Assembly (NCBI GenBank): GCA_947503525.1 | Contig: CANNEA010000001.1 | Coordinates: 186,001 to 250,000, forward strand | Reading direction: 5' to 3' | Source of the DNA: an uncultured Carboxylicivirga sp. | Lineage (GTDB): Bacteria > Bacteroidota > Bacteroidia > Bacteroidales > Marinilabiliaceae | Length of the DNA: 64,000 bases | In this document: in pieces, positions 1 to 64,000 of the stretch | Numbering within the stretch: the first letter of the stretch is position 1 | Layout: each line of letters starts with the position of its first letter | Notes under the pieces: generated by a model | The model's database searches: none | Seen by the model: the letters and a program-made list of their open reading frames with translations, nothing else | Told to the model about the DNA's origin: nothing | Position numbers and translations under genes: made by a program

Positions 1-1326
1 ACAAATGTCAATTTCTGTCCACCAGTCTTTACCCACATTGGTCATCCAAAAACCACTTACCCAAGGTGCATCCATTGGTTTTAGTCGGGCCTCAAAGTAG
101 CCGTACAATATTTTCTTTTTACTTTTAATAAATCCTGCTGTATGCGTGAAGTCTTTTGGTAATTCTTCATCCCCATGCTGGTTGATTCGCATCACTAATT
201 CCCCATTTTCCAGGCTTACATTTGATCCATGAAAATAAGTAGGAGCTCTTCCTTTCCATTTTGGATTATTCGGATACCATTTTTCAATATCTAAGGTGTC
301 TGCGGTGAACTCATCTGAATAGTCATATAAATAAGTCCAGTTACCTTTGTTTTGTTGATCAGAAAGCGGAAAGTTCTGATTTTCGCGTACAGGAGCATTG
401 CTAAAATCTACCGTATCCTTATACCACTTTTTAGGCTTGGTAAGTCCTTCGGTTGCTTTTTTTATCGGAACAAGCTTGTATGAACGTACCCAGTCGTAAT
501 AAGTCGTATTGATCTCATCGTTGTTTAATTCTTCTTCAGTAGGGGGTGATTCCCAGTTGTAAGTTTCAGTCACCAAATGCATGTACATTGGTCTTGAAAA
601 GGGTTTGTCGTTAAACTCGGTACTTGGATTGATAGTATATTTATATTCACCATCCAGGTAGAATAATAAAGTATTGGCGTCTTTCCACCAGCAGCCATAT
701 GTGTGGTAAGCTTCGTTGGCAGCCGGCACAATTGGGCAATTTCCACCAACTGATTTGCTTTGTTTGTTGTCTTCACAATCGAAATGTTGATAGTGAGTAT
801 TGGAATGCATTACGTTTCTAAAGTCATGTCCGGTTTTTTGCATGCCCACGATTTCAACAATATCCAATTCCTGACGGTTTCGGGTACAACTATCTTTTTC
901 AGGCAAGTTCTTTAACCAGAATGTTGATGACATGGAGATGCCGGAAGCCTTCATTCTGCATTCGTAATAGCCATAGTGCGCATCCATAGCCACGGATGCT
1001 ACAGCACCTCCAGCGATATTGTATTTATCATCACCTTTCATGATTGAGTTTTTGATTTGCAGATTTCCATCCTTAACCGAAACACTATAATCGCGAAATG
1101 TTGCTGGAGGACGACCGTGTTTCCAGTAAGGAGAGCGATCATGCCATTTATCAGCATTCAATTTATCTCCGTTGAATTCATCTGAGAATTTGTCATTAAG
1201 CACCCATTTAAATCCTTCAGGAGCTTGTGGTAATTGGTGTGTAAAACTCTCCTCCGACTTTGGATGACAAGCAAAAAGTAGAACTAAACTAAAAAGTAGA
1301 AGAGGTATTAGCTGATTTTTTTTCAT
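1..1326 (-). CDS. Tandem GH16 lipoprotein, agarase/porphyranase type (3' end outside window)
   Basis: This frame is open from the ATG at 1326 to the window edge, 442 residues without a stop. A signal peptide ends in the lipobox LFAC with the lipidated Cys at residue 20. The first GH16 module (about 37-285) holds the catalytic motif ELDIVE with E153, D155 and E158. A second module starts near residue 330. It repeats the first module's opening pattern (SDEF, W-K-x-G-R-x-P) and reaches TEIDIC (E438, D440) just as the window ends. The enzyme should cut beta-1,4 bonds of agar-type galactan at the cell surface. The W-K-G-R-x-P-x-x-F stretch is more like porphyranases and related galactanases than laminarinases, but the exact subfamily is not decided. 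A -7 box and C-rich box lie upstream (1367-1428). Confidence 0.88.
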   Translation of the reverse strand, partial: MKKNQLIPLLLFSLVLLFACHPKSEESFTHQLPQAPEGFKWVLNDKFSDEFNGDKLNADKWHDRSPYWKHGRPPATFRDYSVSVKDGNLQIKNSIMKGDDKYNIAGGAVASVAMDAHYGYYECRMKASGISMSSTFWLKNLPEKDSCTRNRQELDIVEIVGMQKTGHDFRNVMHSNTHYQHFDCEDNKQSKSVGGNCPIVPAANEAYHTYGCWWKDANTLLFYLDGEYKYTINPSTEFNDKPFSRPMYMHLVTETYNWESPPTEEELNNDEINTTYYDWVRSYKLVPIKKATEGLTKPKKWYKDTVDFSNAPVRENQNFPLSDQQNKGNWTYLYDYSDEFTADTLDIEKWYPNNPKWKGRAPTYFHGSNVSLENGELVMRINQHGDEELPKDFTHTAGFIKSKKKILYGYFEARLKPMDAPWVSGFWMTNVGKDWWTEIDIC

Positions 1327-1634
1327 GACGGCTATGTATAATTATCAATTTCAAATAATGATTATTCAAAAATACTTAGCGCATGTTGTTTCTGTTGATG
1401 CAATTTGTTGAGAATATAAGGGGGATATTAATTGTCTATGTTTTGTATAGCAAGAAAAATATTGTAATCTGTTTTGTCTAATTATCATTGCAATCGGGTC
1501 ATGTAAGACTTTCCTTTAGGTATTATTTAGATGAACAATTTAAGAGGATAATATAGCTAAAGGATTGAGAATATAGCTTAACGAATTAATAATGGCTTTT
1601 GATAGTATTGTACCGGATAAATGATTGTAAAACG
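1327..1634. other. Divergent intergenic region between GH16 and GH2
   Basis: This 308-base AT-rich region lies between the divergent GH16 and GH2 genes. The GH16 side has a clear -7 box (1367-1374) and a C-rich box (1416-1428). For the GH2 gene I see no convincing TAnnTTTG box and no C-rich box at the usual spacing. No gene is visible here. Confidence 0.6.
1367..1428 (-). promoter_or_regulatory. Promoter of GH16 gene with C-rich box
   Basis: Read on the minus strand, ATATCCCCCTTAT (1416-1428) is followed about 42 bp later by TATTTTTG (1367-1374), a perfect TAnnTTTG -7 box. No -33 box is obvious. The same two-part layout recurs before other galactan genes in this window. The -7 box is seen directly; the activator site is inferred. 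Confidence 0.5.
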
Positions 1635-4103
1635 ATGAGAAAGCAACTTATACTATTTCTTTTATTGAGCGCAATTTTTAATTTGAACGCCTCAAATCCC
1701 CGGGATATTCAGGATTTTAATTTTAACTGGAAGTTCCATTTGGGAGATGAATCTAAAGCGTTAGAACAAGGTTATGATGATTCTGCTTGGCGAGTACTTA
1801 ACTTGCCACATGATTGGTCAATCGAACAAGATTACACCACTCAGAATACGGCTGGATCAACCGGTTTTTTACCAACAGGAATAGCCTGGTATCGAAAAAC
1901 GTTTATTGTTTCAGAAGATGATAAAGAAAATTTAACTCATATTGAGTTTGACGGGGTTTATTGTAACTCGGAAGTGTGGATAAATGGACATTATCTGGGG
2001 AAACGACCTTATGGATACAGCGTTTTTGGATACGAACTGACTAAACACCTTAAATATAGTGAGGAGAATACAATTGCCGTAAAAGTGGATCATTCGTATT
2101 ATGCTGATGCTCGATGGTATACCGGCTCAGGTATCTATCGGGATGTTAGATTGGTAACAACATCAAAACTTCACATTCCTCAATTTGGCGCATGGATAGA
2201 GACTCCCGAAATAAACTCAAAGAAGGCAAAGGTTAGTACTTCAGTTGTAATAAGAAATACTGATCCAAAAGCAAGTAAGGCTAAAATAAGTGTATACTTT
2301 AGAGATGCAGAAGATAAGCGTGTTGGAACAAGTTCAAAGTCACTTTCAATAACAGGGCAGGATACAGTTGTGTTAAACACTTGGATGAAACAGCCGAAAC
2401 TTTGGAGTATCGATCATCCAAACCTCTATAAAGCTATGATTATAGTTGAAGTTGGCGGTGAGATCGTAGATAATTACAGTATTGATTTTGGCATTCGTTC
2501 AATTCGTTTTGATGCCAATAAAGGCTTTTTTCTTAACGATGAAAATATAAAACTAAAGGGCGTTTGTCTGCACCATGATGCCGGGGCTGTGGGGGGCGTC
2601 TTTATTCGTGATGTTTGGGAACGACGCTTGATAACTCTAAAAGAGATCGGATCAAATGCCATTCGCTCATCTCATAATCCAATGGCACCGGGCTTAATTA
2701 AATTATGTGATGAGATGGGTTTTGTGGTTATAAATGAGGCCTTGGATGAGTGGAAAAGGAATAAAAGCAAATGGATAACTTCCCGATTTGCGCAGGATAT
2801 GCGTCCGGATCAGGAGACGGGTTATGGCGATATTTTTGATGAATGGGCTGAACGAGATGTGAAAGACATGGTACGATACTCACGCAACAATCCATCTGTT
2901 ATAATGTGGAGTATGGGTAACGAAATTGAGTGGACCTATCCTTATTACTGGAAGATGGAGCAAAGCAACCAGGGCTTAGGTAACCAGGTATTGGTGGAAG
3001 AAACAGGTGATGGAAGGGATGAATTGAAAGAAACCGCTGAACTTATTCAGAAGTGGATAAAAGAAGTGGATGATACTCGTTTTGTGACCACCGGAGGAGT
3101 GTTGCCAAAAGCAGGAAATATAACTGGCTATTTCGATGTTCCTGATGTAATGGGTTATAACTATAGAGCCAGAGATTACGATAGAGACCATCAAGATTAT
3201 CCTGAACGAATTATTTATGGTTCTGAAAACTGGGGTACTTATCAGGAATGGAAAGATGCAGTAGATCGCGATTTTGTGGCAGGTATTTTCCTTTGGACGG
3301 GTATTGCTTATATGGGTGAGTCGGGTCCTTTTCCATGGAAAGGATTGGAGATTTCATTAATGGATTTTGCGGGCTTCTATACTCCCCGAGGACACTTTTA
3401 TCGCACCCTTTGGAGTGATCAACCATATACATACCTAGCCACTAAAAATGCCAAAAAAGCAGAATGGATTTATCGTGATGGGAAATGGGTAGATAATCGG
3501 GTGCGCCATTGGTTGGATAAGTGGTTATTTGAAGATGTGGAAGAAACATGGAATTATGCAGAAGGTGATTCCGTATTTGTTGAGGTATATTCAAACTCGT
3601 CGCGAGTAGAGTTATTTATAAATGGAGAAAGTCATGGCATTAAGCGCCCTGCGGATTTTGATGATAATATTGTAAAATACCTTGTGCCTTATGCCGATGG
3701 TGAAATAAAAGCAGTTGGTTTAAATCATAATACTTCGGAAAGTGAATTTGCAATTAAAACAGCAAAGTGGATAGGCGATATCGTTTTGGTAGCTGATAAA
3801 ACCAGTATTGATGGTAACGGATATGATGTGGTGCACATCGAAGCTTTTACCAAAACTAATTCAGGTCAACTGGTACCGGATAAAAAAGTGCAGTTGCTAT
3901 TTACGGTTGAAGGTGAAGGTGTAAATATTGGTGTTGATAATGGATGGGAGCGTAATGTTCAACGCCATAAATCAGATCAGATTGTGACTCATAACGGAAA
4001 AGCCATGTTGTTTGTGCAAAGTACCCGAAAGGCAGGGGAAATCAAGATTTCAGCGCAAAGTGGCAAGTTGAAATCAAATGAAATACGAATTAAAACACAT
4101 TAA
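1635..4103 (+). CDS. GH2 beta-galactosidase family, secreted
   Basis: This is a glycoside hydrolase family 2 protein of 822 residues with the usual N-terminal sugar-binding jelly roll, Ig-like domain, TIM barrel and C-terminal Ig-like domains. The acid/base is E430 in WSMGNE and the nucleophile E531 in YGSENW. An in-frame TTG at 1599 would add 12 residues. I chose the ATG at 1635 because the signal peptide (MRKQL then a hydrophobic core, ending near NLNA) starts there. In agar and porphyran loci such GH2 enzymes remove terminal beta-D-galactose from oligosaccharides, probably in the periplasm. It is divergent from the GH16 gene and convergent with GH117. It is a paralogue of the GH2 at 34242. 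Its exact galactoside cannot be read from sequence. Confidence 0.88.
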   Translation: MRKQLILFLLLSAIFNLNASNPRDIQDFNFNWKFHLGDESKALEQGYDDSAWRVLNLPHDWSIEQDYTTQNTAGSTGFLPTGIAWYRKTFIVSEDDKENLTHIEFDGVYCNSEVWINGHYLGKRPYGYSVFGYELTKHLKYSEENTIAVKVDHSYYADARWYTGSGIYRDVRLVTTSKLHIPQFGAWIETPEINSKKAKVSTSVVIRNTDPKASKAKISVYFRDAEDKRVGTSSKSLSITGQDTVVLNTWMKQPKLWSIDHPNLYKAMIIVEVGGEIVDNYSIDFGIRSIRFDANKGFFLNDENIKLKGVCLHHDAGAVGGVFIRDVWERRLITLKEIGSNAIRSSHNPMAPGLIKLCDEMGFVVINEALDEWKRNKSKWITSRFAQDMRPDQETGYGDIFDEWAERDVKDMVRYSRNNPSVIMWSMGNEIEWTYPYYWKMEQSNQGLGNQVLVEETGDGRDELKETAELIQKWIKEVDDTRFVTTGGVLPKAGNITGYFDVPDVMGYNYRARDYDRDHQDYPERIIYGSENWGTYQEWKDAVDRDFVAGIFLWTGIAYMGESGPFPWKGLEISLMDFAGFYTPRGHFYRTLWSDQPYTYLATKNAKKAEWIYRDGKWVDNRVRHWLDKWLFEDVEETWNYAEGDSVFVEVYSNSSRVELFINGESHGIKRPADFDDNIVKYLVPYADGEIKAVGLNHNTSESEFAIKTAKWIGDIVLVADKTSIDGNGYDVVHIEAFTKTNSGQLVPDKKVQLLFTVEGEGVNIGVDNGWERNVQRHKSDQIVTHNGKAMLFVQSTRKAGEIKISAQSGKLKSNEIRIKTH

Positions 4104-4218
4104 TAATAGGTCAATGCATCGATTTACCAATTGATCAATTCACCATTGTGCTAATATTGCCGTTTGTTATTTCATTACAAGCGTAAAATGATTTAGCCAT
4201 AGTTAATAATGAAAAAAT

Positions 4219-4264
4219 AAAGGGATCTTCAAATTTGGCCAAGCCTAGATAAAGATCCCTTTTT
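4219..4264. terminator. Bidirectional hairpin terminator between GH2 and GH117
   Basis: The arms AAAGGGATCTT (4219-4229) and AAGATCCCTTT (4252-4262) pair perfectly over 11 bp, with T-runs on the outside in both directions. It sits between the convergent GH2 and GH117 genes and can stop both transcripts. Confidence 0.85.
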
Positions 4265-4328
4265 ATATGGTATTTGATCATGTTATCAATCCATCAGAAC
4301 ATCGATTAATCGACACATTAGCACATCA

Positions 4329-5582
4329 TTATTGTAAGGCCTTATTTTGTTGCTCAATTCGCTTACGTTGCTTGCCATTTAAACCATGTTTGTAATAATG
4401 CTCAGGGCGATAATTCGCATGATGATGTTTCATGTCCGGATCATCAACATCCTGACTTAAATCACAGTCGAAGCGCAATAGAATGGCATGATTGTTTGCC
4501 CATCCGCTAGCGGCCACTATATGCGATATTCCCCAGGTAATTCCCCTTCCATCTTTAGTATTTGTGAATGCATCTGGAATAAATGGTCCAGCAGCAGTAG
4601 GCATTAACTCTGTAATCGAAGCTATTTCGAAGTTCACTCCATCCGGTGCATATTGAATGGTGAAATGCTCGTTGCCATCCTTTATAACTAATGCCGCCAT
4701 TCCTTCTTTAAACGGAAACATGGTGGTTTCATGACCTGAATTGATAACAGGATTTAAAGGGTGTTTCTTGAACGGTCCTAAAGGATGATCAGCTGTTGCT
4801 AAACCCGACATTCTGACTAAACGTGGATCGCCATCGAAATCAGATTTATAGTACAAATAAATCTTATCATTATAAACGAATGGATGTGGATCGTGGATGG
4901 AATATTGATCCCATTCGCCTTCAGCGCCATTGTCAACCACTACTTTGTTGTATGCTGTCCAAGGTCCATCGGGAGAGTCTGCATAGGATACTGCCACAGG
5001 ACAGTCATCTCCGCGTAAGCCACTGGCTTCTTTGAAACCTTGATAATAAATATAGTACTTGCCTTTCCACTCCAATATATCACATGTGGTAACTGAACGC
5101 CAGCCAACATTTGGCTTTGGTGGGCGCGGAATGGCTACACCTTGCTCTTCCCAGTTGAATCCATCAGCACTAGTGGCATACCATATTTCAGATAAATCCC
5201 AATCTGCTGATGGAATAGTATCATTACAGTTTTTTGCACCCATTGGCTTGGTTGGGGTGTTTCTGTATGTATACCAAACGTAATATTTGCCATCTGAAAA
5301 AATGACCTTTGATGGGTCGCGTCTGGAAATTGTACCGTCACCGCCATTGTAGTCGAAGCCTTTTAATTCGGTGTATTTAAACTGACTGTAGAGTTCGTTA
5401 TCTTCGGGGCGAGGAGCCAGGTAATTGTCATAATTCCGTTCCATTGCGGAACTTAACGGGCGATCTGGTTTTTCTGCAGGAAGCTTAAATGGAAAGCCTT
5501 TCTGCGCCTGAGGCTGTTGGCAAGCAGTATTAAGTAGCATGCTAAAACCTATGGCTGAAATGAATAGTAGTTTATTGTTCAT
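4329..5582 (-). CDS. GH117 alpha-1,3-(3,6-anhydro)-L-galactosidase
   Basis: Family GH117 exo-enzymes release 3,6-anhydro-L-galactose from the non-reducing end of neoagaro-oligosaccharides. The 417-residue length fits the family. A five-bladed beta-propeller carries its hallmark motifs: RRDPSK with D89, HDPHPF with D231, and GHETTMFP with H284 and E285, which match the known catalytic Asp/Asp/Glu and acid His positions. The signal peptide ends in LNTAC (Cys21), so this is a lipoprotein, probably facing the periplasm. The gene starts 12 bases after the stop of the GH86 gene and should be in the same operon. GH117 is the clearest indicator that the substrate contains agarose-type anhydrogalactose units. 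Confidence 0.93.
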   Translation of the reverse strand: MNNKLLFISAIGFSMLLNTACQQPQAQKGFPFKLPAEKPDRPLSSAMERNYDNYLAPRPEDNELYSQFKYTELKGFDYNGGDGTISRRDPSKVIFSDGKYYVWYTYRNTPTKPMGAKNCNDTIPSADWDLSEIWYATSADGFNWEEQGVAIPRPPKPNVGWRSVTTCDILEWKGKYYIYYQGFKEASGLRGDDCPVAVSYADSPDGPWTAYNKVVVDNGAEGEWDQYSIHDPHPFVYNDKIYLYYKSDFDGDPRLVRMSGLATADHPLGPFKKHPLNPVINSGHETTMFPFKEGMAALVIKDGNEHFTIQYAPDGVNFEIASITELMPTAAGPFIPDAFTNTKDGRGITWGISHIVAASGWANNHAILLRFDCDLSQDVDDPDMKHHHANYRPEHYYKHGLNGKQRKRIEQQNKALQ

Positions 5583-5594
5583 ATCTAATTGATC

Positions 5595-7808
5595 TTATTG
5601 TTTGATAAATTTAACCGCTTTTAAGTTTTTACTATCCTTAAACCAGATAAAATAAATACCATTGTTGAGTTCTGAAATATCAAGAGTATTTGTTGATCCA
5701 AATAACTGACCTTGATTGATTTGATTTCCGGAAAGGTTAACTATTGAAAAGCTCAATTTTGAATTCAATGGATTGTCAATGTTTAAATTACCTTCTGTTG
5801 GGTTTGGGAATACTCTCATCTGATTTAACGGATTGTCTTTAATTCCAACATCAGCTCCGTCATTGAAGTTAAATCCGGAACGCTTTATTTCGGTACTTTG
5901 ATTGTAGACTTTTAATATCATGGTTGTAATATGTCCTCCGGCATCACCGAATCTAACACTTACCTTATTATTACTTTGTAAATATTCATAAGGCACGGGG
6001 ATTTCAAGCACTCCAAAGAAGCTATCTCTGTTTTTTTGATCATAACCTCTCCAATCTTCCGGCACTCGTAATTCATTGCCATTTATGACTAATGTAGGTT
6101 TAAGTTCTTTGTCATGAGCACGTCCTACTCCAACACGTAATATGGCTTCTCCATTATTCGCTATATCTACATTGTTGATGTTGAAGTTAACAGCGAGACT
6201 TGCATTAATAGTTTGTAAATACTTGTCGGCATAATAATCCTTCTCAGAGCTTGTTTCATTAATTGAAATCGCACTGTCAAAATTATATTCTATTATCATT
6301 GTGGCTTCAGAATTAAGAACAATCTGATCAATGCCTTCTGTGTAATCTGTTATTTCTATCGTTGAGCGTTCACCATCTAAATATTGATGCTTCACCTTTA
6401 GAGATTGAATAGTATTTGATCCAGATCCAAATAGTTTTAAGTCTACGTTACGGTCTTCACTATTTAAGTTACTTAGGATAAGATGAACTTTATTGCCATC
6501 AACATATGCATCACTTAAGATATCAAAATCAGTAGACTTAGTATCAATTCGAATTCCATTAACATCAGACCAGAACTCATAAAACTTAAGGATGTCAGTA
6601 TATATATATCCACCATGAGGTGTTTCGCCCGGAAGTTCACCTATTTCGCGAAGTAAACGGGATTGATAATTGTTGTAATCAGCTCCAGCAGGTTTCGCCC
6701 ATATAGCTTTTAATAATACAAATGGGATGGCGTTAATCACCTGGTCCTGTCGCTCCAATAATTGCAACATCATATTATTGAATGAGCGAATGTTATACCA
6801 ATCAATAAGGTAATTATATGACCCTTCATAATCTTTACAAAACCATCCATATTCTGAAATAGAAAAGGGTTTTACATCACCAAGTTTTAGAACACTATAG
6901 TGATTAATCATGTCCATTATGGCTTCAATGTTGGCTCCGGCCCGTTTTGTTTTTGTTCCATCCAGACTACCATCTAATGTGATGTCATATAAATGAAATG
7001 AGAAGAAATCCATGTTTTCACCAGCTACATCTATAAACATCTTCCAGTTCGAATTCCAATGTCCAAAATTATTGCTTTCAAATGCCGGGTGGGCTGCTGT
7101 ATACCCTCCCACCATAATATCTGGAGTCATTTCCTTAACTCGCTTGGCCACCACATTATGATATTTTGCAATTTCTTCTTTGGTAGTTCCCAATGAACCT
7201 GCCTTTACAAAAGGTTCGTTAATAACTTCCAGCATCTTTGGTTGAGGTCGGCCATTGCTTCCGCCTGTACCAAAAAAGTCCTTTAAATAATTGGCGTAAA
7301 ATTCTGCAGTTGCCTCATGCCCTTCATATATCAATCCATAACGTGATGTTTCTTGTCCATGCGGATACATGTGCTCTTGTCCTCCCACCATCATGTTAGT
7401 GTAGCGGTCTTCAAACTGATGTGCAAAAGTTTCGGCGGCATAATTATCAATAGCTAATTGTGCACGGGTCTTCATAAAGTCAATGTCAGGCCATCCGGCT
7501 TTGTTAGGATCTTCTTTTGTATTATTATATTCCCAAACTATTGTTCCGTTATTGCGACCGAGATATACATCATTATCTTCCAGGAACGATTTTTTCATAT
7601 CATCTGATTCCCACTCTTTACCAGTTAAATCTTCGTGGAAAATAAGGTACTTGCTTCGATCGAATTCGGAAACTCCCCCGACGATGTGTTTAATGTTAAG
7701 ATTAACATCAATAGTATCCTGAGCAATTAATAATATTGGACTCGATAGCGTAAGAATCAAAAGCAGGAAATTCTTATTAATAATAGTTTTATGAGATTGC
7801 AGATCCAT
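5595..7808 (-). CDS. GH86 endo-beta-agarase/porphyranase with T9SS signal
   Basis: This GH86 protein has 737 residues from the ATG at 7808. The acid/base is E198 in EVINEPF and the nucleophile E319 in SISEYGW, in a TIM barrel followed by beta-sandwich domains. Residues from about 664 form a T9SS C-terminal sorting domain beginning near VFPNPTEGN and ending in KFIKQ, so the enzyme is exported to the cell surface or medium. An upstream in-frame GTG at 7844 is rejected because a perfect -7 box (7829-7836) lies between it and the ATG. GH86 members cut beta-1,4 bonds of agarose or porphyran internally; which one is not resolved. GH117 follows in the operon. A paralogue is at 36789. Confidence 0.9.
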   Translation of the reverse strand: MDLQSHKTIINKNFLLLILTLSSPILLIAQDTIDVNLNIKHIVGGVSEFDRSKYLIFHEDLTGKEWESDDMKKSFLEDNDVYLGRNNGTIVWEYNNTKEDPNKAGWPDIDFMKTRAQLAIDNYAAETFAHQFEDRYTNMMVGGQEHMYPHGQETSRYGLIYEGHEATAEFYANYLKDFFGTGGSNGRPQPKMLEVINEPFVKAGSLGTTKEEIAKYHNVVAKRVKEMTPDIMVGGYTAAHPAFESNNFGHWNSNWKMFIDVAGENMDFFSFHLYDITLDGSLDGTKTKRAGANIEAIMDMINHYSVLKLGDVKPFSISEYGWFCKDYEGSYNYLIDWYNIRSFNNMMLQLLERQDQVINAIPFVLLKAIWAKPAGADYNNYQSRLLREIGELPGETPHGGYIYTDILKFYEFWSDVNGIRIDTKSTDFDILSDAYVDGNKVHLILSNLNSEDRNVDLKLFGSGSNTIQSLKVKHQYLDGERSTIEITDYTEGIDQIVLNSEATMIIEYNFDSAISINETSSEKDYYADKYLQTINASLAVNFNINNVDIANNGEAILRVGVGRAHDKELKPTLVINGNELRVPEDWRGYDQKNRDSFFGVLEIPVPYEYLQSNNKVSVRFGDAGGHITTMILKVYNQSTEIKRSGFNFNDGADVGIKDNPLNQMRVFPNPTEGNLNIDNPLNSKLSFSIVNLSGNQINQGQLFGSTNTLDISELNNGIYFIWFKDSKNLKAVKFIKQ

Positions 7809-8189
7809 GGCCCTAATTTTAGTTTCTACAAAAATAAAGTTCACCCAGCGGGCTGTAGGTTCAAATTGGTCTTAAAAAGAGAGGTAAATAAGTTTGGGTA
7901 TAGTTTAGTAATTGGAGGGTTGGTGTTTGATATCTGATAGGGTTGGTGTTTGAAATATATGAAATCATAAATGTTGAGTGCGATATTGCTGCGAGTTTTA
8001 AATTGGCCAAAGACAAATGATGTTTTACTGTCAAAAACGATAAATTCAGATAGTAAGTTGTGACATGATGATTCAGAAGTCCTATGCTAATAAATTGAAA
8101 ACACAAGATGTTAATCTTGAATCTTTCAGCATTATTTTAAGAATTGGAATACAAGTAATAATTAAGAATGATAAACTCTTACAGAATAT
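7809..8189. other. Intergenic region upstream of GH86
   Basis: About 380 bases without a convincing gene. Besides the promoter at 7829-7890, the sequence has two GGGTTGGTGTTTG-like repeats at about 7917-7930 and 7939-7951. An 81-codon open frame here (7861-8106, minus) has low-complexity composition, overlaps the promoter and is not annotated. Confidence 0.5.
7829..7890 (-). promoter_or_regulatory. Promoter of GH86-GH117 operon with C-rich box
   Basis: On the minus strand TATTTACCTCTCTTT (7876-7890) lies 39 bp before TATTTTTG (7829-7836), a perfect TAnnTTTG -7 box, 20 bp before the ATG. This repeats the two-part promoter layout of the locus and supports the start at 7808. Confidence 0.55.
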
Positions 8190-8555
8190 TTAATTCGGAC
8201 TTGTAACTGAAGCTTTGCCAATAAAAGCATTAAATTCGGCAACTCTTCTTCTGGATAGAGGTACGATCGACTCATCTTCCATGATAATAAACTTCTCTTT
8301 TACGTTATATTCATACATATAATTTAAGTTTATTATATGCGATTTATGACTTCTGAAAAAATAAGAAGGCAAACCTTCTTCGATCTGCTTTAGTAAATTG
8401 TTAATTTTTATTTGTTTTGATCCCAGTATCTTAGCGGTAGTTGCACTTCCATCCGATTGAATGGATATAATTTCTTCCGGACGTAAAAAAATATAGCCGG
8501 TACTTATTGATAATGGTATTTTTGATCTGCTGGTGGAGGAGGATGTTTTGGTCAT
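8190..8555 (-). CDS. Stand-alone LytTR-type DNA-binding protein
   Basis: This 121-residue protein consists almost only of a LytTR DNA-binding domain (about 18-115). The family pattern is visible: an ISIQSDGS-like strand, FFRSHKSHIIN in the middle and PLSRRR near the end. LytTR domains usually sit behind a receiver domain in AlgR/AgrA/LytR response regulators; here there is no receiver and no membrane segment. Start ATG at 8555. It stands alone, with over 600 bases to the divergent protease gene. It could control that protease or act elsewhere; no target can be read from the sequence. Confidence 0.82.
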   Translation of the reverse strand: MTKTSSSTSRSKIPLSISTGYIFLRPEEIISIQSDGSATTAKILGSKQIKINNLLKQIEEGLPSYFFRSHKSHIINLNYMYEYNVKEKFIIMEDESIVPLSRRRVAEFNAFIGKASVTSPN

Positions 8556-9206
8556 TAATAATTCTTTAAGGTTATAGTCTGGTTTGGTTAATTGATAAGA
8601 ATAGCAATTACTAGTGCTATGCTAGTCCTAACAATATCCACAAGTTATGTTATTTTTATAACAAAATAAACAAGTACATATTTATTTTTATAAGAAAGAT
8701 TTTCTTAAGTAGGCTTTATTTTATTCTTCCCGGGTATTCTTTGTCCTTCAATTTTTATATTCTCAATTAACTAGGATAATTATTATTCCTCGGCTTATTG
8801 TGTTTTACAAAACTGATTGCTAGCAGTTTTAAGCCTGCGTTTACACATAGTAGGTTAGAAAAGTTGATTTTTTTATTCGGAAGTCTTAAAAGGAATAAGC
8901 GCCCTTAATTTCGAATTAACGGTTACAATCCACTATTAATAGGTGAATTAAGTGAAAATACAGAGCTTGACTTAGTTTAAACATTATCATATCTTTTTTT
9001 TCCGATTTTTTGTGATCCTCACCTAAGGTCATTTTAAACTATTGGAAGTTGTGCTTTCATAAGCATCATGATTGTGCAATAATTAACTTTTATAACTAAA
9101 CCTAATTAAGTATGAGAAAGGCATTTCTTATAAGGGGGAGTCCTCACCTCTAATTTCGAAGAATCATTCATTTTTTTCCAATTTATTAACACCTAATATT
9201 TAATTT
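8556..9206. other. Long intergenic region before the S8 protease
   Basis: 650 AT-rich bases with no credible open frame. It must hold the promoters of the LytTR gene and the giant protease. A C-rich stretch TCCTCACCTCTAATTT at 9141-9156 resembles the boxes seen elsewhere, but no -7 box follows at the usual distance. I see no RNA gene or strong hairpin. Confidence 0.45.
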
Positions 9207-12200
9207 ATGAAGAGATTTTACAATCTACTCACCCCTCTTCTTATTATCACTTTGTTATTTGCAAGCTCTTCTTTTTTGCTTGCTCAAAAGGGATATGAAA
9301 AGGGAGTGATTCGAATTAAATTTAACCAAACACAGGAAGCTGGTTTGGAAAGTATGACAGTACTAAAAAGTGCCGATGGCATTGTTCGTACTGGTATTAC
9401 ATCAATTGACCAACTTAACGAAAAGTACAAAACAGCATATCTAAAAAGGGTATTCCCTTATGCTGGAAAATTTGAGAAAAAACATAAAAAATATGGTCTT
9501 CATCTTTGGTATGAGCTAAGAGTAGATCCTGATGCTGATGTGAAGCGCACATCACAAGACTATCAGCAATTAATAGAAGTGGCCATAGCTGAAGGGGTTC
9601 ATGTTAAAAAGATTGACTATAAAAGAGAAGCTAACAGCTTTGGACAAAGTTCATTGATTGGTGGCGCCAATGATACCCAATATGGTGATCAATGGCACTA
9701 CAACAATACAGGACAAACAGGAGGTACGGTTGATGCCGATGTTGATTTACCGGAAGCCTGGGCAATTCAAACCGGAAGTACCGATATTATTGTTTCGATA
9801 CATGATGGCGGAATTGACGGTAGTCATGAGGATCTGCAAGGGAACTTGTGGACCAATCCAAATGAAATACCCGGTAATGGTATCGATGATGACAACAATG
9901 GCTATGTAGATGATGTACATGGTTACAACTTTGCGGACGATACAGGAACGATTCCTGCTGATGATCATGGAACCCATGTAGGTGGTACAGTAGCAGCGGA
10001 AACGAACAACGAAATTGGTATGGCTGGCGTTGCCGGAGGTACCGGAGCCGATGATGGAGTACGACTGATGTCGTGTACTTGTTTTGGCTTAACAGGAAAT
10101 GGTGGTTTCGAGGACTCCTATGTATATGCTGCTGATAATGGTTCAGTTATTTCACAAAATAGCTGGGGTTATGGTAGTTCAGGAGTCTATGATCAGGCTT
10201 TACTCGATGCATTGGATTACTTTATAGCTGAAGCTGGTAAAGATGAAAATGGCAATCAGACCGGGCCTATGGCTGGTGGTATTGTTATTTTTGCAGCTGG
10301 TAATGATGCTGATAATGGCGAATGGTATCCTGGTTATTACGAGCCTGTACTGGCAGTTGCCGGTACTGACCATAACGACGGTAAATATTTAAGCTCCAAT
10401 TATGGACCTTGGGTTGAAATGGCTGCTCCCGGAGCAAGTGTTGCCAGTACTGTGCCTGGTAATGCATATGCCAACTTTAGTGGAACATCAATGGCCTGTC
10501 CTCACGTGTCTGGTGTAGCTGCTCTAATTGTTTCTCAGTTTAAAGACGATGGCATTACCCCTCAACAAGTATGGGACAGATTAGTATCATCAACCGATCC
10601 ACTCTCATTTGATGGAGCTGAAGATTGGGGAACAGGTCGTTTAAATGCGTTTAAAGCACTGGCTGAGGACGACGGATTGGCACCGACAGATATTAGTGAC
10701 CTTATGGCAGGTGAAGTATCTGCAATTACTGTGACCTTATCATGGACAGCACCTGCTGATCAGCCGGATAATTATCCCGCTGTATCTTATGATTTAAGGT
10801 ATTCAATGAATCCAATTGATGCCGATAATTTTGATCAGGCTACCCAGATGGATGGACCTTCTCCTTTGGCTCCGGGTGAAAGTCAAACTTTTACAGCCAA
10901 AGGCTTGAGTCCTGAAACAAATTACTATTTCGCCATTAAATCAGCAGATTTCTTTGGTAATACTTCAGGTATTTCAAACACGGTTAATGCTACAACATTG
11001 CCTGCTCCTGAAATAGTAGTTGAAGGAATGCCTGATGTGGCCATTGATTTAGAAGTTAATCCGATTGCGATGGCTCCATTTACCATTCTTAATCAGGGCT
11101 CTGCAGAATTGACTTATAATATATTCCCTGTTTATAATGATGGTGGTTTAACACAAGTTCAATCCAACCTGCTTTATCCGGGTAAGGAAGAACCTATATT
11201 GGTTAATTTGGATACTCCACTTTCGGGAGAGCTAAATGCTCACACTTCATCGAATAACACTACAGTCCGTCAGTTATCATTTGAAAATGAAGTAGCCAAT
11301 TCTATTATTTATGATGATGGAGATGATGAAGCTGATGGCACCATTGCCGTAACGGCTAGTGGAACTCCTGTTCAATGGATAGCAGCTGCATCATTTGTAG
11401 TGCCTGAAATGGGTGCTCAACCTTTTATACTATCTCATGTTAATGCATTTATTGATGCTTCAGGTGCTGCCGGATCAAAACCTACAACCTTATCTGTTGT
11501 TGCAGGAGGAGATACCCCATCACAAGGTGAAGTTGTATTGATGCAGGAGTTTGGTAATGTGATTGGATCGCAATATGTTACCGTTTCCCTTGAAATGCCT
11601 GTCAGCTTTCAAATTGGTGACAAATTTTGGATTGTTTATGATTATCCTGATGTTCCATTGCGTTTAGGTTATGATGATTTGGATGGTGGTAATCGACCAG
11701 GAGGCAACTTAGTATACCTGAATGGTGCTTGGGAAGATATCCAAAATCAGCCAAACTGGGGTAACTACGTTTGGAATATCAGAGCTATTCAATCATCCTT
11801 ACAAGGTTTAAGTCTGAATGTATCTGAAGGTTCGATCGCTAATGGTGCATCGCAAGAAATACAAGTCACTTACGATGCTGAAGGTGTAACAACTAATGGA
11901 GAACACGACTTCAATATATTTGTATTGAGTAATGATCCGCTTAACCCGGTGTCGAAGGTGGAAGCGACTGTTACTATAACAGGGGCTCCGAATCCATCCT
12001 TGGGTGTTGATCCTGCTGAAATAAATGCCAATGTAGATGTCAATACTAATCCGATTCATGTTGAGACCATTACCATTTCAAACAGTGGGAATGCTGAATT
12101 GGAATACGACTTTACAGGACCAGTGGTTGATCAGAGTTATCATATTCCTGCTGTTACAGGACATTATCCAAAAGGAATGACAACTAGCTCACTTGGTTTG

Positions 12201-15200
12201 GCTCCGTATGTTAATAGTGAGGCGAATACAGGTTTACCGGTAGTTCAATTGGATGGATCAATGGCATATGGTATGGAGGTTTATCCTGGTAAATTCTTTA
12301 TGTCCTTGTCTACGGATGCACCCGGAACTTATGTGACATCAAGCGCTGTTACCTATACAGCCTATGCCGGTGATTTTGCAAAAGGCGACGATCAGCACAT
12401 GTATATTGTTGACAATGACGAGAGCATGTTGAAGAAACTGGATGTTGAAACAGGAGCTTTAGAGGATGTAGGGTCTACCTTAGCCTTTACCGATTTAGCC
12501 TGTGATAAAACATCAGGTGTGATGTATGCAGCTAACTATGAAGATCCGGTTTCAGTACTTTATACGGTAAATATTGAAACAGGTGTAGCAACAATGGTTG
12601 GTACAATGGGTGATGGTATAATGGTAGCTATTGCTTGTGATGGTGATGGAAACCTTTGGGGCCTTAACCTGGATGATAATATCTACTCCATTGATGCAAC
12701 AACAGGAGCAATGACTGCTGTTGGTAGTGCTGGTTTTGATGCCAACTATGCGCAAAGTATGGCTTGGGATCCAGCTAACGATATTGTATATCTGGCAGCC
12801 TATAATAATGCCTCAAGTGCTGGTGAATTGAGGATTCTGGATACAGAAACCGGTGCAACTGAACTAGTAGGCGCCTTTCCTGGTAATGCTGAAGTGTGTG
12901 CCTTTGGATTTCCTGGTGGTGGCGGATCAGACTTTGTCTCTGTTGAACCATTAGCTGGAACTGTTGCTGCAGGAGGATCTACAACTGTAAACGTAGAAAT
13001 TGATGGCACAAATCTGCCAAATGGAGAACATGCTTCATCATTGACATTATACACCAATGACATTGAAAACTTGTCAACTACTATTCCTGTTAATGTGCAG
13101 GTGAGTGGACAAACCGGTGAGATTGTTATTGCTGAAGAAATGATTGAAATGGGAACTGTTTTTGTGAACGATAAAAAAGAGCAGCCATTCGTAATCAGTA
13201 ATAACGGTATTGGTGATCTTACTATTTCATCAATAACTGCTACAACTTCATTATTTACCACCGATCTTGTGGATGGAACTGTATTATCTACAGGTGACTC
13301 AGTAGTAGTGAAGGTGATATTCAAGTCGCAGTTTATGGGACAGTTCAATGACATACTAACCGTTAATAGCGATGATTTGGCGATGCCTGCAGTAAATGTT
13401 ACTGTTACTGCAAATACCATTTCGCCTCCGGTTATTGGTCTTGAGCCTGCTGAAGCAGAAGTTGAGATGGATGCCGGCCAGACGAAGGTTGAGCAATTTA
13501 CAATCAAAAATACAGGATTGTATCCACTTCAATTCTCAATTCCTGAAGTGGCCTTAACGCAAATATTAAGTGATCCTGAGGTCATTCAGAATAATACTAC
13601 TCTGATTACAGATATGGTTCAGATGGGTGAGAAAGGTACTGCTGACTCACGCAGAGGTAATCCTGTTTTACTTGGTGCTGGTGGACCTGATGATCAGGGT
13701 TATGCCTGGATTGATAGTAAGGAAAATGGTGGCCCGGTATTCTCATGGACTGATATTTCAGAAACGGGTACGGAGATTGTTCCGGATAGCGATGATGGTT
13801 CAGAAGAGATTGAATTGCCATTTGGCTTCAAGTTTTATGGTGAACCTAAAACTTCGGTTACTGTGGCTTCCAATGGTTTCTTAACCTTTGGTACATCATT
13901 AGGTTCGTTTGGTGGTTATTCCAACAAACAAATTCCAACATCAGGTGCGCCAGATGATATTATTGCTCCTTTCTGGGATGATTTGAGACCATCTGCTCGC
14001 AGAGGACAAATCTTCTATCAGGCTTCAGCTGAGAAATTCGTAGTTCAGTATCACGAAGTTGGAACTTATAGTAGCCCAACAGGTACCATTACCTTCCAGG
14101 TAGTGCTTTATCCAAATGGTTACATTGAGTATCTGTACAATGATGTAAGTTTGTCGAATACTGAAACAGCAACAGTAGGTACTGAAAATGTGGATGGTAC
14201 TATTGGTTTACAGGTGGCATTTAATACAGCTTTTGTTGAAGATAACATGGCAGTATTAATATTCCCGGGACGTACTCCTTTTGATTTAACTGTAAGTCAG
14301 CTTTCGGGTATCGTTCAGCCAAATCAGGAGCAGGTGATTGAATTGACCATTGATGCTACGGATTTAGTTGAGGATAATTATATTAATGAGTTACTCATTA
14401 AGAATAATGATCCATTACGCTCAGAACAAGTATTTACTACCATGTTAAATGTTAAAGGATTCCCAGAAATAGTGGTAAGTCCTGAGGTAATAGAATTTGA
14501 TCCTCTTTTCCAGGGATTATCGTCTATGAAGACCCTTAAGGTAGAAAATACCGGAAGTAAAGACTTGAACATTAGTTCGGTTACTTCTAGTGAAGCTTCA
14601 TTTACCGTAGATTTTGAGAATCCGATTAATTTGGCTCCTAATACTAGCAAAACATTCTATTTAACATACACAGCCATTAATATTGGTGAAGTTACTGCGG
14701 ATATTGTAATAAGCAGTAGTGATACCTTTGGTAATGAAGAAGTAAGTGTTGCAGTATCAGGTACCGGACTTGTGCCTCCTGAGGTAGAAGTAACAACAAA
14801 TCCATCGCCTGTTGAAGTTACAGTAATGGCTGGTGAAATGGAAAGTATTGATGTGGCAGTTGCCAATAATGGTGGTTCTGATTTAGCATACACATTAGTT
14901 AAGCCATTCTACTCAACGGTAGGAGAGGTAACTATGGCCAATCATACACCGGCTCCGGCCTTGACTTCTAAAGATGATACGGATTCCCGCGTTGGTGAAC
15001 CTGTTCAACTTGGTAAAGGTGGTCCTGATATGTTTGGATACATGTGGATGGACAGCGACGAAAGTGCAGAAGTAATGTACGATTGGATGGAAATTAGCGT
15101 TATGGGCACTAAGCTTGACTTGGGTGCTGACGATGGCGTATTTGTTGATTTGCCTTTCAACTTCCCATTCTATGATGGCATGTATGCTCAAATGCAGGTG

Positions 15201-18200
15201 GCTTCCAATGGCTTTATCACCTTTGGAACAGAGCTTGGTTCGATTGGCGGATTCTCTAATCAGGACATTCCTGATGATAGTAATCCTAATAATTTAATAG
15301 CTCCACTTTGGGATGATATTGAGCCTCAAAATGGTGATGGTGTGTATTTATATACTACAAACGATTATGTGGTGGTTCAGTACAATGAAGTACCCGCATT
15401 CTTAGGTAGTACATATGCTACTTTCCAGGCTATTATATATGCTAATGGTGACATTAAATACCAGTATAAAGATGTTGAATCTTATTCCGGTGTTGAGCGA
15501 GCTACTGTTGGTATAGAAAACGAAGACGGTACAAATGCATTGTCGGTTGTATTCAATAATACTTACCTGAAAAACGAATTGGCCTTGATGATTAAGAGCC
15601 CATTTGTAACCGGTAGTGTTGCACCTGGTGCTATAGCCAATGTAGAGTTAGTATTTGATGCCAGCGATATGTATGATGGCGTTTACGAAGCCCCATTGAA
15701 GGTCTTAAGTAACGATCCGGCAACTCCAACTGTGGAGGTTCCAACAACCTTAACTGTAATCGGTGAGCCTGAAATTACCTTAAGTGCCGATATGATGGTA
15801 TTTGATCCTATTTATTATATCGAGGATGAAATGAATACTGTAACTCAGGAACTGATCATTAGTAATACCGGAACCAAGTTACTTGCCATTGATTCGGTGT
15901 ACTTTATGAATGCATCAGATGTCTTTACTAAAGATAAATCGGGCGCATTTGAATTGTTACCTGAAGAAGAGTTAATGGTGAAGCTAAGCTTTACACCAAA
16001 TGCGGTAGGTACCTATAGTAATAAGCTAAAAGTAGCATCCAATGATGAGGATATGTCATTAGTTTGGGCCGAGTTACAAGCTGAAGCAATTGCTCCACCG
16101 GTAGCTGTGTTTGATCCAACAAGTAAACTGGAACTGCACTTACGCTCTGATGAATCTGTTTCATCATTGAGTAATATTGCCAATGGAGGCGCAAGCGTAT
16201 TGAACTTTGATGCCAGTGTGATATATCTGGAAGATGGTTCTGCAGAAACAACAGCCGTAAGCCCAATCTATGAGCGCAATGATGCTCAGGTAGTGGTGAA
16301 TCGTTCATTTGCTCAAAGTGGTAGGGCATTAACTTATCAGCAAGCAGCTGAACCAGATAACTTTACCAATTCCATCATATATGACCCAGAGCTTGCTCCG
16401 GATGATTATTATGGATATAACGGAACAGCCGCTTATAGCGCAGCTAACAGGTTTATGGTAACAAGCAGTACCTTTAAGTTAACGCACATTACTAACTATT
16501 ATCAAAATTGGGATGTTAGCGATCCTGTTGTACTTGAGATTTACAAAGGTGGTTCTCTTCCTGGCGAAGGTGAATTAGTAGCTACGCAAGCTTATACGCA
16601 TGCTGAAGCTTCTGGTGGTGCCAATTGTTTGATTGAATTGAATACGCCATTGAACTTTGTAAGTGGTGATGTATTCTTTGCTGTGATGCATTATCCGCAA
16701 GCCATGACTTTCCCTGCCGGATTTAATAATGGTATTGCAGGTGTTGAAGGCGTTTCATATTGGTACGATGTGAATGGCTCTGCATGGTTGGATGAAGATC
16801 CGGGTTATGTATATAAAATCAGAGCCTATGAAGCTGCTGGTTCTGTGCAGGGCGATTGGTTGACTATTAGTACGCCAACTGGTGAAGTGGAAGCCGGAAC
16901 GTCAATTGATAATACACTTTATATTGATGCGAATACCGCTAAAGGTGGATTCAATTATGCTAAAGTGATGTACAACACCAATGACCCAATGAACCCTACT
17001 TTTGAGTATCCGGTTGAGATATATGTCAATCAATTACCGGTAGCCATACAGTCGGTAGATACTTTGGTGGTGAATGAAGGTCAGCTTGTTGAGACGATCT
17101 TTGAAGTGGTTGATCCTGAAGGTGGACTTGTTGAGTTTGAACTTGAAAATGCCAATGCCTTTATATCTATGCAAGTTGACGGTAACCTGGCAACTGTAAC
17201 TTATGCTCCTGATTTTGAACAAGGAGGAACACATAACTTCGTGCTTAAGGCGACGGATGATATGGGTGAAAGCATTAGTCTTCCTTTCGCTATTATAGTG
17301 AAAAACGTTAACAGGGTACCTGTTGTGATGGAAGATATAATGAGTCAACTGTACTTTGTTGATGATGCACGCAACGAGATTGATTTGGCTTATTATTTCA
17401 ACGATCCGGATGGACAAGAGTTAGTATACTCTGCTTTTGCCAGTTCGTATGATGCCTTTGATCTTGAGGTGGATGGTGATAAACTGCACATTACACCTAC
17501 TGACCTGGGTACGGCAGTGGTAACAGTTCTGGCTACCGATCCTGAAGGAGCGCATACTGCTATTACATTTAATGTAAGAGTTCGTGGTGCAGAGAATCAT
17601 GCACCAGAGCTAGTTATGGCAATGGATAACATTATGATGTTCCCTGATGAATTTGCTGACCTGGATTTAAGCAATTATTTTGTTGATCCGGATTGGGATG
17701 AGTTATCTTATAGCTTCACGCTTTCAGGTACTTCTTCAGTTAACGTAAGTTTAAATGGCACTGTAATGTCAATCGATCCTTATCAGATAGGTATGGCTGT
17801 ACTTTCTATTTACGCTGATGACAGCAGAGGCGGTGTTACTGCTACTACGCTGGGTGTTGTTGTATTGGGCGATGCCAATGGAGCACCATTCCTTGTTAAT
17901 GCCTTAAATAACCGCAATTACAGCATAGCAGATACAGAAGATAATATTGATCTGAATTCCGTATTTGCGGATCCTGAAAACGATCAGTTGATGTATGTAG
18001 CCAAAGTTACTTCTGGTGAATCGGTTGAGGTTGAGGTAATAGATAATGTTCTTCAGGTAACACCTATTGCTGAAGGCAGCAGTGAGATTATTATTTATGC
18101 TAGCGATGAGCAGAGTGGATTAGCTTACACAACATTTATTGCTGAGGTTGGAGGTGTAACTACCAATTTAGGTGATGAAAGCTTAGATGCTAAGCTAAGT

Positions 18201-18443
18201 AACTATCCGAATCCATTGCGTGAGACAACTACATTTACTTACTCTATTGTTGAAGCAGGTGAGGTAAGAATTGAAATCGTAGACCTTAAAGGAAATACAG
18301 TGGAAGTTCTGAATCAGAAGCTGCAAAGTAGTGGTGAGCATGAAGTGGTTTACGAAGCTGGTAAATTACGAAGTGGAATGTATTTCTATCGATTAATTGT
18401 TAACGATAAAGCGATACAAACCAATAGAATGATTGTAAAATAA
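9207..18443 (+). CDS. Giant secreted S8 (subtilisin-like) protease with Ig-like arrays and T9SS signal
   Basis: This 3078-residue protein has a signal peptide ending near LLAQ, a prodomain and an S8 peptidase domain. The triad is D200 (HDGGID), H254 (DDHGTH) and S428 (GTSMACPH). A fibronectin III-like domain follows at about 490-595. A long tail comes next: two NSIIYD-type modules (from about 698 and 2388), three ASPM/Hydin-like Ig modules, two homologous modules with VASNGF-[LI]-TFG (about 1485-1690 and 1930-2130), cadherin-like repeats (about 2610-2980) and a T9SS sorting domain (about 2990-3078). It is expected at the cell surface or outside, digesting protein or acting as a multidomain adhesin-protease. 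It is monocistronic, with its own terminator at 18468. Physiological substrate unknown. Confidence 0.9.
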   Translation: MKRFYNLLTPLLIITLLFASSSFLLAQKGYEKGVIRIKFNQTQEAGLESMTVLKSADGIVRTGITSIDQLNEKYKTAYLKRVFPYAGKFEKKHKKYGLHLWYELRVDPDADVKRTSQDYQQLIEVAIAEGVHVKKIDYKREANSFGQSSLIGGANDTQYGDQWHYNNTGQTGGTVDADVDLPEAWAIQTGSTDIIVSIHDGGIDGSHEDLQGNLWTNPNEIPGNGIDDDNNGYVDDVHGYNFADDTGTIPADDHGTHVGGTVAAETNNEIGMAGVAGGTGADDGVRLMSCTCFGLTGNGGFEDSYVYAADNGSVISQNSWGYGSSGVYDQALLDALDYFIAEAGKDENGNQTGPMAGGIVIFAAGNDADNGEWYPGYYEPVLAVAGTDHNDGKYLSSNYGPWVEMAAPGASVASTVPGNAYANFSGTSMACPHVSGVAALIVSQFKDDGITPQQVWDRLVSSTDPLSFDGAEDWGTGRLNAFKALAEDDGLAPTDISDLMAGEVSAITVTLSWTAPADQPDNYPAVSYDLRYSMNPIDADNFDQATQMDGPSPLAPGESQTFTAKGLSPETNYYFAIKSADFFGNTSGISNTVNATTLPAPEIVVEGMPDVAIDLEVNPIAMAPFTILNQGSAELTYNIFPVYNDGGLTQVQSNLLYPGKEEPILVNLDTPLSGELNAHTSSNNTTVRQLSFENEVANSIIYDDGDDEADGTIAVTASGTPVQWIAAASFVVPEMGAQPFILSHVNAFIDASGAAGSKPTTLSVVAGGDTPSQGEVVLMQEFGNVIGSQYVTVSLEMPVSFQIGDKFWIVYDYPDVPLRLGYDDLDGGNRPGGNLVYLNGAWEDIQNQPNWGNYVWNIRAIQSSLQGLSLNVSEGSIANGASQEIQVTYDAEGVTTNGEHDFNIFVLSNDPLNPVSKVEATVTITGAPNPSLGVDPAEINANVDVNTNPIHVETITISNSGNAELEYDFTGPVVDQSYHIPAVTGHYPKGMTTSSLGLAPYVNSEANTGLPVVQLDGSMAYGMEVYPGKFFMSLSTDAPGTYVTSSAVTYTAYAGDFAKGDDQHMYIVDNDESMLKKLDVETGALEDVGSTLAFTDLACDKTSGVMYAANYEDPVSVLYTVNIETGVATMVGTMGDGIMVAIACDGDGNLWGLNLDDNIYSIDATTGAMTAVGSAGFDANYAQSMAWDPANDIVYLAAYNNASSAGELRILDTETGATELVGAFPGNAEVCAFGFPGGGGSDFVSVEPLAGTVAAGGSTTVNVEIDGTNLPNGEHASSLTLYTNDIENLSTTIPVNVQVSGQTGEIVIAEEMIEMGTVFVNDKKEQPFVISNNGIGDLTISSITATTSLFTTDLVDGTVLSTGDSVVVKVIFKSQFMGQFNDILTVNSDDLAMPAVNVTVTANTISPPVIGLEPAEAEVEMDAGQTKVEQFTIKNTGLYPLQFSIPEVALTQILSDPEVIQNNTTLITDMVQMGEKGTADSRRGNPVLLGAGGPDDQGYAWIDSKENGGPVFSWTDISETGTEIVPDSDDGSEEIELPFGFKFYGEPKTSVTVASNGFLTFGTSLGSFGGYSNKQIPTSGAPDDIIAPFWDDLRPSARRGQIFYQASAEKFVVQYHEVGTYSSPTGTITFQVVLYPNGYIEYLYNDVSLSNTETATVGTENVDGTIGLQVAFNTAFVEDNMAVLIFPGRTPFDLTVSQLSGIVQPNQEQVIELTIDATDLVEDNYINELLIKNNDPLRSEQVFTTMLNVKGFPEIVVSPEVIEFDPLFQGLSSMKTLKVENTGSKDLNISSVTSSEASFTVDFENPINLAPNTSKTFYLTYTAINIGEVTADIVISSSDTFGNEEVSVAVSGTGLVPPEVEVTTNPSPVEVTVMAGEMESIDVAVANNGGSDLAYTLVKPFYSTVGEVTMANHTPAPALTSKDDTDSRVGEPVQLGKGGPDMFGYMWMDSDESAEVMYDWMEISVMGTKLDLGADDGVFVDLPFNFPFYDGMYAQMQVASNGFITFGTELGSIGGFSNQDIPDDSNPNNLIAPLWDDIEPQNGDGVYLYTTNDYVVVQYNEVPAFLGSTYATFQAIIYANGDIKYQYKDVESYSGVERATVGIENEDGTNALSVVFNNTYLKNELALMIKSPFVTGSVAPGAIANVELVFDASDMYDGVYEAPLKVLSNDPATPTVEVPTTLTVIGEPEITLSADMMVFDPIYYIEDEMNTVTQELIISNTGTKLLAIDSVYFMNASDVFTKDKSGAFELLPEEELMVKLSFTPNAVGTYSNKLKVASNDEDMSLVWAELQAEAIAPPVAVFDPTSKLELHLRSDESVSSLSNIANGGASVLNFDASVIYLEDGSAETTAVSPIYERNDAQVVVNRSFAQSGRALTYQQAAEPDNFTNSIIYDPELAPDDYYGYNGTAAYSAANRFMVTSSTFKLTHITNYYQNWDVSDPVVLEIYKGGSLPGEGELVATQAYTHAEASGGANCLIELNTPLNFVSGDVFFAVMHYPQAMTFPAGFNNGIAGVEGVSYWYDVNGSAWLDEDPGYVYKIRAYEAAGSVQGDWLTISTPTGEVEAGTSIDNTLYIDANTAKGGFNYAKVMYNTNDPMNPTFEYPVEIYVNQLPVAIQSVDTLVVNEGQLVETIFEVVDPEGGLVEFELENANAFISMQVDGNLATVTYAPDFEQGGTHNFVLKATDDMGESISLPFAIIVKNVNRVPVVMEDIMSQLYFVDDARNEIDLAYYFNDPDGQELVYSAFASSYDAFDLEVDGDKLHITPTDLGTAVVTVLATDPEGAHTAITFNVRVRGAENHAPELVMAMDNIMMFPDEFADLDLSNYFVDPDWDELSYSFTLSGTSSVNVSLNGTVMSIDPYQIGMAVLSIYADDSRGGVTATTLGVVVLGDANGAPFLVNALNNRNYSIADTEDNIDLNSVFADPENDQLMYVAKVTSGESVEVEVIDNVLQVTPIAEGSSEIIIYASDEQSGLAYTTFIAEVGGVTTNLGDESLDAKLSNYPNPLRETTTFTYSIVEAGEVRIEIVDLKGNTVEVLNQKLQSSGEHEVVYEAGKLRSGMYFYRLIVNDKAIQTNRMIVK

Positions 18444-18467
18444 TATAATCAACACTTGTTCATAATT

Positions 18468-18500
18468 AAAGCCATCTGCTTCGTGCAGGTGGCTTTTTTT
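18468..18500 (+). terminator. Rho-independent terminator after S8 protease
   Basis: A 12-bp stem with one G-U pair (AAAGCCATCTGC with GCAGGTGGCTTT) closes a 5-base loop TTCGT and runs into a T-tract. It lies 25 bases after the protease stop codon. Confidence 0.92.
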
Positions 18501-18543
18501 ATATCTGACTTTTAGAGTTTGAAGTTGAAATCAGGTTGTTATA

Positions 18544-18828
18544 TTATTCTGTCTCTATTTCTTTTATAAGGATAGTATGGGTTTCTCGTAGCAGTTTTCT
18601 GCTAAAGTATGAAGAGCTTTTAAAGGTATAATTGACGTCAAAAATAATCAGATGTTCATCACGAGTCATCTCAGCAATTTCAAAAGAAAGATAACTGGTT
18701 ATCGGATATTTGCTTTTAATATAATTTTCGAGGTAATGATCCAATTCTTTTGAACCAATTTTCAAGTCTACTTCCTCAATAAATTCTTTATCACCTTTGT
18801 TTAATTCAAATAATCTAAGCTTTTTCAT
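18544..18828 (-). CDS. Small hypothetical protein
   Basis: This 94-residue protein starts at ATG 18828 and has a hydrophilic, strongly charged composition with a plausible alpha/beta pattern. It has no signal peptide and no motif I recognise. It lies alone between the protease terminator and a 550-base gap. It is kept because the frame fills the space cleanly and the codon use looks like that of its neighbours, but function is unknown and the call that it is a real gene is moderate. Confidence 0.55.
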   Translation of the reverse strand: MKKLRLFELNKGDKEFIEEVDLKIGSKELDHYLENYIKSKYPITSYLSFEIAEMTRDEHLIIFDVNYTFKSSSYFSRKLLRETHTILIKEIETE

Positions 18829-19380
18829 TTTGTAATGTTTTATTTATACTAAAATTATGAATAATATCTTTTAGCTGAGTAGGGTGCTTTCCCAAGTAGC
18901 TCAGAGTATTATAAAGTTGCGAACGTAAACCTGCATTAAATATTTGAACTTTCATCAATAATGTTCAAAAACTATAATTCTTTATTTACAAAATTGATGC
19001 CACAGCATTGATATTTTGCCTGTGTTGGCTCGACTTAATTTAATATTTTGGCTCGGACCATAGGATACAATGCGCTTGGTGTTGAATAAGGATGAGGGAT
19101 TAAGGAATAGGTTTTGGGGGTAGGCCTTAGGTTTTAGGAAGCGATTAAAGAAGAGTGATAATCGATTAAGGATGGTATGAGTTAAAGTATCAGGATGCGA
19201 TCTTTATTAACAGCTTGCCAATAGAGATCGCATCCTTAGTATGGATCATCCTTTTTAGAGGTTTGACGAAACGTTTTTTTTTGAATTCATGTAGATCAAG
19301 AACGTTCCTTGTCAGGTAAGGTGATTTAAAAGATAGAAGTGTTGTTGTCGGCTAGTGATAATGTACTAAAAAAGGTCATA
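18829..19380. other. Intergenic region with inverted repeat
   Basis: About 550 bases without a gene. It holds the promoter side of the small hypothetical gene, a purine-rich stretch (about 19080-19190) with repeated GATTAAGGA-like words, and the inverted repeat at 19192-19236. Nothing else is recognisable. Confidence 0.5.
19192..19236. repeat. Inverted repeat element, copy 1
   Basis: Arms AGGATGCGATCT (19192-19203) and AGATCGCATCCT (19225-19236) are a perfect 12-bp inverted repeat. The loop resembles the loop of a second copy at 25124-25166: TTATTA near the left arm, AGC in the middle, CCAATA near the right arm. It lies about 200 bases downstream of the BNR gene stop. Confidence 0.7.
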
Positions 19381-19416
19381 AAAAAACACCGACAACTGCA
19401 GTTATCGGTGTTTTTA
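19381..19416. terminator. Hairpin terminator of BNR gene
   Basis: The stem AAAAACACCGA (19382-19392) and TCGGTGTTTTT (19405-19415) encloses a self-complementary AACTGCAGTT. It sits 18 bases past the BNR gene stop. A/T-runs on both sides allow termination in either direction. Confidence 0.88.
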
Positions 19417-19433
19417 CTAAAATTGAATTCGTC

Positions 19434-22400
19434 CTATTTCTTAATTAATTTACCTTTTGAAAGTCCTGTTTCAGAAATAATTTCGTACAGATAAACGCCC
19501 TTAGCCAGCTGCACAACATCTACTGATGCATTTGGCAGGCATTGCTGATGTATTAATTGTACACCATTTAAATTGTAAATATTCACCTCGCAAGGCGTAT
19601 TGGCACCTTTAAGGAAGGTAATGCTACTTGCAGGATTAGGATACAGCGTATTAAATTCTTCATTTATAGGTCGTGTGCTAACGTCATTGTCATCAACTAC
19701 TACGTAAACAAAGTCGGAGTAACGCCCATCTTCCGATGTTACCCATACTTTGGCAGCACCTTGCATTACACCAGTTAGTTCACCTTCGTTGCTTACTGTT
19801 ACCACGCTCTCATTAGCCGATTTGTATACCAGGTTGCCACTTAAACCATCCACCGTAGTATTGAGTACCAGAGTTTCATTCTTACTGATTTTGCAGGTGC
19901 CCGGACTAACCGTAATTTTGCGGGTGTCAGCACCATCTTTAAAATGACCTCGGTAAAAACCGCTTCCCATTACCGTCATCCATAAGGTTTCAGCATCATG
20001 CAAGTCGAATTCCACCTGCGTGATTGCATCAGGCTGCCCCAAACGATGGTTACTTTTACTCCATGTTTGGCCACGATCAAGGCTGATAAAAACACCAGGA
20101 TTCTTAGTGAGGTGAGCTTGAGAGATAATAAGGACATTATGGTCGAATGGCGATACATCAATGCAATCCACAAAAGGGCCATCAAATAGTTGAGTCCAGG
20201 TAGCACCGTAATCATCACTATAGAATAAACCGCCATCATTAAGATTTGCAGCCCTGCGTCCTCCGGTAATATACATTCGGCCAGTATGATCAAATGTAAT
20301 GCTATTAACACCTTCTATTTTATCAGATACAGGTATTTCAGTCCAGGATTGTCCACGGTTGGGGGTATGGAACAACCCGCCATCCGTCTGCACTTCCTTA
20401 TTCCATGGCGCCGCCACAAACATGGATGCTCTGGTATCATCCCGCGGATCAAACTCAATGATTTTTACCCATACTTTACTTGGCATGCCACTATTTGATG
20501 GAGAAAAGGTTTTACCTGCATCTTTTGATACATAGAAACCGCCTTCTTTATCCTTATCGGGTCCATCGGTTCCGCTTCCTCCTCCTGATCCGGCTACCTC
20601 CGTAATGCCATGATACATGTAATCCGGGTTAATCGGATCGATAAGTAAGTTATTTGTTCTCATCCATTCTTCCGCAGGCGTGGCTTGTCCCCAATCTTCA
20701 AAGGTTTCAGCTGCATCTGTTGACTTATAAATACGATCCAGATGATGCTGACGCATGGAAGTGGTGTATACCGTGTTTTCATCCCATGGATGTGTGACTA
20801 CTGCAAATACACTCTCATGTGACTCATCGAGGTAAGTAGCTGCCTGGCGGCCTTCGGTTCCATCATTGGCAGTTCGCCACAGATGGTGCTCACCTGATCC
20901 TAAGTACAGAATGCCTTCACCTAGGCGTCTGTCCTGATACAAACATTGACCAGGTAGGTTGCTGTTACCGGTACCCATAATGTTATTATCATCGGTATAC
21001 GTTTCATCTACCTGGGTAAATGAGGCTCCATTATCAGTGCTTAAGAAGGTATTGTGAGCATATAATAGCATGATATCTCCAAGGCTGTTTACCGCGCAAT
21101 AGCGCAATGAACGAAGTGGGTAATTACTACCCCATTGCTGGTTGAAGAGGGCATGGCCTTCTTCCATATTATCATCATATGGATTGTTTCGGCTCATCCA
21201 ATAGGCGCGATCGGCATTCCATGCCGGTTCGTAATCACGAGCGGTATTAATCCAGTTTTGGCCCCCGTCGCTTGTGCCATACAATCTACCCGGAATAAAG
21301 GAGAATTGAATTTGAGCATCATAAAATCCTACATACAAAGCATCTTCACGCGATGGATCAACATTCAAGGAATTAAAATACTGAACCGCATTTGTTGGTT
21401 TTGTAGGGTATTGGCTTTGTGCATCAGCCTTACTAATACCCAGCCATTTTCCAATGTACTGGTAATAACTACCTGCAACACCTCCGGTTAATCGGTTGAT
21501 ATCAATACGAAGATTACCATTAATTTTAGTGAAGCTTACACCATTATCGACACTTTTATATATACCACCATCATTGCGCGTGGTATTGCCATCGGCATAA
21601 TATTGTATTTGATCTATCAGGTAAAGGATGAATTTACCACTGGTCTTATCATAGTAATAATCCATATCCATTATGGTATTATTATCTAACTGACCTTCGC
21701 CAATATTGGACCATGAGCTTCCTCCATCGCTTGATTTATATAAACCCATTTGTGAGGCCGCAAATACCATCTGGCTGTTCTCAGGGTGAACAATAATACG
21801 AGCAAACTGTGCTTTGGTATCCAGTCCTGTAGTTAATGCTGTCCAGCTCTCACCTGCATTGGAGGTTTTCCAAATGGTACCCATATAATCCGAATCATTT
21901 CCACGCGGATTAGCTGCATTAGCTTCCTTCATAGATCCCCAAAGGTGTCCTTGTCCTCTACAATGGTTTCCGGCACCTACATACCAGATGTCGTCATCGG
22001 TCGGATCTAAAGCAACGGCTGAAACCTTACGGTACCAACTACGTGTATCATTACCATCACCATCATTATCATACCATGGGCAATGCTTAATATTGGTCCA
22101 GCTGCGCCCCGTATCTACACTAAAGAATAAACGTGAGCACTCTATGGCTATGGCATGTTTAGCCTCCTTGGTGGAATAGTAAGCATCATACAAGCGAAAG
22201 AGTTCGCCGGTGCCATCCACATCTTTTATCGTATTCCAGCTTACACCATTATCTTCGGTTTGATAGGTGTTACCCATATCCGGTGAAGTCATACAGATGT
22301 TAGGTAATAATGGATGATAACGTAAGAAATTTACAAATCCGGAATTACCCGGTCCAAATTGTTTCCAGCTGACGACTTCATCAGATTCAATGCGTTCGTT

Positions 22401-23285
22401 TTTCACACGATGCATGTACTCATCGTAAAAAGTACGTGTGGTAAACGACCATACATTACCTGTTGTCACCACATCACTGCCATCAATTTCGTCCACTCGC
22501 CAGTAGTAGGTTTTATCGTTTTCCAACTCATCTAAGGGGTATTGATTGGCCGTAATGTCAGTAGCTACTTGGTTTAGAGCATCGTCAGCTTCACCAAAAT
22601 ACACATTGCGTTTAACGGCTCCCATACCACTTTGCCAGCTTAACACTGTATTAATGGTTCCTATAGCAGTAGCCTCATGTTCCGGAGTAGGCCCCCAGGC
22701 TTCGGGTGTATCTACCACTTTTACCAACTGCACATCATCAAGGTACATGTGCTGACCTTCTGTAATAAAAGGCACTTCGATAAAAGGTAGGAAACCAGCC
22801 ATTGCTTTTCCGGTTTCAAATTCCACCATTACCTGAACAAAGCCATTGGCAGCCTCGGCTTTAACAGCTTCATTTACTACTTTAAATTCAACATTACCAG
22901 ATAACTCTGTACCCTCACACAAGCGTACTTTAAAGTTGTGAGCCGAATAATCCGCATTGGTTTTATAATAAAACGAAAATTTATAAGTTGCATCTTCCAA
23001 AGGAGGAAATTTCTCACAACGAAAAGTTGGGGCGTAATTGGGGTTATTCGCATATACCTCGTAATATAGCTTTAATGAACGTTCACCACTATTTACGTTT
23101 TCAGTATCGCTTACAAACCCTATATAAGGCCATGAACGCCATAGAGTAGAACCCCCATAATAGTAATAAGCGTTTTGTGTTCCACCGGCATTGCCTTCTT
23201 CAAAACTACCATCAGGAATTAGGTTGAGCTGAGCTGTCAAGAGCTGAACTGTTATAAGTAAACTAAGAGATAAAATTAGTCTCAT
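19434..23285 (-). CDS. Secreted BNR-propeller protein with CBM-like domain, BIG2 and T9SS signal
   Basis: This 1283-residue exported protein starts with a signal peptide (to about LLTAQ) and then a CBM4/9-like jelly roll (about 20-190, opening LIPDGSFEEG and closing YLDDVQL). A fibronectin-like domain follows (about 195-285). A large propeller region (about 305-1120) has many BNR/Asp-box units such as SSDGGSSW, STDNGASF and SLDRGQTW. A BIG2 Ig-like domain (about 1120-1200) and a T9SS sorting domain (from about 1213, YPNPASS) complete it. Asp-box propellers occur in sialidases, GH74 xyloglucanases and sortilin-like proteins; I see no diagnostic catalytic set for any of these. Its position in the galactan locus suggests a polysaccharide-binding or -cleaving role, by inference only. 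It has its own promoter and terminator. Confidence 0.85.
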   Translation of the reverse strand: MRLILSLSLLITVQLLTAQLNLIPDGSFEEGNAGGTQNAYYYYGGSTLWRSWPYIGFVSDTENVNSGERSLKLYYEVYANNPNYAPTFRCEKFPPLEDATYKFSFYYKTNADYSAHNFKVRLCEGTELSGNVEFKVVNEAVKAEAANGFVQVMVEFETGKAMAGFLPFIEVPFITEGQHMYLDDVQLVKVVDTPEAWGPTPEHEATAIGTINTVLSWQSGMGAVKRNVYFGEADDALNQVATDITANQYPLDELENDKTYYWRVDEIDGSDVVTTGNVWSFTTRTFYDEYMHRVKNERIESDEVVSWKQFGPGNSGFVNFLRYHPLLPNICMTSPDMGNTYQTEDNGVSWNTIKDVDGTGELFRLYDAYYSTKEAKHAIAIECSRLFFSVDTGRSWTNIKHCPWYDNDGDGNDTRSWYRKVSAVALDPTDDDIWYVGAGNHCRGQGHLWGSMKEANAANPRGNDSDYMGTIWKTSNAGESWTALTTGLDTKAQFARIIVHPENSQMVFAASQMGLYKSSDGGSSWSNIGEGQLDNNTIMDMDYYYDKTSGKFILYLIDQIQYYADGNTTRNDGGIYKSVDNGVSFTKINGNLRIDINRLTGGVAGSYYQYIGKWLGISKADAQSQYPTKPTNAVQYFNSLNVDPSREDALYVGFYDAQIQFSFIPGRLYGTSDGGQNWINTARDYEPAWNADRAYWMSRNNPYDDNMEEGHALFNQQWGSNYPLRSLRYCAVNSLGDIMLLYAHNTFLSTDNGASFTQVDETYTDDNNIMGTGNSNLPGQCLYQDRRLGEGILYLGSGEHHLWRTANDGTEGRQAATYLDESHESVFAVVTHPWDENTVYTTSMRQHHLDRIYKSTDAAETFEDWGQATPAEEWMRTNNLLIDPINPDYMYHGITEVAGSGGGSGTDGPDKDKEGGFYVSKDAGKTFSPSNSGMPSKVWVKIIEFDPRDDTRASMFVAAPWNKEVQTDGGLFHTPNRGQSWTEIPVSDKIEGVNSITFDHTGRMYITGGRRAANLNDGGLFYSDDYGATWTQLFDGPFVDCIDVSPFDHNVLIISQAHLTKNPGVFISLDRGQTWSKSNHRLGQPDAITQVEFDLHDAETLWMTVMGSGFYRGHFKDGADTRKITVSPGTCKISKNETLVLNTTVDGLSGNLVYKSANESVVTVSNEGELTGVMQGAAKVWVTSEDGRYSDFVYVVVDDNDVSTRPINEEFNTLYPNPASSITFLKGANTPCEVNIYNLNGVQLIHQQCLPNASVDVVQLAKGVYLYEIISETGLSKGKLIKK

Positions 23286-23387
23286 ATAATTATTGTTTTA
23301 ATTTTTGAATACGTAAACTCTTTGTCTTTGTTATGCCTAAAATCAGACTATCACAAAGAGGCATTACTATTGGTATTATTAAAGTGG

Positions 23388-23448
23388 CAAATTAGAAATA
23401 AGACTTGGGAACCTACATAATTTTTGGATCATAAACGGGGGGGATTAT
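23388..23448 (-). promoter_or_regulatory. Candidate promoter of BNR gene with C-rich box
   Basis: A run of seven C residues (minus strand, within 23431-23448) precedes CTAATTTG (23388-23395), a one-base-short version of the -7 box, by about 37 bp. The layout matches other promoters in the locus, but this -7 box is imperfect. It implies a leader of about 100 bases. Confidence 0.35.
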
Positions 23449-23549
23449 CGTTTTTGGCAAGTATGGATAAAGCATAGCTCCGCTATCCTAATATTAGTTT
23501 ATTCTTCTTAGAGATGAAAAAAACAGATGAGGTACGATTAGGGCCTGCT

Positions 23550-25061
23550 TTATCGCAGACTTATTTTATAAACCAGTGCTACATCTCCACCTTGTGGTTG
23601 TTTCTTGGGCTGATGTAATACTAGTCCATCCTTAGTTTGTTTCCATTTAATACGCTCCTTACTTCCTAATACCTTGACCGATTTAACCTTTAAGTTCTTG
23701 GCTTCATTTGCAAAGACCTTAAGGCAAGAGCTTAGTTCGTTTTCCTTCCATCCAAGCTGAATGGCGTAAACGGTATTTCCTTTTTGCGTGTAGCGAATGT
23801 CATTGGCATTTAATGAATACAAACCTTTTCTAATGGCTCCATATTCATTCCAGGCATCTTCTGGATCACTTTTTAATTCAGTTGGCCCCTGACCATATGC
23901 TACAAAAGGGCGGGTGTTATAGATAGCTTCACCATAAAGCTGCATCCATTGGCCTATGCCTTTCATAGCTTCCACTTGTTCCTCAGGTATGGTGCCATCC
24001 GCCTTAGGGCCAGCTGAAAATAATAATACTCCATTTTTACTAACCACATCGGCCAATAAGCGAATCGCTTTCTCGGGGGCAATGGCTGTTCGTTTGTTCT
24101 TGTCATAGCACCATGAACTGCCCAGAATAAAATCGGTGATCCATACTTCAGAAGTGATGTCTTCCATAGTTGCACGTTCAACATTTACCACAGCTAAATC
24201 AGTCGGGAAGAAGTCTCCCTTGGTATTTACCACAACCTCCTTGTTTTGTAACTTCGCTTTATTAAAATAATTGGCTAAAAACTGTTTTCGATGTGATTCT
24301 TTAATATAGCGCTGTCCAAAATCCATCCAAATATAATCGGGGCAGTAAGCTTCAATAACTTCATCTAGCTTGGCTAACCAATAATCGTTAGCTTCATCAT
24401 AAGGCATGTTTCCATATAGTAAGCGGTACTTCTCCTCTTGCGGCACTTCGCAAGTTTCATAAGTAAGGTTGTGGCGGCTAAGAGGGCGTAAGAAACTATT
24501 TTCTGTTTTGGGATAGAACAAGTTGTGAAAACCATGGTGAAATGTAGCCATGAATTTTAAGTCTCGTGACTTGGCTTCGTCAGCTATGGCTTTAACCACA
24601 TTGATTTGAGGCCCCATTTGCACCGAGTTCCATGGATTGACTTCACTTTCCCAGAGGGAAAAGCCATCATGATGTTCAGCTATAGAACCAACAAATCGAG
24701 CGCCCATCGTTTCAAATAAATCCACCCACTCTTTGGCGTTAAATTCAGGCGCCTTCCACAGAGGAATAAAATCATGATAATGTGTGCTGTCGCCATAGCT
24801 TTTACGATGTTGCTTGTAAATCTCACTTCCCCATCCTACCCGATCAGGCACATACATCCATCTTGGATACCACTCACCCCCTGTGGCGGGTACGGAATAA
24901 ATACCCCAGTGAAAGTAAATGCCTAATTTGGCATCAGCAAACCATTTAGGTACTGCCTGATGTTGTTTCAAGCTTTGCCAATCGGAAGAAAAAGCGTTTT
25001 GAGCTATTGTATTTGAAAAACATGCGAGGCTGAAAAATAGCAGTATATATAGTTTTTTCAT
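23550..25061 (-). CDS. GH29 alpha-L-fucosidase/alpha-L-galactosidase family
   Basis: This 503-residue GH29 enzyme has a signal peptide ending near NTIAQ. The TIM barrel opens with WFADAKLGIYFHWG and carries AEHHDGFSLW and the nucleophile D247 in DYIWMDFGQ. A C-terminal beta-sandwich follows. GH29 retaining enzymes remove alpha-L-fucose; some members from red-algal galactan loci act on alpha-L-galactose, which differs only by a 6-hydroxyl. With GH86, GH117 and sulfatases around it, L-galactose is the likelier substrate, but this is inference. It follows the sulfatase gene by 111 bases that contain a hairpin, so it may be only partly co-transcribed. Confidence 0.87.
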   Translation of the reverse strand: MKKLYILLFFSLACFSNTIAQNAFSSDWQSLKQHQAVPKWFADAKLGIYFHWGIYSVPATGGEWYPRWMYVPDRVGWGSEIYKQHRKSYGDSTHYHDFIPLWKAPEFNAKEWVDLFETMGARFVGSIAEHHDGFSLWESEVNPWNSVQMGPQINVVKAIADEAKSRDLKFMATFHHGFHNLFYPKTENSFLRPLSRHNLTYETCEVPQEEKYRLLYGNMPYDEANDYWLAKLDEVIEAYCPDYIWMDFGQRYIKESHRKQFLANYFNKAKLQNKEVVVNTKGDFFPTDLAVVNVERATMEDITSEVWITDFILGSSWCYDKNKRTAIAPEKAIRLLADVVSKNGVLLFSAGPKADGTIPEEQVEAMKGIGQWMQLYGEAIYNTRPFVAYGQGPTELKSDPEDAWNEYGAIRKGLYSLNANDIRYTQKGNTVYAIQLGWKENELSSCLKVFANEAKNLKVKSVKVLGSKERIKWKQTKDGLVLHQPKKQPQGGDVALVYKISLR

Positions 25062-25123
25062 GGTTTTAATTTAAGTGAGAAGGGAGTTAAGGTTTAAAGG
25101 AGCGATGTTTGAAAAAAAAATAT

Positions 25124-25166
25124 TGATGCGATCTTTATTAGTAGCCAACCAATAATGATCGCATCC
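25124..25166. repeat. Inverted repeat element, copy 2 (possible terminator)
   Basis: The arms GATGCGATC and GATCGCATC flank a loop resembling copy 1 at 19192-19236. Here it begins a few bases after the sulfatase stop and, on the minus strand, is followed by a T-run, so it can act as a partial terminator between the sulfatase and GH29. Confidence 0.65.
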
Positions 25167-25172
25167 TTACCC

Positions 25173-26756
25173 TTAATCATCCCAATGTTTATCAACAATG
25201 GCTTGTATTTCGGGATAGTTTACATCCGTCTCGTTTAAAGCCTCGCGCTGCTGTTTTAGTTCCTTTTTCAAATCAGTAATAATGCTTTGATATCTGGGAT
25301 CATCATAACGGTTGTGTAGTTCCTGAGGATCGTTCTTTAAATCATATAACTCCCAGGTATGGGGTGTTTCTTTGTCGATACCCACATAGGTTGTTTCCCA
25401 GTAATGGCCTTTAAAATCTTCTTTTGGAAGATAGTGTTTTCCGTAATAGAAGATCAGCTTATAATCTTTAGTGCGTACACCAAAATGAGCCGGCACATAA
25501 TGATGAATAATGTGCATCCAATAACGATAATAGGTGGCTTGTCGCCAATCTTGTTCTGGCTCTCCTGCCAGGCTATTGATAAAACTGGCACCTTGCATAT
25601 AATCCGGCGTTTCTCCTCCGGCTAACTCAATCATGGTAGGCGCAAAGTCGGTATTATTAATCAATAAATCGGAGACCTGACCTTTTGCTATCATTTTAGG
25701 GTAGTGCACAATAAATGGCATTTGCATAGCCTCTTCATACATCCAACGTTTATCCATAAAGTCATGCTCTCCCAGCATCATGCCCTGATCGCCGGTGTAG
25801 ATGATCACCGTGTTTTCCCAAAGACCTTCGTCTTTTAAAAACTGGAATAAACGTCCTAAATTATCATCCACACCTTTTACACAGCGCAGGTAATCTTTCA
25901 TGTATTTTTGATAAGCCAGATGAGTACCCAGATTATGATCAATGCTATCGCCAAAAAAGCGTTGAGCATAATTGGTGCGATAATTCACCATAGTTTGATG
26001 ACGTGGTGAAATGGATGTGCCAATGTAATGTAGCAAGCTGTCGTTTTTTCCTCTTGTGCCTTCTGATCCCCAGTTGGGTTGATTATACATTGATGCTGGT
26101 TCAGGTATCTCTGTATCGGCCAAATACGCTTCATATCGGGGTGCATATTCAAACATGTCGTGAGGTGCCTTATAGTGATGCATCAGAAAGAATGGTTTTG
26201 ACTTGTCTACATTTTTAATGTAATCGATGCTTAAGTCTGTGATCACATCTGAAGAATGCCCTTCCGATTTAACTACGTTTTTGGGCCATTCCCCCTGGCC
26301 TTTTTCACGAAATTCAGGATTGAAGTATTTACCCTGACTTGGCAGCACTTTATAGTAGTCAAATTTTTGTGGCTCACTTTTTAGGTGCCATTTGCCAATA
26401 ATTGCTGTGGAGTAGCCAAGTTCTTTTAACTCCATTGGCAGGTACTGTTTTTCAATGTCCAATGCATGATCCAGATCCAATACCCCATTGGTTTGCGGAT
26501 ATTGCCCTGTCATTATACTAGCCCTACTTGGCGTGCAAATAGAGTTGTTGCAATAGGCATTGCTGAAACGAATACCGTCAGCCGCTAATTTGTCAAGGTT
26601 GGGAGTTGGGTCTAAATTGGCCAAGCGTCCTCCGTAAGATCCGATGGCATGTGCAGCATGATCGTCGGACATGATAAAAATGATATTGGGTTGCTTTTTC
26701 TTCGCCGATGAGGTGAGGCAAAGCAAGCTAAGTAATAGAACTGATAAGTATTTCAT
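25173..26756 (-). CDS. S1 family sulfatase, formylglycine type
   Basis: A secreted arylsulfatase-like enzyme of 527 residues; the signal peptide ends near TSSA. The maturation motif is CTPSR with C74 as the residue converted to formylglycine; metal-binding D31/D32 lie in MSDDH and the later metal pair in TGDQG. It hydrolyses a sulfate ester, here presumably on algal galactan, in the periplasm or at the surface. The S1 subfamily cannot be set by eye; L-galactose-6-sulfate is a plausible target beside GH29. It starts 63 bases after the GH3 stop and belongs to the GH29-GH3-sulfatase unit. Confidence 0.9.
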   Translation of the reverse strand: MKYLSVLLLSLLCLTSSAKKKQPNIIFIMSDDHAAHAIGSYGGRLANLDPTPNLDKLAADGIRFSNAYCNNSICTPSRASIMTGQYPQTNGVLDLDHALDIEKQYLPMELKELGYSTAIIGKWHLKSEPQKFDYYKVLPSQGKYFNPEFREKGQGEWPKNVVKSEGHSSDVITDLSIDYIKNVDKSKPFFLMHHYKAPHDMFEYAPRYEAYLADTEIPEPASMYNQPNWGSEGTRGKNDSLLHYIGTSISPRHQTMVNYRTNYAQRFFGDSIDHNLGTHLAYQKYMKDYLRCVKGVDDNLGRLFQFLKDEGLWENTVIIYTGDQGMMLGEHDFMDKRWMYEEAMQMPFIVHYPKMIAKGQVSDLLINNTDFAPTMIELAGGETPDYMQGASFINSLAGEPEQDWRQATYYRYWMHIIHHYVPAHFGVRTKDYKLIFYYGKHYLPKEDFKGHYWETTYVGIDKETPHTWELYDLKNDPQELHNRYDDPRYQSIITDLKKELKQQREALNETDVNYPEIQAIVDKHWDD

Positions 26757-26819
26757 GTATTTTAATTTTAAGTATCAAGTATTGATTATCAAGTATCAAG
26801 ACTGATTTTAATATCCAAA

Positions 26820-29195
26820 TTAATCATTCCTCGAAAAAAAGATTTGTCGTCCATTTTTCAATATAAGATCATCGCCACTCAAGTGAATATCTTTACTTAA
26901 GCGTATATCTGTTGATGAGGCGCCAATTTTAAACGTATAATTTCCGGCTTTAGCAATCCATTGGTCAGAAGTGTAGCTAACCAGTTGCTGCGGCGAAACT
27001 TTAAACCTAATCTCCTTTTCTTCACCAGCCTTTAAATCTACCCTTTGAAAGCCTTTTAGTTGTATGGGTTTTAATCCCGAGTCGACATCCTTAGGGGATA
27101 CATATAGCTGAACAATCTCAGTTCCGTCCATTGAGCCTGAATTTTTAATGGTACAGCTTATGCTGATTCTGTCATCACTTAGTTTAGCCCTTTCGCTCAT
27201 TTTAATATTTGAGTAATCAAATGATGTGTATGATAAGCCATAACCAAAGGGGTATTGTGGTTCATTGTTTTTAGAGTAGCCATTTTTATAGTTGATTTCT
27301 TGTTTAGCTTCGGTTCTAGGATATGTGACGCATAGCTTGCCTGATGGATTAACATTACCCATTAGTATATCGGCTAAAGCATTACCACCTTCTTCGCCCG
27401 GAAACCAGGCCTGAATGATGGCTGCGCATTTATCTTCAAATTTACTGACCAGCTGTTGGCGTCCACCATACATGATTAACACAACAGGCTTTCCGGTGGC
27501 AATTAGTTTTTCAACAAAAGCTTCCTGTTCTCCAGGCAGTCTGATGCCTTTGCGTTCGCGACCTTCGCCACAGAGGTAGATGTTTTCGCCCATAGTGGCA
27601 ATAATCACATCACTTTCTGAAGCTATTTTCATAGCATTGTCCAAATCGGGCTGTGGTAGACCTTTAATGGCAATCAGTTTAACACGGCTTAAACGATCAT
27701 CGCCCAATCCATCTGTCGAAATGGTGGATTCAAGGGCGGCACTCCAATCGCAGCCTCGTTCATGTCTTATGGTAACATCACTGTCCACCTTGCCTTCAAG
27801 TCCTTCTTTTAAAGTTACAATTTTAGGGTTGTTGGCATCGTATTCTTTTCCCCACCAAAATGAAATCATCGATTGATAGGTGTAATCGCCAAGCATACCA
27901 TGGGTGGTGGCTGCATTGGGCCCAACAAGAGCTATATTCTTGGTGTCTTTAAGGGGAAGTACACCATTATTCTTTAAGAGCACTATGGACTGACAGGCTG
28001 ATTCATAGGCTAATTTACGATTGGAAGGAGGATCAAAATCCAGTTCTCCATCTTTACCTATTTGAGGATTTTCATCCAGTAAGCCTAGTCGGGCTTTCAT
28101 TATTAATGAACGCTTTATTGTGGCATTAACTTTTTCAATTGAGGTTAAACCTTGTTCTATGGCCTCAGGCAATAAAGGGTAAGCTATTGGTTCGGCTAAT
28201 TCGATGTCAATACCGGCATTAATAGATTTGGCTGCTGCATCCATTAACGATTCAGCTTGTTTGTGTCCTCTATGCAGTAAACGAATGGCACCATAATCAC
28301 TTACTACCAAGCCGTCAAATCCAAGTTCCTGGCGTAGCATTGTGTCAAGCATGGCATGATTGGCGGCCACAGCCAAGCCCTGATATTTACCATAGGATGG
28401 CATTATACTTTTAACTCCACCAACTTTAATAACAGCTTCGTGTGGCATCAGATATTCTTCGTACAGTTCTTTTCTGTTATTATTTTGAGCTCCGTATCCG
28501 GCAAAATGTTTACTGGTTGCAGCTACACCGTTTCTTAGGTCATCCCCTTGCAGTCCTTTTACAAAGGCAACACCCAGGCGACTGGTTAAATAGGCATCTT
28601 CGCCATAACTTTCTTCAATACGATTCCAGTGCGCCGTTCTGCTGATATCAAGCATGGGAGAGAGGGCAAATGTGGCTCCTGCAGCTCTCATATTAAGACG
28701 GGTTGTTGCTGAGTTTTTCTCTATTAATTCCGGATTCCAGGTACAGCCCATTCCTATTTGTTGAGGAAAGGTAGTCGCGCCTTGTGTGGCAAATCCCGTT
28801 ATGGCTTCTTCATGAAAGATGGCTGGTATTTTCATTCTGGTTTCGGTAATGAGATAATGTTGCACATCCCGTACAAAATCTCTTAGCTCCATAGGCGTCA
28901 TGCTTAATCCAGATGAAAATTGGCAAAAGTGACCAATCCCATGCGGAATAACCTGCCTTGCTTTCTTAGCAGAAAAACGATTGTTTTCCATTACCAGCAT
29001 TGGTCGAATACCGGTTATCTGAACCAGTTTTTTTTCCATGCTCATGTCCTGCATCAAAGCATCCACATGAGCTTCAATTTCAGGATTTGAAAAAGAAGAC
29101 CTTACTATTTTTTGATCTGCTTTTTGACTACAACCAATAATCATTAAGTTGAGCCATGAGGTGATGAGTACAAGTCTGAAATTTATTGATGTCAT
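26820..29195 (-). CDS. GH3 beta-glycosidase lipoprotein
   Basis: A GH3 protein of 791 residues with lipobox LMIIGC. The N-terminal barrel has KHFAGYG and the nucleophile D300 in GLVVSDYG. The alpha/beta sandwich domain includes a GEGRER segment that could hold the acid/base Glu, followed by a C-terminal fibronectin III-like domain. GH3 enzymes are exo-acting beta-glucosidases, beta-xylosidases and related; sequence alone does not set the sugar here. The gene starts 10 bases after the upstream GH29 stop and is clearly in its operon. In a galactan locus it may trim side chains such as xylose or glucose, but that is a guess. Confidence 0.88.
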   Translation of the reverse strand: MTSINFRLVLITSWLNLMIIGCSQKADQKIVRSSFSNPEIEAHVDALMQDMSMEKKLVQITGIRPMLVMENNRFSAKKARQVIPHGIGHFCQFSSGLSMTPMELRDFVRDVQHYLITETRMKIPAIFHEEAITGFATQGATTFPQQIGMGCTWNPELIEKNSATTRLNMRAAGATFALSPMLDISRTAHWNRIEESYGEDAYLTSRLGVAFVKGLQGDDLRNGVAATSKHFAGYGAQNNNRKELYEEYLMPHEAVIKVGGVKSIMPSYGKYQGLAVAANHAMLDTMLRQELGFDGLVVSDYGAIRLLHRGHKQAESLMDAAAKSINAGIDIELAEPIAYPLLPEAIEQGLTSIEKVNATIKRSLIMKARLGLLDENPQIGKDGELDFDPPSNRKLAYESACQSIVLLKNNGVLPLKDTKNIALVGPNAATTHGMLGDYTYQSMISFWWGKEYDANNPKIVTLKEGLEGKVDSDVTIRHERGCDWSAALESTISTDGLGDDRLSRVKLIAIKGLPQPDLDNAMKIASESDVIIATMGENIYLCGEGRERKGIRLPGEQEAFVEKLIATGKPVVLIMYGGRQQLVSKFEDKCAAIIQAWFPGEEGGNALADILMGNVNPSGKLCVTYPRTEAKQEINYKNGYSKNNEPQYPFGYGLSYTSFDYSNIKMSERAKLSDDRISISCTIKNSGSMDGTEIVQLYVSPKDVDSGLKPIQLKGFQRVDLKAGEEKEIRFKVSPQQLVSYTSDQWIAKAGNYTFKIGASSTDIRLSKDIHLSGDDLILKNGRQIFFSRND

Positions 29196-29205
29196 ATAAA
29201 ATATT

Positions 29206-30654
29206 TTAATAGTCTGATTTCAATGTTTTTCCAATTTCAATTTCTTCAATGGAGGCAAAGGTGCCATTGACTTCCTTAATTTCCAGTTTAAGGTATCGGA
29301 TGGAACTTTTGATAAATGACAGATTTCGATATTGAGCATCAGCCTCTCCTTCAAAGAAGCATAGGTGCATCCAGTTTTTGTTATCAATACTGCCATATAG
29401 CTCACAGCTGGTAATGTTATCCTCTTGCAATGCTTTTTCCGGTGCCGGTTTACATCGGTGTTTTTGCACAATATTCATAACATCTACATCATCTACAACC
29501 ATACCTAAATCTATAACGATTGTTTGAGGGAAAATACTGTCAGATGTCCAGGTGTAGTAGTTTTTTCCTGGTATCTTGGTGGCATCAATCAAATAGTCTG
29601 CATTGCCACTTGAAGCATAAACCTGCTTAACGGGTATGGACTGCTGGATAAGTGCGCCCTGATTAGGTAAGGGCTTTCGGCTTAGGTCTGGATTCCAATT
29701 GTGGCTAATGTCTTTCAATAAGTCAAGATAGATGGTGTCTAATAAACCATCTCTGTTGGGCATGCAGTTGAGCATAAAGTTACAATAGCGCTGCTCACAT
29801 TGCTTCAGTTTATTTACAATCGTATCTAATCCATCATTATCTTTCATACCAGTTGGTGTTTCATCGCTCCAGAACCATCCATTGCCTTTAACGCTGCAAT
29901 GACCAAGTGCTGAAGCCATAGTATTATTGGATGAAGGGAAAGCACCAAAGGGGCCTTCGAAATAAGGAATGTCAACATGGTAGGGCGCTTGCAAATGGGT
30001 GTGATCGGTAATTAAACATTCTGGCTGAAGTGATTTAACCAAGGTCCGTATTTCATGATAAGGTACCTCATGATGCCCCATGCGCCAAAACCAACCATCA
30101 ATAACCAGATAATCAATTTTGCCATAGTTACTCAATAATTCTCTTATCTGTCCTTTGATGAAACTCAATTTATCATCATCAATTTGTCCTTTGTCGATTT
30201 TATGAGTGCTGTCCCAAATAGAATAATACAAGCCAACTCCAAGACCACGTTCTCTAAATGCATCAACATATTGCTTAACGATATCTTCTCCATATGGTGT
30301 TGAGGCTACATCATACGCGGTGAACTGACTATCCCATAAGCAAAAACCTTCGTGGTGTTTAGTTGTTAAAAGCCCAAATTTCATTCCTGCGTTAAGGGCA
30401 GCATCAGCCCATTGATTGCAATCAAGATGAGTTGGATTAAATTCGTTGATAGGGTAGTTAGCCTCACCCCATTGAGCTCCATGCGACATAATGTTGTAGC
30501 AAATGAACATGCCAAAGCGCTGCTCAATAAAATCACTTTTTAAGTGCTGAAGATTATTTAGATGATCTGGAGTATTACATGAGATTGTACAGATCAAAAT
30601 ACTAATGAATAAAAAGCTCTTATTTATCGATCTTGAATATTGGGTTGATAACAT
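29206..30654 (-). CDS. Divergent GH29 enzyme with F5/8-type C-terminal domain, lipoprotein
   Basis: The protein has 482 residues from the ATG at 30654 and lipobox CTISC. The barrel is GH29-like ([13 protein letters not shown]), with the likely nucleophile D186 in YLVIDGWFW. The usual HWG opening is replaced by [13 protein letters not shown], so it belongs to a different branch from the other two GH29 genes here. Residues from about 330 form a discoidin (F5/8 C, CBM32-like) domain with [18 protein letters not shown] start at 30696 is rejected because the -7 box (30679-30686) lies between it and the ATG. It is first in the GH29-GH3-sulfatase operon. Fucosidase and L-galactosidase are both possible. 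Confidence 0.82.
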
Positions 30655-30678
30655 AGTTAGCTGTTGTGTATTGAATTC

Positions 30679-30738
30679 GAAAGGTAGTTTAATCACTTAG
30701 TAAGAGGGGTGAAATTTGTGATTGAAAAGGGTGTGAAT
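30679..30738 (-). promoter_or_regulatory. Promoter of GH29-GH3-sulfatase operon with two C-rich boxes
   Basis: On the minus strand ATTCACACCCTTTT (30725-30738) lies 38 bp before TACCTTTC (30679-30686), one mismatch from TAnnTTTG. A second copy, TTCACCCCTCTTA (30701-30713), lies between them. Two same-strand copies 24 bp apart suggest a dimeric or tandem activator site. Confidence 0.5.
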
Positions 30739-30835
30739 TTTATTTTTACTTGATTTCTGCTGTACAAAAACTAGACAAGTGATTATTAAGCCTTGTGAAA
30801 CCAGTTGTCTGTTCAAATAGCTTCATCATTAACAA

Positions 30836-30872
30836 CAAAAAAACGACCCATGGAATTTATCCACAGGTCGTA
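30836..30872 (-). terminator. Terminator of GH43 gene
   Basis: On the minus strand ACGACC pairs with GGTCGT around a partly paired interior (TGG with CCA), followed by seven T residues. It lies 28 bases after the GH43 stop. Confidence 0.75.
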
Positions 30873-30899
30873 TAGAATTTTGTTGTTTGATAATAAGTT

Positions 30900-32246
30900 T
30901 TACTCAAGAATAAGCCAATTTAAATTGACGGACTTGGTACTTCCCCAATCACTCTTGAATACCACCACCAAATTATGTACACCTTCAGTTTTTTCTGTAA
31001 TATCTGTTTCAATGGTTTTCCATTTGCCCCAACCTCCAGTGTATTCAATTGGAAATTCTGCTATCTTCTTCCCTTCGGGATGGTTTAAACGAATTTCAAA
31101 ACTGCCAATGCGCTGGCCTGATGCAATTCTGGCTTTTATTTTGGAGGCCTTACTAAAGTCTACCCGGTCAAATCGGACATAGCTCATCATTCGCGCATCA
31201 CAAGTCATCCATCCTTGTGGTTCATCACCACTAGCAAAACTTGTTGCTAAACCTGATATATCATTGTAACGGTCAACCTGTATGGTGTCACCAATTTGGG
31301 GCGTTCCTATGCCTCGACGCGTTGGTTTAACCTTTTTGATGGTTCCATCTTTTTTGAATTCCATATAATCAGCACACATCGATCGAAGCTTGTTATAGCC
31401 ACTTATGTCCCAATGGTGATAAAATAGAATCCATTGCCCATTGTACTCAACAATAGAGTGGTGGTTGGTTCCATTATTAATATTATCCATTATTTTACCC
31501 TGGTACTGATAAGGTCCCATCGGCTTGTCGCTGGTTGCATAGCCTATTGTATAGCCTTCATCCGGAAAAACATGAGCAAATGTAAGGTAGTAGATGCTGT
31601 CCTTTTTAAATGGAAATGATCCTTCTTTGTAACCGGCAGGCATGCCTTGAACCAAAATGGGCTCTGCATCAATTTCTTTCATATTGTCTTTTAATGGAGC
31701 CACATATAACTCATGACCGCCACCAAAGAATAAATAGGCTTTGTTATCATCGTCTAGAAGTAAGCCTGGATCAATACCACTAACGCCTTTAATAAATGAC
31801 TTTTCCCACTTAAATGGGCCGGTAGGACTACCGGATACTCCCACGCCAATACGACGAAAAGCATTGTCGTTTTTAGGTTTAGCAGGATAGTAATAATAAT
31901 ATTTTCCATCTTTTTCAATACAATCAGGGGCCCACATAGCATATGTATCTTTGGCTCCCCATGGTACATCATTTTCTTTGAGTACCCATCCATGGTCCTT
32001 CCATGTTGATCCATTTTCAAGCGAGAAAGCATGGTAGCCTGGCATGCAAAAGCGAGGAAATTCAGCTTCACGTCCTGCTGGTGGATAAGTGTCACTGGAT
32101 GGGTATACATACAACTTTCCATCTACCACACGTGCCGTTGGATCGGCAGTAAACATATGAGTTACCAATGGGTTTTGTGCTAGCCCAATAAAGCTAAACA
32201 AACTAAGTGCTATGATTCCAATATGAAGTTTTTTGAATGTCATCAT
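30900..32246 (-). CDS. GH43 exo-glycosidase with C-terminal CBM6-like domain
   Basis: This 448-residue secreted protein has a signal peptide ending near GLAQ. The five-bladed propeller shows the GH43 triad: general base D35 (FTADPTAR), D159 (GIDPG) and acid E208 (YKEGSF). The C-terminal 130 residues look like a CBM6 beta-sandwich (SFEIRLNHPEG, GGWGKWKTIETDI). GH43 members cleave arabinosides, xylosides or beta-1,3-galactosides; which one is not decided here. Two adjacent ATG codons (32246 and 32243) are both possible starts. It is a single-gene unit with its own promoter (32269-32329) and terminator (30836-30872). Confidence 0.87.
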   Translation of the reverse strand: MMTFKKLHIGIIALSLFSFIGLAQNPLVTHMFTADPTARVVDGKLYVYPSSDTYPPAGREAEFPRFCMPGYHAFSLENGSTWKDHGWVLKENDVPWGAKDTYAMWAPDCIEKDGKYYYYYPAKPKNDNAFRRIGVGVSGSPTGPFKWEKSFIKGVSGIDPGLLLDDDNKAYLFFGGGHELYVAPLKDNMKEIDAEPILVQGMPAGYKEGSFPFKKDSIYYLTFAHVFPDEGYTIGYATSDKPMGPYQYQGKIMDNINNGTNHHSIVEYNGQWILFYHHWDISGYNKLRSMCADYMEFKKDGTIKKVKPTRRGIGTPQIGDTIQVDRYNDISGLATSFASGDEPQGWMTCDARMMSYVRFDRVDFSKASKIKARIASGQRIGSFEIRLNHPEGKKIAEFPIEYTGGWGKWKTIETDITEKTEGVHNLVVVFKSDWGSTKSVNLNWLILE

Positions 32247-32268
32247 TATTATAGAATAAATATTTATT

Positions 32269-32329
32269 CAAAATTAATTCCTAATCAGCATTATAACTTG
32301 GATGAATTATAGTAATAAGAGGTGTGATA
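32269..32329 (-). promoter_or_regulatory. Promoter of GH43 gene with C-rich box
   Basis: TATCACACCTCTTATTA (32313-32329, minus strand) precedes TAATTTTG (32269-32276), a perfect TAnnTTTG -7 box, which lies 22 bp before the ATG. Same architecture as the other promoters of the locus. Confidence 0.55.
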
Positions 32330-32363
32330 TTAGGAATTCCATGCTTTATACAAAGGTCTATAA

Positions 32364-32412
32364 AAAGGAACGGTTCTTTATAAACTACATGCATATAAAG
32401 AACCGTTCCTTT
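32364..32412. terminator. Long perfect hairpin after GH29
   Basis: A perfect 19-bp stem (32364-32382 with 32394-32412) and an 11-base loop lie 18 bases past the stop of the minus-strand GH29 gene. Short T-runs flank it. It separates that gene from the GH43 promoter. Confidence 0.85.
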
Positions 32413-32430
32413 AACTATAAGTAAAATTTA

Positions 32431-34023
32431 TTATAAATCTTGTTCCAAATCGCCTCCTATGTCAGCTTCTCTGTAGCCTTCAAAAGTAATTTTAAAGGCA
32501 TGCGAATGCTCTGTAGGGAAGTTCTTTGGGGCTTTAAGGATTAAGCCTTTTTCGTTGCGCTCCCATTCAATCTCTTCATCACTGCCAAGTAGGCTAATGC
32601 CAGTAATAGCATTGTTAATCAATGATAGCTCGGTGCTAAAGGATTTGATTACTATGTCCTTTTTAGGTGTGTCCATGACTATGGCAAATACTTCGCTATC
32701 TGATTTCTTAGTGAAACGAATATCCGTTTCCTGATACACAATTTTTTTGCGTTCAACTTTATGACCGCCTGCTGGTAAGCGAGTAGGGCCTTCACCAAAT
32801 ACAGTCCATGGACGTGTTTCATAAATGGCCTCACCATTAACAGATAACCATTCACCCATTCCTTTTAGCAAGTCTTTCATTACATCAGGAATAGTTCCAT
32901 CCGGGTTTGGAGGCACATTTAATAACATGTTACCATTTTTCGATACGATATCAACCAATATGTCAACTAACTCATTAGTGCTAACGAATTTTGCATTTGA
33001 ACGGTAAAACCAGGCTCCTGGTGAAGTATCAGTTATCCAGGCTTGTTCTTTCTGTTGATTAGGACGGCCACGCTCATAGTCTCTGATCGCCGTTTCATCT
33101 GTAAATGTGGTTTCTTTAAACAGCACGGCTACATCCTTATTCCACTCAATACCTTTATTGTAATAATAGGCTAAGAATTTTTTGCGGTACTCTTCACTCA
33201 TTTCCTCAAGCCACCAATCAAACCATAATACATCTGGTTGGTACACATCGATATATTCTTTTAGTTTGGCCCACCAAAGCTTATGAAAGTTTTCATCAGG
33301 CATTTTATCCTTCATGGTATGAGGTGTGGTGTATAAGTCATAATCTTTAGGGTCAACTTTGCCATACTCGTGAGCAGGAGCGTAATACATCCATGTAAAT
33401 GCATGATGGAATGAGGCCAGAAACTTCATGTCACGTTTCTCTATCTCTTCTTTCAGAAGTTGCGACACATCCACACCACCATAATTTACCGAGTTCCATC
33501 GGGTAGCTTTACTATCCCACATAGCAAAATTATCGTGGTGCATTGCTACAGGGCCTGAAAATTTAGCACCTGATAGGGCAAATAATTCAGCCCATTCTTT
33601 GGCATCGAAGCCACTAGGGTCAAAACTTTCTACTAAAGATTTATAACCATATTTTTCATCTTCGGTAGGATCACCAAAGAGTTTAGTGTGGTGTAGATAA
33701 TTTGATGTTGGCTTACCATTATTTTGACCAGTTTTCCAGTTTGGAATACCATTTTTACCATACATAATCATTCCATGCCATCCACCCATATATAGATTTG
33801 GCTCCATGTCAATAAAGGCTTGTGATACTGGGCCCCAATGGGCATATATACCAAATTTGGCATCCTTAAACCATTCCGGCACCTGATTGACCTCATTTAA
33901 TGATTCCCATTCGGCGGTGAATTTCTTTTCTGATTCTTTAGGTTTCGTTTCTCCATTGCAACTAACCAGCGAAAGCGAAATTGCCGCGGTCAATACAAAA
34001 GATGTAATTTTTGAATGTATCAT
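32431..34023 (-). CDS. GH29 alpha-L-fucosidase/alpha-L-galactosidase family, lipoprotein
   Basis: A 530-residue GH29 enzyme with lipobox SLVSC (Cys22). The barrel opens with WFKDAKFGIYAHWG, carries AMHHDNFAMWDS and has the nucleophile D269 in DVLWFDWWLEE. Compared with the GH29 at 23550 it has an insertion near residues 80-125 (YMGGWHG to FGDPTED), which would shape the substrate pocket. A beta-sandwich domain ends the protein. It is probably periplasmic, acting on alpha-linked L-fucose or L-galactose. It is a single-gene unit with a promoter at 34054-34116 and a strong terminator at 32364-32412, divergent from the GH2-GH86-sulfatase operon. Confidence 0.88.
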   Translation of the reverse strand: MIHSKITSFVLTAAISLSLVSCNGETKPKESEKKFTAEWESLNEVNQVPEWFKDAKFGIYAHWGPVSQAFIDMEPNLYMGGWHGMIMYGKNGIPNWKTGQNNGKPTSNYLHHTKLFGDPTEDEKYGYKSLVESFDPSGFDAKEWAELFALSGAKFSGPVAMHHDNFAMWDSKATRWNSVNYGGVDVSQLLKEEIEKRDMKFLASFHHAFTWMYYAPAHEYGKVDPKDYDLYTTPHTMKDKMPDENFHKLWWAKLKEYIDVYQPDVLWFDWWLEEMSEEYRKKFLAYYYNKGIEWNKDVAVLFKETTFTDETAIRDYERGRPNQQKEQAWITDTSPGAWFYRSNAKFVSTNELVDILVDIVSKNGNMLLNVPPNPDGTIPDVMKDLLKGMGEWLSVNGEAIYETRPWTVFGEGPTRLPAGGHKVERKKIVYQETDIRFTKKSDSEVFAIVMDTPKKDIVIKSFSTELSLINNAITGISLLGSDEEIEWERNEKGLILKAPKNFPTEHSHAFKITFEGYREADIGGDLEQDL

Positions 34024-34053
34024 TTTGTGTGCTTGTTTTGCTTAATAATATTG

Positions 34054-34116
34054 TAAAAGTATAAGTATGATTTGTTAGTATGGTGGAGATAATGCATTTA
34101 AAGAGGTAGGTATTTA
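34054..34116 (-). promoter_or_regulatory. Promoter of GH29 gene (32431) with C-rich box
   Basis: On the minus strand TAAATACCTACCTCTTT (34100-34116) lies 38 bp before TACTTTTA (34054-34061), one mismatch from TAnnTTTG. Confidence 0.45.
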
Positions 34117-34147
34117 ATTTTTATCCATTTTTTATAAGCTACAAAAA

Positions 34148-34207
34148 ATACACCCCTTTTACCGCTTATTTTATGCTCTCATTCACGAATGAATCCATCT
34201 ATTTTAG
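34148..34207 (+). promoter_or_regulatory. Promoter of GH2-GH86-sulfatase operon with C-rich box
   Basis: ATACACCCCTTTTACC (34148-34163) is followed after about 37 bp by TATTTTAG (34200-34207), one mismatch from TAnnTTTG, about 35 bp before the chosen ATG at 34242. The box faces the same way relative to its gene as all other copies. Confidence 0.5.
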
Positions 34208-34241
34208 CAGAATGTTATCTTTTAAATTGAAATCTTTCGTA

Positions 34242-36779
34242 ATGTTAAATCATTTCAGAATCAGTGTTGGAATTTGTGTTTTTGTAAACTTACTTTTCTT
34301 ATCATCTTGTATAGGTGATAATGAAAGTACGCGTCGTGAAATTGATTTTAATTTTGATTGGTCTTTTTATCTTGGAGACCATGATCCGAACGAATGGAGT
34401 TCTTTCGATTATTCTGATTGGCGTAATATACGTTTGCCACATGATTGGAGTGTTGAGCATTCATTTACCCAAGAAAAAGCTGGAGGAGCAACTGCTTTCT
34501 TACCTGGAGGAATAGGATGGTATGTTAAGCAATTTAAGCTTCCGTTAGCATCGAAAGACAAGTTGACATGGATTGAATTCGATGGAATTTACACCAATTC
34601 GGAGGTTTGGATTAATGGTCAATATTTGGGGAAACGTCCCTTTGGTTACGCACCGTACTCATATGACCTTACTCCTTATCTTAAATTTGGATCAGACGAA
34701 AATATAATATTGGTTAAAGCCGATCGATCCGCTTATCTGGATAGTCGCTGGTATCCTGGTTCAGGAATTTATCGAAATGTAAAGCTGGTAACAGCTAATA
34801 ATGTACATATACCTCAATGGGGATCATTTATTACCACGCCGGAAGTAAATGCAGAAAAAGCACTGGTTAATATTGAAACATCTGTAAAAAACCAAAGTAA
34901 TTCTGTTGCAAAAGGACAATTACAATCTACTATTTATTTTAATGAAAATGAGGTGGGTGAATGTAAGGCTGACTTTATTGCAGAAGGAGGAGAGCAGCTA
35001 AGCGTCAATACTGAACTTGCCATCGCGAAACCTCAACTGTGGGATATTGAGTCTCCAAATATGTATAATTGCATTACTAAGGTGGTTATTGATGGTCAGG
35101 TTGTGGATACTTATGCTACGCGTTTTGGTATTCGCTCTTTTGAGTTTGACGTTAATAACGGATTTTTTTTAAATGGTAAAAACACCCTTATTAAAGGTGT
35201 ATGTATACATCATGATGGAGGATTAGTTGGAGCTGCAGTCCCAAAAGGAGTTTGGAAACGCCGTTTGCAGAAATTAAAAGCTGCTGGCTGTAATGCCATT
35301 CGTACTGCTCATAATCCACCATCAGAAGAATTTTTGGATTTATGTGACGAAATGGGTTTTCTGGTTCAGGACGAAGCTTTCGATGAATTTCAGAACCCTA
35401 AAGATAAACGTCGTAACTACAATCAACAAAGCGAAGACGATGCGACCAAAGGTTATACGCATCATTTTGATGAGTGGGCTGAGCGTGATATTAAAAACCT
35501 GGTTCTACGTGATCGAAATCATCCTTCCATAATTATGTGGAGTATTGGAAATGAAATCGAATGGACTTTCCCCTATTATGGTAATGCTGCCGGATATTGG
35601 GGAGGAGGCAAAGGTGAAGATGTTAATTACTATTGGGATGAACCACCATATCAACCAAAAGAGATTGAGCAACGGTTTTACGCTGATAATAAAGAAGACA
35701 TACTGGTTAAAACAGCACAGAATCTATCGGCCTGGGTAAAGGAGCTGGACACCACTCGCCCTGTGACGGCTAATTTAGTTATTCCTTCAGTTAGTAATTT
35801 CTCGGGTTATGCCGATGCATTAGATATTGTTGGATTAAGTTACCGAAGAGCTGTATACGATTATTGTCATCGCAATTACCCCACTAAAGTTTTCTTAGGA
35901 ACGGAAAACTGGACTCGTTATCATGATTGGAAACCTGTAGAAGAATTGGATTATATATCTGGCATATTTGTATGGACAGGAATTGATTATATGGGCGAAT
36001 CGCGTGCCTGGGGAAAGCGTGGTAGTAATAGTGGATTACTGGATTTTGCGGGTTTTAAGAAACCTTCATACTATTTATTTAAGTCTTTATGGAATGATGA
36101 ACCGGAATTGTATATCAATACACAAATCATCGAAAAATCACCTTACAAATTAGAAGGTGAATTTTTGGTTGAGAAAGAGAAGGACTGGGCTGATCATCAA
36201 AAATGGGGTTGGCAAGATGTAAATGAACATTGGAACTATGCAGATGGTGATTCCATCGCGGTAGAAGTATATACCAATCAGCCCGAAGTAGAATTATGGC
36301 TTAATAATACGTCTTATGGTATTAGAAAATTAGCTGATGTAAGTGATCATATTTTGAAATGGATGGTGCCTTATCAATCGGGCAAACTTGAAGCAAAGTC
36401 GATTAATGGGGCAATTAGTACCAATATTCAGTCAGCAGGAGAACCTCAAACAATACGTATTGTAGCTGAAGAAAATAAGCTAAAAGCTAATGCTTATGAT
36501 GTACTTCATGTAGTAGCACAGTTATATGATGCCGATGGCATGCCTGTAAAACACATTGAAAAGGAAATAGAGTTTGTAATTGAAGGACCGGCAAAGCTAT
36601 TAGGTGTTGATAATGGGAATGTATATAGTATGCAAGATTATCAAAGTACTAAACTTCATAGCTCTGAAGGTCATGCACTATTGATTATTCAAAGTTTAAA
36701 ACGGTCGGGTGAAGTTAGGATTAAAGCCATCAGCAACGGGATGGAAAGCAATGACATTATTATAGAATCAAATATCTAA
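34242..36779 (+). CDS. GH2 beta-galactosidase family lipoprotein
   Basis: This 845-residue GH2 protein has lipobox FLSSC. Acid/base E438 sits in WSIGNE and nucleophile E555 in LGTENW; sugar-binding, Ig-like, barrel and C-terminal Ig-like domains are as usual for the family. Of three possible starts (34173, 34212, 34242) I chose 34242 since it places the hydrophobic signal core directly after MLNHFR and leaves the -7 box upstream. The first two starts would put the promoter inside the gene. It is a close paralogue of the GH2 at 1635. It is first in an operon with GH86 (10-base gap) and sulfatases, and probably removes beta-D-galactose from agar or porphyran oligosaccharides. Confidence 0.88.
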   Translation: MLNHFRISVGICVFVNLLFLSSCIGDNESTRREIDFNFDWSFYLGDHDPNEWSSFDYSDWRNIRLPHDWSVEHSFTQEKAGGATAFLPGGIGWYVKQFKLPLASKDKLTWIEFDGIYTNSEVWINGQYLGKRPFGYAPYSYDLTPYLKFGSDENIILVKADRSAYLDSRWYPGSGIYRNVKLVTANNVHIPQWGSFITTPEVNAEKALVNIETSVKNQSNSVAKGQLQSTIYFNENEVGECKADFIAEGGEQLSVNTELAIAKPQLWDIESPNMYNCITKVVIDGQVVDTYATRFGIRSFEFDVNNGFFLNGKNTLIKGVCIHHDGGLVGAAVPKGVWKRRLQKLKAAGCNAIRTAHNPPSEEFLDLCDEMGFLVQDEAFDEFQNPKDKRRNYNQQSEDDATKGYTHHFDEWAERDIKNLVLRDRNHPSIIMWSIGNEIEWTFPYYGNAAGYWGGGKGEDVNYYWDEPPYQPKEIEQRFYADNKEDILVKTAQNLSAWVKELDTTRPVTANLVIPSVSNFSGYADALDIVGLSYRRAVYDYCHRNYPTKVFLGTENWTRYHDWKPVEELDYISGIFVWTGIDYMGESRAWGKRGSNSGLLDFAGFKKPSYYLFKSLWNDEPELYINTQIIEKSPYKLEGEFLVEKEKDWADHQKWGWQDVNEHWNYADGDSIAVEVYTNQPEVELWLNNTSYGIRKLADVSDHILKWMVPYQSGKLEAKSINGAISTNIQSAGEPQTIRIVAEENKLKANAYDVLHVVAQLYDADGMPVKHIEKEIEFVIEGPAKLLGVDNGNVYSMQDYQSTKLHSSEGHALLIIQSLKRSGEVRIKAISNGMESNDIIIESNI

Positions 36780-36788
36780 AACCATATC

Positions 36789-38975
36789 ATGATGAATCGA
36801 TTTCTAACTTTAGCTATACTGCTGTTAATGGGAATATCTGTAAATGCCCAGCAGAATATTGAGGTGAATGTATCACCGAAAATATCACGCAGTATTAGTG
36901 GCCATAAAGAGTTAAACCGTACCAAGTTTTTTAATCTGGCAGCCAATGTCAATGAAATTAAAAAGAACTTGATGGGAACCGATCGTGAACGATTTGATCG
37001 TTATTTTAAAGAATACGAAATGACGCTGGGACGCCGTTTAGGAATGGTGAACACAGAAAATCGCTGGGGAGGCGGAGCTATTAAGGAAGATGCAGATAGA
37101 CCCGGCTACATGGATATTCAACACTATATTGATTCGCGTCAGAACCTGAATGATGACGGCTTGGAAGATTTAATAGCCATTTTGGGTGAAAATCAAAATT
37201 TGGCTCTACATGAAGCCAAAGATCCTTATCCTGATTTTATGGATTTGTTTGCTGATCCTGATGGCCATACTTATCCTAACAAACCGGATGCAGGTGCTGA
37301 AATTATCTCAACAATACTTAAGCATGGCTTCACTGATTTTCAACGCCCGGCTTACTATGAAATCATGAATGAGCCACATTGGTCATTAACGGATAATGAA
37401 AAGTTTATCCAGTTACATACCATGGCCTATGATAATGTGCAGGCTGATGGAATACCAACAAAAGTAGGTGGACCTTGTTCATCGGTTACCTATTACTACA
37501 AGAAAGAATATGCAAGTCTTGGCTCAATGACAAAGTTTATTGATGGAACAGATAATAAACTAGACTTTTATTCTTCACACAGTTATGACTATATGCGATG
37601 GGACGATGATGCCTATGATTTTATTGGTCGTATTAGTTCAGGTTTGCCGCTAGAAGGGGTATTGGATGCCTTGGCTGCTTATACTCATAATACTTATGGA
37701 ACTCAATTGAAATACGTGGTTAGCGAACATGGCGGATACATTAGTAATAGCGACAATCGCGAAGCAGCCTTGGAAATGCTAGGTCAAAAATATTTCCCGG
37801 GTTCAGGTTTTGAATATGAAATGCAAAAACGAACCATTGATAATTTTATAATGGTTAATAGTGCTATTGCAAATACTTTAACCTACATGAATCATCCTCA
37901 TATGGTGGAAAAAGCCGTTCCATTTATATTGTTAGAAACATCAGGTTGGGACCCTAAATATTACTCAAGCTTATTGGTAAAAGAGGATTTTGATAAAAAC
38001 AGTAGTGTGTTTCATGAAGCTCGCCTAATAGATTATTATCGCTATTTTGCTGATGTTAAAGGTCGCAGGGTTAAGACGTATTGTAATGATTCTGATATTC
38101 AACATTATTCTTTTGTAGATGGTAGTTCTCTTGTTATGTTATTTCATAATCAAAGTAATGAGTCCGGAACCATTAACTTAAATATAGAAGACACTGGCTT
38201 AGCCTTTAAAGATGCCTTATTACGTCGCTTGGGCAGAGGTGAAGATTTCAGACCTGTATTTACTGAAGAAGCTGTAAATTCATTCAATAGTTTGTCAATT
38301 GGTGGTCAAGAATCAATTGCTTTATTTATTAACTACTCTTCGGATATTCCCGAGGATGAAGAAACAAATGAAGAGATCTTCTACGGGAAAGAAACCTCAG
38401 TTCAATTTAGTGGTGTCAGAAACTTTGCTCTTGAAATTCCTGATTATGATCGGATTGATGAGGGTGTCTTAAGGATTGGAATTAGTCGTGATGCAGCCAA
38501 TTCAAAAGATGTGAAGATTTACTTGAATGATGCACCATTAAGTATAACAGTGGAAGATTGTGCCGAAAGAAATACTGTAGACTACTATGCAACGACTAAA
38601 CTGATAAAGGTTAGTGGTGATATGTTTACACGAAATAATACAATTAGAGTTGAGTTTCCTGACGGAAAGTCTGGTGGGGTAGGTGCTATTGTACTGCGTG
38701 CAATTATGAGCGATGATGTATTTGTACCGGATGGTCCTAAATACAATAAGGGTGTTTTAAAGATATACCCTAATCCTGCTCAGTCAATAGTGAATGTAGA
38801 GTGCGAAGAAGAAGGGGATATTGAGATAATTGGTATGGATGGACTCGTTAAAAATAGAGTAGCCAGTGCTTATGGTGTAACTCAGGTATCTATCGCCGAT
38901 CTTGCTAAAGGCAATTACATTGTACGATTAATCTCTAAACAAGATGCTTTTACGAGTATTTTAACCATAAATTAA
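36789..38975 (+). CDS. GH86 endo-beta-agarase/porphyranase with T9SS signal
   Basis: A 728-residue GH86 enzyme; the signal peptide ends near SVNAQ. The acid/base is E195 in EIMNEPHW and the nucleophile E313 in VVSEHGGY. Two beta-sandwich regions follow the barrel, and from about residue 655 a T9SS sorting domain begins (KIYPNPAQS, ending ILTIN). The enzyme is therefore secreted or surface-bound and cuts the polymer internally. It is a paralogue of the GH86 at 5595 but differs near the active site (MNEPHW against INEPFV), which may reflect different substrates such as agarose versus porphyran. It follows the GH2 gene by 10 bases. Confidence 0.9.
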   Translation: MMNRFLTLAILLLMGISVNAQQNIEVNVSPKISRSISGHKELNRTKFFNLAANVNEIKKNLMGTDRERFDRYFKEYEMTLGRRLGMVNTENRWGGGAIKEDADRPGYMDIQHYIDSRQNLNDDGLEDLIAILGENQNLALHEAKDPYPDFMDLFADPDGHTYPNKPDAGAEIISTILKHGFTDFQRPAYYEIMNEPHWSLTDNEKFIQLHTMAYDNVQADGIPTKVGGPCSSVTYYYKKEYASLGSMTKFIDGTDNKLDFYSSHSYDYMRWDDDAYDFIGRISSGLPLEGVLDALAAYTHNTYGTQLKYVVSEHGGYISNSDNREAALEMLGQKYFPGSGFEYEMQKRTIDNFIMVNSAIANTLTYMNHPHMVEKAVPFILLETSGWDPKYYSSLLVKEDFDKNSSVFHEARLIDYYRYFADVKGRRVKTYCNDSDIQHYSFVDGSSLVMLFHNQSNESGTINLNIEDTGLAFKDALLRRLGRGEDFRPVFTEEAVNSFNSLSIGGQESIALFINYSSDIPEDEETNEEIFYGKETSVQFSGVRNFALEIPDYDRIDEGVLRIGISRDAANSKDVKIYLNDAPLSITVEDCAERNTVDYYATTKLIKVSGDMFTRNNTIRVEFPDGKSGGVGAIVLRAIMSDDVFVPDGPKYNKGVLKIYPNPAQSIVNVECEEEGDIEIIGMDGLVKNRVASAYGVTQVSIADLAKGNYIVRLISKQDAFTSILTIN

Positions 38976-39003
38976 TACAGGTTCTCATCCACGATAAATT
39001 ATA

Positions 39004-40401
39004 ATGAAACAGATATTATCATTAATTCTAATCCTTGCCTTAGCCACTGGATTAAGTGCGCAAAAGCAACCAAATGTTTTAATTATTCTTTCTGACGATC
39101 AAGGTTGGGGTGATGTTGGTTTTAATGGTTGTACTGATATTCCAACACCAAACTTGGATCAATTGGCTTCAGAAGGTGTAGTATTTACGCAGGCCTATGC
39201 CTCGCATCCTTATTGCAGTCCAAGCCGGGCCGGATTGTTGTCAGGTAGATATCAGCAGCGTTTTGGTCATGAAAACAACTTACCTTATACCACTGCCAAG
39301 GTTGATGATGGCTTACCTTTGGATGAATTAATGCTATCAGAATATCTACAAGATAAAGGCTATCATACTTGTGCCATTGGAAAGTGGCATTTGGGCGATT
39401 CGATTGCCTACTGGCCTAACCAGCGAGGTTTTGATGACTGGTACGGATTCTTTGGAGGAGGCATGAGCTATTGGGGTGATACCGGTAGAAAAAGTGCTGA
39501 ACATGGAGTATTGCGCGACGGTAAAGTGGTTCCAAAGTCAGAAATAACTTATCTAACGGATGACTTTTCTAATGAAGCAGTTAAGTACATTGATAAGTAT
39601 TCAAAAACAAAGAAGCCATTTTTTATGTATCTCGCCTACAATGCCCCTCACTCTCCTGTACATGCAACGAGTGAATATGTGAGTCGGGTTCAACACATCG
39701 AGGATGGCAAACGAGCTGCTTATGCGGCCATGGTTACTGGTATGGATGCCGGTATTGGGAAAGTGATTGACAAACTCAAAAAAACAGGAGAATACGAAAA
39801 TACTCTGATTGTTTTTTATAGTGATAATGGAGGTACAGATCAAGGAGCCATTAATGTGCCGTTCAGAGGACATAAAGGTATGTTGTTTGAGGGTGGAATT
39901 CGAATTCCGTTTTGTATGACATGGCCAGGAATGATACCTGCTGAACAGATGTATGAACACCCTATTATTGCATTAGATATTTTCCCAACAGTATTAGCGG
40001 CAGCCAAACTAAAAACTCCAAAGAAGAAAACTCTGGATGGAGTTGACCTGTTGCCTTATCTTAATGGTAAAAAAAGTACATTGCCGCATGATGATTTGTA
40101 CTTTCGCTATTCTGATGGAGCAGGTTATGCTGTACGCAAAGGGAAGTATAAAATGGTAAAATCACATTATAAAGAGGATCATTTCTTTTTGTTTGATATG
40201 GAAGCGGATCCTTATGAGCATAAAGACCTTTCAGCGCAGATGCCTGAAAAGTTAGATGAGCTAAAAAATCTTTACGCCAATTGGAATGCAGGCACTGTTC
40301 CGTCTAAATGGCAAGATCCGCATGCTGAGAATATTGCTAAAGAAGAGGCGCGACGTCAAAAATTCTTAGATGCAGCAACTCGAGGGGAAAAGAAGAAGTA
40401 A
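39004..40401 (+). CDS. S1 family sulfatase
   Basis: A 465-residue secreted sulfatase with a signal peptide ending near GLSAQ. The formylglycine motif is CSPSR with C71; metal-binding D31/D32 are in SDDQGWGD, the second metal pair in SDNGG, and GKWHLGD holds the usual active-site Lys/His. The overall pattern resembles the GALNS-like branch of S1 found in algal galactan loci. The C-terminal end is rich in Lys and Arg. It lies 28 bases after GH86 and 15 before the next sulfatase, so it is in the same operon. The position of sulfate removed is not readable from sequence. Confidence 0.9.
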   Translation: MKQILSLILILALATGLSAQKQPNVLIILSDDQGWGDVGFNGCTDIPTPNLDQLASEGVVFTQAYASHPYCSPSRAGLLSGRYQQRFGHENNLPYTTAKVDDGLPLDELMLSEYLQDKGYHTCAIGKWHLGDSIAYWPNQRGFDDWYGFFGGGMSYWGDTGRKSAEHGVLRDGKVVPKSEITYLTDDFSNEAVKYIDKYSKTKKPFFMYLAYNAPHSPVHATSEYVSRVQHIEDGKRAAYAAMVTGMDAGIGKVIDKLKKTGEYENTLIVFYSDNGGTDQGAINVPFRGHKGMLFEGGIRIPFCMTWPGMIPAEQMYEHPIIALDIFPTVLAAAKLKTPKKKTLDGVDLLPYLNGKKSTLPHDDLYFRYSDGAGYAVRKGKYKMVKSHYKEDHFFLFDMEADPYEHKDLSAQMPEKLDELKNLYANWNAGTVPSKWQDPHAENIAKEEARRQKFLDAATRGEKKK

Positions 40402-40416
40402 TTTGATAAAGAGGCA

Positions 40417-42081
40417 ATGAAATACAATTTCCTAATAGTATTGCTATTCATGGTGTTTGGTCTAATAGCTCAAAAGGATGATAGACCAAATGTTATTTTT
40501 ATCCTTACCGACGATCAGCAATATGAATTGTTGGGCTGTAATGGAAATGAGCTAATACAGACTCCTAACATTGACAAGTTAGCTGAGGATGGAGTGCGTT
40601 TTACAAATGCTTATGTTACCAGTGCCATCTGCACGCCAAGTCGCATTTCCATATTTCTAAGTCAGTATGAACGCAAACATGGTGTGAATTTTAATTCGGG
40701 CACGAGTGTATCACCAGAGGCCTGGTCAAAATCCTATCCGGTACTGATGCGTGAGGGAGGGTATTATACCGGTTATGTTGGTAAAAATCATTCACCCATT
40801 GGAGATGGAGGCTATCGAAGTGGATTGATGGAAGAATCATTTGACTATTGGTATGCGGGCCATGGGCATTTATCGTTTTACCCTAAAAACAGGCATGAAA
40901 TATTTGATGATGCTTATCATGATACCCAGGTTGAGATAATTAATGAAGGAGTTGACGATTTTTTAAGCAATGAACATCGCCTTGGAGGAGCATTGCATTT
41001 TTTGGAGTCACGACCTGAAGATAAACCTTTTTGCTTAAGTATTTGCTTTAACCTCCCTCATGGAGCCAGCACAGGAACAATGAAGCTGTTGAAATCTGAT
41101 TCAATAATTTATCGCGATTTATATCGGGATGTGGATATTCGGATGCCGGATAACTATGTGTCTAAGGCTGATATTAAGAAACCCAAATTACCGACCAATT
41201 TATTAAGAGCTGAAGATCGTCAGGCCGGTTATAATTATGTGGATGATCCGGAAACTAATAAGGAACGAATTATTCGTCAGATGCAAGCCATGACAGGTAT
41301 TGACGGAATGATTGGGAATCTTAGAGCTGCTCTTCAAGAACAAGGATTGGATAAGAACACAATAATTGTTTACACATCTGATCATGGATTATTTATGGGC
41401 CAACAAGGTTTAGGTGGTAAATCACTATGTTACCAGCAAACTACCCATGTGCCTATGATTATTTATAATCCTTTGAATAAGAAGAAGGCCAGAAGTAGAG
41501 TGTCAGATGAACTGGTTCAAACCATCGATGTGGCCCCAACAATGCTTTCTTATGCACACCTAGCTATCCCAATGGAATTTCAAGGCAGTGACTTAAATGC
41601 TCTTTTGAGTAACCAGGAAGATAAGGTGCGAGACTATTTATACACCGAAAATTTGTGGTCAACACAGTTTGGTAATCCACGATGTGAATCTATACAAAGC
41701 AAGGACTGGAAATACATAAGATATTATAAAAACAATACCTTATCTGCTGCCTCAAAAATAAAAGTAGCTAAAGAACTAGGCATGAATGTTAATACTATGC
41801 TGTATTCGGTTCATGATCCGGATATGGCTATATATCGTTCGTATGTCGAAGGTCCACTAAAGGGAGAAGAACCGGTTTATGAGGAGTTGTATCATTTGGC
41901 ATCCGATCCAGATGAACTAAGTAATCTTATTGATGAAGCTAAACATGCTGATGTTTTAAAGCTCTTAAAAAAGGAATGGGCGAAAGCCATTAAATATGCA
42001 AGAGGCGAAGGCAAGCCTAAGGTATTGCGCTATACTTCTGATAGTATGATGGAAAAATACGGAAGTGTGAAGAACCATTAA
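40417..42081 (+). CDS. S1 family sulfatase
   Basis: A 554-residue sulfatase; signal peptide ending near GLIAQ, formylglycine motif CTPSR (C72), metal ligands in TDDQQ and later TSDHG. The usual GKWHLG element is changed to GKNHSP, so the sulfate-binding site is altered (His kept, Trp lost). This, and the lack of close likeness to the sulfatases on either side, suggests a distinct S1 subfamily and a different sulfate position. A GAGG stretch lies just before the ATG. It is co-transcribed with its neighbours on spacing. Confidence 0.88.
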   Translation: MKYNFLIVLLFMVFGLIAQKDDRPNVIFILTDDQQYELLGCNGNELIQTPNIDKLAEDGVRFTNAYVTSAICTPSRISIFLSQYERKHGVNFNSGTSVSPEAWSKSYPVLMREGGYYTGYVGKNHSPIGDGGYRSGLMEESFDYWYAGHGHLSFYPKNRHEIFDDAYHDTQVEIINEGVDDFLSNEHRLGGALHFLESRPEDKPFCLSICFNLPHGASTGTMKLLKSDSIIYRDLYRDVDIRMPDNYVSKADIKKPKLPTNLLRAEDRQAGYNYVDDPETNKERIIRQMQAMTGIDGMIGNLRAALQEQGLDKNTIIVYTSDHGLFMGQQGLGGKSLCYQQTTHVPMIIYNPLNKKKARSRVSDELVQTIDVAPTMLSYAHLAIPMEFQGSDLNALLSNQEDKVRDYLYTENLWSTQFGNPRCESIQSKDWKYIRYYKNNTLSAASKIKVAKELGMNVNTMLYSVHDPDMAIYRSYVEGPLKGEEPVYEELYHLASDPDELSNLIDEAKHADVLKLLKKEWAKAIKYARGEGKPKVLRYTSDSMMEKYGSVKNH

Positions 42082-42163
42082 TAACTTGCTTTCGATTAGT
42101 TATTCGCGATTGTTGTCAATAAATATAATGACCATATTCAGTAGAGAATTAAACCTGTTACGA

Positions 42164-43660
42164 ATGAAAAAAATACTAGTAATTATAATTGTAGCTTTAA
42201 GCTTACAGTATATACATGCTCAAAAGGCACCAAATGTTATTGTTGTATTGGCCGATGATATAGGCTTGGGTGATTTATCCTTTTACAGAGCCATGCATGC
42301 TGATAAGGTAGTGGTTGAAACACCTAATTTGGATAAATTGGCTCAATCAGGTGTGGCTTTCACCAATGCACATTCACCTGCTGCTTTGTGTGCCACCTCA
42401 CGTTATGGAATTATGACAGGAAATCATTGTATGCGAAGTGATTTTCCATGGGGCGTTTGGGGAGCTTATGAAAAGTCACCTATAAAAGCTAATCAGCTTA
42501 CCTTGGGGCGGATGATGAAGAAGGCCGGCTATCAAACAGCTTTTCTTGGAAAATGGCATTTGGGCGGTGATTGGAATAGAAAAGATGATCCGGATAAAAT
42601 ATACCGTGGTCCACGCTGGAAACCAGAGTTGGATGTAGACATACATCAGTCGGTGGGTGGAAATCCTCAATCCAATGGCTTTGATTATAGCCTTACTTTT
42701 CCTGCCGGAATACAAGATGTACCCTATGCCGTATTTGAAAATAGCAAGTGGTTGCCCTTGGCTGATGATTCAGAAATTGGCTACATCTCAAAGGAAGAAA
42801 TGCTAAAGAAAGATGTAAAGCTGGATAAGTCAGAAGGGCTTGGCGATACCAACTGGGATGCACATGATATGGGGTCATTATTAGTATCCAAGGCTGTAAA
42901 TTATATTGATGCAAGCACTAGTGAGAATCCATTCTTTATGTATTACTGTTCACAGGCAGTGCACCTACCACATACTCCACCTGCGGAGTTAAACGGACAA
43001 AAGGTTAGTGGAAGCTATGCCACTAAACATATGGATATGATAAAGGAATTGGATATTCAAATGGGGATGATGATTGAGGCCTTGAAGAAAAAGGGCATCT
43101 ATGAAAATACCGTGTTTATTTTTACTTCTGATAATGGCGGACTTGGCTTTAGAAATACTTTGCAGGCAGGTCATCAACCGAGTGATATTTATAGAGGTTC
43201 CAAGAATCAGATTTACGAAGGCGGACACCGTGTGCCTTTTATAGTCGCCTGGCCCAAAGGAATAAAAGGTGATAAGCTATCGGCAGAACCAGTTATAGCC
43301 ATTGATATTATGGCTACCTTAATAGCTCTAACGGGTCAGGATGAATTGGCCGGCAAGGTGCCTGATTCTCATAACTTATTACCATTGCTAAAAGGGAAAA
43401 AGAACGCCAAGGGACATGACTATTTAATTGTGCAAGGTGGAACAGGCAAGGAAGTAGCCATAATTGAAGATGGATGGAAATTGATTATTCAAATAGACAA
43501 GAAGGATAAAACAGATAAGTCGCGCAAACCAATAGCCCTCTTCAATTTAATGGATAATCCAAAAGAAAATGAGGCGCAAAACCTGATAAATAAAGTTGAA
43601 CATCAGGAATTGGTAAAAGCCTATTTTGAGAAGTATAACCAAATTAGAGATAACTCATAG
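42164..43660 (+). CDS. S1 family sulfatase with unusual CATSR maturation motif
   Basis: A 498-residue sulfatase. I chose the ATG at 42164, where the signal peptide (MKKILVIII to IHAQ) begins, over a TTG at 42086. Metal ligands D31/D32 (ADDIGLGD), GKWHLGGD and TSDNGG are intact. The formylglycine motif reads C76-A-T-S-R80: the third position is Thr, where Pro or sometimes Ala is usual. Cys and Arg, which matter most for conversion and catalysis, are kept, so the enzyme is likely active. It is 3 bases from the following GH28 gene and in the same operon. Confidence 0.87.
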   Translation: MKKILVIIIVALSLQYIHAQKAPNVIVVLADDIGLGDLSFYRAMHADKVVVETPNLDKLAQSGVAFTNAHSPAALCATSRYGIMTGNHCMRSDFPWGVWGAYEKSPIKANQLTLGRMMKKAGYQTAFLGKWHLGGDWNRKDDPDKIYRGPRWKPELDVDIHQSVGGNPQSNGFDYSLTFPAGIQDVPYAVFENSKWLPLADDSEIGYISKEEMLKKDVKLDKSEGLGDTNWDAHDMGSLLVSKAVNYIDASTSENPFFMYYCSQAVHLPHTPPAELNGQKVSGSYATKHMDMIKELDIQMGMMIEALKKKGIYENTVFIFTSDNGGLGFRNTLQAGHQPSDIYRGSKNQIYEGGHRVPFIVAWPKGIKGDKLSAEPVIAIDIMATLIALTGQDELAGKVPDSHNLLPLLKGKKNAKGHDYLIVQGGTGKEVAIIEDGWKLIIQIDKKDKTDKSRKPIALFNLMDNPKENEAQNLINKVEHQELVKAYFEKYNQIRDNS

Positions 43661-43663
43661 GCA

Positions 43664-45061
43664 ATGCTTAAGAATTCATTTATAAATGTTGTTAGTTGTA
43701 TATTATTTCTGTTTTTAGGAGCATGTACAAGCCAACAGAAAGATTGGGAAGTAACTAAATATGGTGCCATTGGAGATGGCCAAAGCTTGAATACCGAAGC
43801 CATACAGAAAGCTATTGATGCCTGCTCTGATGCTGGTGGAGGCAGGGTGGTGCTTAAACAAGGCGTTTTTCTGTCAGGCACTGTCTTATTAAAGGATAAT
43901 GTTACTTTGCACGTGGCAAAGGGAGCTACCTTATTGGGGAGTAAAAATCCACAACATTATCGTACAATTGATCCATTTACCGATGCTACCGGACAAGAGC
44001 GTGGAAAATGTTTAGTTGGAGCCTTACATGCTCAAAATATTGGGATATCTGGTAAAGGAATTATTGATGGTCAGGGTAAAGCATTTCTGTATGATAATCT
44101 TTTATTGACCATGAAGGATCTGGGAATGGATAAGAAAAATATCAAAGACTTTGCCAATAATCGCCCCTTTCTTGTGCGTTTTGTAAAATCATCAGGAATT
44201 GAAGTGAAGGATATCACTTTACGTCAACCAGCCGCCTGGACTCTGCATTACTTTCAGTGTTCAGATATACTTACCGATGGGATCTTTATTTATAGTCATG
44301 CTCACCGAAATAATGATGGTATTGATCTGGATTCGAGTCATGATGTTGTGATTAAAAACTGTGATATTAATAGTGGTGACGATGCCATGTGTTTTAAAAC
44401 TACATCACCTTTGCCTTGCTATAATGTGCATGTGAGTGATTGTAAGTTTAAAAGCGATTGGGGAACCATTAAGTTTGGGACTGAGTCGATGGGTGATTTT
44501 AAAAATATTACTGTTGAAGACTGCGAGATATATGATACTAAGGGTGGAGGCATTAAGATATTGAGCATGGATGGAGCTGATATTGACAGCATCACCATCC
44601 GGAATATTAAAATGACAGATGTTGAAATGCCTGTTTTTATTCGTTTAGGAGAACGTTTACGAACTTATCGCAATGCCCCCAAACAGATGGTGGGAACCAT
44701 TAATAATGTTTTTATATCTAATGTTAGTGCCACAGTAAGAGATACAGCTCAATGCAGGGTTAATCCACCAACAGGTATGCTTATAACCGGTACGCCAGAT
44801 CATCGTATTTCAAATGTTCACCTTGAAAATATTACTATCTCTGTGCCTGGATTAGGTACAGCAGACATGAATGATATTATAGTGCCTGAGGATGAAGAGC
44901 GTTATCCTGAATTTAGTTTTTTTGGAGTGTTGCCTTCTTATGGAATGTATGCCAGGCACATTGATAACTTAAATGCAAGTAATGTAAGCTTTACAATGAG
45001 GGAAGATGATGCCAGAAATGACATTGTTTTGGATGATGTTGTCCATTCATCTAAAAAATAA
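43664..45061 (+). CDS. GH28-like beta-helix glycosidase, lipoprotein
   Basis: This 465-residue lipoprotein (lipobox FLGAC, Cys21) has the right-handed beta-helix of family GH28 (polygalacturonases and relatives). The three catalytic Asp residues are present: D218 in NNDGID and D239/D240 in SGDDAM. The classical G-H-G and R-I-K elements of pectinases are replaced by WGTIKFG and GGGIKI, so pectin is not the likely substrate. In a sulfated galactan operon, 3 bases behind a sulfatase, it probably cleaves another alpha-linked unit, but the sugar is unknown. Confidence 0.82.
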   Translation: MLKNSFINVVSCILFLFLGACTSQQKDWEVTKYGAIGDGQSLNTEAIQKAIDACSDAGGGRVVLKQGVFLSGTVLLKDNVTLHVAKGATLLGSKNPQHYRTIDPFTDATGQERGKCLVGALHAQNIGISGKGIIDGQGKAFLYDNLLLTMKDLGMDKKNIKDFANNRPFLVRFVKSSGIEVKDITLRQPAAWTLHYFQCSDILTDGIFIYSHAHRNNDGIDLDSSHDVVIKNCDINSGDDAMCFKTTSPLPCYNVHVSDCKFKSDWGTIKFGTESMGDFKNITVEDCEIYDTKGGGIKILSMDGADIDSITIRNIKMTDVEMPVFIRLGERLRTYRNAPKQMVGTINNVFISNVSATVRDTAQCRVNPPTGMLITGTPDHRISNVHLENITISVPGLGTADMNDIIVPEDEERYPEFSFFGVLPSYGMYARHIDNLNASNVSFTMREDDARNDIVLDDVVHSSKK

Positions 45062-45159
45062 ACAGGAGTTTGGTCGTTGCTTGAAGTGTTTCGCTTGAAG
45101 GATTGCTTTTATGATGCTTCGCTTAGTTAGAACTATGCACCAACTTATAAATATTTTCT

Positions 45160-46692
45160 ATGAAATTTAAATATAGTCTTATTGTGGTCGTTTTATTATT
45201 GGCAATGAACTCTTTTGCCAAAAAGGATAGGCGACCAAATGTTTTGATTATTTATACAGATGATCATAGATATAGTGGTATACATGCTTTGGGAGCTCAG
45301 GCAGTAGAGACTCCTAATATGGATTTGTTGGCTAATTCAGGTATTGTGTTTGATAATGCTTTTTTGATGGGATCCTTCTCTGGAGCAACTTGTATTCCAA
45401 GTCGAGCTATGTTACACACCGGCCGGGACTTGTTTAAGCTAAAAGGACAAGGTCATAATATACCTGAGGGGCATACCACCATAGGAGAGTCTTTTCAGCA
45501 AGCCAATTACAACACCTACATTGTAGGTAAGTGGCATCAGGATAATGCTTCTTTGATTCGTTCATTTGATGAAGGAGCTAGCATTATGGGACGTGGCGTG
45601 TATTTGACCGATCATTTTCGAATGCCGCTATGGGATTGGGATAAAGAAGGAAAGTTTGCTAAAGAAGATGCGTATTTGCTGACTTACGATGCCGACGGTG
45701 AAATTGTGAAAAGGAAGCTTGAAAAAACGGATAAAAGAGGTCCAACTGGCACGGAGGAGGACGGGCCACATACTTCTGAAATATTTGCGAATAGTGCTTC
45801 TCATTTAATATCCGCATACGATAAGGAAGAGCCATTTTTCATGTATTTGGCCTTTCATGCGCCACACGATCCAAGGCAGGCACCTCAGGAATATAGAGAC
45901 ATTTACCCTCCGGAATCCATTCAATTACCTCCATCATATATGCCTCAACACCCATTTGATAATGGACACTTGGTGTTGCGTGATGAAGAACTAGGACCTT
46001 GGCCAAGAACGCCTGAAGTGGCTCGTCAGCACTTGGCTGACTATTATGCCATCATTACCCACCTTGATGATCAAATTGGTAAAGTGATAGATGCACTTAA
46101 AGCATCCGGACAATATAAAAATACACTAATTGTATTGGCCGGAGATAGTGGTTTGGGAGTTGGTTGTCATGGCTTGTTGGGTAAGCAAAATGTATACGAT
46201 GAGGATGGAATTCATGTTCCTTTTATAATTTCGGGAGGACTAGTTAAGGAACATAAAAGGTATGAGGCCTTGTGTTATATTCACGATATTCTTCCAACCG
46301 TTTGTGACCTGGTTGATATAGCTACTCCAGGTTCAGTCACAGGTCAAAGCCTGATGCCTGTAATTAGTGGTGATAAAAAAGAAGTAAGAGATTATACCTA
46401 CCATGCCTATCGCCAACACCAGAGGGCTTATCGTAAAGGTGATTATAAACTAATTGAGTTTGTCAGAGCCAATGATCATGATTGGAAACGTGGAGATTTA
46501 GTAAGAGGATCTAAGGTCACTTTATTGTTTGATTTTAAAAATGATCTCTGGGAAACCACCAACTTGGCCTTTTTGCCTGAGTATAACGAACTCCTTACTG
46601 AGATGCGTAAAGAGATGAAGCAAAAAGCAATTGAGCTAGGTGATAATAAACAAACAACCGGAGAGCAGTTTGACTTCTGGGATTATTATTAA
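45160..46692 (+). CDS. S1 family sulfatase
   Basis: A 510-residue secreted sulfatase; signal peptide ending near NSFA, formylglycine motif CIPSR with C78, metal ligands in YTDDHR and AGDSG, and GKWHQD in place of GKWHLG. It begins 98 bases after GH28, the largest gap in this run. No C-rich box or clear -7 box is in that gap, so read-through from the operon is likely. It ends 52 bases before the convergent histidine-kinase gene, with no obvious terminator between them. Substrate position unknown. Confidence 0.89.
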   Translation: MKFKYSLIVVVLLLAMNSFAKKDRRPNVLIIYTDDHRYSGIHALGAQAVETPNMDLLANSGIVFDNAFLMGSFSGATCIPSRAMLHTGRDLFKLKGQGHNIPEGHTTIGESFQQANYNTYIVGKWHQDNASLIRSFDEGASIMGRGVYLTDHFRMPLWDWDKEGKFAKEDAYLLTYDADGEIVKRKLEKTDKRGPTGTEEDGPHTSEIFANSASHLISAYDKEEPFFMYLAFHAPHDPRQAPQEYRDIYPPESIQLPPSYMPQHPFDNGHLVLRDEELGPWPRTPEVARQHLADYYAIITHLDDQIGKVIDALKASGQYKNTLIVLAGDSGLGVGCHGLLGKQNVYDEDGIHVPFIISGGLVKEHKRYEALCYIHDILPTVCDLVDIATPGSVTGQSLMPVISGDKKEVRDYTYHAYRQHQRAYRKGDYKLIEFVRANDHDWKRGDLVRGSKVTLLFDFKNDLWETTNLAFLPEYNELLTEMRKEMKQKAIELGDNKQTTGEQFDFWDYY

Positions 46693-46744
46693 TATATGTA
46701 TTTAGCACCTAGTGTAAAACGGCTAACGAAGTTGCAGAATAACT

Positions 46745-48817
46745 TTATTTACTTATTGGTAATGAAACATAGAATGACGTTCCAAAACCTAGTGAACTCT
46801 CAACCCAGATTTTACCGTCATTAATCTCAATAAAGTCTTTACAAAGGATCAGTCCAAGGCCAGTTCCTTTCTCACCATTAGTGCCAACGGTGCTTTCTTT
46901 TTGAGTGTCTAAAAATAGGTGCTTGGCACCTTCCTCTGATATTCCAACTCCGGAATCTTTTATTTGCATTATACAGTTATCGTTAACAACTTTTAAAGAG
47001 AATATAATATGTCCTCCGTTAGGTGTGAACTTAATGGCATTATTTAGTAGGTTAAGCAATACAATTTTAAAATGAATGGTATCGGCAAAGGCCATTTGTT
47101 GCGGATCACAATTATTACTGATTTCAATTTTTTTATTCTTGGCGAATTCATCTAACAGATAAATGTTTTCTTCAATACAGTCGTAAATTTTAAATTTATC
47201 CTTGTTGATACTTATGCCCTGCATTTGCACCAATGCCCATTGAAGAAGATTGTTTAAGGTGAAGTGAAGTTGACCAACATCTTTTTTTATGTTTTTAGTA
47301 ACTTTCAAAAAGTCTTCTTGATTAATATAATTATGATCGACTAATTCAAGAAGGTTATGAAGGCTTCCTATTGGCGAACGTAAGTCATGACTGATAACCG
47401 CAAATAATCTATCCTTTGATGCATTTAATGCTTCCAGTTCTTTTGTTTTTACATCCAGTTCTTCGGTAGTTGCAATTACTTCCTCATTAATCTGTTCAAG
47501 TGAGGTATTTTGTTCTTCTAGCTTTAATGTACGTGTCTTAACTTTTTGCTCCAGCAACTGATTTTGTTCTTCTATTAACTTAAAGTGTTCATTTTTAATC
47601 TGTTCTTTTTCCTGCATTAAAACGTTTAGTCTGTCGCCCAGGGCAAGTGAAAACATCCACACTTCAATAGCAGTTCCGTAATACAAAACATTACGCCAAA
47701 GTGGATTGTGCGGTACAACTCCATTAATAACTCCAAAGAATATGAAGGCGCCAAGAATCATAAATGACCAACCAGCCACATAAAAATAGGCGCGTTTATG
47801 TTTCTTGTAAACAAAATAAAATCCTGTTGTCAAGCAACTGAAATAAAGTAGTAAAATTAAGGGCTGTATGTAATTAACCAACTCGACAAATTGAAATCCT
47901 ATCAGGGTAAGAAGCGGAAAGAGGACAGCCAGGATGACAACTTGCGTTCTTATAAAGTAAAATAATTTTTTGCTTTGGTTTTTCAAATCCAGATAACGAA
48001 TGCAAAATTCACCAACAAAAAAGTAGGTTATGGGATGCCAGAATAAAAAATATTCGTTCCACCACTGTTTGGTAAAAAACAGAAACTCCAGCTCCTGAAT
48101 AAATGGATAACCATTGGCGTATGGTTGTCCCAGACCCATCAGGAGAATGTATCCCAGATAATAAATGTAAATTTTGTCTTTAGTAGATAAATATATGAAC
48201 AGATTATAAAGGAACATTATAAGCATTATGCCGATAAAACCTGCCGTAATAAAGTCATTAGTATCTTTGTTTTTTGTTAAGGAACGAATAGTTCCGATTT
48301 CAAGAGGCATTTCAAAGGTCATTCCTGACTTTACTTTGAAGTAATACGTTTTAGCACTATCATCATTGGCTTTGTTCAACGGAAGCCAAAAGAAATTGGT
48401 TTTATACAACTTAAGACTATCCGGTCGCATTGTACCAGAGAGGATGACTTGCTTATATTGACCAATTGAATCAGGTGTATAGAAATCGATATACCAGGCA
48501 TAATTACTACCAACTTCCAGCCATAAATCTTCAGGAGTGAGATTTCTGGTTGTTATTTTAAACCAAAAAGCACTTTTAGTGGCTGGTCTGTTGAAAACTT
48601 CTTTTTCCAGGTGATGGAGTTTGTTGGTTTTATCAAGATTAATGATGTCAATAATTGACGCTTTATCATCCTGATCTTCCCAATAGGATAAATTGTGACC
48701 AACCGAATTAGTTTCGTTAATGTTGGTATAATTGATCAGATGTTCATTACTGGCATAAAGATTTACCCCAAGCAATAAACAAATGATAAGAAATCCTCTT
48801 AATTTTAGTTCCCCCAC
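46745..48817 (-). CDS. 7TMR-DISM sensor histidine kinase
   Basis: A 690-residue membrane sensor with a signal peptide (to about NLYA) and a periplasmic 7TMR-DISM extracellular domain (about 30-180). Seven membrane helices follow (about 188-395), then a coiled coil (about 400-465), a HisKA domain with H477 in SHDLRSP, and a HATPase domain (N box LLNNAIKF, G boxes DSGVGIS and GTGLGL). The DISM domain has a beta-sandwich fold often linked to carbohydrate sensing. It begins with GTG; no ATG is available nearby. No response regulator is adjacent. It lies 126 bases after the RACo gene on the same strand and may be the last gene of the methyltransferase operon. Confidence 0.87.
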   Translation of the reverse strand: MGELKLRGFLIICLLLGVNLYASNEHLINYTNINETNSVGHNLSYWEDQDDKASIIDIINLDKTNKLHHLEKEVFNRPATKSAFWFKITTRNLTPEDLWLEVGSNYAWYIDFYTPDSIGQYKQVILSGTMRPDSLKLYKTNFFWLPLNKANDDSAKTYYFKVKSGMTFEMPLEIGTIRSLTKNKDTNDFITAGFIGIMLIMFLYNLFIYLSTKDKIYIYYLGYILLMGLGQPYANGYPFIQELEFLFFTKQWWNEYFLFWHPITYFFVGEFCIRYLDLKNQSKKLFYFIRTQVVILAVLFPLLTLIGFQFVELVNYIQPLILLLYFSCLTTGFYFVYKKHKRAYFYVAGWSFMILGAFIFFGVINGVVPHNPLWRNVLYYGTAIEVWMFSLALGDRLNVLMQEKEQIKNEHFKLIEEQNQLLEQKVKTRTLKLEEQNTSLEQINEEVIATTEELDVKTKELEALNASKDRLFAVISHDLRSPIGSLHNLLELVDHNYINQEDFLKVTKNIKKDVGQLHFTLNNLLQWALVQMQGISINKDKFKIYDCIEENIYLLDEFAKNKKIEISNNCDPQQMAFADTIHFKIVLLNLLNNAIKFTPNGGHIIFSLKVVNDNCIMQIKDSGVGISEEGAKHLFLDTQKESTVGTNGEKGTGLGLILCKDFIEINDGKIWVESSLGFGTSFYVSLPISK

Positions 48818-48943
48818 ACAACAAAAAATTAAGTAATGATATGCTTCATTACGAGATGTCTGCTCTATTCAAAAGCAGGATTGATAATATAAAGATAGCA
48901 ATGTTATTACAGATTCTTTATAAAAAGACAAAAAAGTATGAAT

Positions 48944-50431
48944 TTAGAAAAACATATTCATGGCAAATTCCAAATCAAAGCCTTCGTGAGTTGAAAGCTC
49001 AATATATTCACACCGATCAACAACCTGATTTAAGCGAGAATTAAATAGCTCGGATTTGACGTGTAAAATAGCACCTGTGCCTGAAGTATTTCCAATAGGA
49101 ATTGTTTTATCGAGTAAACTTGGAGGTAATAGACTAATGCGAGTTGCACTCTCAGGATTGAGGTAATTGCCAAATCCACCAGCTAGAAATAGCGCATCAA
49201 TAGTATTCATTGAAAGCCCTGCCGATTGCACTAAAATATTGATGCCAGATAATATAGCACTTTTAGCTAATTGAATTTCTCTTACATCTTGCGGGGAAAT
49301 GCAAATGCTTGATCCATCTATTTTATTAGTAGCGATATTATAGTTTTCCTCCAAAAAACCATCTGTCGACACTGTCTCGTTTTCAACCAGGTAGGCCATG
49401 ATATCCAGCAAGCCGGAGCCGCATATTCCAATAGGTGATTCATCAGATATAGTTTGATATTCTCCTTTATTATATGAAGAAATAGCTCCATCTAAAGCTG
49501 CCATACCATGCGATATGTTTGCTCCTTCGAAGGCTGGTCCGGCAGCAGTTGAACAGCAATATATTTTTTCGGGCGTTACCAATGCCATTTCACCATTGGT
49601 TCCTATATCAACAAATAAATAATTCTTGATTTGCTCAGGTGCCTCTATCGATGCGAGTCCTGAAACTATATCAGATCCTACATAACCAGAGATAGAAGGC
49701 AAAAGATGAACCTGGGTCTGTGGATTTGTTTTTAAGCCCAATTCTGATGATGTCACTTTTTTTGCTTCTGTGAATTGAGGAGTATATGGAGCCAACGCAA
49801 TGGAAGATGGACTGACTCCCAGTAATAAATGAAGCATAGAAGTATTCCCGCTGACTGAAATTTGCACTAAACGATCGGAGTTGACACCAATTTCGTTACA
49901 AGTATAATTGATCTCTTGTTGAATGCAATTAAGCATACTGTTTTGAAGTTCGACTAAGCCATTTTCACTATTAGAGAAATTAATACGGCTAATAACATCA
50001 GCGCCATAAGCGGATTGTGGGTTTTTTATACCCCTGGTTTTAATCAGACTCTGATCAATATAATTGATCCAGTAAAATACTACGGTTGTTGTACCAATAT
50101 CGATGGCAAGTCCCAATGGATAATCAACCTCATTGGCTAGCTCAGGTGGAACAGGAGTCTGTTTGAAAGTGTATTCGTGTTGAGCTGTAAGAATCTTGTT
50201 TTCAGATTCATTGGGCATGTAGACTTCCAGATCATTTATAGGATAATGCGTGCAGGCAGTAACGATTCCAAGCCCTTTAACTTTAACTCTACATTTGCCA
50301 CATGTGCCGTTACCACCACACGGTGCTGTAATGTCTTGTTCATTCTGACGAATAATCTGGAGAAGATTGTCACCTTCGTTGTATGATGTGCTTTGAATCT
50401 TATTATTGGAATGAACAGTTATTTTCGGCAT
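48944..50431 (-). CDS. RACo-type reductive activator of corrinoid protein
   Basis: This 495-residue ATP-dependent activator keeps corrinoid methyltransferases working by reducing inactive cob(II)alamin to cob(I)alamin. An N-terminal [2Fe-2S] ferredoxin domain has Cys38, 44, 47 and 60. After a linker, an ASKHA-type ATPase domain (DIGTTTVVF near 110, DIGTNGEM, AGGFGNYL) follows. It is shorter than acetogen RACo proteins of about 630 residues. It overlaps the upstream MetH-activation-like gene by 29 bases, showing tight coupling in the operon. Cytoplasmic. Family assignment is firm; its partner is taken to be the corrinoid protein encoded at 53600. Confidence 0.9.
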   Translation of the reverse strand: MPKITVHSNNKIQSTSYNEGDNLLQIIRQNEQDITAPCGGNGTCGKCRVKVKGLGIVTACTHYPINDLEVYMPNESENKILTAQHEYTFKQTPVPPELANEVDYPLGLAIDIGTTTVVFYWINYIDQSLIKTRGIKNPQSAYGADVISRINFSNSENGLVELQNSMLNCIQQEINYTCNEIGVNSDRLVQISVSGNTSMLHLLLGVSPSSIALAPYTPQFTEAKKVTSSELGLKTNPQTQVHLLPSISGYVGSDIVSGLASIEAPEQIKNYLFVDIGTNGEMALVTPEKIYCCSTAAGPAFEGANISHGMAALDGAISSYNKGEYQTISDESPIGICGSGLLDIMAYLVENETVSTDGFLEENYNIATNKIDGSSICISPQDVREIQLAKSAILSGINILVQSAGLSMNTIDALFLAGGFGNYLNPESATRISLLPPSLLDKTIPIGNTSGTGAILHVKSELFNSRLNQVVDRCEYIELSTHEGFDLEFAMNMFF

Positions 50432-51137
50432 TCTTTGGATCTTTTATTCGTTTATTACGGTAGATGCAATTAGCGCTGGAGCAATCGTTGCAGACATGAT
50501 GTTTATACTTTGCATTTTTGCCAATGCCAATTATTCCACTGACCGATTTAGAAGGTGACATTAAACTCGATTCGCTCAAGCTAACGTTGCAGAATTGATT
50601 AGGTAAAAGGCTGAAAAGTTTTTGTTGTTCGCCAACATTCCAATCTACATACCCGGGGCTATAACGATTTGTTGCTTTCAAGCCATTTTTCAAAAGTTCT
50701 TCTTGTAAGGTTTTTTGGATACGGTCCATCGCTTTTTCAACGATAACAGATCCCAATATATCAACAAGGAAGCCTTCTATTAAATCACCATTCTGAGAAA
50801 GCTCCATTGATCTTTTACTAACTTCGGGGCCGGCGGTGCAAACAAATACTGCAAGCTGAGAACAGTTTGTGTAATGTTTCGCAATAGCTTCTCCCATTTG
50901 AAATACTTGTCCTTCAACTTCAATGCGATCATTCTTTGAATCAGAATCCAGTATGATGTATCCTCCTTCAATAGACGCATCAAGCAACGTGCTATTGATT
51001 TCTTTATTAAGAAATTCGATGTAAGAAGGCATTCCTTCGCCCATGCGAGCAAGTTTCTCAATGTTTTCTATTGAGATGTTTAATTCTTCAATATGAAATT
51101 TAAAATGCCTTGTATTTGAGAGGTTCACATTACCCAT
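50403..51137 (-). CDS. Methionine-synthase activation-domain-like protein
   Basis: The protein has 244 residues from the ATG at 51137; a TTG at 51152 is possible. The middle part resembles the reactivation domain of B12-dependent methionine synthase: YSPGYVDWNVGEQ, then SPSKSVSG. Stand-alone forms accompany corrinoid methyltransferase operons and are thought to hold the cobamide during reductive activation. The C-terminal tail adds a cysteine cluster (VCNDCSSANC), likely a metal or Fe-S site. It overlaps the RACo gene by 29 bases and follows cobW by 21, so the three act together. Confidence 0.83.
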   Translation of the reverse strand: MGNVNLSNTRHFKFHIEELNISIENIEKLARMGEGMPSYIEFLNKEINSTLLDASIEGGYIILDSDSKNDRIEVEGQVFQMGEAIAKHYTNCSQLAVFVCTAGPEVSKRSMELSQNGDLIEGFLVDILGSVIVEKAMDRIQKTLQEELLKNGLKATNRYSPGYVDWNVGEQQKLFSLLPNQFCNVSLSESSLMSPSKSVSGIIGIGKNAKYKHHVCNDCSSANCIYRNKRIKDPKNAENNCSFQ

Positions 51138-51158
51138 ATTTAGCGTTGACAAAATCCT

Positions 51159-52082
51159 TTACAAGGTAAGGTTCTCCGTGAGTTTTTTAAACATCTTGCG
51201 TAAATCTGTTACCATCAAATTATCTCCAAAAGCTATTAATTCACTTGGACCAGCATAATTTTCCAAAATAACAAAATCCACCTTGTCATAAACTGTGTGA
51301 ACAGACATGATTCTGCCATCATTAAGGTTGAGATAACCTTTAACTCTCGGACAGCTTTTCATCAGTTCGCTAACAAATAACTTAAGGCCCACCTCTGATA
51401 TTTTCTCATGTGTTCGTAAAACACAAGCTTTTATCTCAGGCCTTCCTTCTGACTCCTGACCAATATATTGTTGCGCAGCTTCACTCTTATTGCCTTGATC
51501 GATGGTTAAACTGTTCCAATCTACTTTACCATATGAAGTACTAATTATTTCAGCGTAGGGATTGAGCGTTTTGAGTTCGGATTTAATGCTTTCAACATTA
51601 TCATCAGCTAAATCCATTTTGTTGATGATAACTTTATCAGCTACCATTATCTGATGTTTAAACCGAACCAAACCTTTTAATCCCTTAAAGAAATTTGGAG
51701 CATCAACCAGACTAATGATTTTATCTAAAGTAACAATGTCTTTGAGAATGTCAGTTTGGAGGAGTTCAATTACACTTATTGGATCGGCAAGACCTGAGGC
51801 TTCAAGAAAAATAATTTCAGGTTGATAATCCTCAATAAGGGTCTTCATGTTTTGCACAAAGTTATTAAGCTGACAAACGCAAAATACTGAGCCATTATTG
51901 ATTTCAACCAGCTTAAAATCATCATTTTTTTGTTGTAACTCTTTACCATCAATACCAGACGGTGCAAATTCATTTTGGATAACGGCAATGCGTTTCTGAG
52001 CTGACAACTCATTCAATAAATTGCTTAATAAAGTAGTTTTACCACTTCCCAGAAACCCTGTAATAAGATTAAATGCAACCAT
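51159..52082 (-). CDS. CobW/COG0523-family GTPase
   Basis: A 307-residue G3E GTPase with Walker A GFLGSGKTT (residues 9-17), GLADP and the NKMD specificity motif, and a C-terminal CobW domain. These proteins deliver metal ions (Zn, Co) or assist cobalamin enzymes. The canonical C-x-C-C metal motif is changed: VFCVCQ keeps C68 and C70 and lacks the third Cys. In this operon it may load zinc into the methyltransferase or help handle the corrinoid; that is inference. A terminator-like hairpin lies directly upstream (52087-52126). Confidence 0.88.
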   Translation of the reverse strand: MVAFNLITGFLGSGKTTLLSNLLNELSAQKRIAVIQNEFAPSGIDGKELQQKNDDFKLVEINNGSVFCVCQLNNFVQNMKTLIEDYQPEIIFLEASGLADPISVIELLQTDILKDIVTLDKIISLVDAPNFFKGLKGLVRFKHQIMVADKVIINKMDLADDNVESIKSELKTLNPYAEIISTSYGKVDWNSLTIDQGNKSEAAQQYIGQESEGRPEIKACVLRTHEKISEVGLKLFVSELMKSCPRVKGYLNLNDGRIMSVHTVYDKVDFVILENYAGPSELIAFGDNLMVTDLRKMFKKLTENLTL

Positions 52083-52086
52083 AAGT

Positions 52087-52126
52087 GAAAAAAGACTTAG
52101 CCCTTAACTTTTACATAAGGGCTAAG
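52087..52126 (-). terminator. Intra-operon hairpin before cobW-like gene
   Basis: On the minus strand CTTAGCCCTTA and TAAGGGCTAAG pair perfectly over 11 bp around a 9-base loop, followed by TCTTTTTTC. The T-tract ends 5 bases before the cobW start. It looks like a true intrinsic terminator placed inside the operon and should lower expression of the three activation genes. Confidence 0.85.
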
Positions 52127-52141
52127 GTATTATTAAGAGTT

Positions 52142-53497
52142 CTATTTATTAGCTAAATAGCCTTCTATCTTAGATTTAATATCATTAATAGGAGGTATTT
52201 GCGAAATGAAATCGATATTACCATCCATTACTATTGTAGGAAGGTTTTGAACACCCAGGCTAGCCATCATCTGAACACCCTCTTTTTCTTTGATTCGATG
52301 TTCTTTGTATACAACTTTATCACCAAATGGCTCGGCAGCTCTGGCTACTGCATCCATCATGTACTGACAAGGAGCACAAGATGATGAATCCAAGGTAATA
52401 ACATCAATCACAACCTTATCTTTTGCCCAGTGGGAGCTTAGGTCCAATAGTTCAATGTCCATGCCTTTGGCTTCAGAAGCACGTAGTTCACCCTGAAGTA
52501 ATTCGTCATGAACCAATTCTGAAACGGCTACCAGATTGGCTTCCGGTGTTTCCATTGCTAAATCACAACCAGGAGCTAAAATAAACCCTTTTTTGCCACC
52601 AATATCCATGCAGTCCAAGGCATCTCTGCGTGAAGCGTCTTCATCACCCATAAGTAATACAACAGTTAATTTGATATTACCTCCAAAACTTACATTGTGC
52701 TTAAGTGCCATATCACGAACAAAATCTAAAGGAATATTCTCATCAATTGAAATATTATCCGGATTAGTCTGACACATCACTTCAATGTTTTGTTTAGCAT
52801 TCCCACAAACAAAAAATGAACTTAAGGCACCAGCTTCGCGAATAAAGTCATTAATTTCCTTAACGTAAGGTGAAACGAATGTAGCGAAACTATCCGGGTC
52901 AATCTGACTGGTCATTGGATCAACAATAGCGATTACATCAGCACCCGATTCAATGTAATTACCAGCCATCATTAAAGCCACATCAGTTGCAAAACGCATT
53001 AATTTATGCGTTTTTTCCGGCTCCATCATCATCTGCATGAAAATATCGGTACCAAGAAGGTGAAGAGCTAATGTAAAAGGACCGGTGATCAAGCCATATA
53101 GAGCCAAATCAGGATGCTCATCACGCAGTCTTCTTGTGGCATCCATTACGGTTGGGATTCTTCCCTTACAAGGACATGGAACTTTTAAATCTTCCAAAGA
53201 CATTCCATTCATTAAAGGATGTGAAATAACAGCAGGAGGATTGTCATCGGCCCATGCCAATTCGCAACCAAGAGCTTCAGCCTCAATTTGTAAATCAAAA
53301 GCTACAGGGATCCCATCCGGGTTGTATTTCTTAATGGCTTTATTAACGCCTTCAACAATTTTATCTGTTGACTGAAGAAATTCAGTTGCAGTAAGTCCAA
53401 GCATAGCTCCGGCATGCGAACCTACAAATGGTACCCAAGGAATACGTTCGACTTCCTCCAGTTTCATTGCTTTTTTAATCAGTTCAAGTCCTTTCAT
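52142..53497 (-). CDS. UroD/MtaA-type corrinoid methyltransferase fused to a thioredoxin-like domain
   Basis: The protein has 451 residues from the ATG at 53497; a TTG at 53542 is rejected. Residues 1 to about 345 form the uroporphyrinogen-decarboxylase-like barrel used by MtaA/CmuA methyltransferases, which move methyl groups to or from a corrinoid protein. The second zinc-ligand region is present (LAPGCDLAMETP). The first reads FFVCGN: its Cys is kept, but the His of the usual HxCG is Phe. Residues from about 365 form a thioredoxin-like domain with the redox pair in SSCAPCQ. It follows the corrinoid-protein gene by 102 bases. Whether it is the methyl donor-side or acceptor-side enzyme is open. 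Confidence 0.85.
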   Translation of the reverse strand: MKGLELIKKAMKLEEVERIPWVPFVGSHAGAMLGLTATEFLQSTDKIVEGVNKAIKKYNPDGIPVAFDLQIEAEALGCELAWADDNPPAVISHPLMNGMSLEDLKVPCPCKGRIPTVMDATRRLRDEHPDLALYGLITGPFTLALHLLGTDIFMQMMMEPEKTHKLMRFATDVALMMAGNYIESGADVIAIVDPMTSQIDPDSFATFVSPYVKEINDFIREAGALSSFFVCGNAKQNIEVMCQTNPDNISIDENIPLDFVRDMALKHNVSFGGNIKLTVVLLMGDEDASRRDALDCMDIGGKKGFILAPGCDLAMETPEANLVAVSELVHDELLQGELRASEAKGMDIELLDLSSHWAKDKVVIDVITLDSSSCAPCQYMMDAVARAAEPFGDKVVYKEHRIKEKEGVQMMASLGVQNLPTIVMDGNIDFISQIPPINDIKSKIEGYLANK

Positions 53498-53548
53498 TGT
53501 TTCGTATTTTAGTTTTGCTTTATTTAATTTTAGACAATACAATCACAG

Positions 53549-53565
53549 GTCAGACAAGGTCTGAC
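53549..53565. other. Short hairpin between corrinoid protein and methyltransferase genes
   Basis: GTCAGAC-AAG-GTCTGAC is a perfect 7-bp stem with a 3-base loop in the 102-base spacer. There is no T-tract, so it is more likely an mRNA processing or stability element than a terminator. Confidence 0.5.
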
Positions 53566-53599
53566 TATGTTAAGTGTCACTAAGTCAGTCAATTTATGC

Positions 53600-54268
53600 C
53601 TACGAAGCCTGACTATTTAAGAATTCAACCACACCTTGTGGGTCTGGATTATAGCTGTCTGCTCCAATTCTTTGACAGAACTCATCGTTAACTGGAGCAC
53701 CACCAATACAAACTTTGCGTGAAGCATCATTATCTTTAATCGCTTTAACTATCTTTTCCATGTTATTCATGGTGGTTGTAAGCAATGCAGACAAGCCAAT
53801 AACACTTCCTGGATGTTTTTCAGCTTCTTCAATAAACTTCTCAGCTTTCACATCAGTTCCAAGGTCAATAACCTCATAACCATTTCCTTCAACCATCATA
53901 GCCACAAGGTTCTTACCAATATCGTGCAAATCACCTTCAACAGTACCTATAATAAAGATGCCTTTACGTTCCGCTTCACCAGAAGCAAAAAACGGTTTAA
54001 GGTGTTCCATTGCAGCACTCATTGCCTTTGCACTCATCAATACCTGCGGCACGAATACTTTGTTTTCACGGAATTTGACTCCTACTTTTTCCATCCCAAT
54101 CATTAGACCTCCTTGTAAGATTTCTCCTGCTGTTATTCCAGAGTCCAAAGCTTGTTTTGTTAGTTCGTCAGCTCCATCTTGACCCTTCATTTGTGGAGGG
54201 AATGGGGATGCGTTATTGATTTTACCCGATTCAACGCAAATTGCTATTTGTTCTAATATTTCGTTCAT
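53600..54268 (-). CDS. Corrinoid (B12-binding) methyl-carrier protein
   Basis: A 222-residue protein of the MtaC/MtbC/MttC type. Residues 1-90 form the helical cap domain (GEILQGGLMIGMEKVG) and the rest a Rossmann-like B12-binding domain with GDLHDIGKNL, the D-x-H-x-x-G motif whose His ligates cobalt, then SALLTTTM and GGAPV. It carries a methyl group on cobalt between methyltransferases. It lies 18 bases after the regulator gene and heads the enzymatic part of the operon. The family is clear; the methyl source is not visible from this protein. Confidence 0.93.
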   Translation of the reverse strand: MNEILEQIAICVESGKINNASPFPPQMKGQDGADELTKQALDSGITAGEILQGGLMIGMEKVGVKFRENKVFVPQVLMSAKAMSAAMEHLKPFFASGEAERKGIFIIGTVEGDLHDIGKNLVAMMVEGNGYEVIDLGTDVKAEKFIEEAEKHPGSVIGLSALLTTTMNNMEKIVKAIKDNDASRKVCIGGAPVNDEFCQRIGADSYNPDPQGVVEFLNSQAS

Positions 54269-54286
54269 AATATTTAGTTAGTATTT

Positions 54287-55315
54287 TTATGTTTCTCGAT
54301 ATATAATTTCAGGTTGAATAATAATTTGATTGCTCTCCAAAGTATTATCTCCATTAATTAATCTTGCAATATTATTAGCCATAAAATCATATCTACAATC
54401 AATAGATGTAATTGATGGCTGAAATAATTCTGTTAATTCGGTGTTGCCATAAGCAACTATTGAAATGTCATTTGGAATGTTGAAATTCCATTTCTTTAAA
54501 CGCCCTATCAAACGAATTGCCAATGTATCTTTCATGGTGATGACACCTTGAATATTATTTTCTCTTAGGAATGAAGCATCTATTTTATCGATGTTGTTAA
54601 TGAAGAATAAGCTATTAACAGGCTTATTCTTGCTAATTAACATTTCAAAAGTTTGCTTGACGAGGTCGTAAACAAGGTTTCTTCCTTTCCAATTGTCGTC
54701 ATTAAGAAGTAAATAATTGCCGCTATGAGTAGAACTCAAATAATCAAAAGCACGTTTGACTCCTAAATCATAACTTTGGATAGCGTAATTGAAGTAAGAG
54801 CCAGCCATGGTATTATCGGCCAATACCAATTTTGTATTGCCGGTGCTTAGTTTCCTATAGAATGAACCTGTTATCGATTCATCATAATTTGGAACCACAA
54901 TTATAGCTTCATATCCTTTTTGGATCAATTGTCCGATGTAGCGCATTTCCTCTTCAGGATTATTGTAGTGAAGAAAATACTCCAAATCTTTATTAGCATA
55001 AGAAGCTTCTTTGCTCAACTGGGCAATTAATTCTTCAATATTGGACGAGTAAAAAGGAATAACCACACCCCATTTGGGCAATAGCTGAGTGGTTTCGGCA
55101 ATATAGGTTCCTCTGCCTGCTTGTGATACAACAAGTTGTTCTGTAATCAAATTTTTGATAACACGTTTAGCGGTTTCTCTTGAGACGCTATGACGGGTCA
55201 TCATTTTATTAATGGAATCAATTTTACTCCCTGGTATATAGTCTTGATTTATTATCCTTTGACGATAATAATCAGTTAGTTTTTTATATATCGGTATGTG
55301 ACCTTGAAAATCCAC
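54287..55315 (-). CDS. GntR-type regulator with LacI/periplasmic-binding-protein sensor
   Basis: A 342-residue regulator with an N-terminal GntR winged helix (about 8-73: IPIYKKL, SVSRETAKR, GRGTYIA) joined to a sugar-binding-protein type 1 domain of the LacI family (about 80-340). This AraR-like layout normally senses sugars or related small molecules. The only start is GTG at 55315. It is the first gene of the operon, 18 bases before the corrinoid-protein gene. Its start overlaps one copy of a direct repeat that also covers the likely -7 box, pointing to autoregulation. The sugar-type sensor is the main clue that the methyl donor could be a sugar. Confidence 0.87.
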   Translation of the reverse strand: MDFQGHIPIYKKLTDYYRQRIINQDYIPGSKIDSINKMMTRHSVSRETAKRVIKNLITEQLVVSQAGRGTYIAETTQLLPKWGVVIPFYSSNIEELIAQLSKEASYANKDLEYFLHYNNPEEEMRYIGQLIQKGYEAIIVVPNYDESITGSFYRKLSTGNTKLVLADNTMAGSYFNYAIQSYDLGVKRAFDYLSSTHSGNYLLLNDDNWKGRNLVYDLVKQTFEMLISKNKPVNSLFFINNIDKIDASFLRENNIQGVITMKDTLAIRLIGRLKKWNFNIPNDISIVAYGNTELTELFQPSITSIDCRYDFMANNIARLINGDNTLESNQIIIQPEIIYRET

Positions 55316-55405
55316 AATAAAGCTTTAAATCCACAATAAAAGTAAGCAATACTTTTATTAAAACCATCACATTACATCACAGTTAAAAATAAAACATCAC
55401 AGTTA
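55308..55405 (-). promoter_or_regulatory. Operator/promoter region of the methyltransferase operon
   Basis: Two identical 14-bp direct repeats (TTTATTGTGGATTT, minus strand) lie at 55308-55321 and 55327-55340, 19 bp apart. A -7-like box TACTTTTA (55337-55344) overlaps the upstream copy. Further up, TAACTGTGATGT occurs at 55374-55385 and 55394-55405 with 20-bp spacing, plus a degenerate copy (TAATGTGATGG) at 55364-55374. The first pair suits a repressor site for the GntR-type protein; the second may bind the same or another regulator. Confidence 0.5.
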
Positions 55406-55617
55406 TATTGATGTATATACTCATTAGGGTTAATATAGCTAAAGGAATGCAAATAAACATTAGTAAATCAGAATTTTGGTATAAGAGTAATTTTCATTCT
55501 TTGCTCACATCAGAAGATGTAAGTTGTAATAGTAGTATGTAGTAAAAACATTTTTTCAGGGAATAATTATTTCGCTACCTTTATCGGAAATGCTTCTGAG
55601 ATTAACCCAAATTATTT
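55316..55617. other. Divergent intergenic region between regulator and MscS genes
   Basis: About 300 AT-rich bases. The left third holds the repeats described at 55308-55405. Near the MscS gene, TACCTTTA (55576-55583) is one mismatch from the -7 box, with TTTTTTC 18 bp upstream in place of a -33 box; this is a weak promoter candidate. No gene is seen. Confidence 0.4.
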
Positions 55618-58098
55618 ATGAATACGAATCAAAATTTCAAAGTATACGTTTCAATTCTCTTGTTTACAATATGCTTTTGTTTCCCTTTAAACGGTCAAAA
55701 TAATGGCAGTAAAACGGATTCAACACAAGTTGAAACCAAAGTATATATCATTGAAAATATAGGAAGTGAAACAGAGAAAACTTTATCTCTGATTAGGGCA
55801 TTTAAGCATGACCTGGATGAAATTAACCAAAAGGAAGAAGCTGACTCAGTTATTAAGAAAAGACTTCTGGAGGTTGAGGAATTTCAACAATCGACTAATG
55901 TGGAGGATGTAACGGGAATGGATTTTCGTCAGACTGAAGGTCTTCGCATCAAGTTTGAGAATTTAAGAACACAGATTAACGGATTACGTCAGCAGTTAGT
56001 TAAAATTTCGGTCTCCATTGGAGAAAGAAAAGACCAGCTTTCTTTATTGCAGTCTCAGTGGATTAAAACGCTGGAGTTTCAGAAGGAAAAGGATAGGCCA
56101 GAGCAATTAATTGAGCGTATTGAATCAACAATCGTAAAGTTAAAAGAAGCTGGGAAAGAAGTTGATAAGCAAAATAACTTATTAATAACTCGTCAGGATG
56201 AATTGACAGGCGCACTTATTTATATAGATGAAATATTAACGAGTATAAATAAAGCTCAGCAAGCTTTTAAGACCCAAATTTACACTACTGACAGTCCTCC
56301 TATCTGGTCGTTACTAGGGTCGGAAAAAGATACAGTATCGTTTAGTGTTAACGTAAAAAATATCGTCAAGGCGCGTAATGAACAGTTTGGAAATGTCAGG
56401 AAAACGTATTCTAGTATTTTTTATACGTTTGGAATTATCACTTTGCTGCTTTTTATAGGTGCCATCTATTTTAAGAAAAAGATGGATGTGATGGAGGAAT
56501 TAAAAGGCAGTCCTTCATTAGAATTGTCTTTCTTCTTTGTGTCTAAACCTTTGTCATCAAGCTTGCTATTGGCGGTAATTTTAATTAATGCATTCTTTGC
56601 TGAGGCTCCGGCTGATATTAAGGATCTTGTTAGATTAATATTGGTAATACCTATAGTGCGCATTTTGCCTTCTATATTGCCTCTTATTCGCAAAAGGTAT
56701 TTTTATTTATCAGCGCTGGTATTTATTGTAAGTATTCTTTCAGAAGTATTTACAGAAATGATCATCTTTAATCGATTGCTATTACTGGGTAACGGCATGC
56801 TATGTTTATTGGTGTTTTATTCTGTCATTAAGGATAAAACCATTCTTATTGGACAAAAAGGTGGTTTAAGTAAATTTCAATTGAATGTTGTCCGTTTTGG
56901 TCTGATATCAATTGTGTTATCTCTGTTGATTAATGCTATTGGCAATATGTATTTATCTACCATATTGTTTAATGGAGCTATAACGCTAGTGTATGGTGGT
57001 GTAATTATTTTTTCTGCCTCTGCCGTTTTAAAAAGTTTTATGCAGCTCATTGTAAGGCATCGTACTGCTGTTGATCTTAATGTATTTCGTAATTATCCGG
57101 ATGAGATTCTAAAATGGGTTTTTAAAATAATAAACTGGTTAGCTGTCATTTACTGGCTATATCTCACCAGTTCTAACTATCTGATTTTTGATAGTATTTA
57201 TGACGGGATAGAGAAGCTATTAACCAACCCACTTGAATTGGGATCAGTTAAAATTACAATGGGTAATATATTGGCATTCTTTCTGACCTTAATTCTTACT
57301 TTATATATTTCAAAGTTTATTCGCTTTATTTTAAAAGATGAAGTTTTTACTCATTTTGAAATGCCAAGGGGTGTGCCTGGTGCCATAACCATGATAGTTC
57401 GACTAAGCTTACTTGGCTTTGGTTTTATTTTGGCCTTTGGTGCTGCAGAGATTGATATTAGTAATATAACCATCATTTTTGGAGCTTTAGGTGTTGGTAT
57501 TGGATTTGGTTTGCAGAATATATTTAATAATCTCGTTTCCGGATTGATCCTTGCCTTTGAACGACCGATTCAGGTTGGTGATGTTCTTCAGATCAGTAAC
57601 CTGAATTTAATGGGTGAGGTTAAAGAAATTGGAATTAGAGCAAGTACCATTCGTACCTTCGATGGAGCCGAGGTTGTTGTTCCCAACGGTAATTTAATAT
57701 CCAATGAAATGGTGAATTGGACATTATCTGATCGCAGAAAAAGACAAGAGCTCTTGGTTGGTGTTAGTTATGGTACTGATATGGCAAGCGTATTAAAAAT
57801 CTTGGATTCAGTGGTAAATGAGCAAGAAGGAGTCTTAAAGAAGCCAAGTCCATTTATTATTTTTAAGGGATTTGGAGATAGTTCATTGGATTTTAGGGTA
57901 CTATTCTGGACTCATTTCGATTTTGGTTTAAGTACCAAAAGTCGGGTAGGTATTGCAATAGATGAAGCCTTTAAAAAAGAAGGAATTACAATACCATTCC
58001 CACAAAGGGATTTACATATTCAGTCACCGATTATTCCGAAAGAATCGCCAATTGATGTACCGGATATAGAAGAAGATAATAAAAAAGCCGAATCATAA
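55618..58098 (+). CDS. MscS-family mechanosensitive ion channel, long type
   Basis: An 826-residue inner-membrane channel protein with a signal peptide (to about PLNGQ) and a periplasmic coiled-coil region (about 40-225). Many membrane helices follow (about 265-600), then the conserved MscS pore and beta domain (GALGVGIGFGLQ, ERPIQVGD, VVPNGNLISN). It belongs to the large MscK/MscM-like group and opens on membrane tension during osmotic downshock. It is divergent from the methyltransferase operon and unrelated in function as far as can be seen. Its stop codon lies inside a hairpin. Confidence 0.9.
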   Translation: MNTNQNFKVYVSILLFTICFCFPLNGQNNGSKTDSTQVETKVYIIENIGSETEKTLSLIRAFKHDLDEINQKEEADSVIKKRLLEVEEFQQSTNVEDVTGMDFRQTEGLRIKFENLRTQINGLRQQLVKISVSIGERKDQLSLLQSQWIKTLEFQKEKDRPEQLIERIESTIVKLKEAGKEVDKQNNLLITRQDELTGALIYIDEILTSINKAQQAFKTQIYTTDSPPIWSLLGSEKDTVSFSVNVKNIVKARNEQFGNVRKTYSSIFYTFGIITLLLFIGAIYFKKKMDVMEELKGSPSLELSFFFVSKPLSSSLLLAVILINAFFAEAPADIKDLVRLILVIPIVRILPSILPLIRKRYFYLSALVFIVSILSEVFTEMIIFNRLLLLGNGMLCLLVFYSVIKDKTILIGQKGGLSKFQLNVVRFGLISIVLSLLINAIGNMYLSTILFNGAITLVYGGVIIFSASAVLKSFMQLIVRHRTAVDLNVFRNYPDEILKWVFKIINWLAVIYWLYLTSSNYLIFDSIYDGIEKLLTNPLELGSVKITMGNILAFFLTLILTLYISKFIRFILKDEVFTHFEMPRGVPGAITMIVRLSLLGFGFILAFGAAEIDISNITIIFGALGVGIGFGLQNIFNNLVSGLILAFERPIQVGDVLQISNLNLMGEVKEIGIRASTIRTFDGAEVVVPNGNLISNEMVNWTLSDRRKRQELLVGVSYGTDMASVLKILDSVVNEQEGVLKKPSPFIIFKGFGDSSLDFRVLFWTHFDFGLSTKSRVGIAIDEAFKKEGITIPFPQRDLHIQSPIIPKESPIDVPDIEEDNKKAES

Positions 58099-58111
58099 TT
58101 GATTCGGCTTT
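58084..58111. terminator. Hairpin shared by MscS and GH2 gene ends
   Basis: AAAGCCGAATC and GATTCGGCTTT pair perfectly over 11 bp around ATAATT. On the minus strand six T residues follow, so it terminates the GH2 transcript ending at 58146. In the plus direction it overlaps the MscS stop codon and has only three T residues. Confidence 0.82.
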
Positions 58112-58145
58112 GAGAGATAAACCTTAAAGTATTAGCTTTAAAAAA

Positions 58146-60638
58146 CTAATTCGTTAATATAGTTAAAGGATTGGAAACTAAACCATCTGAGGATGCTTTA
58201 ATTTCAATCTTTCCTTTTGTATTTGTTGAGCGCACAATTAGCATACCAAAACCATTGAAGGCTTTCCTATTATCCGATTTAAACACTTCCAGACTTGTTG
58301 GATCGCCATTGCCAATGGCTTCAATATTGCCCTGGCCGGAAACAGTAAACTGCACTCTGTTATCAGCCAATGGACACAGATTACCATTTTTATCTTCTAT
58401 GCAAAAGGTGATGTATGACAAGTCGTAATCATCAGCTTTTATTGTTGTCCGATCTGCTTCAAGAATGATTTTATATGGATCGCCTGCTGTATTAATTTCT
58501 TTTTCGGTAACGGCTTTCCCCTTATTGTAGCCAATAACCTTTAGTTGCCCGGCCTGATAAGGTACATCCCATGAAAGGCGATATTTTGAATGGTATAAAC
58601 CTTTTTCAAAACCATGAAATTCTGCTGGTATAGCGGTTAGGTCCTTCCCCTTTTGTTTTCGCCCAAGAGACTTTCCGTTAAGGAATAGTTCGGCCTCTTC
58701 ACAATTGGTATAAGCAAAAACAGGAATTTTTTGTCCTTCCATTCCCCGCCAATTCCAATGGGGAAGAATATGAATCATCGGCTTCGAAGTCCACTGGCTT
58801 TGGTATAGATAGTAGCGATCTTTAGGTAGGCCACATAAATCAATCGGACCAAAGTATGATGATCGTGATGGCCAATCTGTGTTCCATGAACCATGGCTTT
58901 TATTGTCTTCGCCGCCATATGGAGTTGGCTCGCCCAGATAATCAAATCCTGTCCAGATGAATTCACCAAGTGAATGTGGATTCAATTCTTGTTGCTCAAA
59001 TTCTACATCTGGTGGATAAGCCCATGGAGGTCCAACAATCGCATCATAACTTGATACCTGATTAGTATGGTGTTGCTCTTTGAATTCTATTGGATGGTGA
59101 TAAATGCCTCTGCTACTTGTTTGTGACGAAGTTTCAGAACCATACACTATTAAATTAGGATTTTTGTTGATAACATCCTGATAGTTAAGAGGCCAGTAAT
59201 TCAGACCAACAATGTCAACATAATTTGCAAGTTTATTAGTAAATGGAGCTGGATAATAATTAAACCCGGCAGTTGTTGGTCGGGTAGGGTCCTCTTCATG
59301 GCAAATATCGTTTAGCTTTTTAGTAATTTTCCAACCATCGGGAGTATTTTGCTCCAGTATTTCATTTCCGATACTCCACATAACAATACTTGGGTGGTTT
59401 TTATCACGCCGGATCATGTCCCTGAGATCTTTGTTATGCCAGGCTTCAAAATATTTGTTGTAACCGTTTTTGACTTTTCCAATTTTCCATTCATCAAAAG
59501 CCTCGACCTGCACAAGCATCCCTAATCGATCACATATTTGCAATAATTCTGGCGAAGGTGGGTTATGACTGGTTCGAATAGCATTTGCACCCATCTGTTT
59601 TAATATTTCAACCTGACGCTCAGTTGCTCTGTAATTAACAGCGGTTCCCAAAGGTCCCAGATCATGATGCATGCAAACGCCTTTAAATTTGGTGTTTTTG
59701 CCATTCAGAAGAAAACCGTTTTCACATGTAAAGGAGATTTCTCGCACACCAAATTCAGTGATATACTCATCCTTAATAATATCATCTTGAAGAATCTGAC
59801 TTACAGCTGTGTATAAATAGGGATGGTCTGTATCCCACTTGTTAACATTTTTAATCTTCAATTCCTGTTTGGCCATTCCGGTTTTACCAGGCTGAATGAC
59901 CACATTTGTTTTAATACCGGTAAGCACATTTCCTTCCGAATCCAGAATACTTGTAAATAATATTGCTGACTGCTCCTCTTTATACTGGTTATTAATATTA
60001 GTTGTCAAATGAATCTCAGCCTGACTTTCACTAATGCTTGGAGTAGTCACGGTTGTTCCCCATTGCGAGATATGCAATTTGTTATTAAGCTTTAAACGAA
60101 CATTACGGTATATTCCAGCTCCCGGATACCATCTCGAAGATAAATCTTCTGGTCGTAATCGTACCGCAATTACGTTAGGTCCTTTATAGTTGATGTAACG
60201 TGTAAGGTCGCATTCAAATCCCAAATATCCAAAAGGTCGATTACCAACAAGATGGCCATTGATCCAGACGTGGCTGTTGCTCATGGCGCCATCAAACTCA
60301 ACGGAAATACATTTTTCGATATTCTTTTTATCAATGGTAAACACCTTTCGATACCAGCCAGTTCCATGAACTGGAAGGCCACCGGTTCTTGCATTATATT
60401 CTTTGCTGAATGGACCTTCAATGGCCCAATCATGGGGAAGGTCAACATTTCTCCATTCTGAATCATCAAACTCAAGAGATTCTGCACCCGTTGCTTCACC
60501 TTTATAAAATACCCATCCCTTGTTGAAATCAATATCAGGAATGTCTTCTGATTTCTGACATGACATGGAAAGAGTCAGCAATACAATTCCAAACATTACT
60601 GATCTCCAAAAGACTATTTTAAATAGGTTAACTCCCAT
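58146..60638 (-). CDS. GH2 beta-galactosidase family lipoprotein
   Basis: This GH2 protein has 830 residues from the ATG at 60638; the longer TTG start at 60653 is less likely. The lipobox is LSMSC. Acid/base E426 is in WSIGNE and nucleophile E502 in YGSETS, followed by C-terminal Ig-like domains. It differs clearly from the two other GH2 genes of the window: ETSSQ replaces the ENW after the nucleophile, and there is an extra loop rich in Pro/Tyr (about residues 510-540). It is therefore not a recent duplicate and probably acts on a different beta-galactoside. It follows the beta-helix gene by 48 bases in one operon. Confidence 0.87.
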   Translation of the reverse strand: MGVNLFKIVFWRSVMFGIVLLTLSMSCQKSEDIPDIDFNKGWVFYKGEATGAESLEFDDSEWRNVDLPHDWAIEGPFSKEYNARTGGLPVHGTGWYRKVFTIDKKNIEKCISVEFDGAMSNSHVWINGHLVGNRPFGYLGFECDLTRYINYKGPNVIAVRLRPEDLSSRWYPGAGIYRNVRLKLNNKLHISQWGTTVTTPSISESQAEIHLTTNINNQYKEEQSAILFTSILDSEGNVLTGIKTNVVIQPGKTGMAKQELKIKNVNKWDTDHPYLYTAVSQILQDDIIKDEYITEFGVREISFTCENGFLLNGKNTKFKGVCMHHDLGPLGTAVNYRATERQVEILKQMGANAIRTSHNPPSPELLQICDRLGMLVQVEAFDEWKIGKVKNGYNKYFEAWHNKDLRDMIRRDKNHPSIVMWSIGNEILEQNTPDGWKITKKLNDICHEEDPTRPTTAGFNYYPAPFTNKLANYVDIVGLNYWPLNYQDVINKNPNLIVYGSETSSQTSSRGIYHHPIEFKEQHHTNQVSSYDAIVGPPWAYPPDVEFEQQELNPHSLGEFIWTGFDYLGEPTPYGGEDNKSHGSWNTDWPSRSSYFGPIDLCGLPKDRYYLYQSQWTSKPMIHILPHWNWRGMEGQKIPVFAYTNCEEAELFLNGKSLGRKQKGKDLTAIPAEFHGFEKGLYHSKYRLSWDVPYQAGQLKVIGYNKGKAVTEKEINTAGDPYKIILEADRTTIKADDYDLSYITFCIEDKNGNLCPLADNRVQFTVSGQGNIEAIGNGDPTSLEVFKSDNRKAFNGFGMLIVRSTNTKGKIEIKASSDGLVSNPLTILTN

Positions 60639-60686
60639 GATTTTGTTTTTCAAAGTACTTACACTATTCGTTGCGCTTTAATAGAT

Positions 60687-63482
60687 TTATAATTTTATAA
60701 AGTTTGTACTTGCGGTACGTCCATTATTACTTATTGCGATTATATAATAACCTTCAGGTAAATCTGATACATTTAAACTAATGATTGATTGCCCACCGTT
60801 AAAACTCTGTTCAGTAAGTTTCGATCCCGATAAATTATGGATGCTACATACAATCTCACCTTGATTGAACTCCCCCAATTCAATACTTAAAAGAGCGCCT
60901 TTAACAGGGTTTGGATATAAACGCAGATTATAAGTATTAAAGTCTCTGATTCCTGTTTCTTTTTTGCAACCCTTCTCATCCACAGCAGTATTTGGAGGCG
61001 TATTTGGGCACTCGTCAATATCATCAGGAACGCCATCGCCATCGGAGTCTTTTACTTCTAAAGAGCAATAATCACCTGGAAGATCATAACAGCCTATTCC
61101 GGCAGCACCATCCTTTGGATCCCAGTCAATTCCGGCCATCCAATTAGCATTGCCATATTCATAGGCTCCGGCATCCGGAGCACTACCAGAATGTCCATCT
61201 GTAATTCCCGCTATCTCCCTGCCGTAATCGATTGGACTCGTTCCGGCTTTTAAAGAGAAATCGCCATTGTCTTTATCATTAAAAGGATCACCTGAGGCTA
61301 TGGTTAAATTATTTTGTTTGTCTGATTGCGGTTCCCAGTCAGCATTGTTGGCTAGGTTGTTCCAGACTTTAACATTCGAAAATGCTGTTCCATCCATGTG
61401 CCATGCACCCATAGCACCAGAACCTTCCCAAAGTGTATTGTTAAAAATATCCAGATCTTTTCCGTTCCAGTTAATTTGAATACTTGACCATTCAGTATTC
61501 CAAACTACATTATGATGAACGCTAAATGCTTCAGCATCATTATCCAGGTATATTCCAGCCGCTTTATGTAAATTTCCTCGTGATTCAGTGTCATGGAACC
61601 AATTGTGGTGAATTTCTGTATAGTGTGGCCCACCAACAGTATAGATTAAAGCACAGTCATCAGCAATTAAGTTGCTTCTATAAATGTCGTTATAAGCAAT
61701 CACACTATTTTTATTAAACATCTGGATACAATCTCTACCACCGTTATAAATAGAGTTGTTGCTTAGTGTTGTGTTGTTTCCGCCACGCAGATTGATAGGG
61801 CAATCATAGTTGCCTAAAAAGTTGAAATCGTGGATGCTACTGTTAATGATCTTATTGCTTGAACCACCGTCACGAATTCCGGTTGCAGCACCAAAGGCAA
61901 TTTCGCAATGATCAATAGTGTTATTTGAACCTGACATGTTTATGCTCTGTTCATTGGTTGAGAAATTGTCAACTACACCTTCGGTATAATTGCCATAGAA
62001 CGAAGAGACACCACTAATTTCATTGTTTGAAGCAGTACCGGTCATTTCGATAGAACCGCCGAATACTGCTATGTTTTTGATATGGATGTAGCTTTTGTTA
62101 TTCAAATTAAAACAAACCTTTCTACGACGCATCTGAACTTCACCATCATCAGGTAATTCCCCGTCTGGAGTTTGTAAATAAAGGGTGTTATTATCGTTGT
62201 CATAATACCATTCGTTGTCGTAATCCAGTGCTTCCTTAGCTCCAACAAGAAAGAAATCGCCACCTCCTGCCGGATTATGGAATTTCCCTACCCAAGAAGG
62301 ATTATTTGGTAAGGTGAAATATACCTTGTCTGTGGTAGTGCTGTTTATCCAGGCTCTCCATGAAGTCCATCCTGAGCCGGGTTTATCACAATAGAAAAAC
62401 AAATAGCTATCGGTACTCCAATCAATATTAGGAATGCCATCCGAATATTCGAGATAGGCATTTTGAATCGTATTTTCATCTGAACCACCAGTGTTGCGTA
62501 GTGAATTCAAAACAAATGGATCTTTGTCTGTTTTATTTGGCCATCTGGCCAACTGGCAAGCATCAGAACCATTCATTACAAAATTGTTCTGACCAAGTGT
62601 CCAATCTACTGTTGTTTTATAAATACTACCTTCTTCCAAGGTCCAGTATGATAAGCTTTGCATTGCTGTTATTATCACCTTATCACCTGCAGCTGCCTGA
62701 TAAATAATAGGTTTACCTGCTGAACCGGATTTAGAGGGTGTGACAGTTTCCTCGTATGTGCCTTCATGGATGGTAATTACATCGCCAGCTATCGCCATCT
62801 GAGCGGCCTTTGAGATGGTTAAGAATGGGCTGGTTTCAGAACCGTCATTTGAATCATCGCCAGTTTTGCTTACATGATAATTTATTGGGTCTTCAACAGG
62901 TGGAGGTGTAACATCTTCCGAACTAAGAGAAGTATTATCGATATAAAATGTACTTACATTTCTACCTAAAGCGATATTAAAAGCTAAGTTGGCAAAATCA
63001 GGGGCCCCGGCGACCACAGACGGAGTAAAAGTATACTCTATTTTTTTCCACGTACCATCACCCTGTATTTTTATATCCAATTGTTCATAGGCCACTCCCC
63101 ATGCAGCACCATTCATGTTAGTGTGAGAGTAAAATGAAAGGTCAATTGATTCTTCAACTCCTGAGGTACTCAGGATGTAAAAATACAATGTATACTCTTT
63201 GTCTGTTGCTAAATTCAGCCCTTGTTGACGAAAAAAGATTTTGCCAGGGTCAGCATCAACCGTCAACGCTTCTGCTTTTACAGCATAACTTCCATCGTTG
63301 ACGTAATCTTCAGATATCGAAAAATTGGCTGTTGGACCTCCCCAAGTACCATATGTCCAATCATCAAGGTTGGATTCAAAACTTGGATTTTTTAATAAGT
63401 TCTGACTTAATACCAACGATGGTAAAAATATAAGAACAATAGCCACAGCTAATTTATTCCATTTGTGTAAATTCATTTTCAT
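60687..63482 (-). CDS. Secreted CBM/beta-helix protein with thrombospondin-3 repeat and T9SS signal
   Basis: This 931-residue exported protein has a signal peptide (to about LVLSQ) and a CBM4/9-like jelly roll (about 27-188; LLKNPSFES to FYIDNTSL). After a Pro linker comes a right-handed parallel beta-helix (about 200-800; opening YHVSKTGDDSNDG, with many N-x-I/V rungs and NGGRDCIQMFN). A calcium-type DSDGDGVPDDIDEC repeat (about 823-850) and a T9SS sorting domain (from about 859, YPNPVKG) end it. Beta-helices of this kind occur in polysaccharide lyases and in glycosidases such as GH28-, GH120- and GH141-like enzymes. I cannot place it in a named family. It is co-transcribed with GH2, so a galactan or side-chain enzyme is likely. 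Confidence 0.83.
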   Translation of the reverse strand: MKMNLHKWNKLAVAIVLIFLPSLVLSQNLLKNPSFESNLDDWTYGTWGGPTANFSISEDYVNDGSYAVKAEALTVDADPGKIFFRQQGLNLATDKEYTLYFYILSTSGVEESIDLSFYSHTNMNGAAWGVAYEQLDIKIQGDGTWKKIEYTFTPSVVAGAPDFANLAFNIALGRNVSTFYIDNTSLSSEDVTPPPVEDPINYHVSKTGDDSNDGSETSPFLTISKAAQMAIAGDVITIHEGTYEETVTPSKSGSAGKPIIYQAAAGDKVIITAMQSLSYWTLEEGSIYKTTVDWTLGQNNFVMNGSDACQLARWPNKTDKDPFVLNSLRNTGGSDENTIQNAYLEYSDGIPNIDWSTDSYLFFYCDKPGSGWTSWRAWINSTTTDKVYFTLPNNPSWVGKFHNPAGGGDFFLVGAKEALDYDNEWYYDNDNNTLYLQTPDGELPDDGEVQMRRRKVCFNLNNKSYIHIKNIAVFGGSIEMTGTASNNEISGVSSFYGNYTEGVVDNFSTNEQSINMSGSNNTIDHCEIAFGAATGIRDGGSSNKIINSSIHDFNFLGNYDCPINLRGGNNTTLSNNSIYNGGRDCIQMFNKNSVIAYNDIYRSNLIADDCALIYTVGGPHYTEIHHNWFHDTESRGNLHKAAGIYLDNDAEAFSVHHNVVWNTEWSSIQINWNGKDLDIFNNTLWEGSGAMGAWHMDGTAFSNVKVWNNLANNADWEPQSDKQNNLTIASGDPFNDKDNGDFSLKAGTSPIDYGREIAGITDGHSGSAPDAGAYEYGNANWMAGIDWDPKDGAAGIGCYDLPGDYCSLEVKDSDGDGVPDDIDECPNTPPNTAVDEKGCKKETGIRDFNTYNLRLYPNPVKGALLSIELGEFNQGEIVCSIHNLSGSKLTEQSFNGGQSIISLNVSDLPEGYYIIAISNNGRTASTNFIKL

Positions 63483-63555
63483 ATCTTTACTTTAATCTAA
63501 TTTCAATTTCGACTTACTCTGACGAGATAAGTTAGAAGATTGTCTTCCTTTAATA

Positions 63556-63617
63556 CAAAGGTAATTGAGGGGGAGAAGTTACGCAGGGACAAATATAAGG
63601 AGTGTAAGGGTGTATAT
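63556..63617 (-). promoter_or_regulatory. Promoter of beta-helix-GH2 operon with C-rich box
   Basis: On the minus strand ATATACACCCTTA (63605-63617) lies 41 bp before TACCTTTG (63556-63563), a perfect TAnnTTTG box, about 73 bp before the ATG. Confidence 0.55.
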
Positions 63618-63801
63618 TGGTTAGGTGGTTTAGACCCTTGATAATGTTGCCAATAATTGGAGGGTTTTGTGATGGGATGAGGGGTAATTCTTAAACATAT
63701 ATGAGTTAATTAGCTTTTTTTGCTAGTGTCCTTTTGTTTTGAGGGCTCTGTTAGTGTCACAAAATGAGATGTATAGATTTCTTTTAAAGAAGGTGAGGTT
63801 C

Positions 63802-63865
63802 ATTATCCCCCCTTTTTTGATTGCAATATGCCACTATTGAGTTTTTAGTATTGATTGTAGGTTTG
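63802..63865 (+). promoter_or_regulatory. Promoter of the right-edge gene with C-rich box
   Basis: ATTATCCCCCCTTTTTTGA (63802-63820) is followed after 37 bp by TAGGTTTG (63858-63865), a perfect TAnnTTTG box. The ATG at 63944 follows about 80 bp later. The same layout as the other units places this unseen gene in the same regulon. Confidence 0.55.
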
Positions 63866-63943
63866 AGGTTTAAACAAATTGAGCGTTCGTTTTTTTTATA
63901 AGATCGAGACAGGTAAATATAGAGAATCTAGTAATTTATTAAT

Positions 63944-64000
63944 ATGAAGAGAGTTAAGTTGATTGCCGTGGCTTTAGTAGCCTTTTTGGGTTGGATAAAT
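63944..64000 (+). CDS. Start of an exported protein (cut by window edge)
   Basis: Nineteen codons are visible from the ATG: MKRVKLIAVALVAFLGWIN, a positively charged start and hydrophobic core typical of a signal peptide. Nothing more of the product is in the window. The promoter type suggests it belongs to the galactan regulon; a SusC-like transporter or another enzyme would fit, but this cannot be seen. Confidence 0.6.
   Translation, partial: MKRVKLIAVALVAFLGWIN

Follow-up and report, generated by a model that had tools for sequence, protein, structure and literature searches.

Porphyran and other polysaccharides of algae are capped by methylated sugars, and the one given for porphyran in the available excerpts of PMC10033563 is 6-O-methyl-D-galactose. 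The demethylation route described there is a P450 monooxygenase that produces formaldehyde, and the genes given as the context of 6-O-methyl-galactose use are the P450 with its redox partners, an ADH, GH2 and GH16 enzymes and an esterase. Among corrinoid systems, MtvB, OdmB and VdmB are presented in the accessible part of PMC13222342 as UroD-superfamily phenolic O-demethylases of acetogens. In the accessible part of PMC10418091, a His-Cys-Cys site is associated with S-methyltransferases, and substitution of a Cys with O-methyltransferases. A search of the open-access literature, with subscription papers and preprints mostly outside its scope, showed no earlier corrinoid-dependent demethylation of sugars among the entries listed. 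The data obtained here make it likely that a six-gene operon of an uncultured Carboxylicivirga sp. encodes the common core of a system that removes O-methyl groups from algal sugars by corrinoid chemistry, without oxygen.

The window, meaning the whole stretch of 64,000 nucleotides that was analyzed, carries six minus-strand genes at 48944-55315, all of them open and almost contiguous in its ORF list. Calculated from the listed starts in the order regulator to RACo, the intergenic gaps were 18, 57, 59 and 6 bp, followed by an overlap. Pfam profiles backed all six genes (Table 1) and the NCBIfam matches agreed, all below curated cut-offs. The gene identities given in the initial annotation were therefore borne out, and as the same six genes were found in the same order in loci L031 and L116, the operon is not a chance grouping. 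A regulator homologue lay immediately ahead of the corrinoid gene in L031, L039, L045, L116 and L126, and a CobW-cluster gene was present in 53/80 homologous loci. The operon provides both the free-standing carrier with a DxHxxG motif (here DLHDIG) and the ATP-dependent reductive activator (RACo/RamA) expected of a corrinoid system. Between 46000 and 58500, no known RNA, including a B12 riboswitch, matched Rfam at the gathering threshold, and no convincing common GntR operator emerged when nine upstream regions were searched for palindromes with a custom scan.

Table 1. Operon genes and selected galactan-related features of the window
Feature	Positions	Strand	Basis
Operon regulator, hybrid of GntR-type DNA-binding and LacI/RbsR-type sugar-binding domains (GntR-Peripla_BP_3)	54287-55315	-	PF00392, PF13377; best NCBIfam RbsR, below cut-off
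Corrinoid methyl-carrier, MtgC/MtbC-like	53600-54268	-	B12-binding_2 PF02607 and B12-binding PF02310; DLHDIG cobalamin motif
URO-D (MtaA-like) methyltransferase with C-terminal thioredoxin-like domain (CAPC)	52142-53542	-	Pfam, alignment; likely start ATG 53497
CobW/COG0523-type GTPase	51159-52082	-	Pfam and NCBIfam
MetH-activation-domain-like protein	50403-51152	-	PF02965, E 1.3e-9
RACo-type ATP-dependent corrinoid reductive activator, N-terminal [2Fe-2S] domain	48944-50431	-	PF14574, PF17651, PF00111
GH86-type porphyranase	5595-7844	-	PF18206, PF18040
GH86-type porphyranase/agarase	36789-38975	+	PF18206
GH16	1-1326		Pfam
Sulfatase closest to operon	45160-46692	+	Pfam
GH2 enzyme, closest upstream of operon	58146-60653	-	Pfam

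The operon had been described as lying among agar and porphyran genes. It does sit within a galactan region with GH86, GH16 and sulfatase genes, but it is not interleaved with the CAZymes of that region, its direct neighbors being a 7TMR-DISM histidine kinase and an MscS channel. The window also holds three GH2, three GH29-type and one GH28-type genes and five sulfatases in total.

The closest solved relative of the operon's URO-D protein, by both sequence and fold, was MtaA (4ay7), a thiol methyltransferase. Phe occupied the position of MtaA's Zn-motif His in 82/82 aligned homologues, giving F-C-C in the window protein. The protein ends in a thioredoxin-like tail, a feature absent from the initial annotation; its thioredoxin Pfam match was below the cut-off, and its CxxC was present in all 82 distinct aligned sequences, the window included (CAPC in 81, CAAC in 1). 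Of the 19 relatives with this URO-D-thioredoxin protein, 11 were without GH86, and homologues with other gene neighbors occurred in Clostridia and Verrucomicrobiota. Because it accompanies the core irrespective of the partner, resembles MtaA and carries Phe in place of the Zn-motif His, it was rejected as first choice for the sugar demethylase. It is probably not that enzyme, and it is proposed to be the acceptor-side methyltransferase.

The role of sugar-specific methyltransferase probably falls to another URO-D protein, shorter than that of the operon. A partner methyltransferase had been suspected elsewhere in the genome, and a candidate was found in locus L164, apart from the operon, where an AraC gene, a galactokinase-like gene and a short URO-D gene (9558-10583) stand in that order. 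Its predicted product, the candidate donor-specific methyltransferase I of the genome, is 91% identical to the URO-D whose gene directly precedes the corrinoid gene in L036. Eleven loci of this galactose type were examined. The short URO-D gene was immediately ahead of the corrinoid gene in 10 of them, overlapping it by 1-4 bp in five (Lutibacter L046, L047 and L050; Neiella L043 and L044), while a galactokinase-cluster gene was present in five (L032, L036, L037, L041 and L042) and an AraC-cluster gene in eight. AraC, kinase and short URO-D genes occurred together away from the core in L164 and L171, and the fetched stretches of the Neiella loci contained no GH2, GH29, GH86 or sulfatase-cluster gene. 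The short URO-Ds form several types, and others among these sit with rhamnose genes (RhaT/RhaM), which suggests a hub with several sugar-specific spokes. Their solved-protein matches were led by MtaA and UroD, with the related CdmB weak. At the Zn site, the galactose type has His-Cys-His instead of His-Cys-Cys. The value of His-Cys-His as an unambiguous marker for corrinoid O-demethylases was weakened by its presence in L167, since L167-like proteins seem to be found also where the core is missing, and the pattern is not specific.

Among 149 relatives, GH86 was found in 8/10 carrying the galactose-type URO-D versus 1/139 without it. All 10 carriers also had the URO-D-thioredoxin protein, used here as the mark of the core, a count to be read with a galactose-type profile that was built from core-adjacent members and favors core-linked ones. 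Exactly one galactose-type copy was present in 9/10 of these genomes, and P450 was absent from 6/10. In a hand-picked set of 20 genomes from two phyla, GH86 accompanied the galactose type in 6/6 (three Lutibacter, two Neiella and one unclassified Bacteroidetes) versus 3/14 without it at the locus (Fisher p 0.002, the relatedness of the genomes causing such p-values to overstate independence). GH86 occurred without the URO-D-thioredoxin protein in G013 and, within the class-wide sample, in G354 and G526. That sample of 395 genomes was too sparse for association, with the URO-D-thioredoxin protein (E 1e-100) and the galactose type (E 1e-60) in the window genome only and GH86 in 3. The proposed co-occurrence with agar and porphyran enzymes was thus seen for the galactose-type partner; the operon's own URO-D protein was found mainly in genomes lacking GH86, a distribution that the initial annotation had named as counting against its reading.

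A P450-ferredoxin-reductase set adjoined the core in four genomes, namely, three Lutibacter (L046, L047 and L050) and one Bacteroidota relative (L113), and an ADH and an esterase were also beside the set in the three Lutibacter loci. The L113 P450 matched 6g5o, which we take to be the 6-O-methyl-galactose demethylase P450, with an E value of 1.1e-190, and by sequence it is evidently an orthologue. P450 was found in 5 of the 149 relatives, all 5 with the URO-D-thioredoxin protein; one genome, G061, combined core and P450 with neither a GH86 match nor a galactose-type URO-D. The tracking of GH86 and the four P450 linkages support a sugar-ether role, so that the claim that the operon demethylates O-methyl-galactose holds in this respect but probably not for its own URO-D. 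The window genome itself encodes an oxidative P450, and the corrinoid route would therefore be a second, oxygen-free path rather than the sole one.

A PF02607 search of the window genome identified a single free-standing corrinoid methyl carrier, that of the operon; the two other matches were a 1256-aa MetH-like frame and a 307-aa frame that seems to begin like a MerR-type regulator. A dedicated Pterin_bind protein, the folate methyltransferase II of one kind of bacterial O-demethylase system, was not found in this genome, the two matches being a 284-aa DHPS-sized frame and the 1256-aa MetH-like frame. MTTB, the betaine/trimethylamine methyltransferase family, had no match in the window genome and matched 1/14 control genomes. 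Betaine, previously listed as an alternative donor, and trimethylamine were accordingly dismissed as donors acting via MTTB.

In the proposed cycle, the substrate would be an O-methyl-galactose, most likely 6-O-methyl-D-galactose, whose methyl group the L164 short URO-D would transfer to Co(I) of the corrinoid protein of the operon, and the released galactose would pass to the galactokinase-like enzyme. The URO-D-thioredoxin protein would then move the methyl group from Co(III) to an acceptor, either a thiol or tetrahydrofolate. RACo, perhaps with the MetH-activation-like protein, would reduce corrinoid that had slipped to Co(II), and the CobW GTPase may act as a metallochaperone supplying metal to the URO-D enzymes. 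The GntR/LacI hybrid may turn on the core in response to a sugar signal, with AraC regulators turning on the satellites.

The closeness of the operon URO-D to the thiol methyltransferase MtaA, together with its thioredoxin tail, could also mean that the core and the short URO-Ds act on methyl-sulfur or methyl-selenium (thiol/selenol) donors and not on O-methyl sugars. The available part of PMC10418091 proposes such donors for clusters of MtaA-like, corrinoid and RACE proteins, and His-Cys-Cys is retained in 7/27 short URO-Ds. This reading nevertheless appears unlikely, as it leaves unexplained both the GH86 association (8/10 versus 1/139) and the linkage of short URO-Ds to galactokinase, RhaT/RhaM, GH2 and 6g5o-type P450 genes. 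Ranked directly behind it, and also doubtful, is another sugar ether as the substrate, namely a galactose with its methyl group at O-2 or O-4 or an oligosaccharide bearing methyl groups, the P450 keeping the 6-O-methyl substrate. P450 and corrinoid genes found in one genome, even adjoining, might differ in substrate and not in oxygen regime, and there are several short URO-D types; however, a galactokinase suits a D-galactose product, 9/10 genomes have a single galactose-type copy, 6/10 are without P450, and it is 6-O-methyl-D-galactose that the excerpts of PMC10033563 name as the methyl sugar of porphyran.

It is very improbable that the short URO-Ds are sugar-related enzymes without corrinoid use whose adjacency to the core is incidental. 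The L167 type in seemingly core-less genomes and the distance of the window genome's short URO-Ds from the core would fit, but in five genomes from two phyla the short URO-D and corrinoid genes overlap by 1-4 bp, and the URO-D-thioredoxin protein is present in 10/10 galactose-type genomes. Scarcely credible is a core for corrinoid methionine or methyl-folate synthesis fed by many donors, in place of a catabolic demethylase. A homocysteine S-methyltransferase (PF02574) cluster gene, of which one member was scanned, in L097, L106, L109, L128 and L129, and PabA/B/C-like genes (scanned in L055) ahead of the URO-D-thioredoxin gene in L054 and L055 point that way; this accounts for the acceptor end only, however, and a full-length MetH-like gene is kept in the window genome.

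Returning to the O-demethylation of algal sugars, we lean toward a hub-and-spoke arrangement in which one core serves several sugar-specific URO-Ds (for methyl-galactose, methyl-rhamnose-like sugars and others), most of them AraC-controlled and scattered over the genome. It would give degraders of algal polysaccharides an alternative to the P450 route that needs no oxygen, and would have moved between Bacteroidota and Pseudomonadota together with agar and porphyran use. If so, full use of agar and porphyran in anoxic sediment would be explained, sugar ethers would join the donors of corrinoid chemistry, and red-algal galactans would become the source of a one-carbon group for anaerobic metabolism. 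Where a P450 cluster adjoins the core, the same sugar may be handled under two oxygen regimes.

Type 1 mlp gene clusters (Kountz and Balskus, PMC10418091), as far as the available text describes them, likewise combine MtaA-like protein(s), a corrinoid protein and a corrinoid activase with no separate folate methyltransferase. The main text of that paper does not contain the words CobW, sugar, polysaccharide or Bacteroid, and thioredoxin occurs in its reference list only. In the present system, CobW and MetH-activation-like genes are present, the partners are sugar-linked, an oxygen-using P450 is found alongside in some hosts, and in place of the His-Cys-Cys Zn site of the Type 1 clusters the operon URO-D, with its thioredoxin tail, has F-C-C and the galactose-type partner H-C-H. 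With acetogen MtvB, OdmB and VdmB, in the part of their description available, the proposed system shares a donor-side URO-D methyltransferase, a corrinoid protein, an activator and the breaking of a methyl ether; by that description it is set apart by short URO-Ds linked to sugar genes and by having no Pterin_bind methyltransferase II besides the MetH-like frame. MtaA, the methylcobalamin:coenzyme M methyltransferase (4ay7), is the best solved relative of the window URO-D, which differs in having Phe for the Zn-motif His and the extra thioredoxin-like domain. The presumed 6-O-methyl-D-galactose demethylase P450 of the 6g5o type has the same proposed substrate class, and its gene set adjoins the core in the four genomes. 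Enzymes of this type are formaldehyde-yielding monooxygenases in the excerpted description, whereas the corrinoid route would need no oxygen.

The six genes listed in the initial annotation were all supported by Pfam, while their NCBIfam matches all fell under the cut-off, and the open reading frames form a tight operon. The list was extended by a thioredoxin-like domain at the C-terminal end of the operon's URO-D, and this URO-D-thioredoxin protein served as the mark of the corrinoid core. Its CxxC motif was found in all 82 distinct aligned sequences, as CAPC in 81 and CAAC in 1. The region carries two GH86-type porphyranases with GH16, GH2, GH29-type, GH28-type, and sulfatase genes. A histidine kinase gene adjoins the operon with no response regulator gene adjacent, and a very long reading frame was also observed in the window.

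Coordinates of features in the window and at other loci of its genome (G000)
Feature	Position	Strand	Content	Basis
Operon gene set	48944-55315	minus	GntR-LacI hybrid regulator, corrinoid carrier, URO-D, CobW GTPase, MetH-activation-like protein, RACo	Pfam, NCBIfam
URO-D-thioredoxin protein	52142-53542	minus	likely start, ATG at 53497	
7TMR-DISM histidine kinase	46745-48817			
Long reading frame	9207-18443		3078 aa	open reading frame
AraC and short URO-D pair	L165:8275-10325		flanked by GH3-like genes	
Satellite URO-D	L167:9273-10334		His-Cys-His residues	alignment on 4ay7
P450	G000:C1:1038481-1039626 (L169:7838-10636)		with ferredoxin and ferredoxin reductase	

The core of Marinilabiliales, Lutibacter, and Neiella genomes frequently comes with an additional, shorter URO-D of ~340 to 415 aa, about one-quarter identical to the URO-D-thioredoxin protein. 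Among the 11 loci compared for the galactose type, the kind often found with galactokinase, the short URO-D lay directly before the corrinoid gene in 10, and the two genes overlapped by 1 to 4 bp in 5; at the remaining locus (L035), they were separated by a GH2 gene. These loci held an AraC-cluster gene in 8 cases and a galactokinase-cluster gene in 5. Other short URO-D types lay beside a RhaT symporter (L039 and L128) or had both RhaT and RhaM, the L-rhamnose mutarotase, as neighbors (L040 and L124). In the last two loci, the operon takes a rhamnose form (RhaT, short URO-D, RhaM, and corrinoid core, with GH29 and SusC nearby), an arrangement that suggests methyl-rhamnose or another methyl-deoxysugar.

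The window operon itself has no short URO-D gene. The initial annotation had suspected a partner methyltransferase elsewhere, and a candidate was indeed located in this genome at L164, where AraC and galactokinase-like genes accompany a short URO-D that shares 91% identity with the galactose type. Three further short URO-Ds were found in this genome: a RhaT-linked type (78%; L165) that shares the galactan region with the window and lies ~105 kb away from it, a rhamnose-linked type (59%; L166), and a fourth with AraC-like and GH29-like genes (L168). By PF02607, the genome holds one free-standing corrinoid methyl carrier, located in the window; a corrinoid-dependent satellite would therefore need this protein, barring a carrier from some other family.

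The initial annotation proposed that the operon demethylates O-methyl-galactose without oxygen, and the co-occurrence with GH86 sought for the operon was found for the galactose type, while the URO-D-thioredoxin protein occurred mostly in genomes lacking GH86. Using a profile built from core-linked members and a threshold of E < 1e-100 (next best match, 1e-52), the galactose type was called in 10 of 149 related genomes, and GH86 (PF18206) in 9. GH86 was present in 8/10 genomes with the galactose type versus 1/139 others (Fisher p 8e-11, or 1e-9 minus the window's genome, with kinship between genomes ignored). All 10 also had the URO-D-thioredoxin protein, and 9 had exactly one galactose-type copy. 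Near-full-length URO-D-thioredoxin homologues with at least 55% identity occurred in 19/149 genomes, 11 of them without GH86; one genome (G013) had GH86 and lacked the protein. In 20 genomes hand-picked from 80 loci, with the galactose type scored at the locus only, GH86 was present in 6/6 with it and 3/14 without (L039, L097, and L101; p 0.002). Dropping L033, apparently identical to G022 of the related set, gave 3/13 (p 0.003). In a class sample of 395, the URO-D-thioredoxin protein and galactose type occurred in the window's genome only, and GH86 in two others; this and the unmatched relatives above, G013 among them, count against the galactan link.

An oxidative P450 system was also linked to the core. 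A P450-ferredoxin-ferredoxin reductase set adjoins it in three Lutibacter genomes, accompanied there by ADH and esterase genes, and in G061, whose P450 matched 6g5o at E 1.1e-190. We take 6g5o and 6g5q to be 6-O-methyl-galactose P450s. The 6g5o type was found in 5/149 relatives, all 5 with the URO-D-thioredoxin protein and including the window's genome, where it lies ~800 kb from the operon. Also against the galactan link, G061 has the core and P450 and lacks both GH86 and the galactose type. Passages of PMC10033563 describe the 6-O-methyl-galactose P450, its crystal structure and oxidative reaction, and its ADH, GH2, GH16, and esterase neighbors; those passages do not give the code 6g5o.

The best 80 of 110 matches to the URO-D-thioredoxin protein in the collection included Clostridia, Verrucomicrobiota, Kiritimatiellota, Lentisphaerae, and two Neiella, N. 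marina being a gammaproteobacterium by taxonomy. Reading frames were clustered by BLAST, which distant members escape, and frequent clusters were named by Pfam scan of one or a few members. Across the 52/80 loci outside Bacteroidota and Neiella (our own grouping), corrinoid (9), RACo (7), CobW (28), and sulfatase (3) clusters were represented, and none had MetH-activation-like, galactokinase, RhaT, P450, GH2, or GH29 cluster members. The URO-D-thioredoxin protein is therefore no galactan enzyme as such. The Neiella system (L043 and L044; URO-D-thioredoxin protein 77% identical), likely a product of horizontal transfer, has an arginase-family gene beside it, along with further genes. No GH2, GH29, GH86, or sulfatase-cluster gene lay within the fetched Neiella stretches, though both genomes have GH86. 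In two Clostridiales MAGs (L054 and L055), PabA/PabB/PabC-like genes precede the URO-D-thioredoxin gene, which is followed by an FAD/BFD oxidoreductase. Loci L097, L106, L109, L128, and L129 hold a homocysteine S-methyltransferase-cluster gene (one member scanned).

Zn-site residues were read by alignment on MtaA 4ay7. Of 27 short URO-Ds, 18 had His-Cys-His (11 galactose type, 2 RhaT-linked, 3 rhamnose-type by sequence, and 2 of a further type), 7 had His-Cys-Cys, and 2 had other residues. Satellite-locus URO-Ds had His-Cys-His in 9/9, including L167, whose type does not seem limited to core-bearing genomes: matches of similar size were present in the other genomes of the genus, those lacking the core included. 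In the window URO-D-thioredoxin protein and its 81 homologues, Phe replaces the motif His, and the third Cys is kept in 81/82. According to passages of Kountz and Balskus (PMC10418091), His-Cys-Cys marks S-methyltransferases and substitution of a Cys marks O-methyltransferases; by that rule, the short URO-D would fit the ether side of methyl transfer. Being nearest to a thiol methyltransferase, the window URO-D would better suit the acceptor side. AlphaFold models of the short type and window URO-D (mean pLDDT, 87.9 and 90.3) both had MtaA as first match. The Pab-like genes hint at folate as the methyl acceptor, and the homocysteine methyltransferase-cluster genes hint at a thiol. A Pterin_bind search of the window's genome gave nothing beyond one MetH-like and one DHPS-sized frame.

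No earlier description of a corrinoid sugar O-demethylase came up in searches of an open-access paper library. The present system would resemble in working mode the UroD-type O-demethylases, a family described in passages of PMC13222342, and shares with type 1 mlp clusters the absence of a folate methyltransferase. In the features tested, it matches neither exactly.
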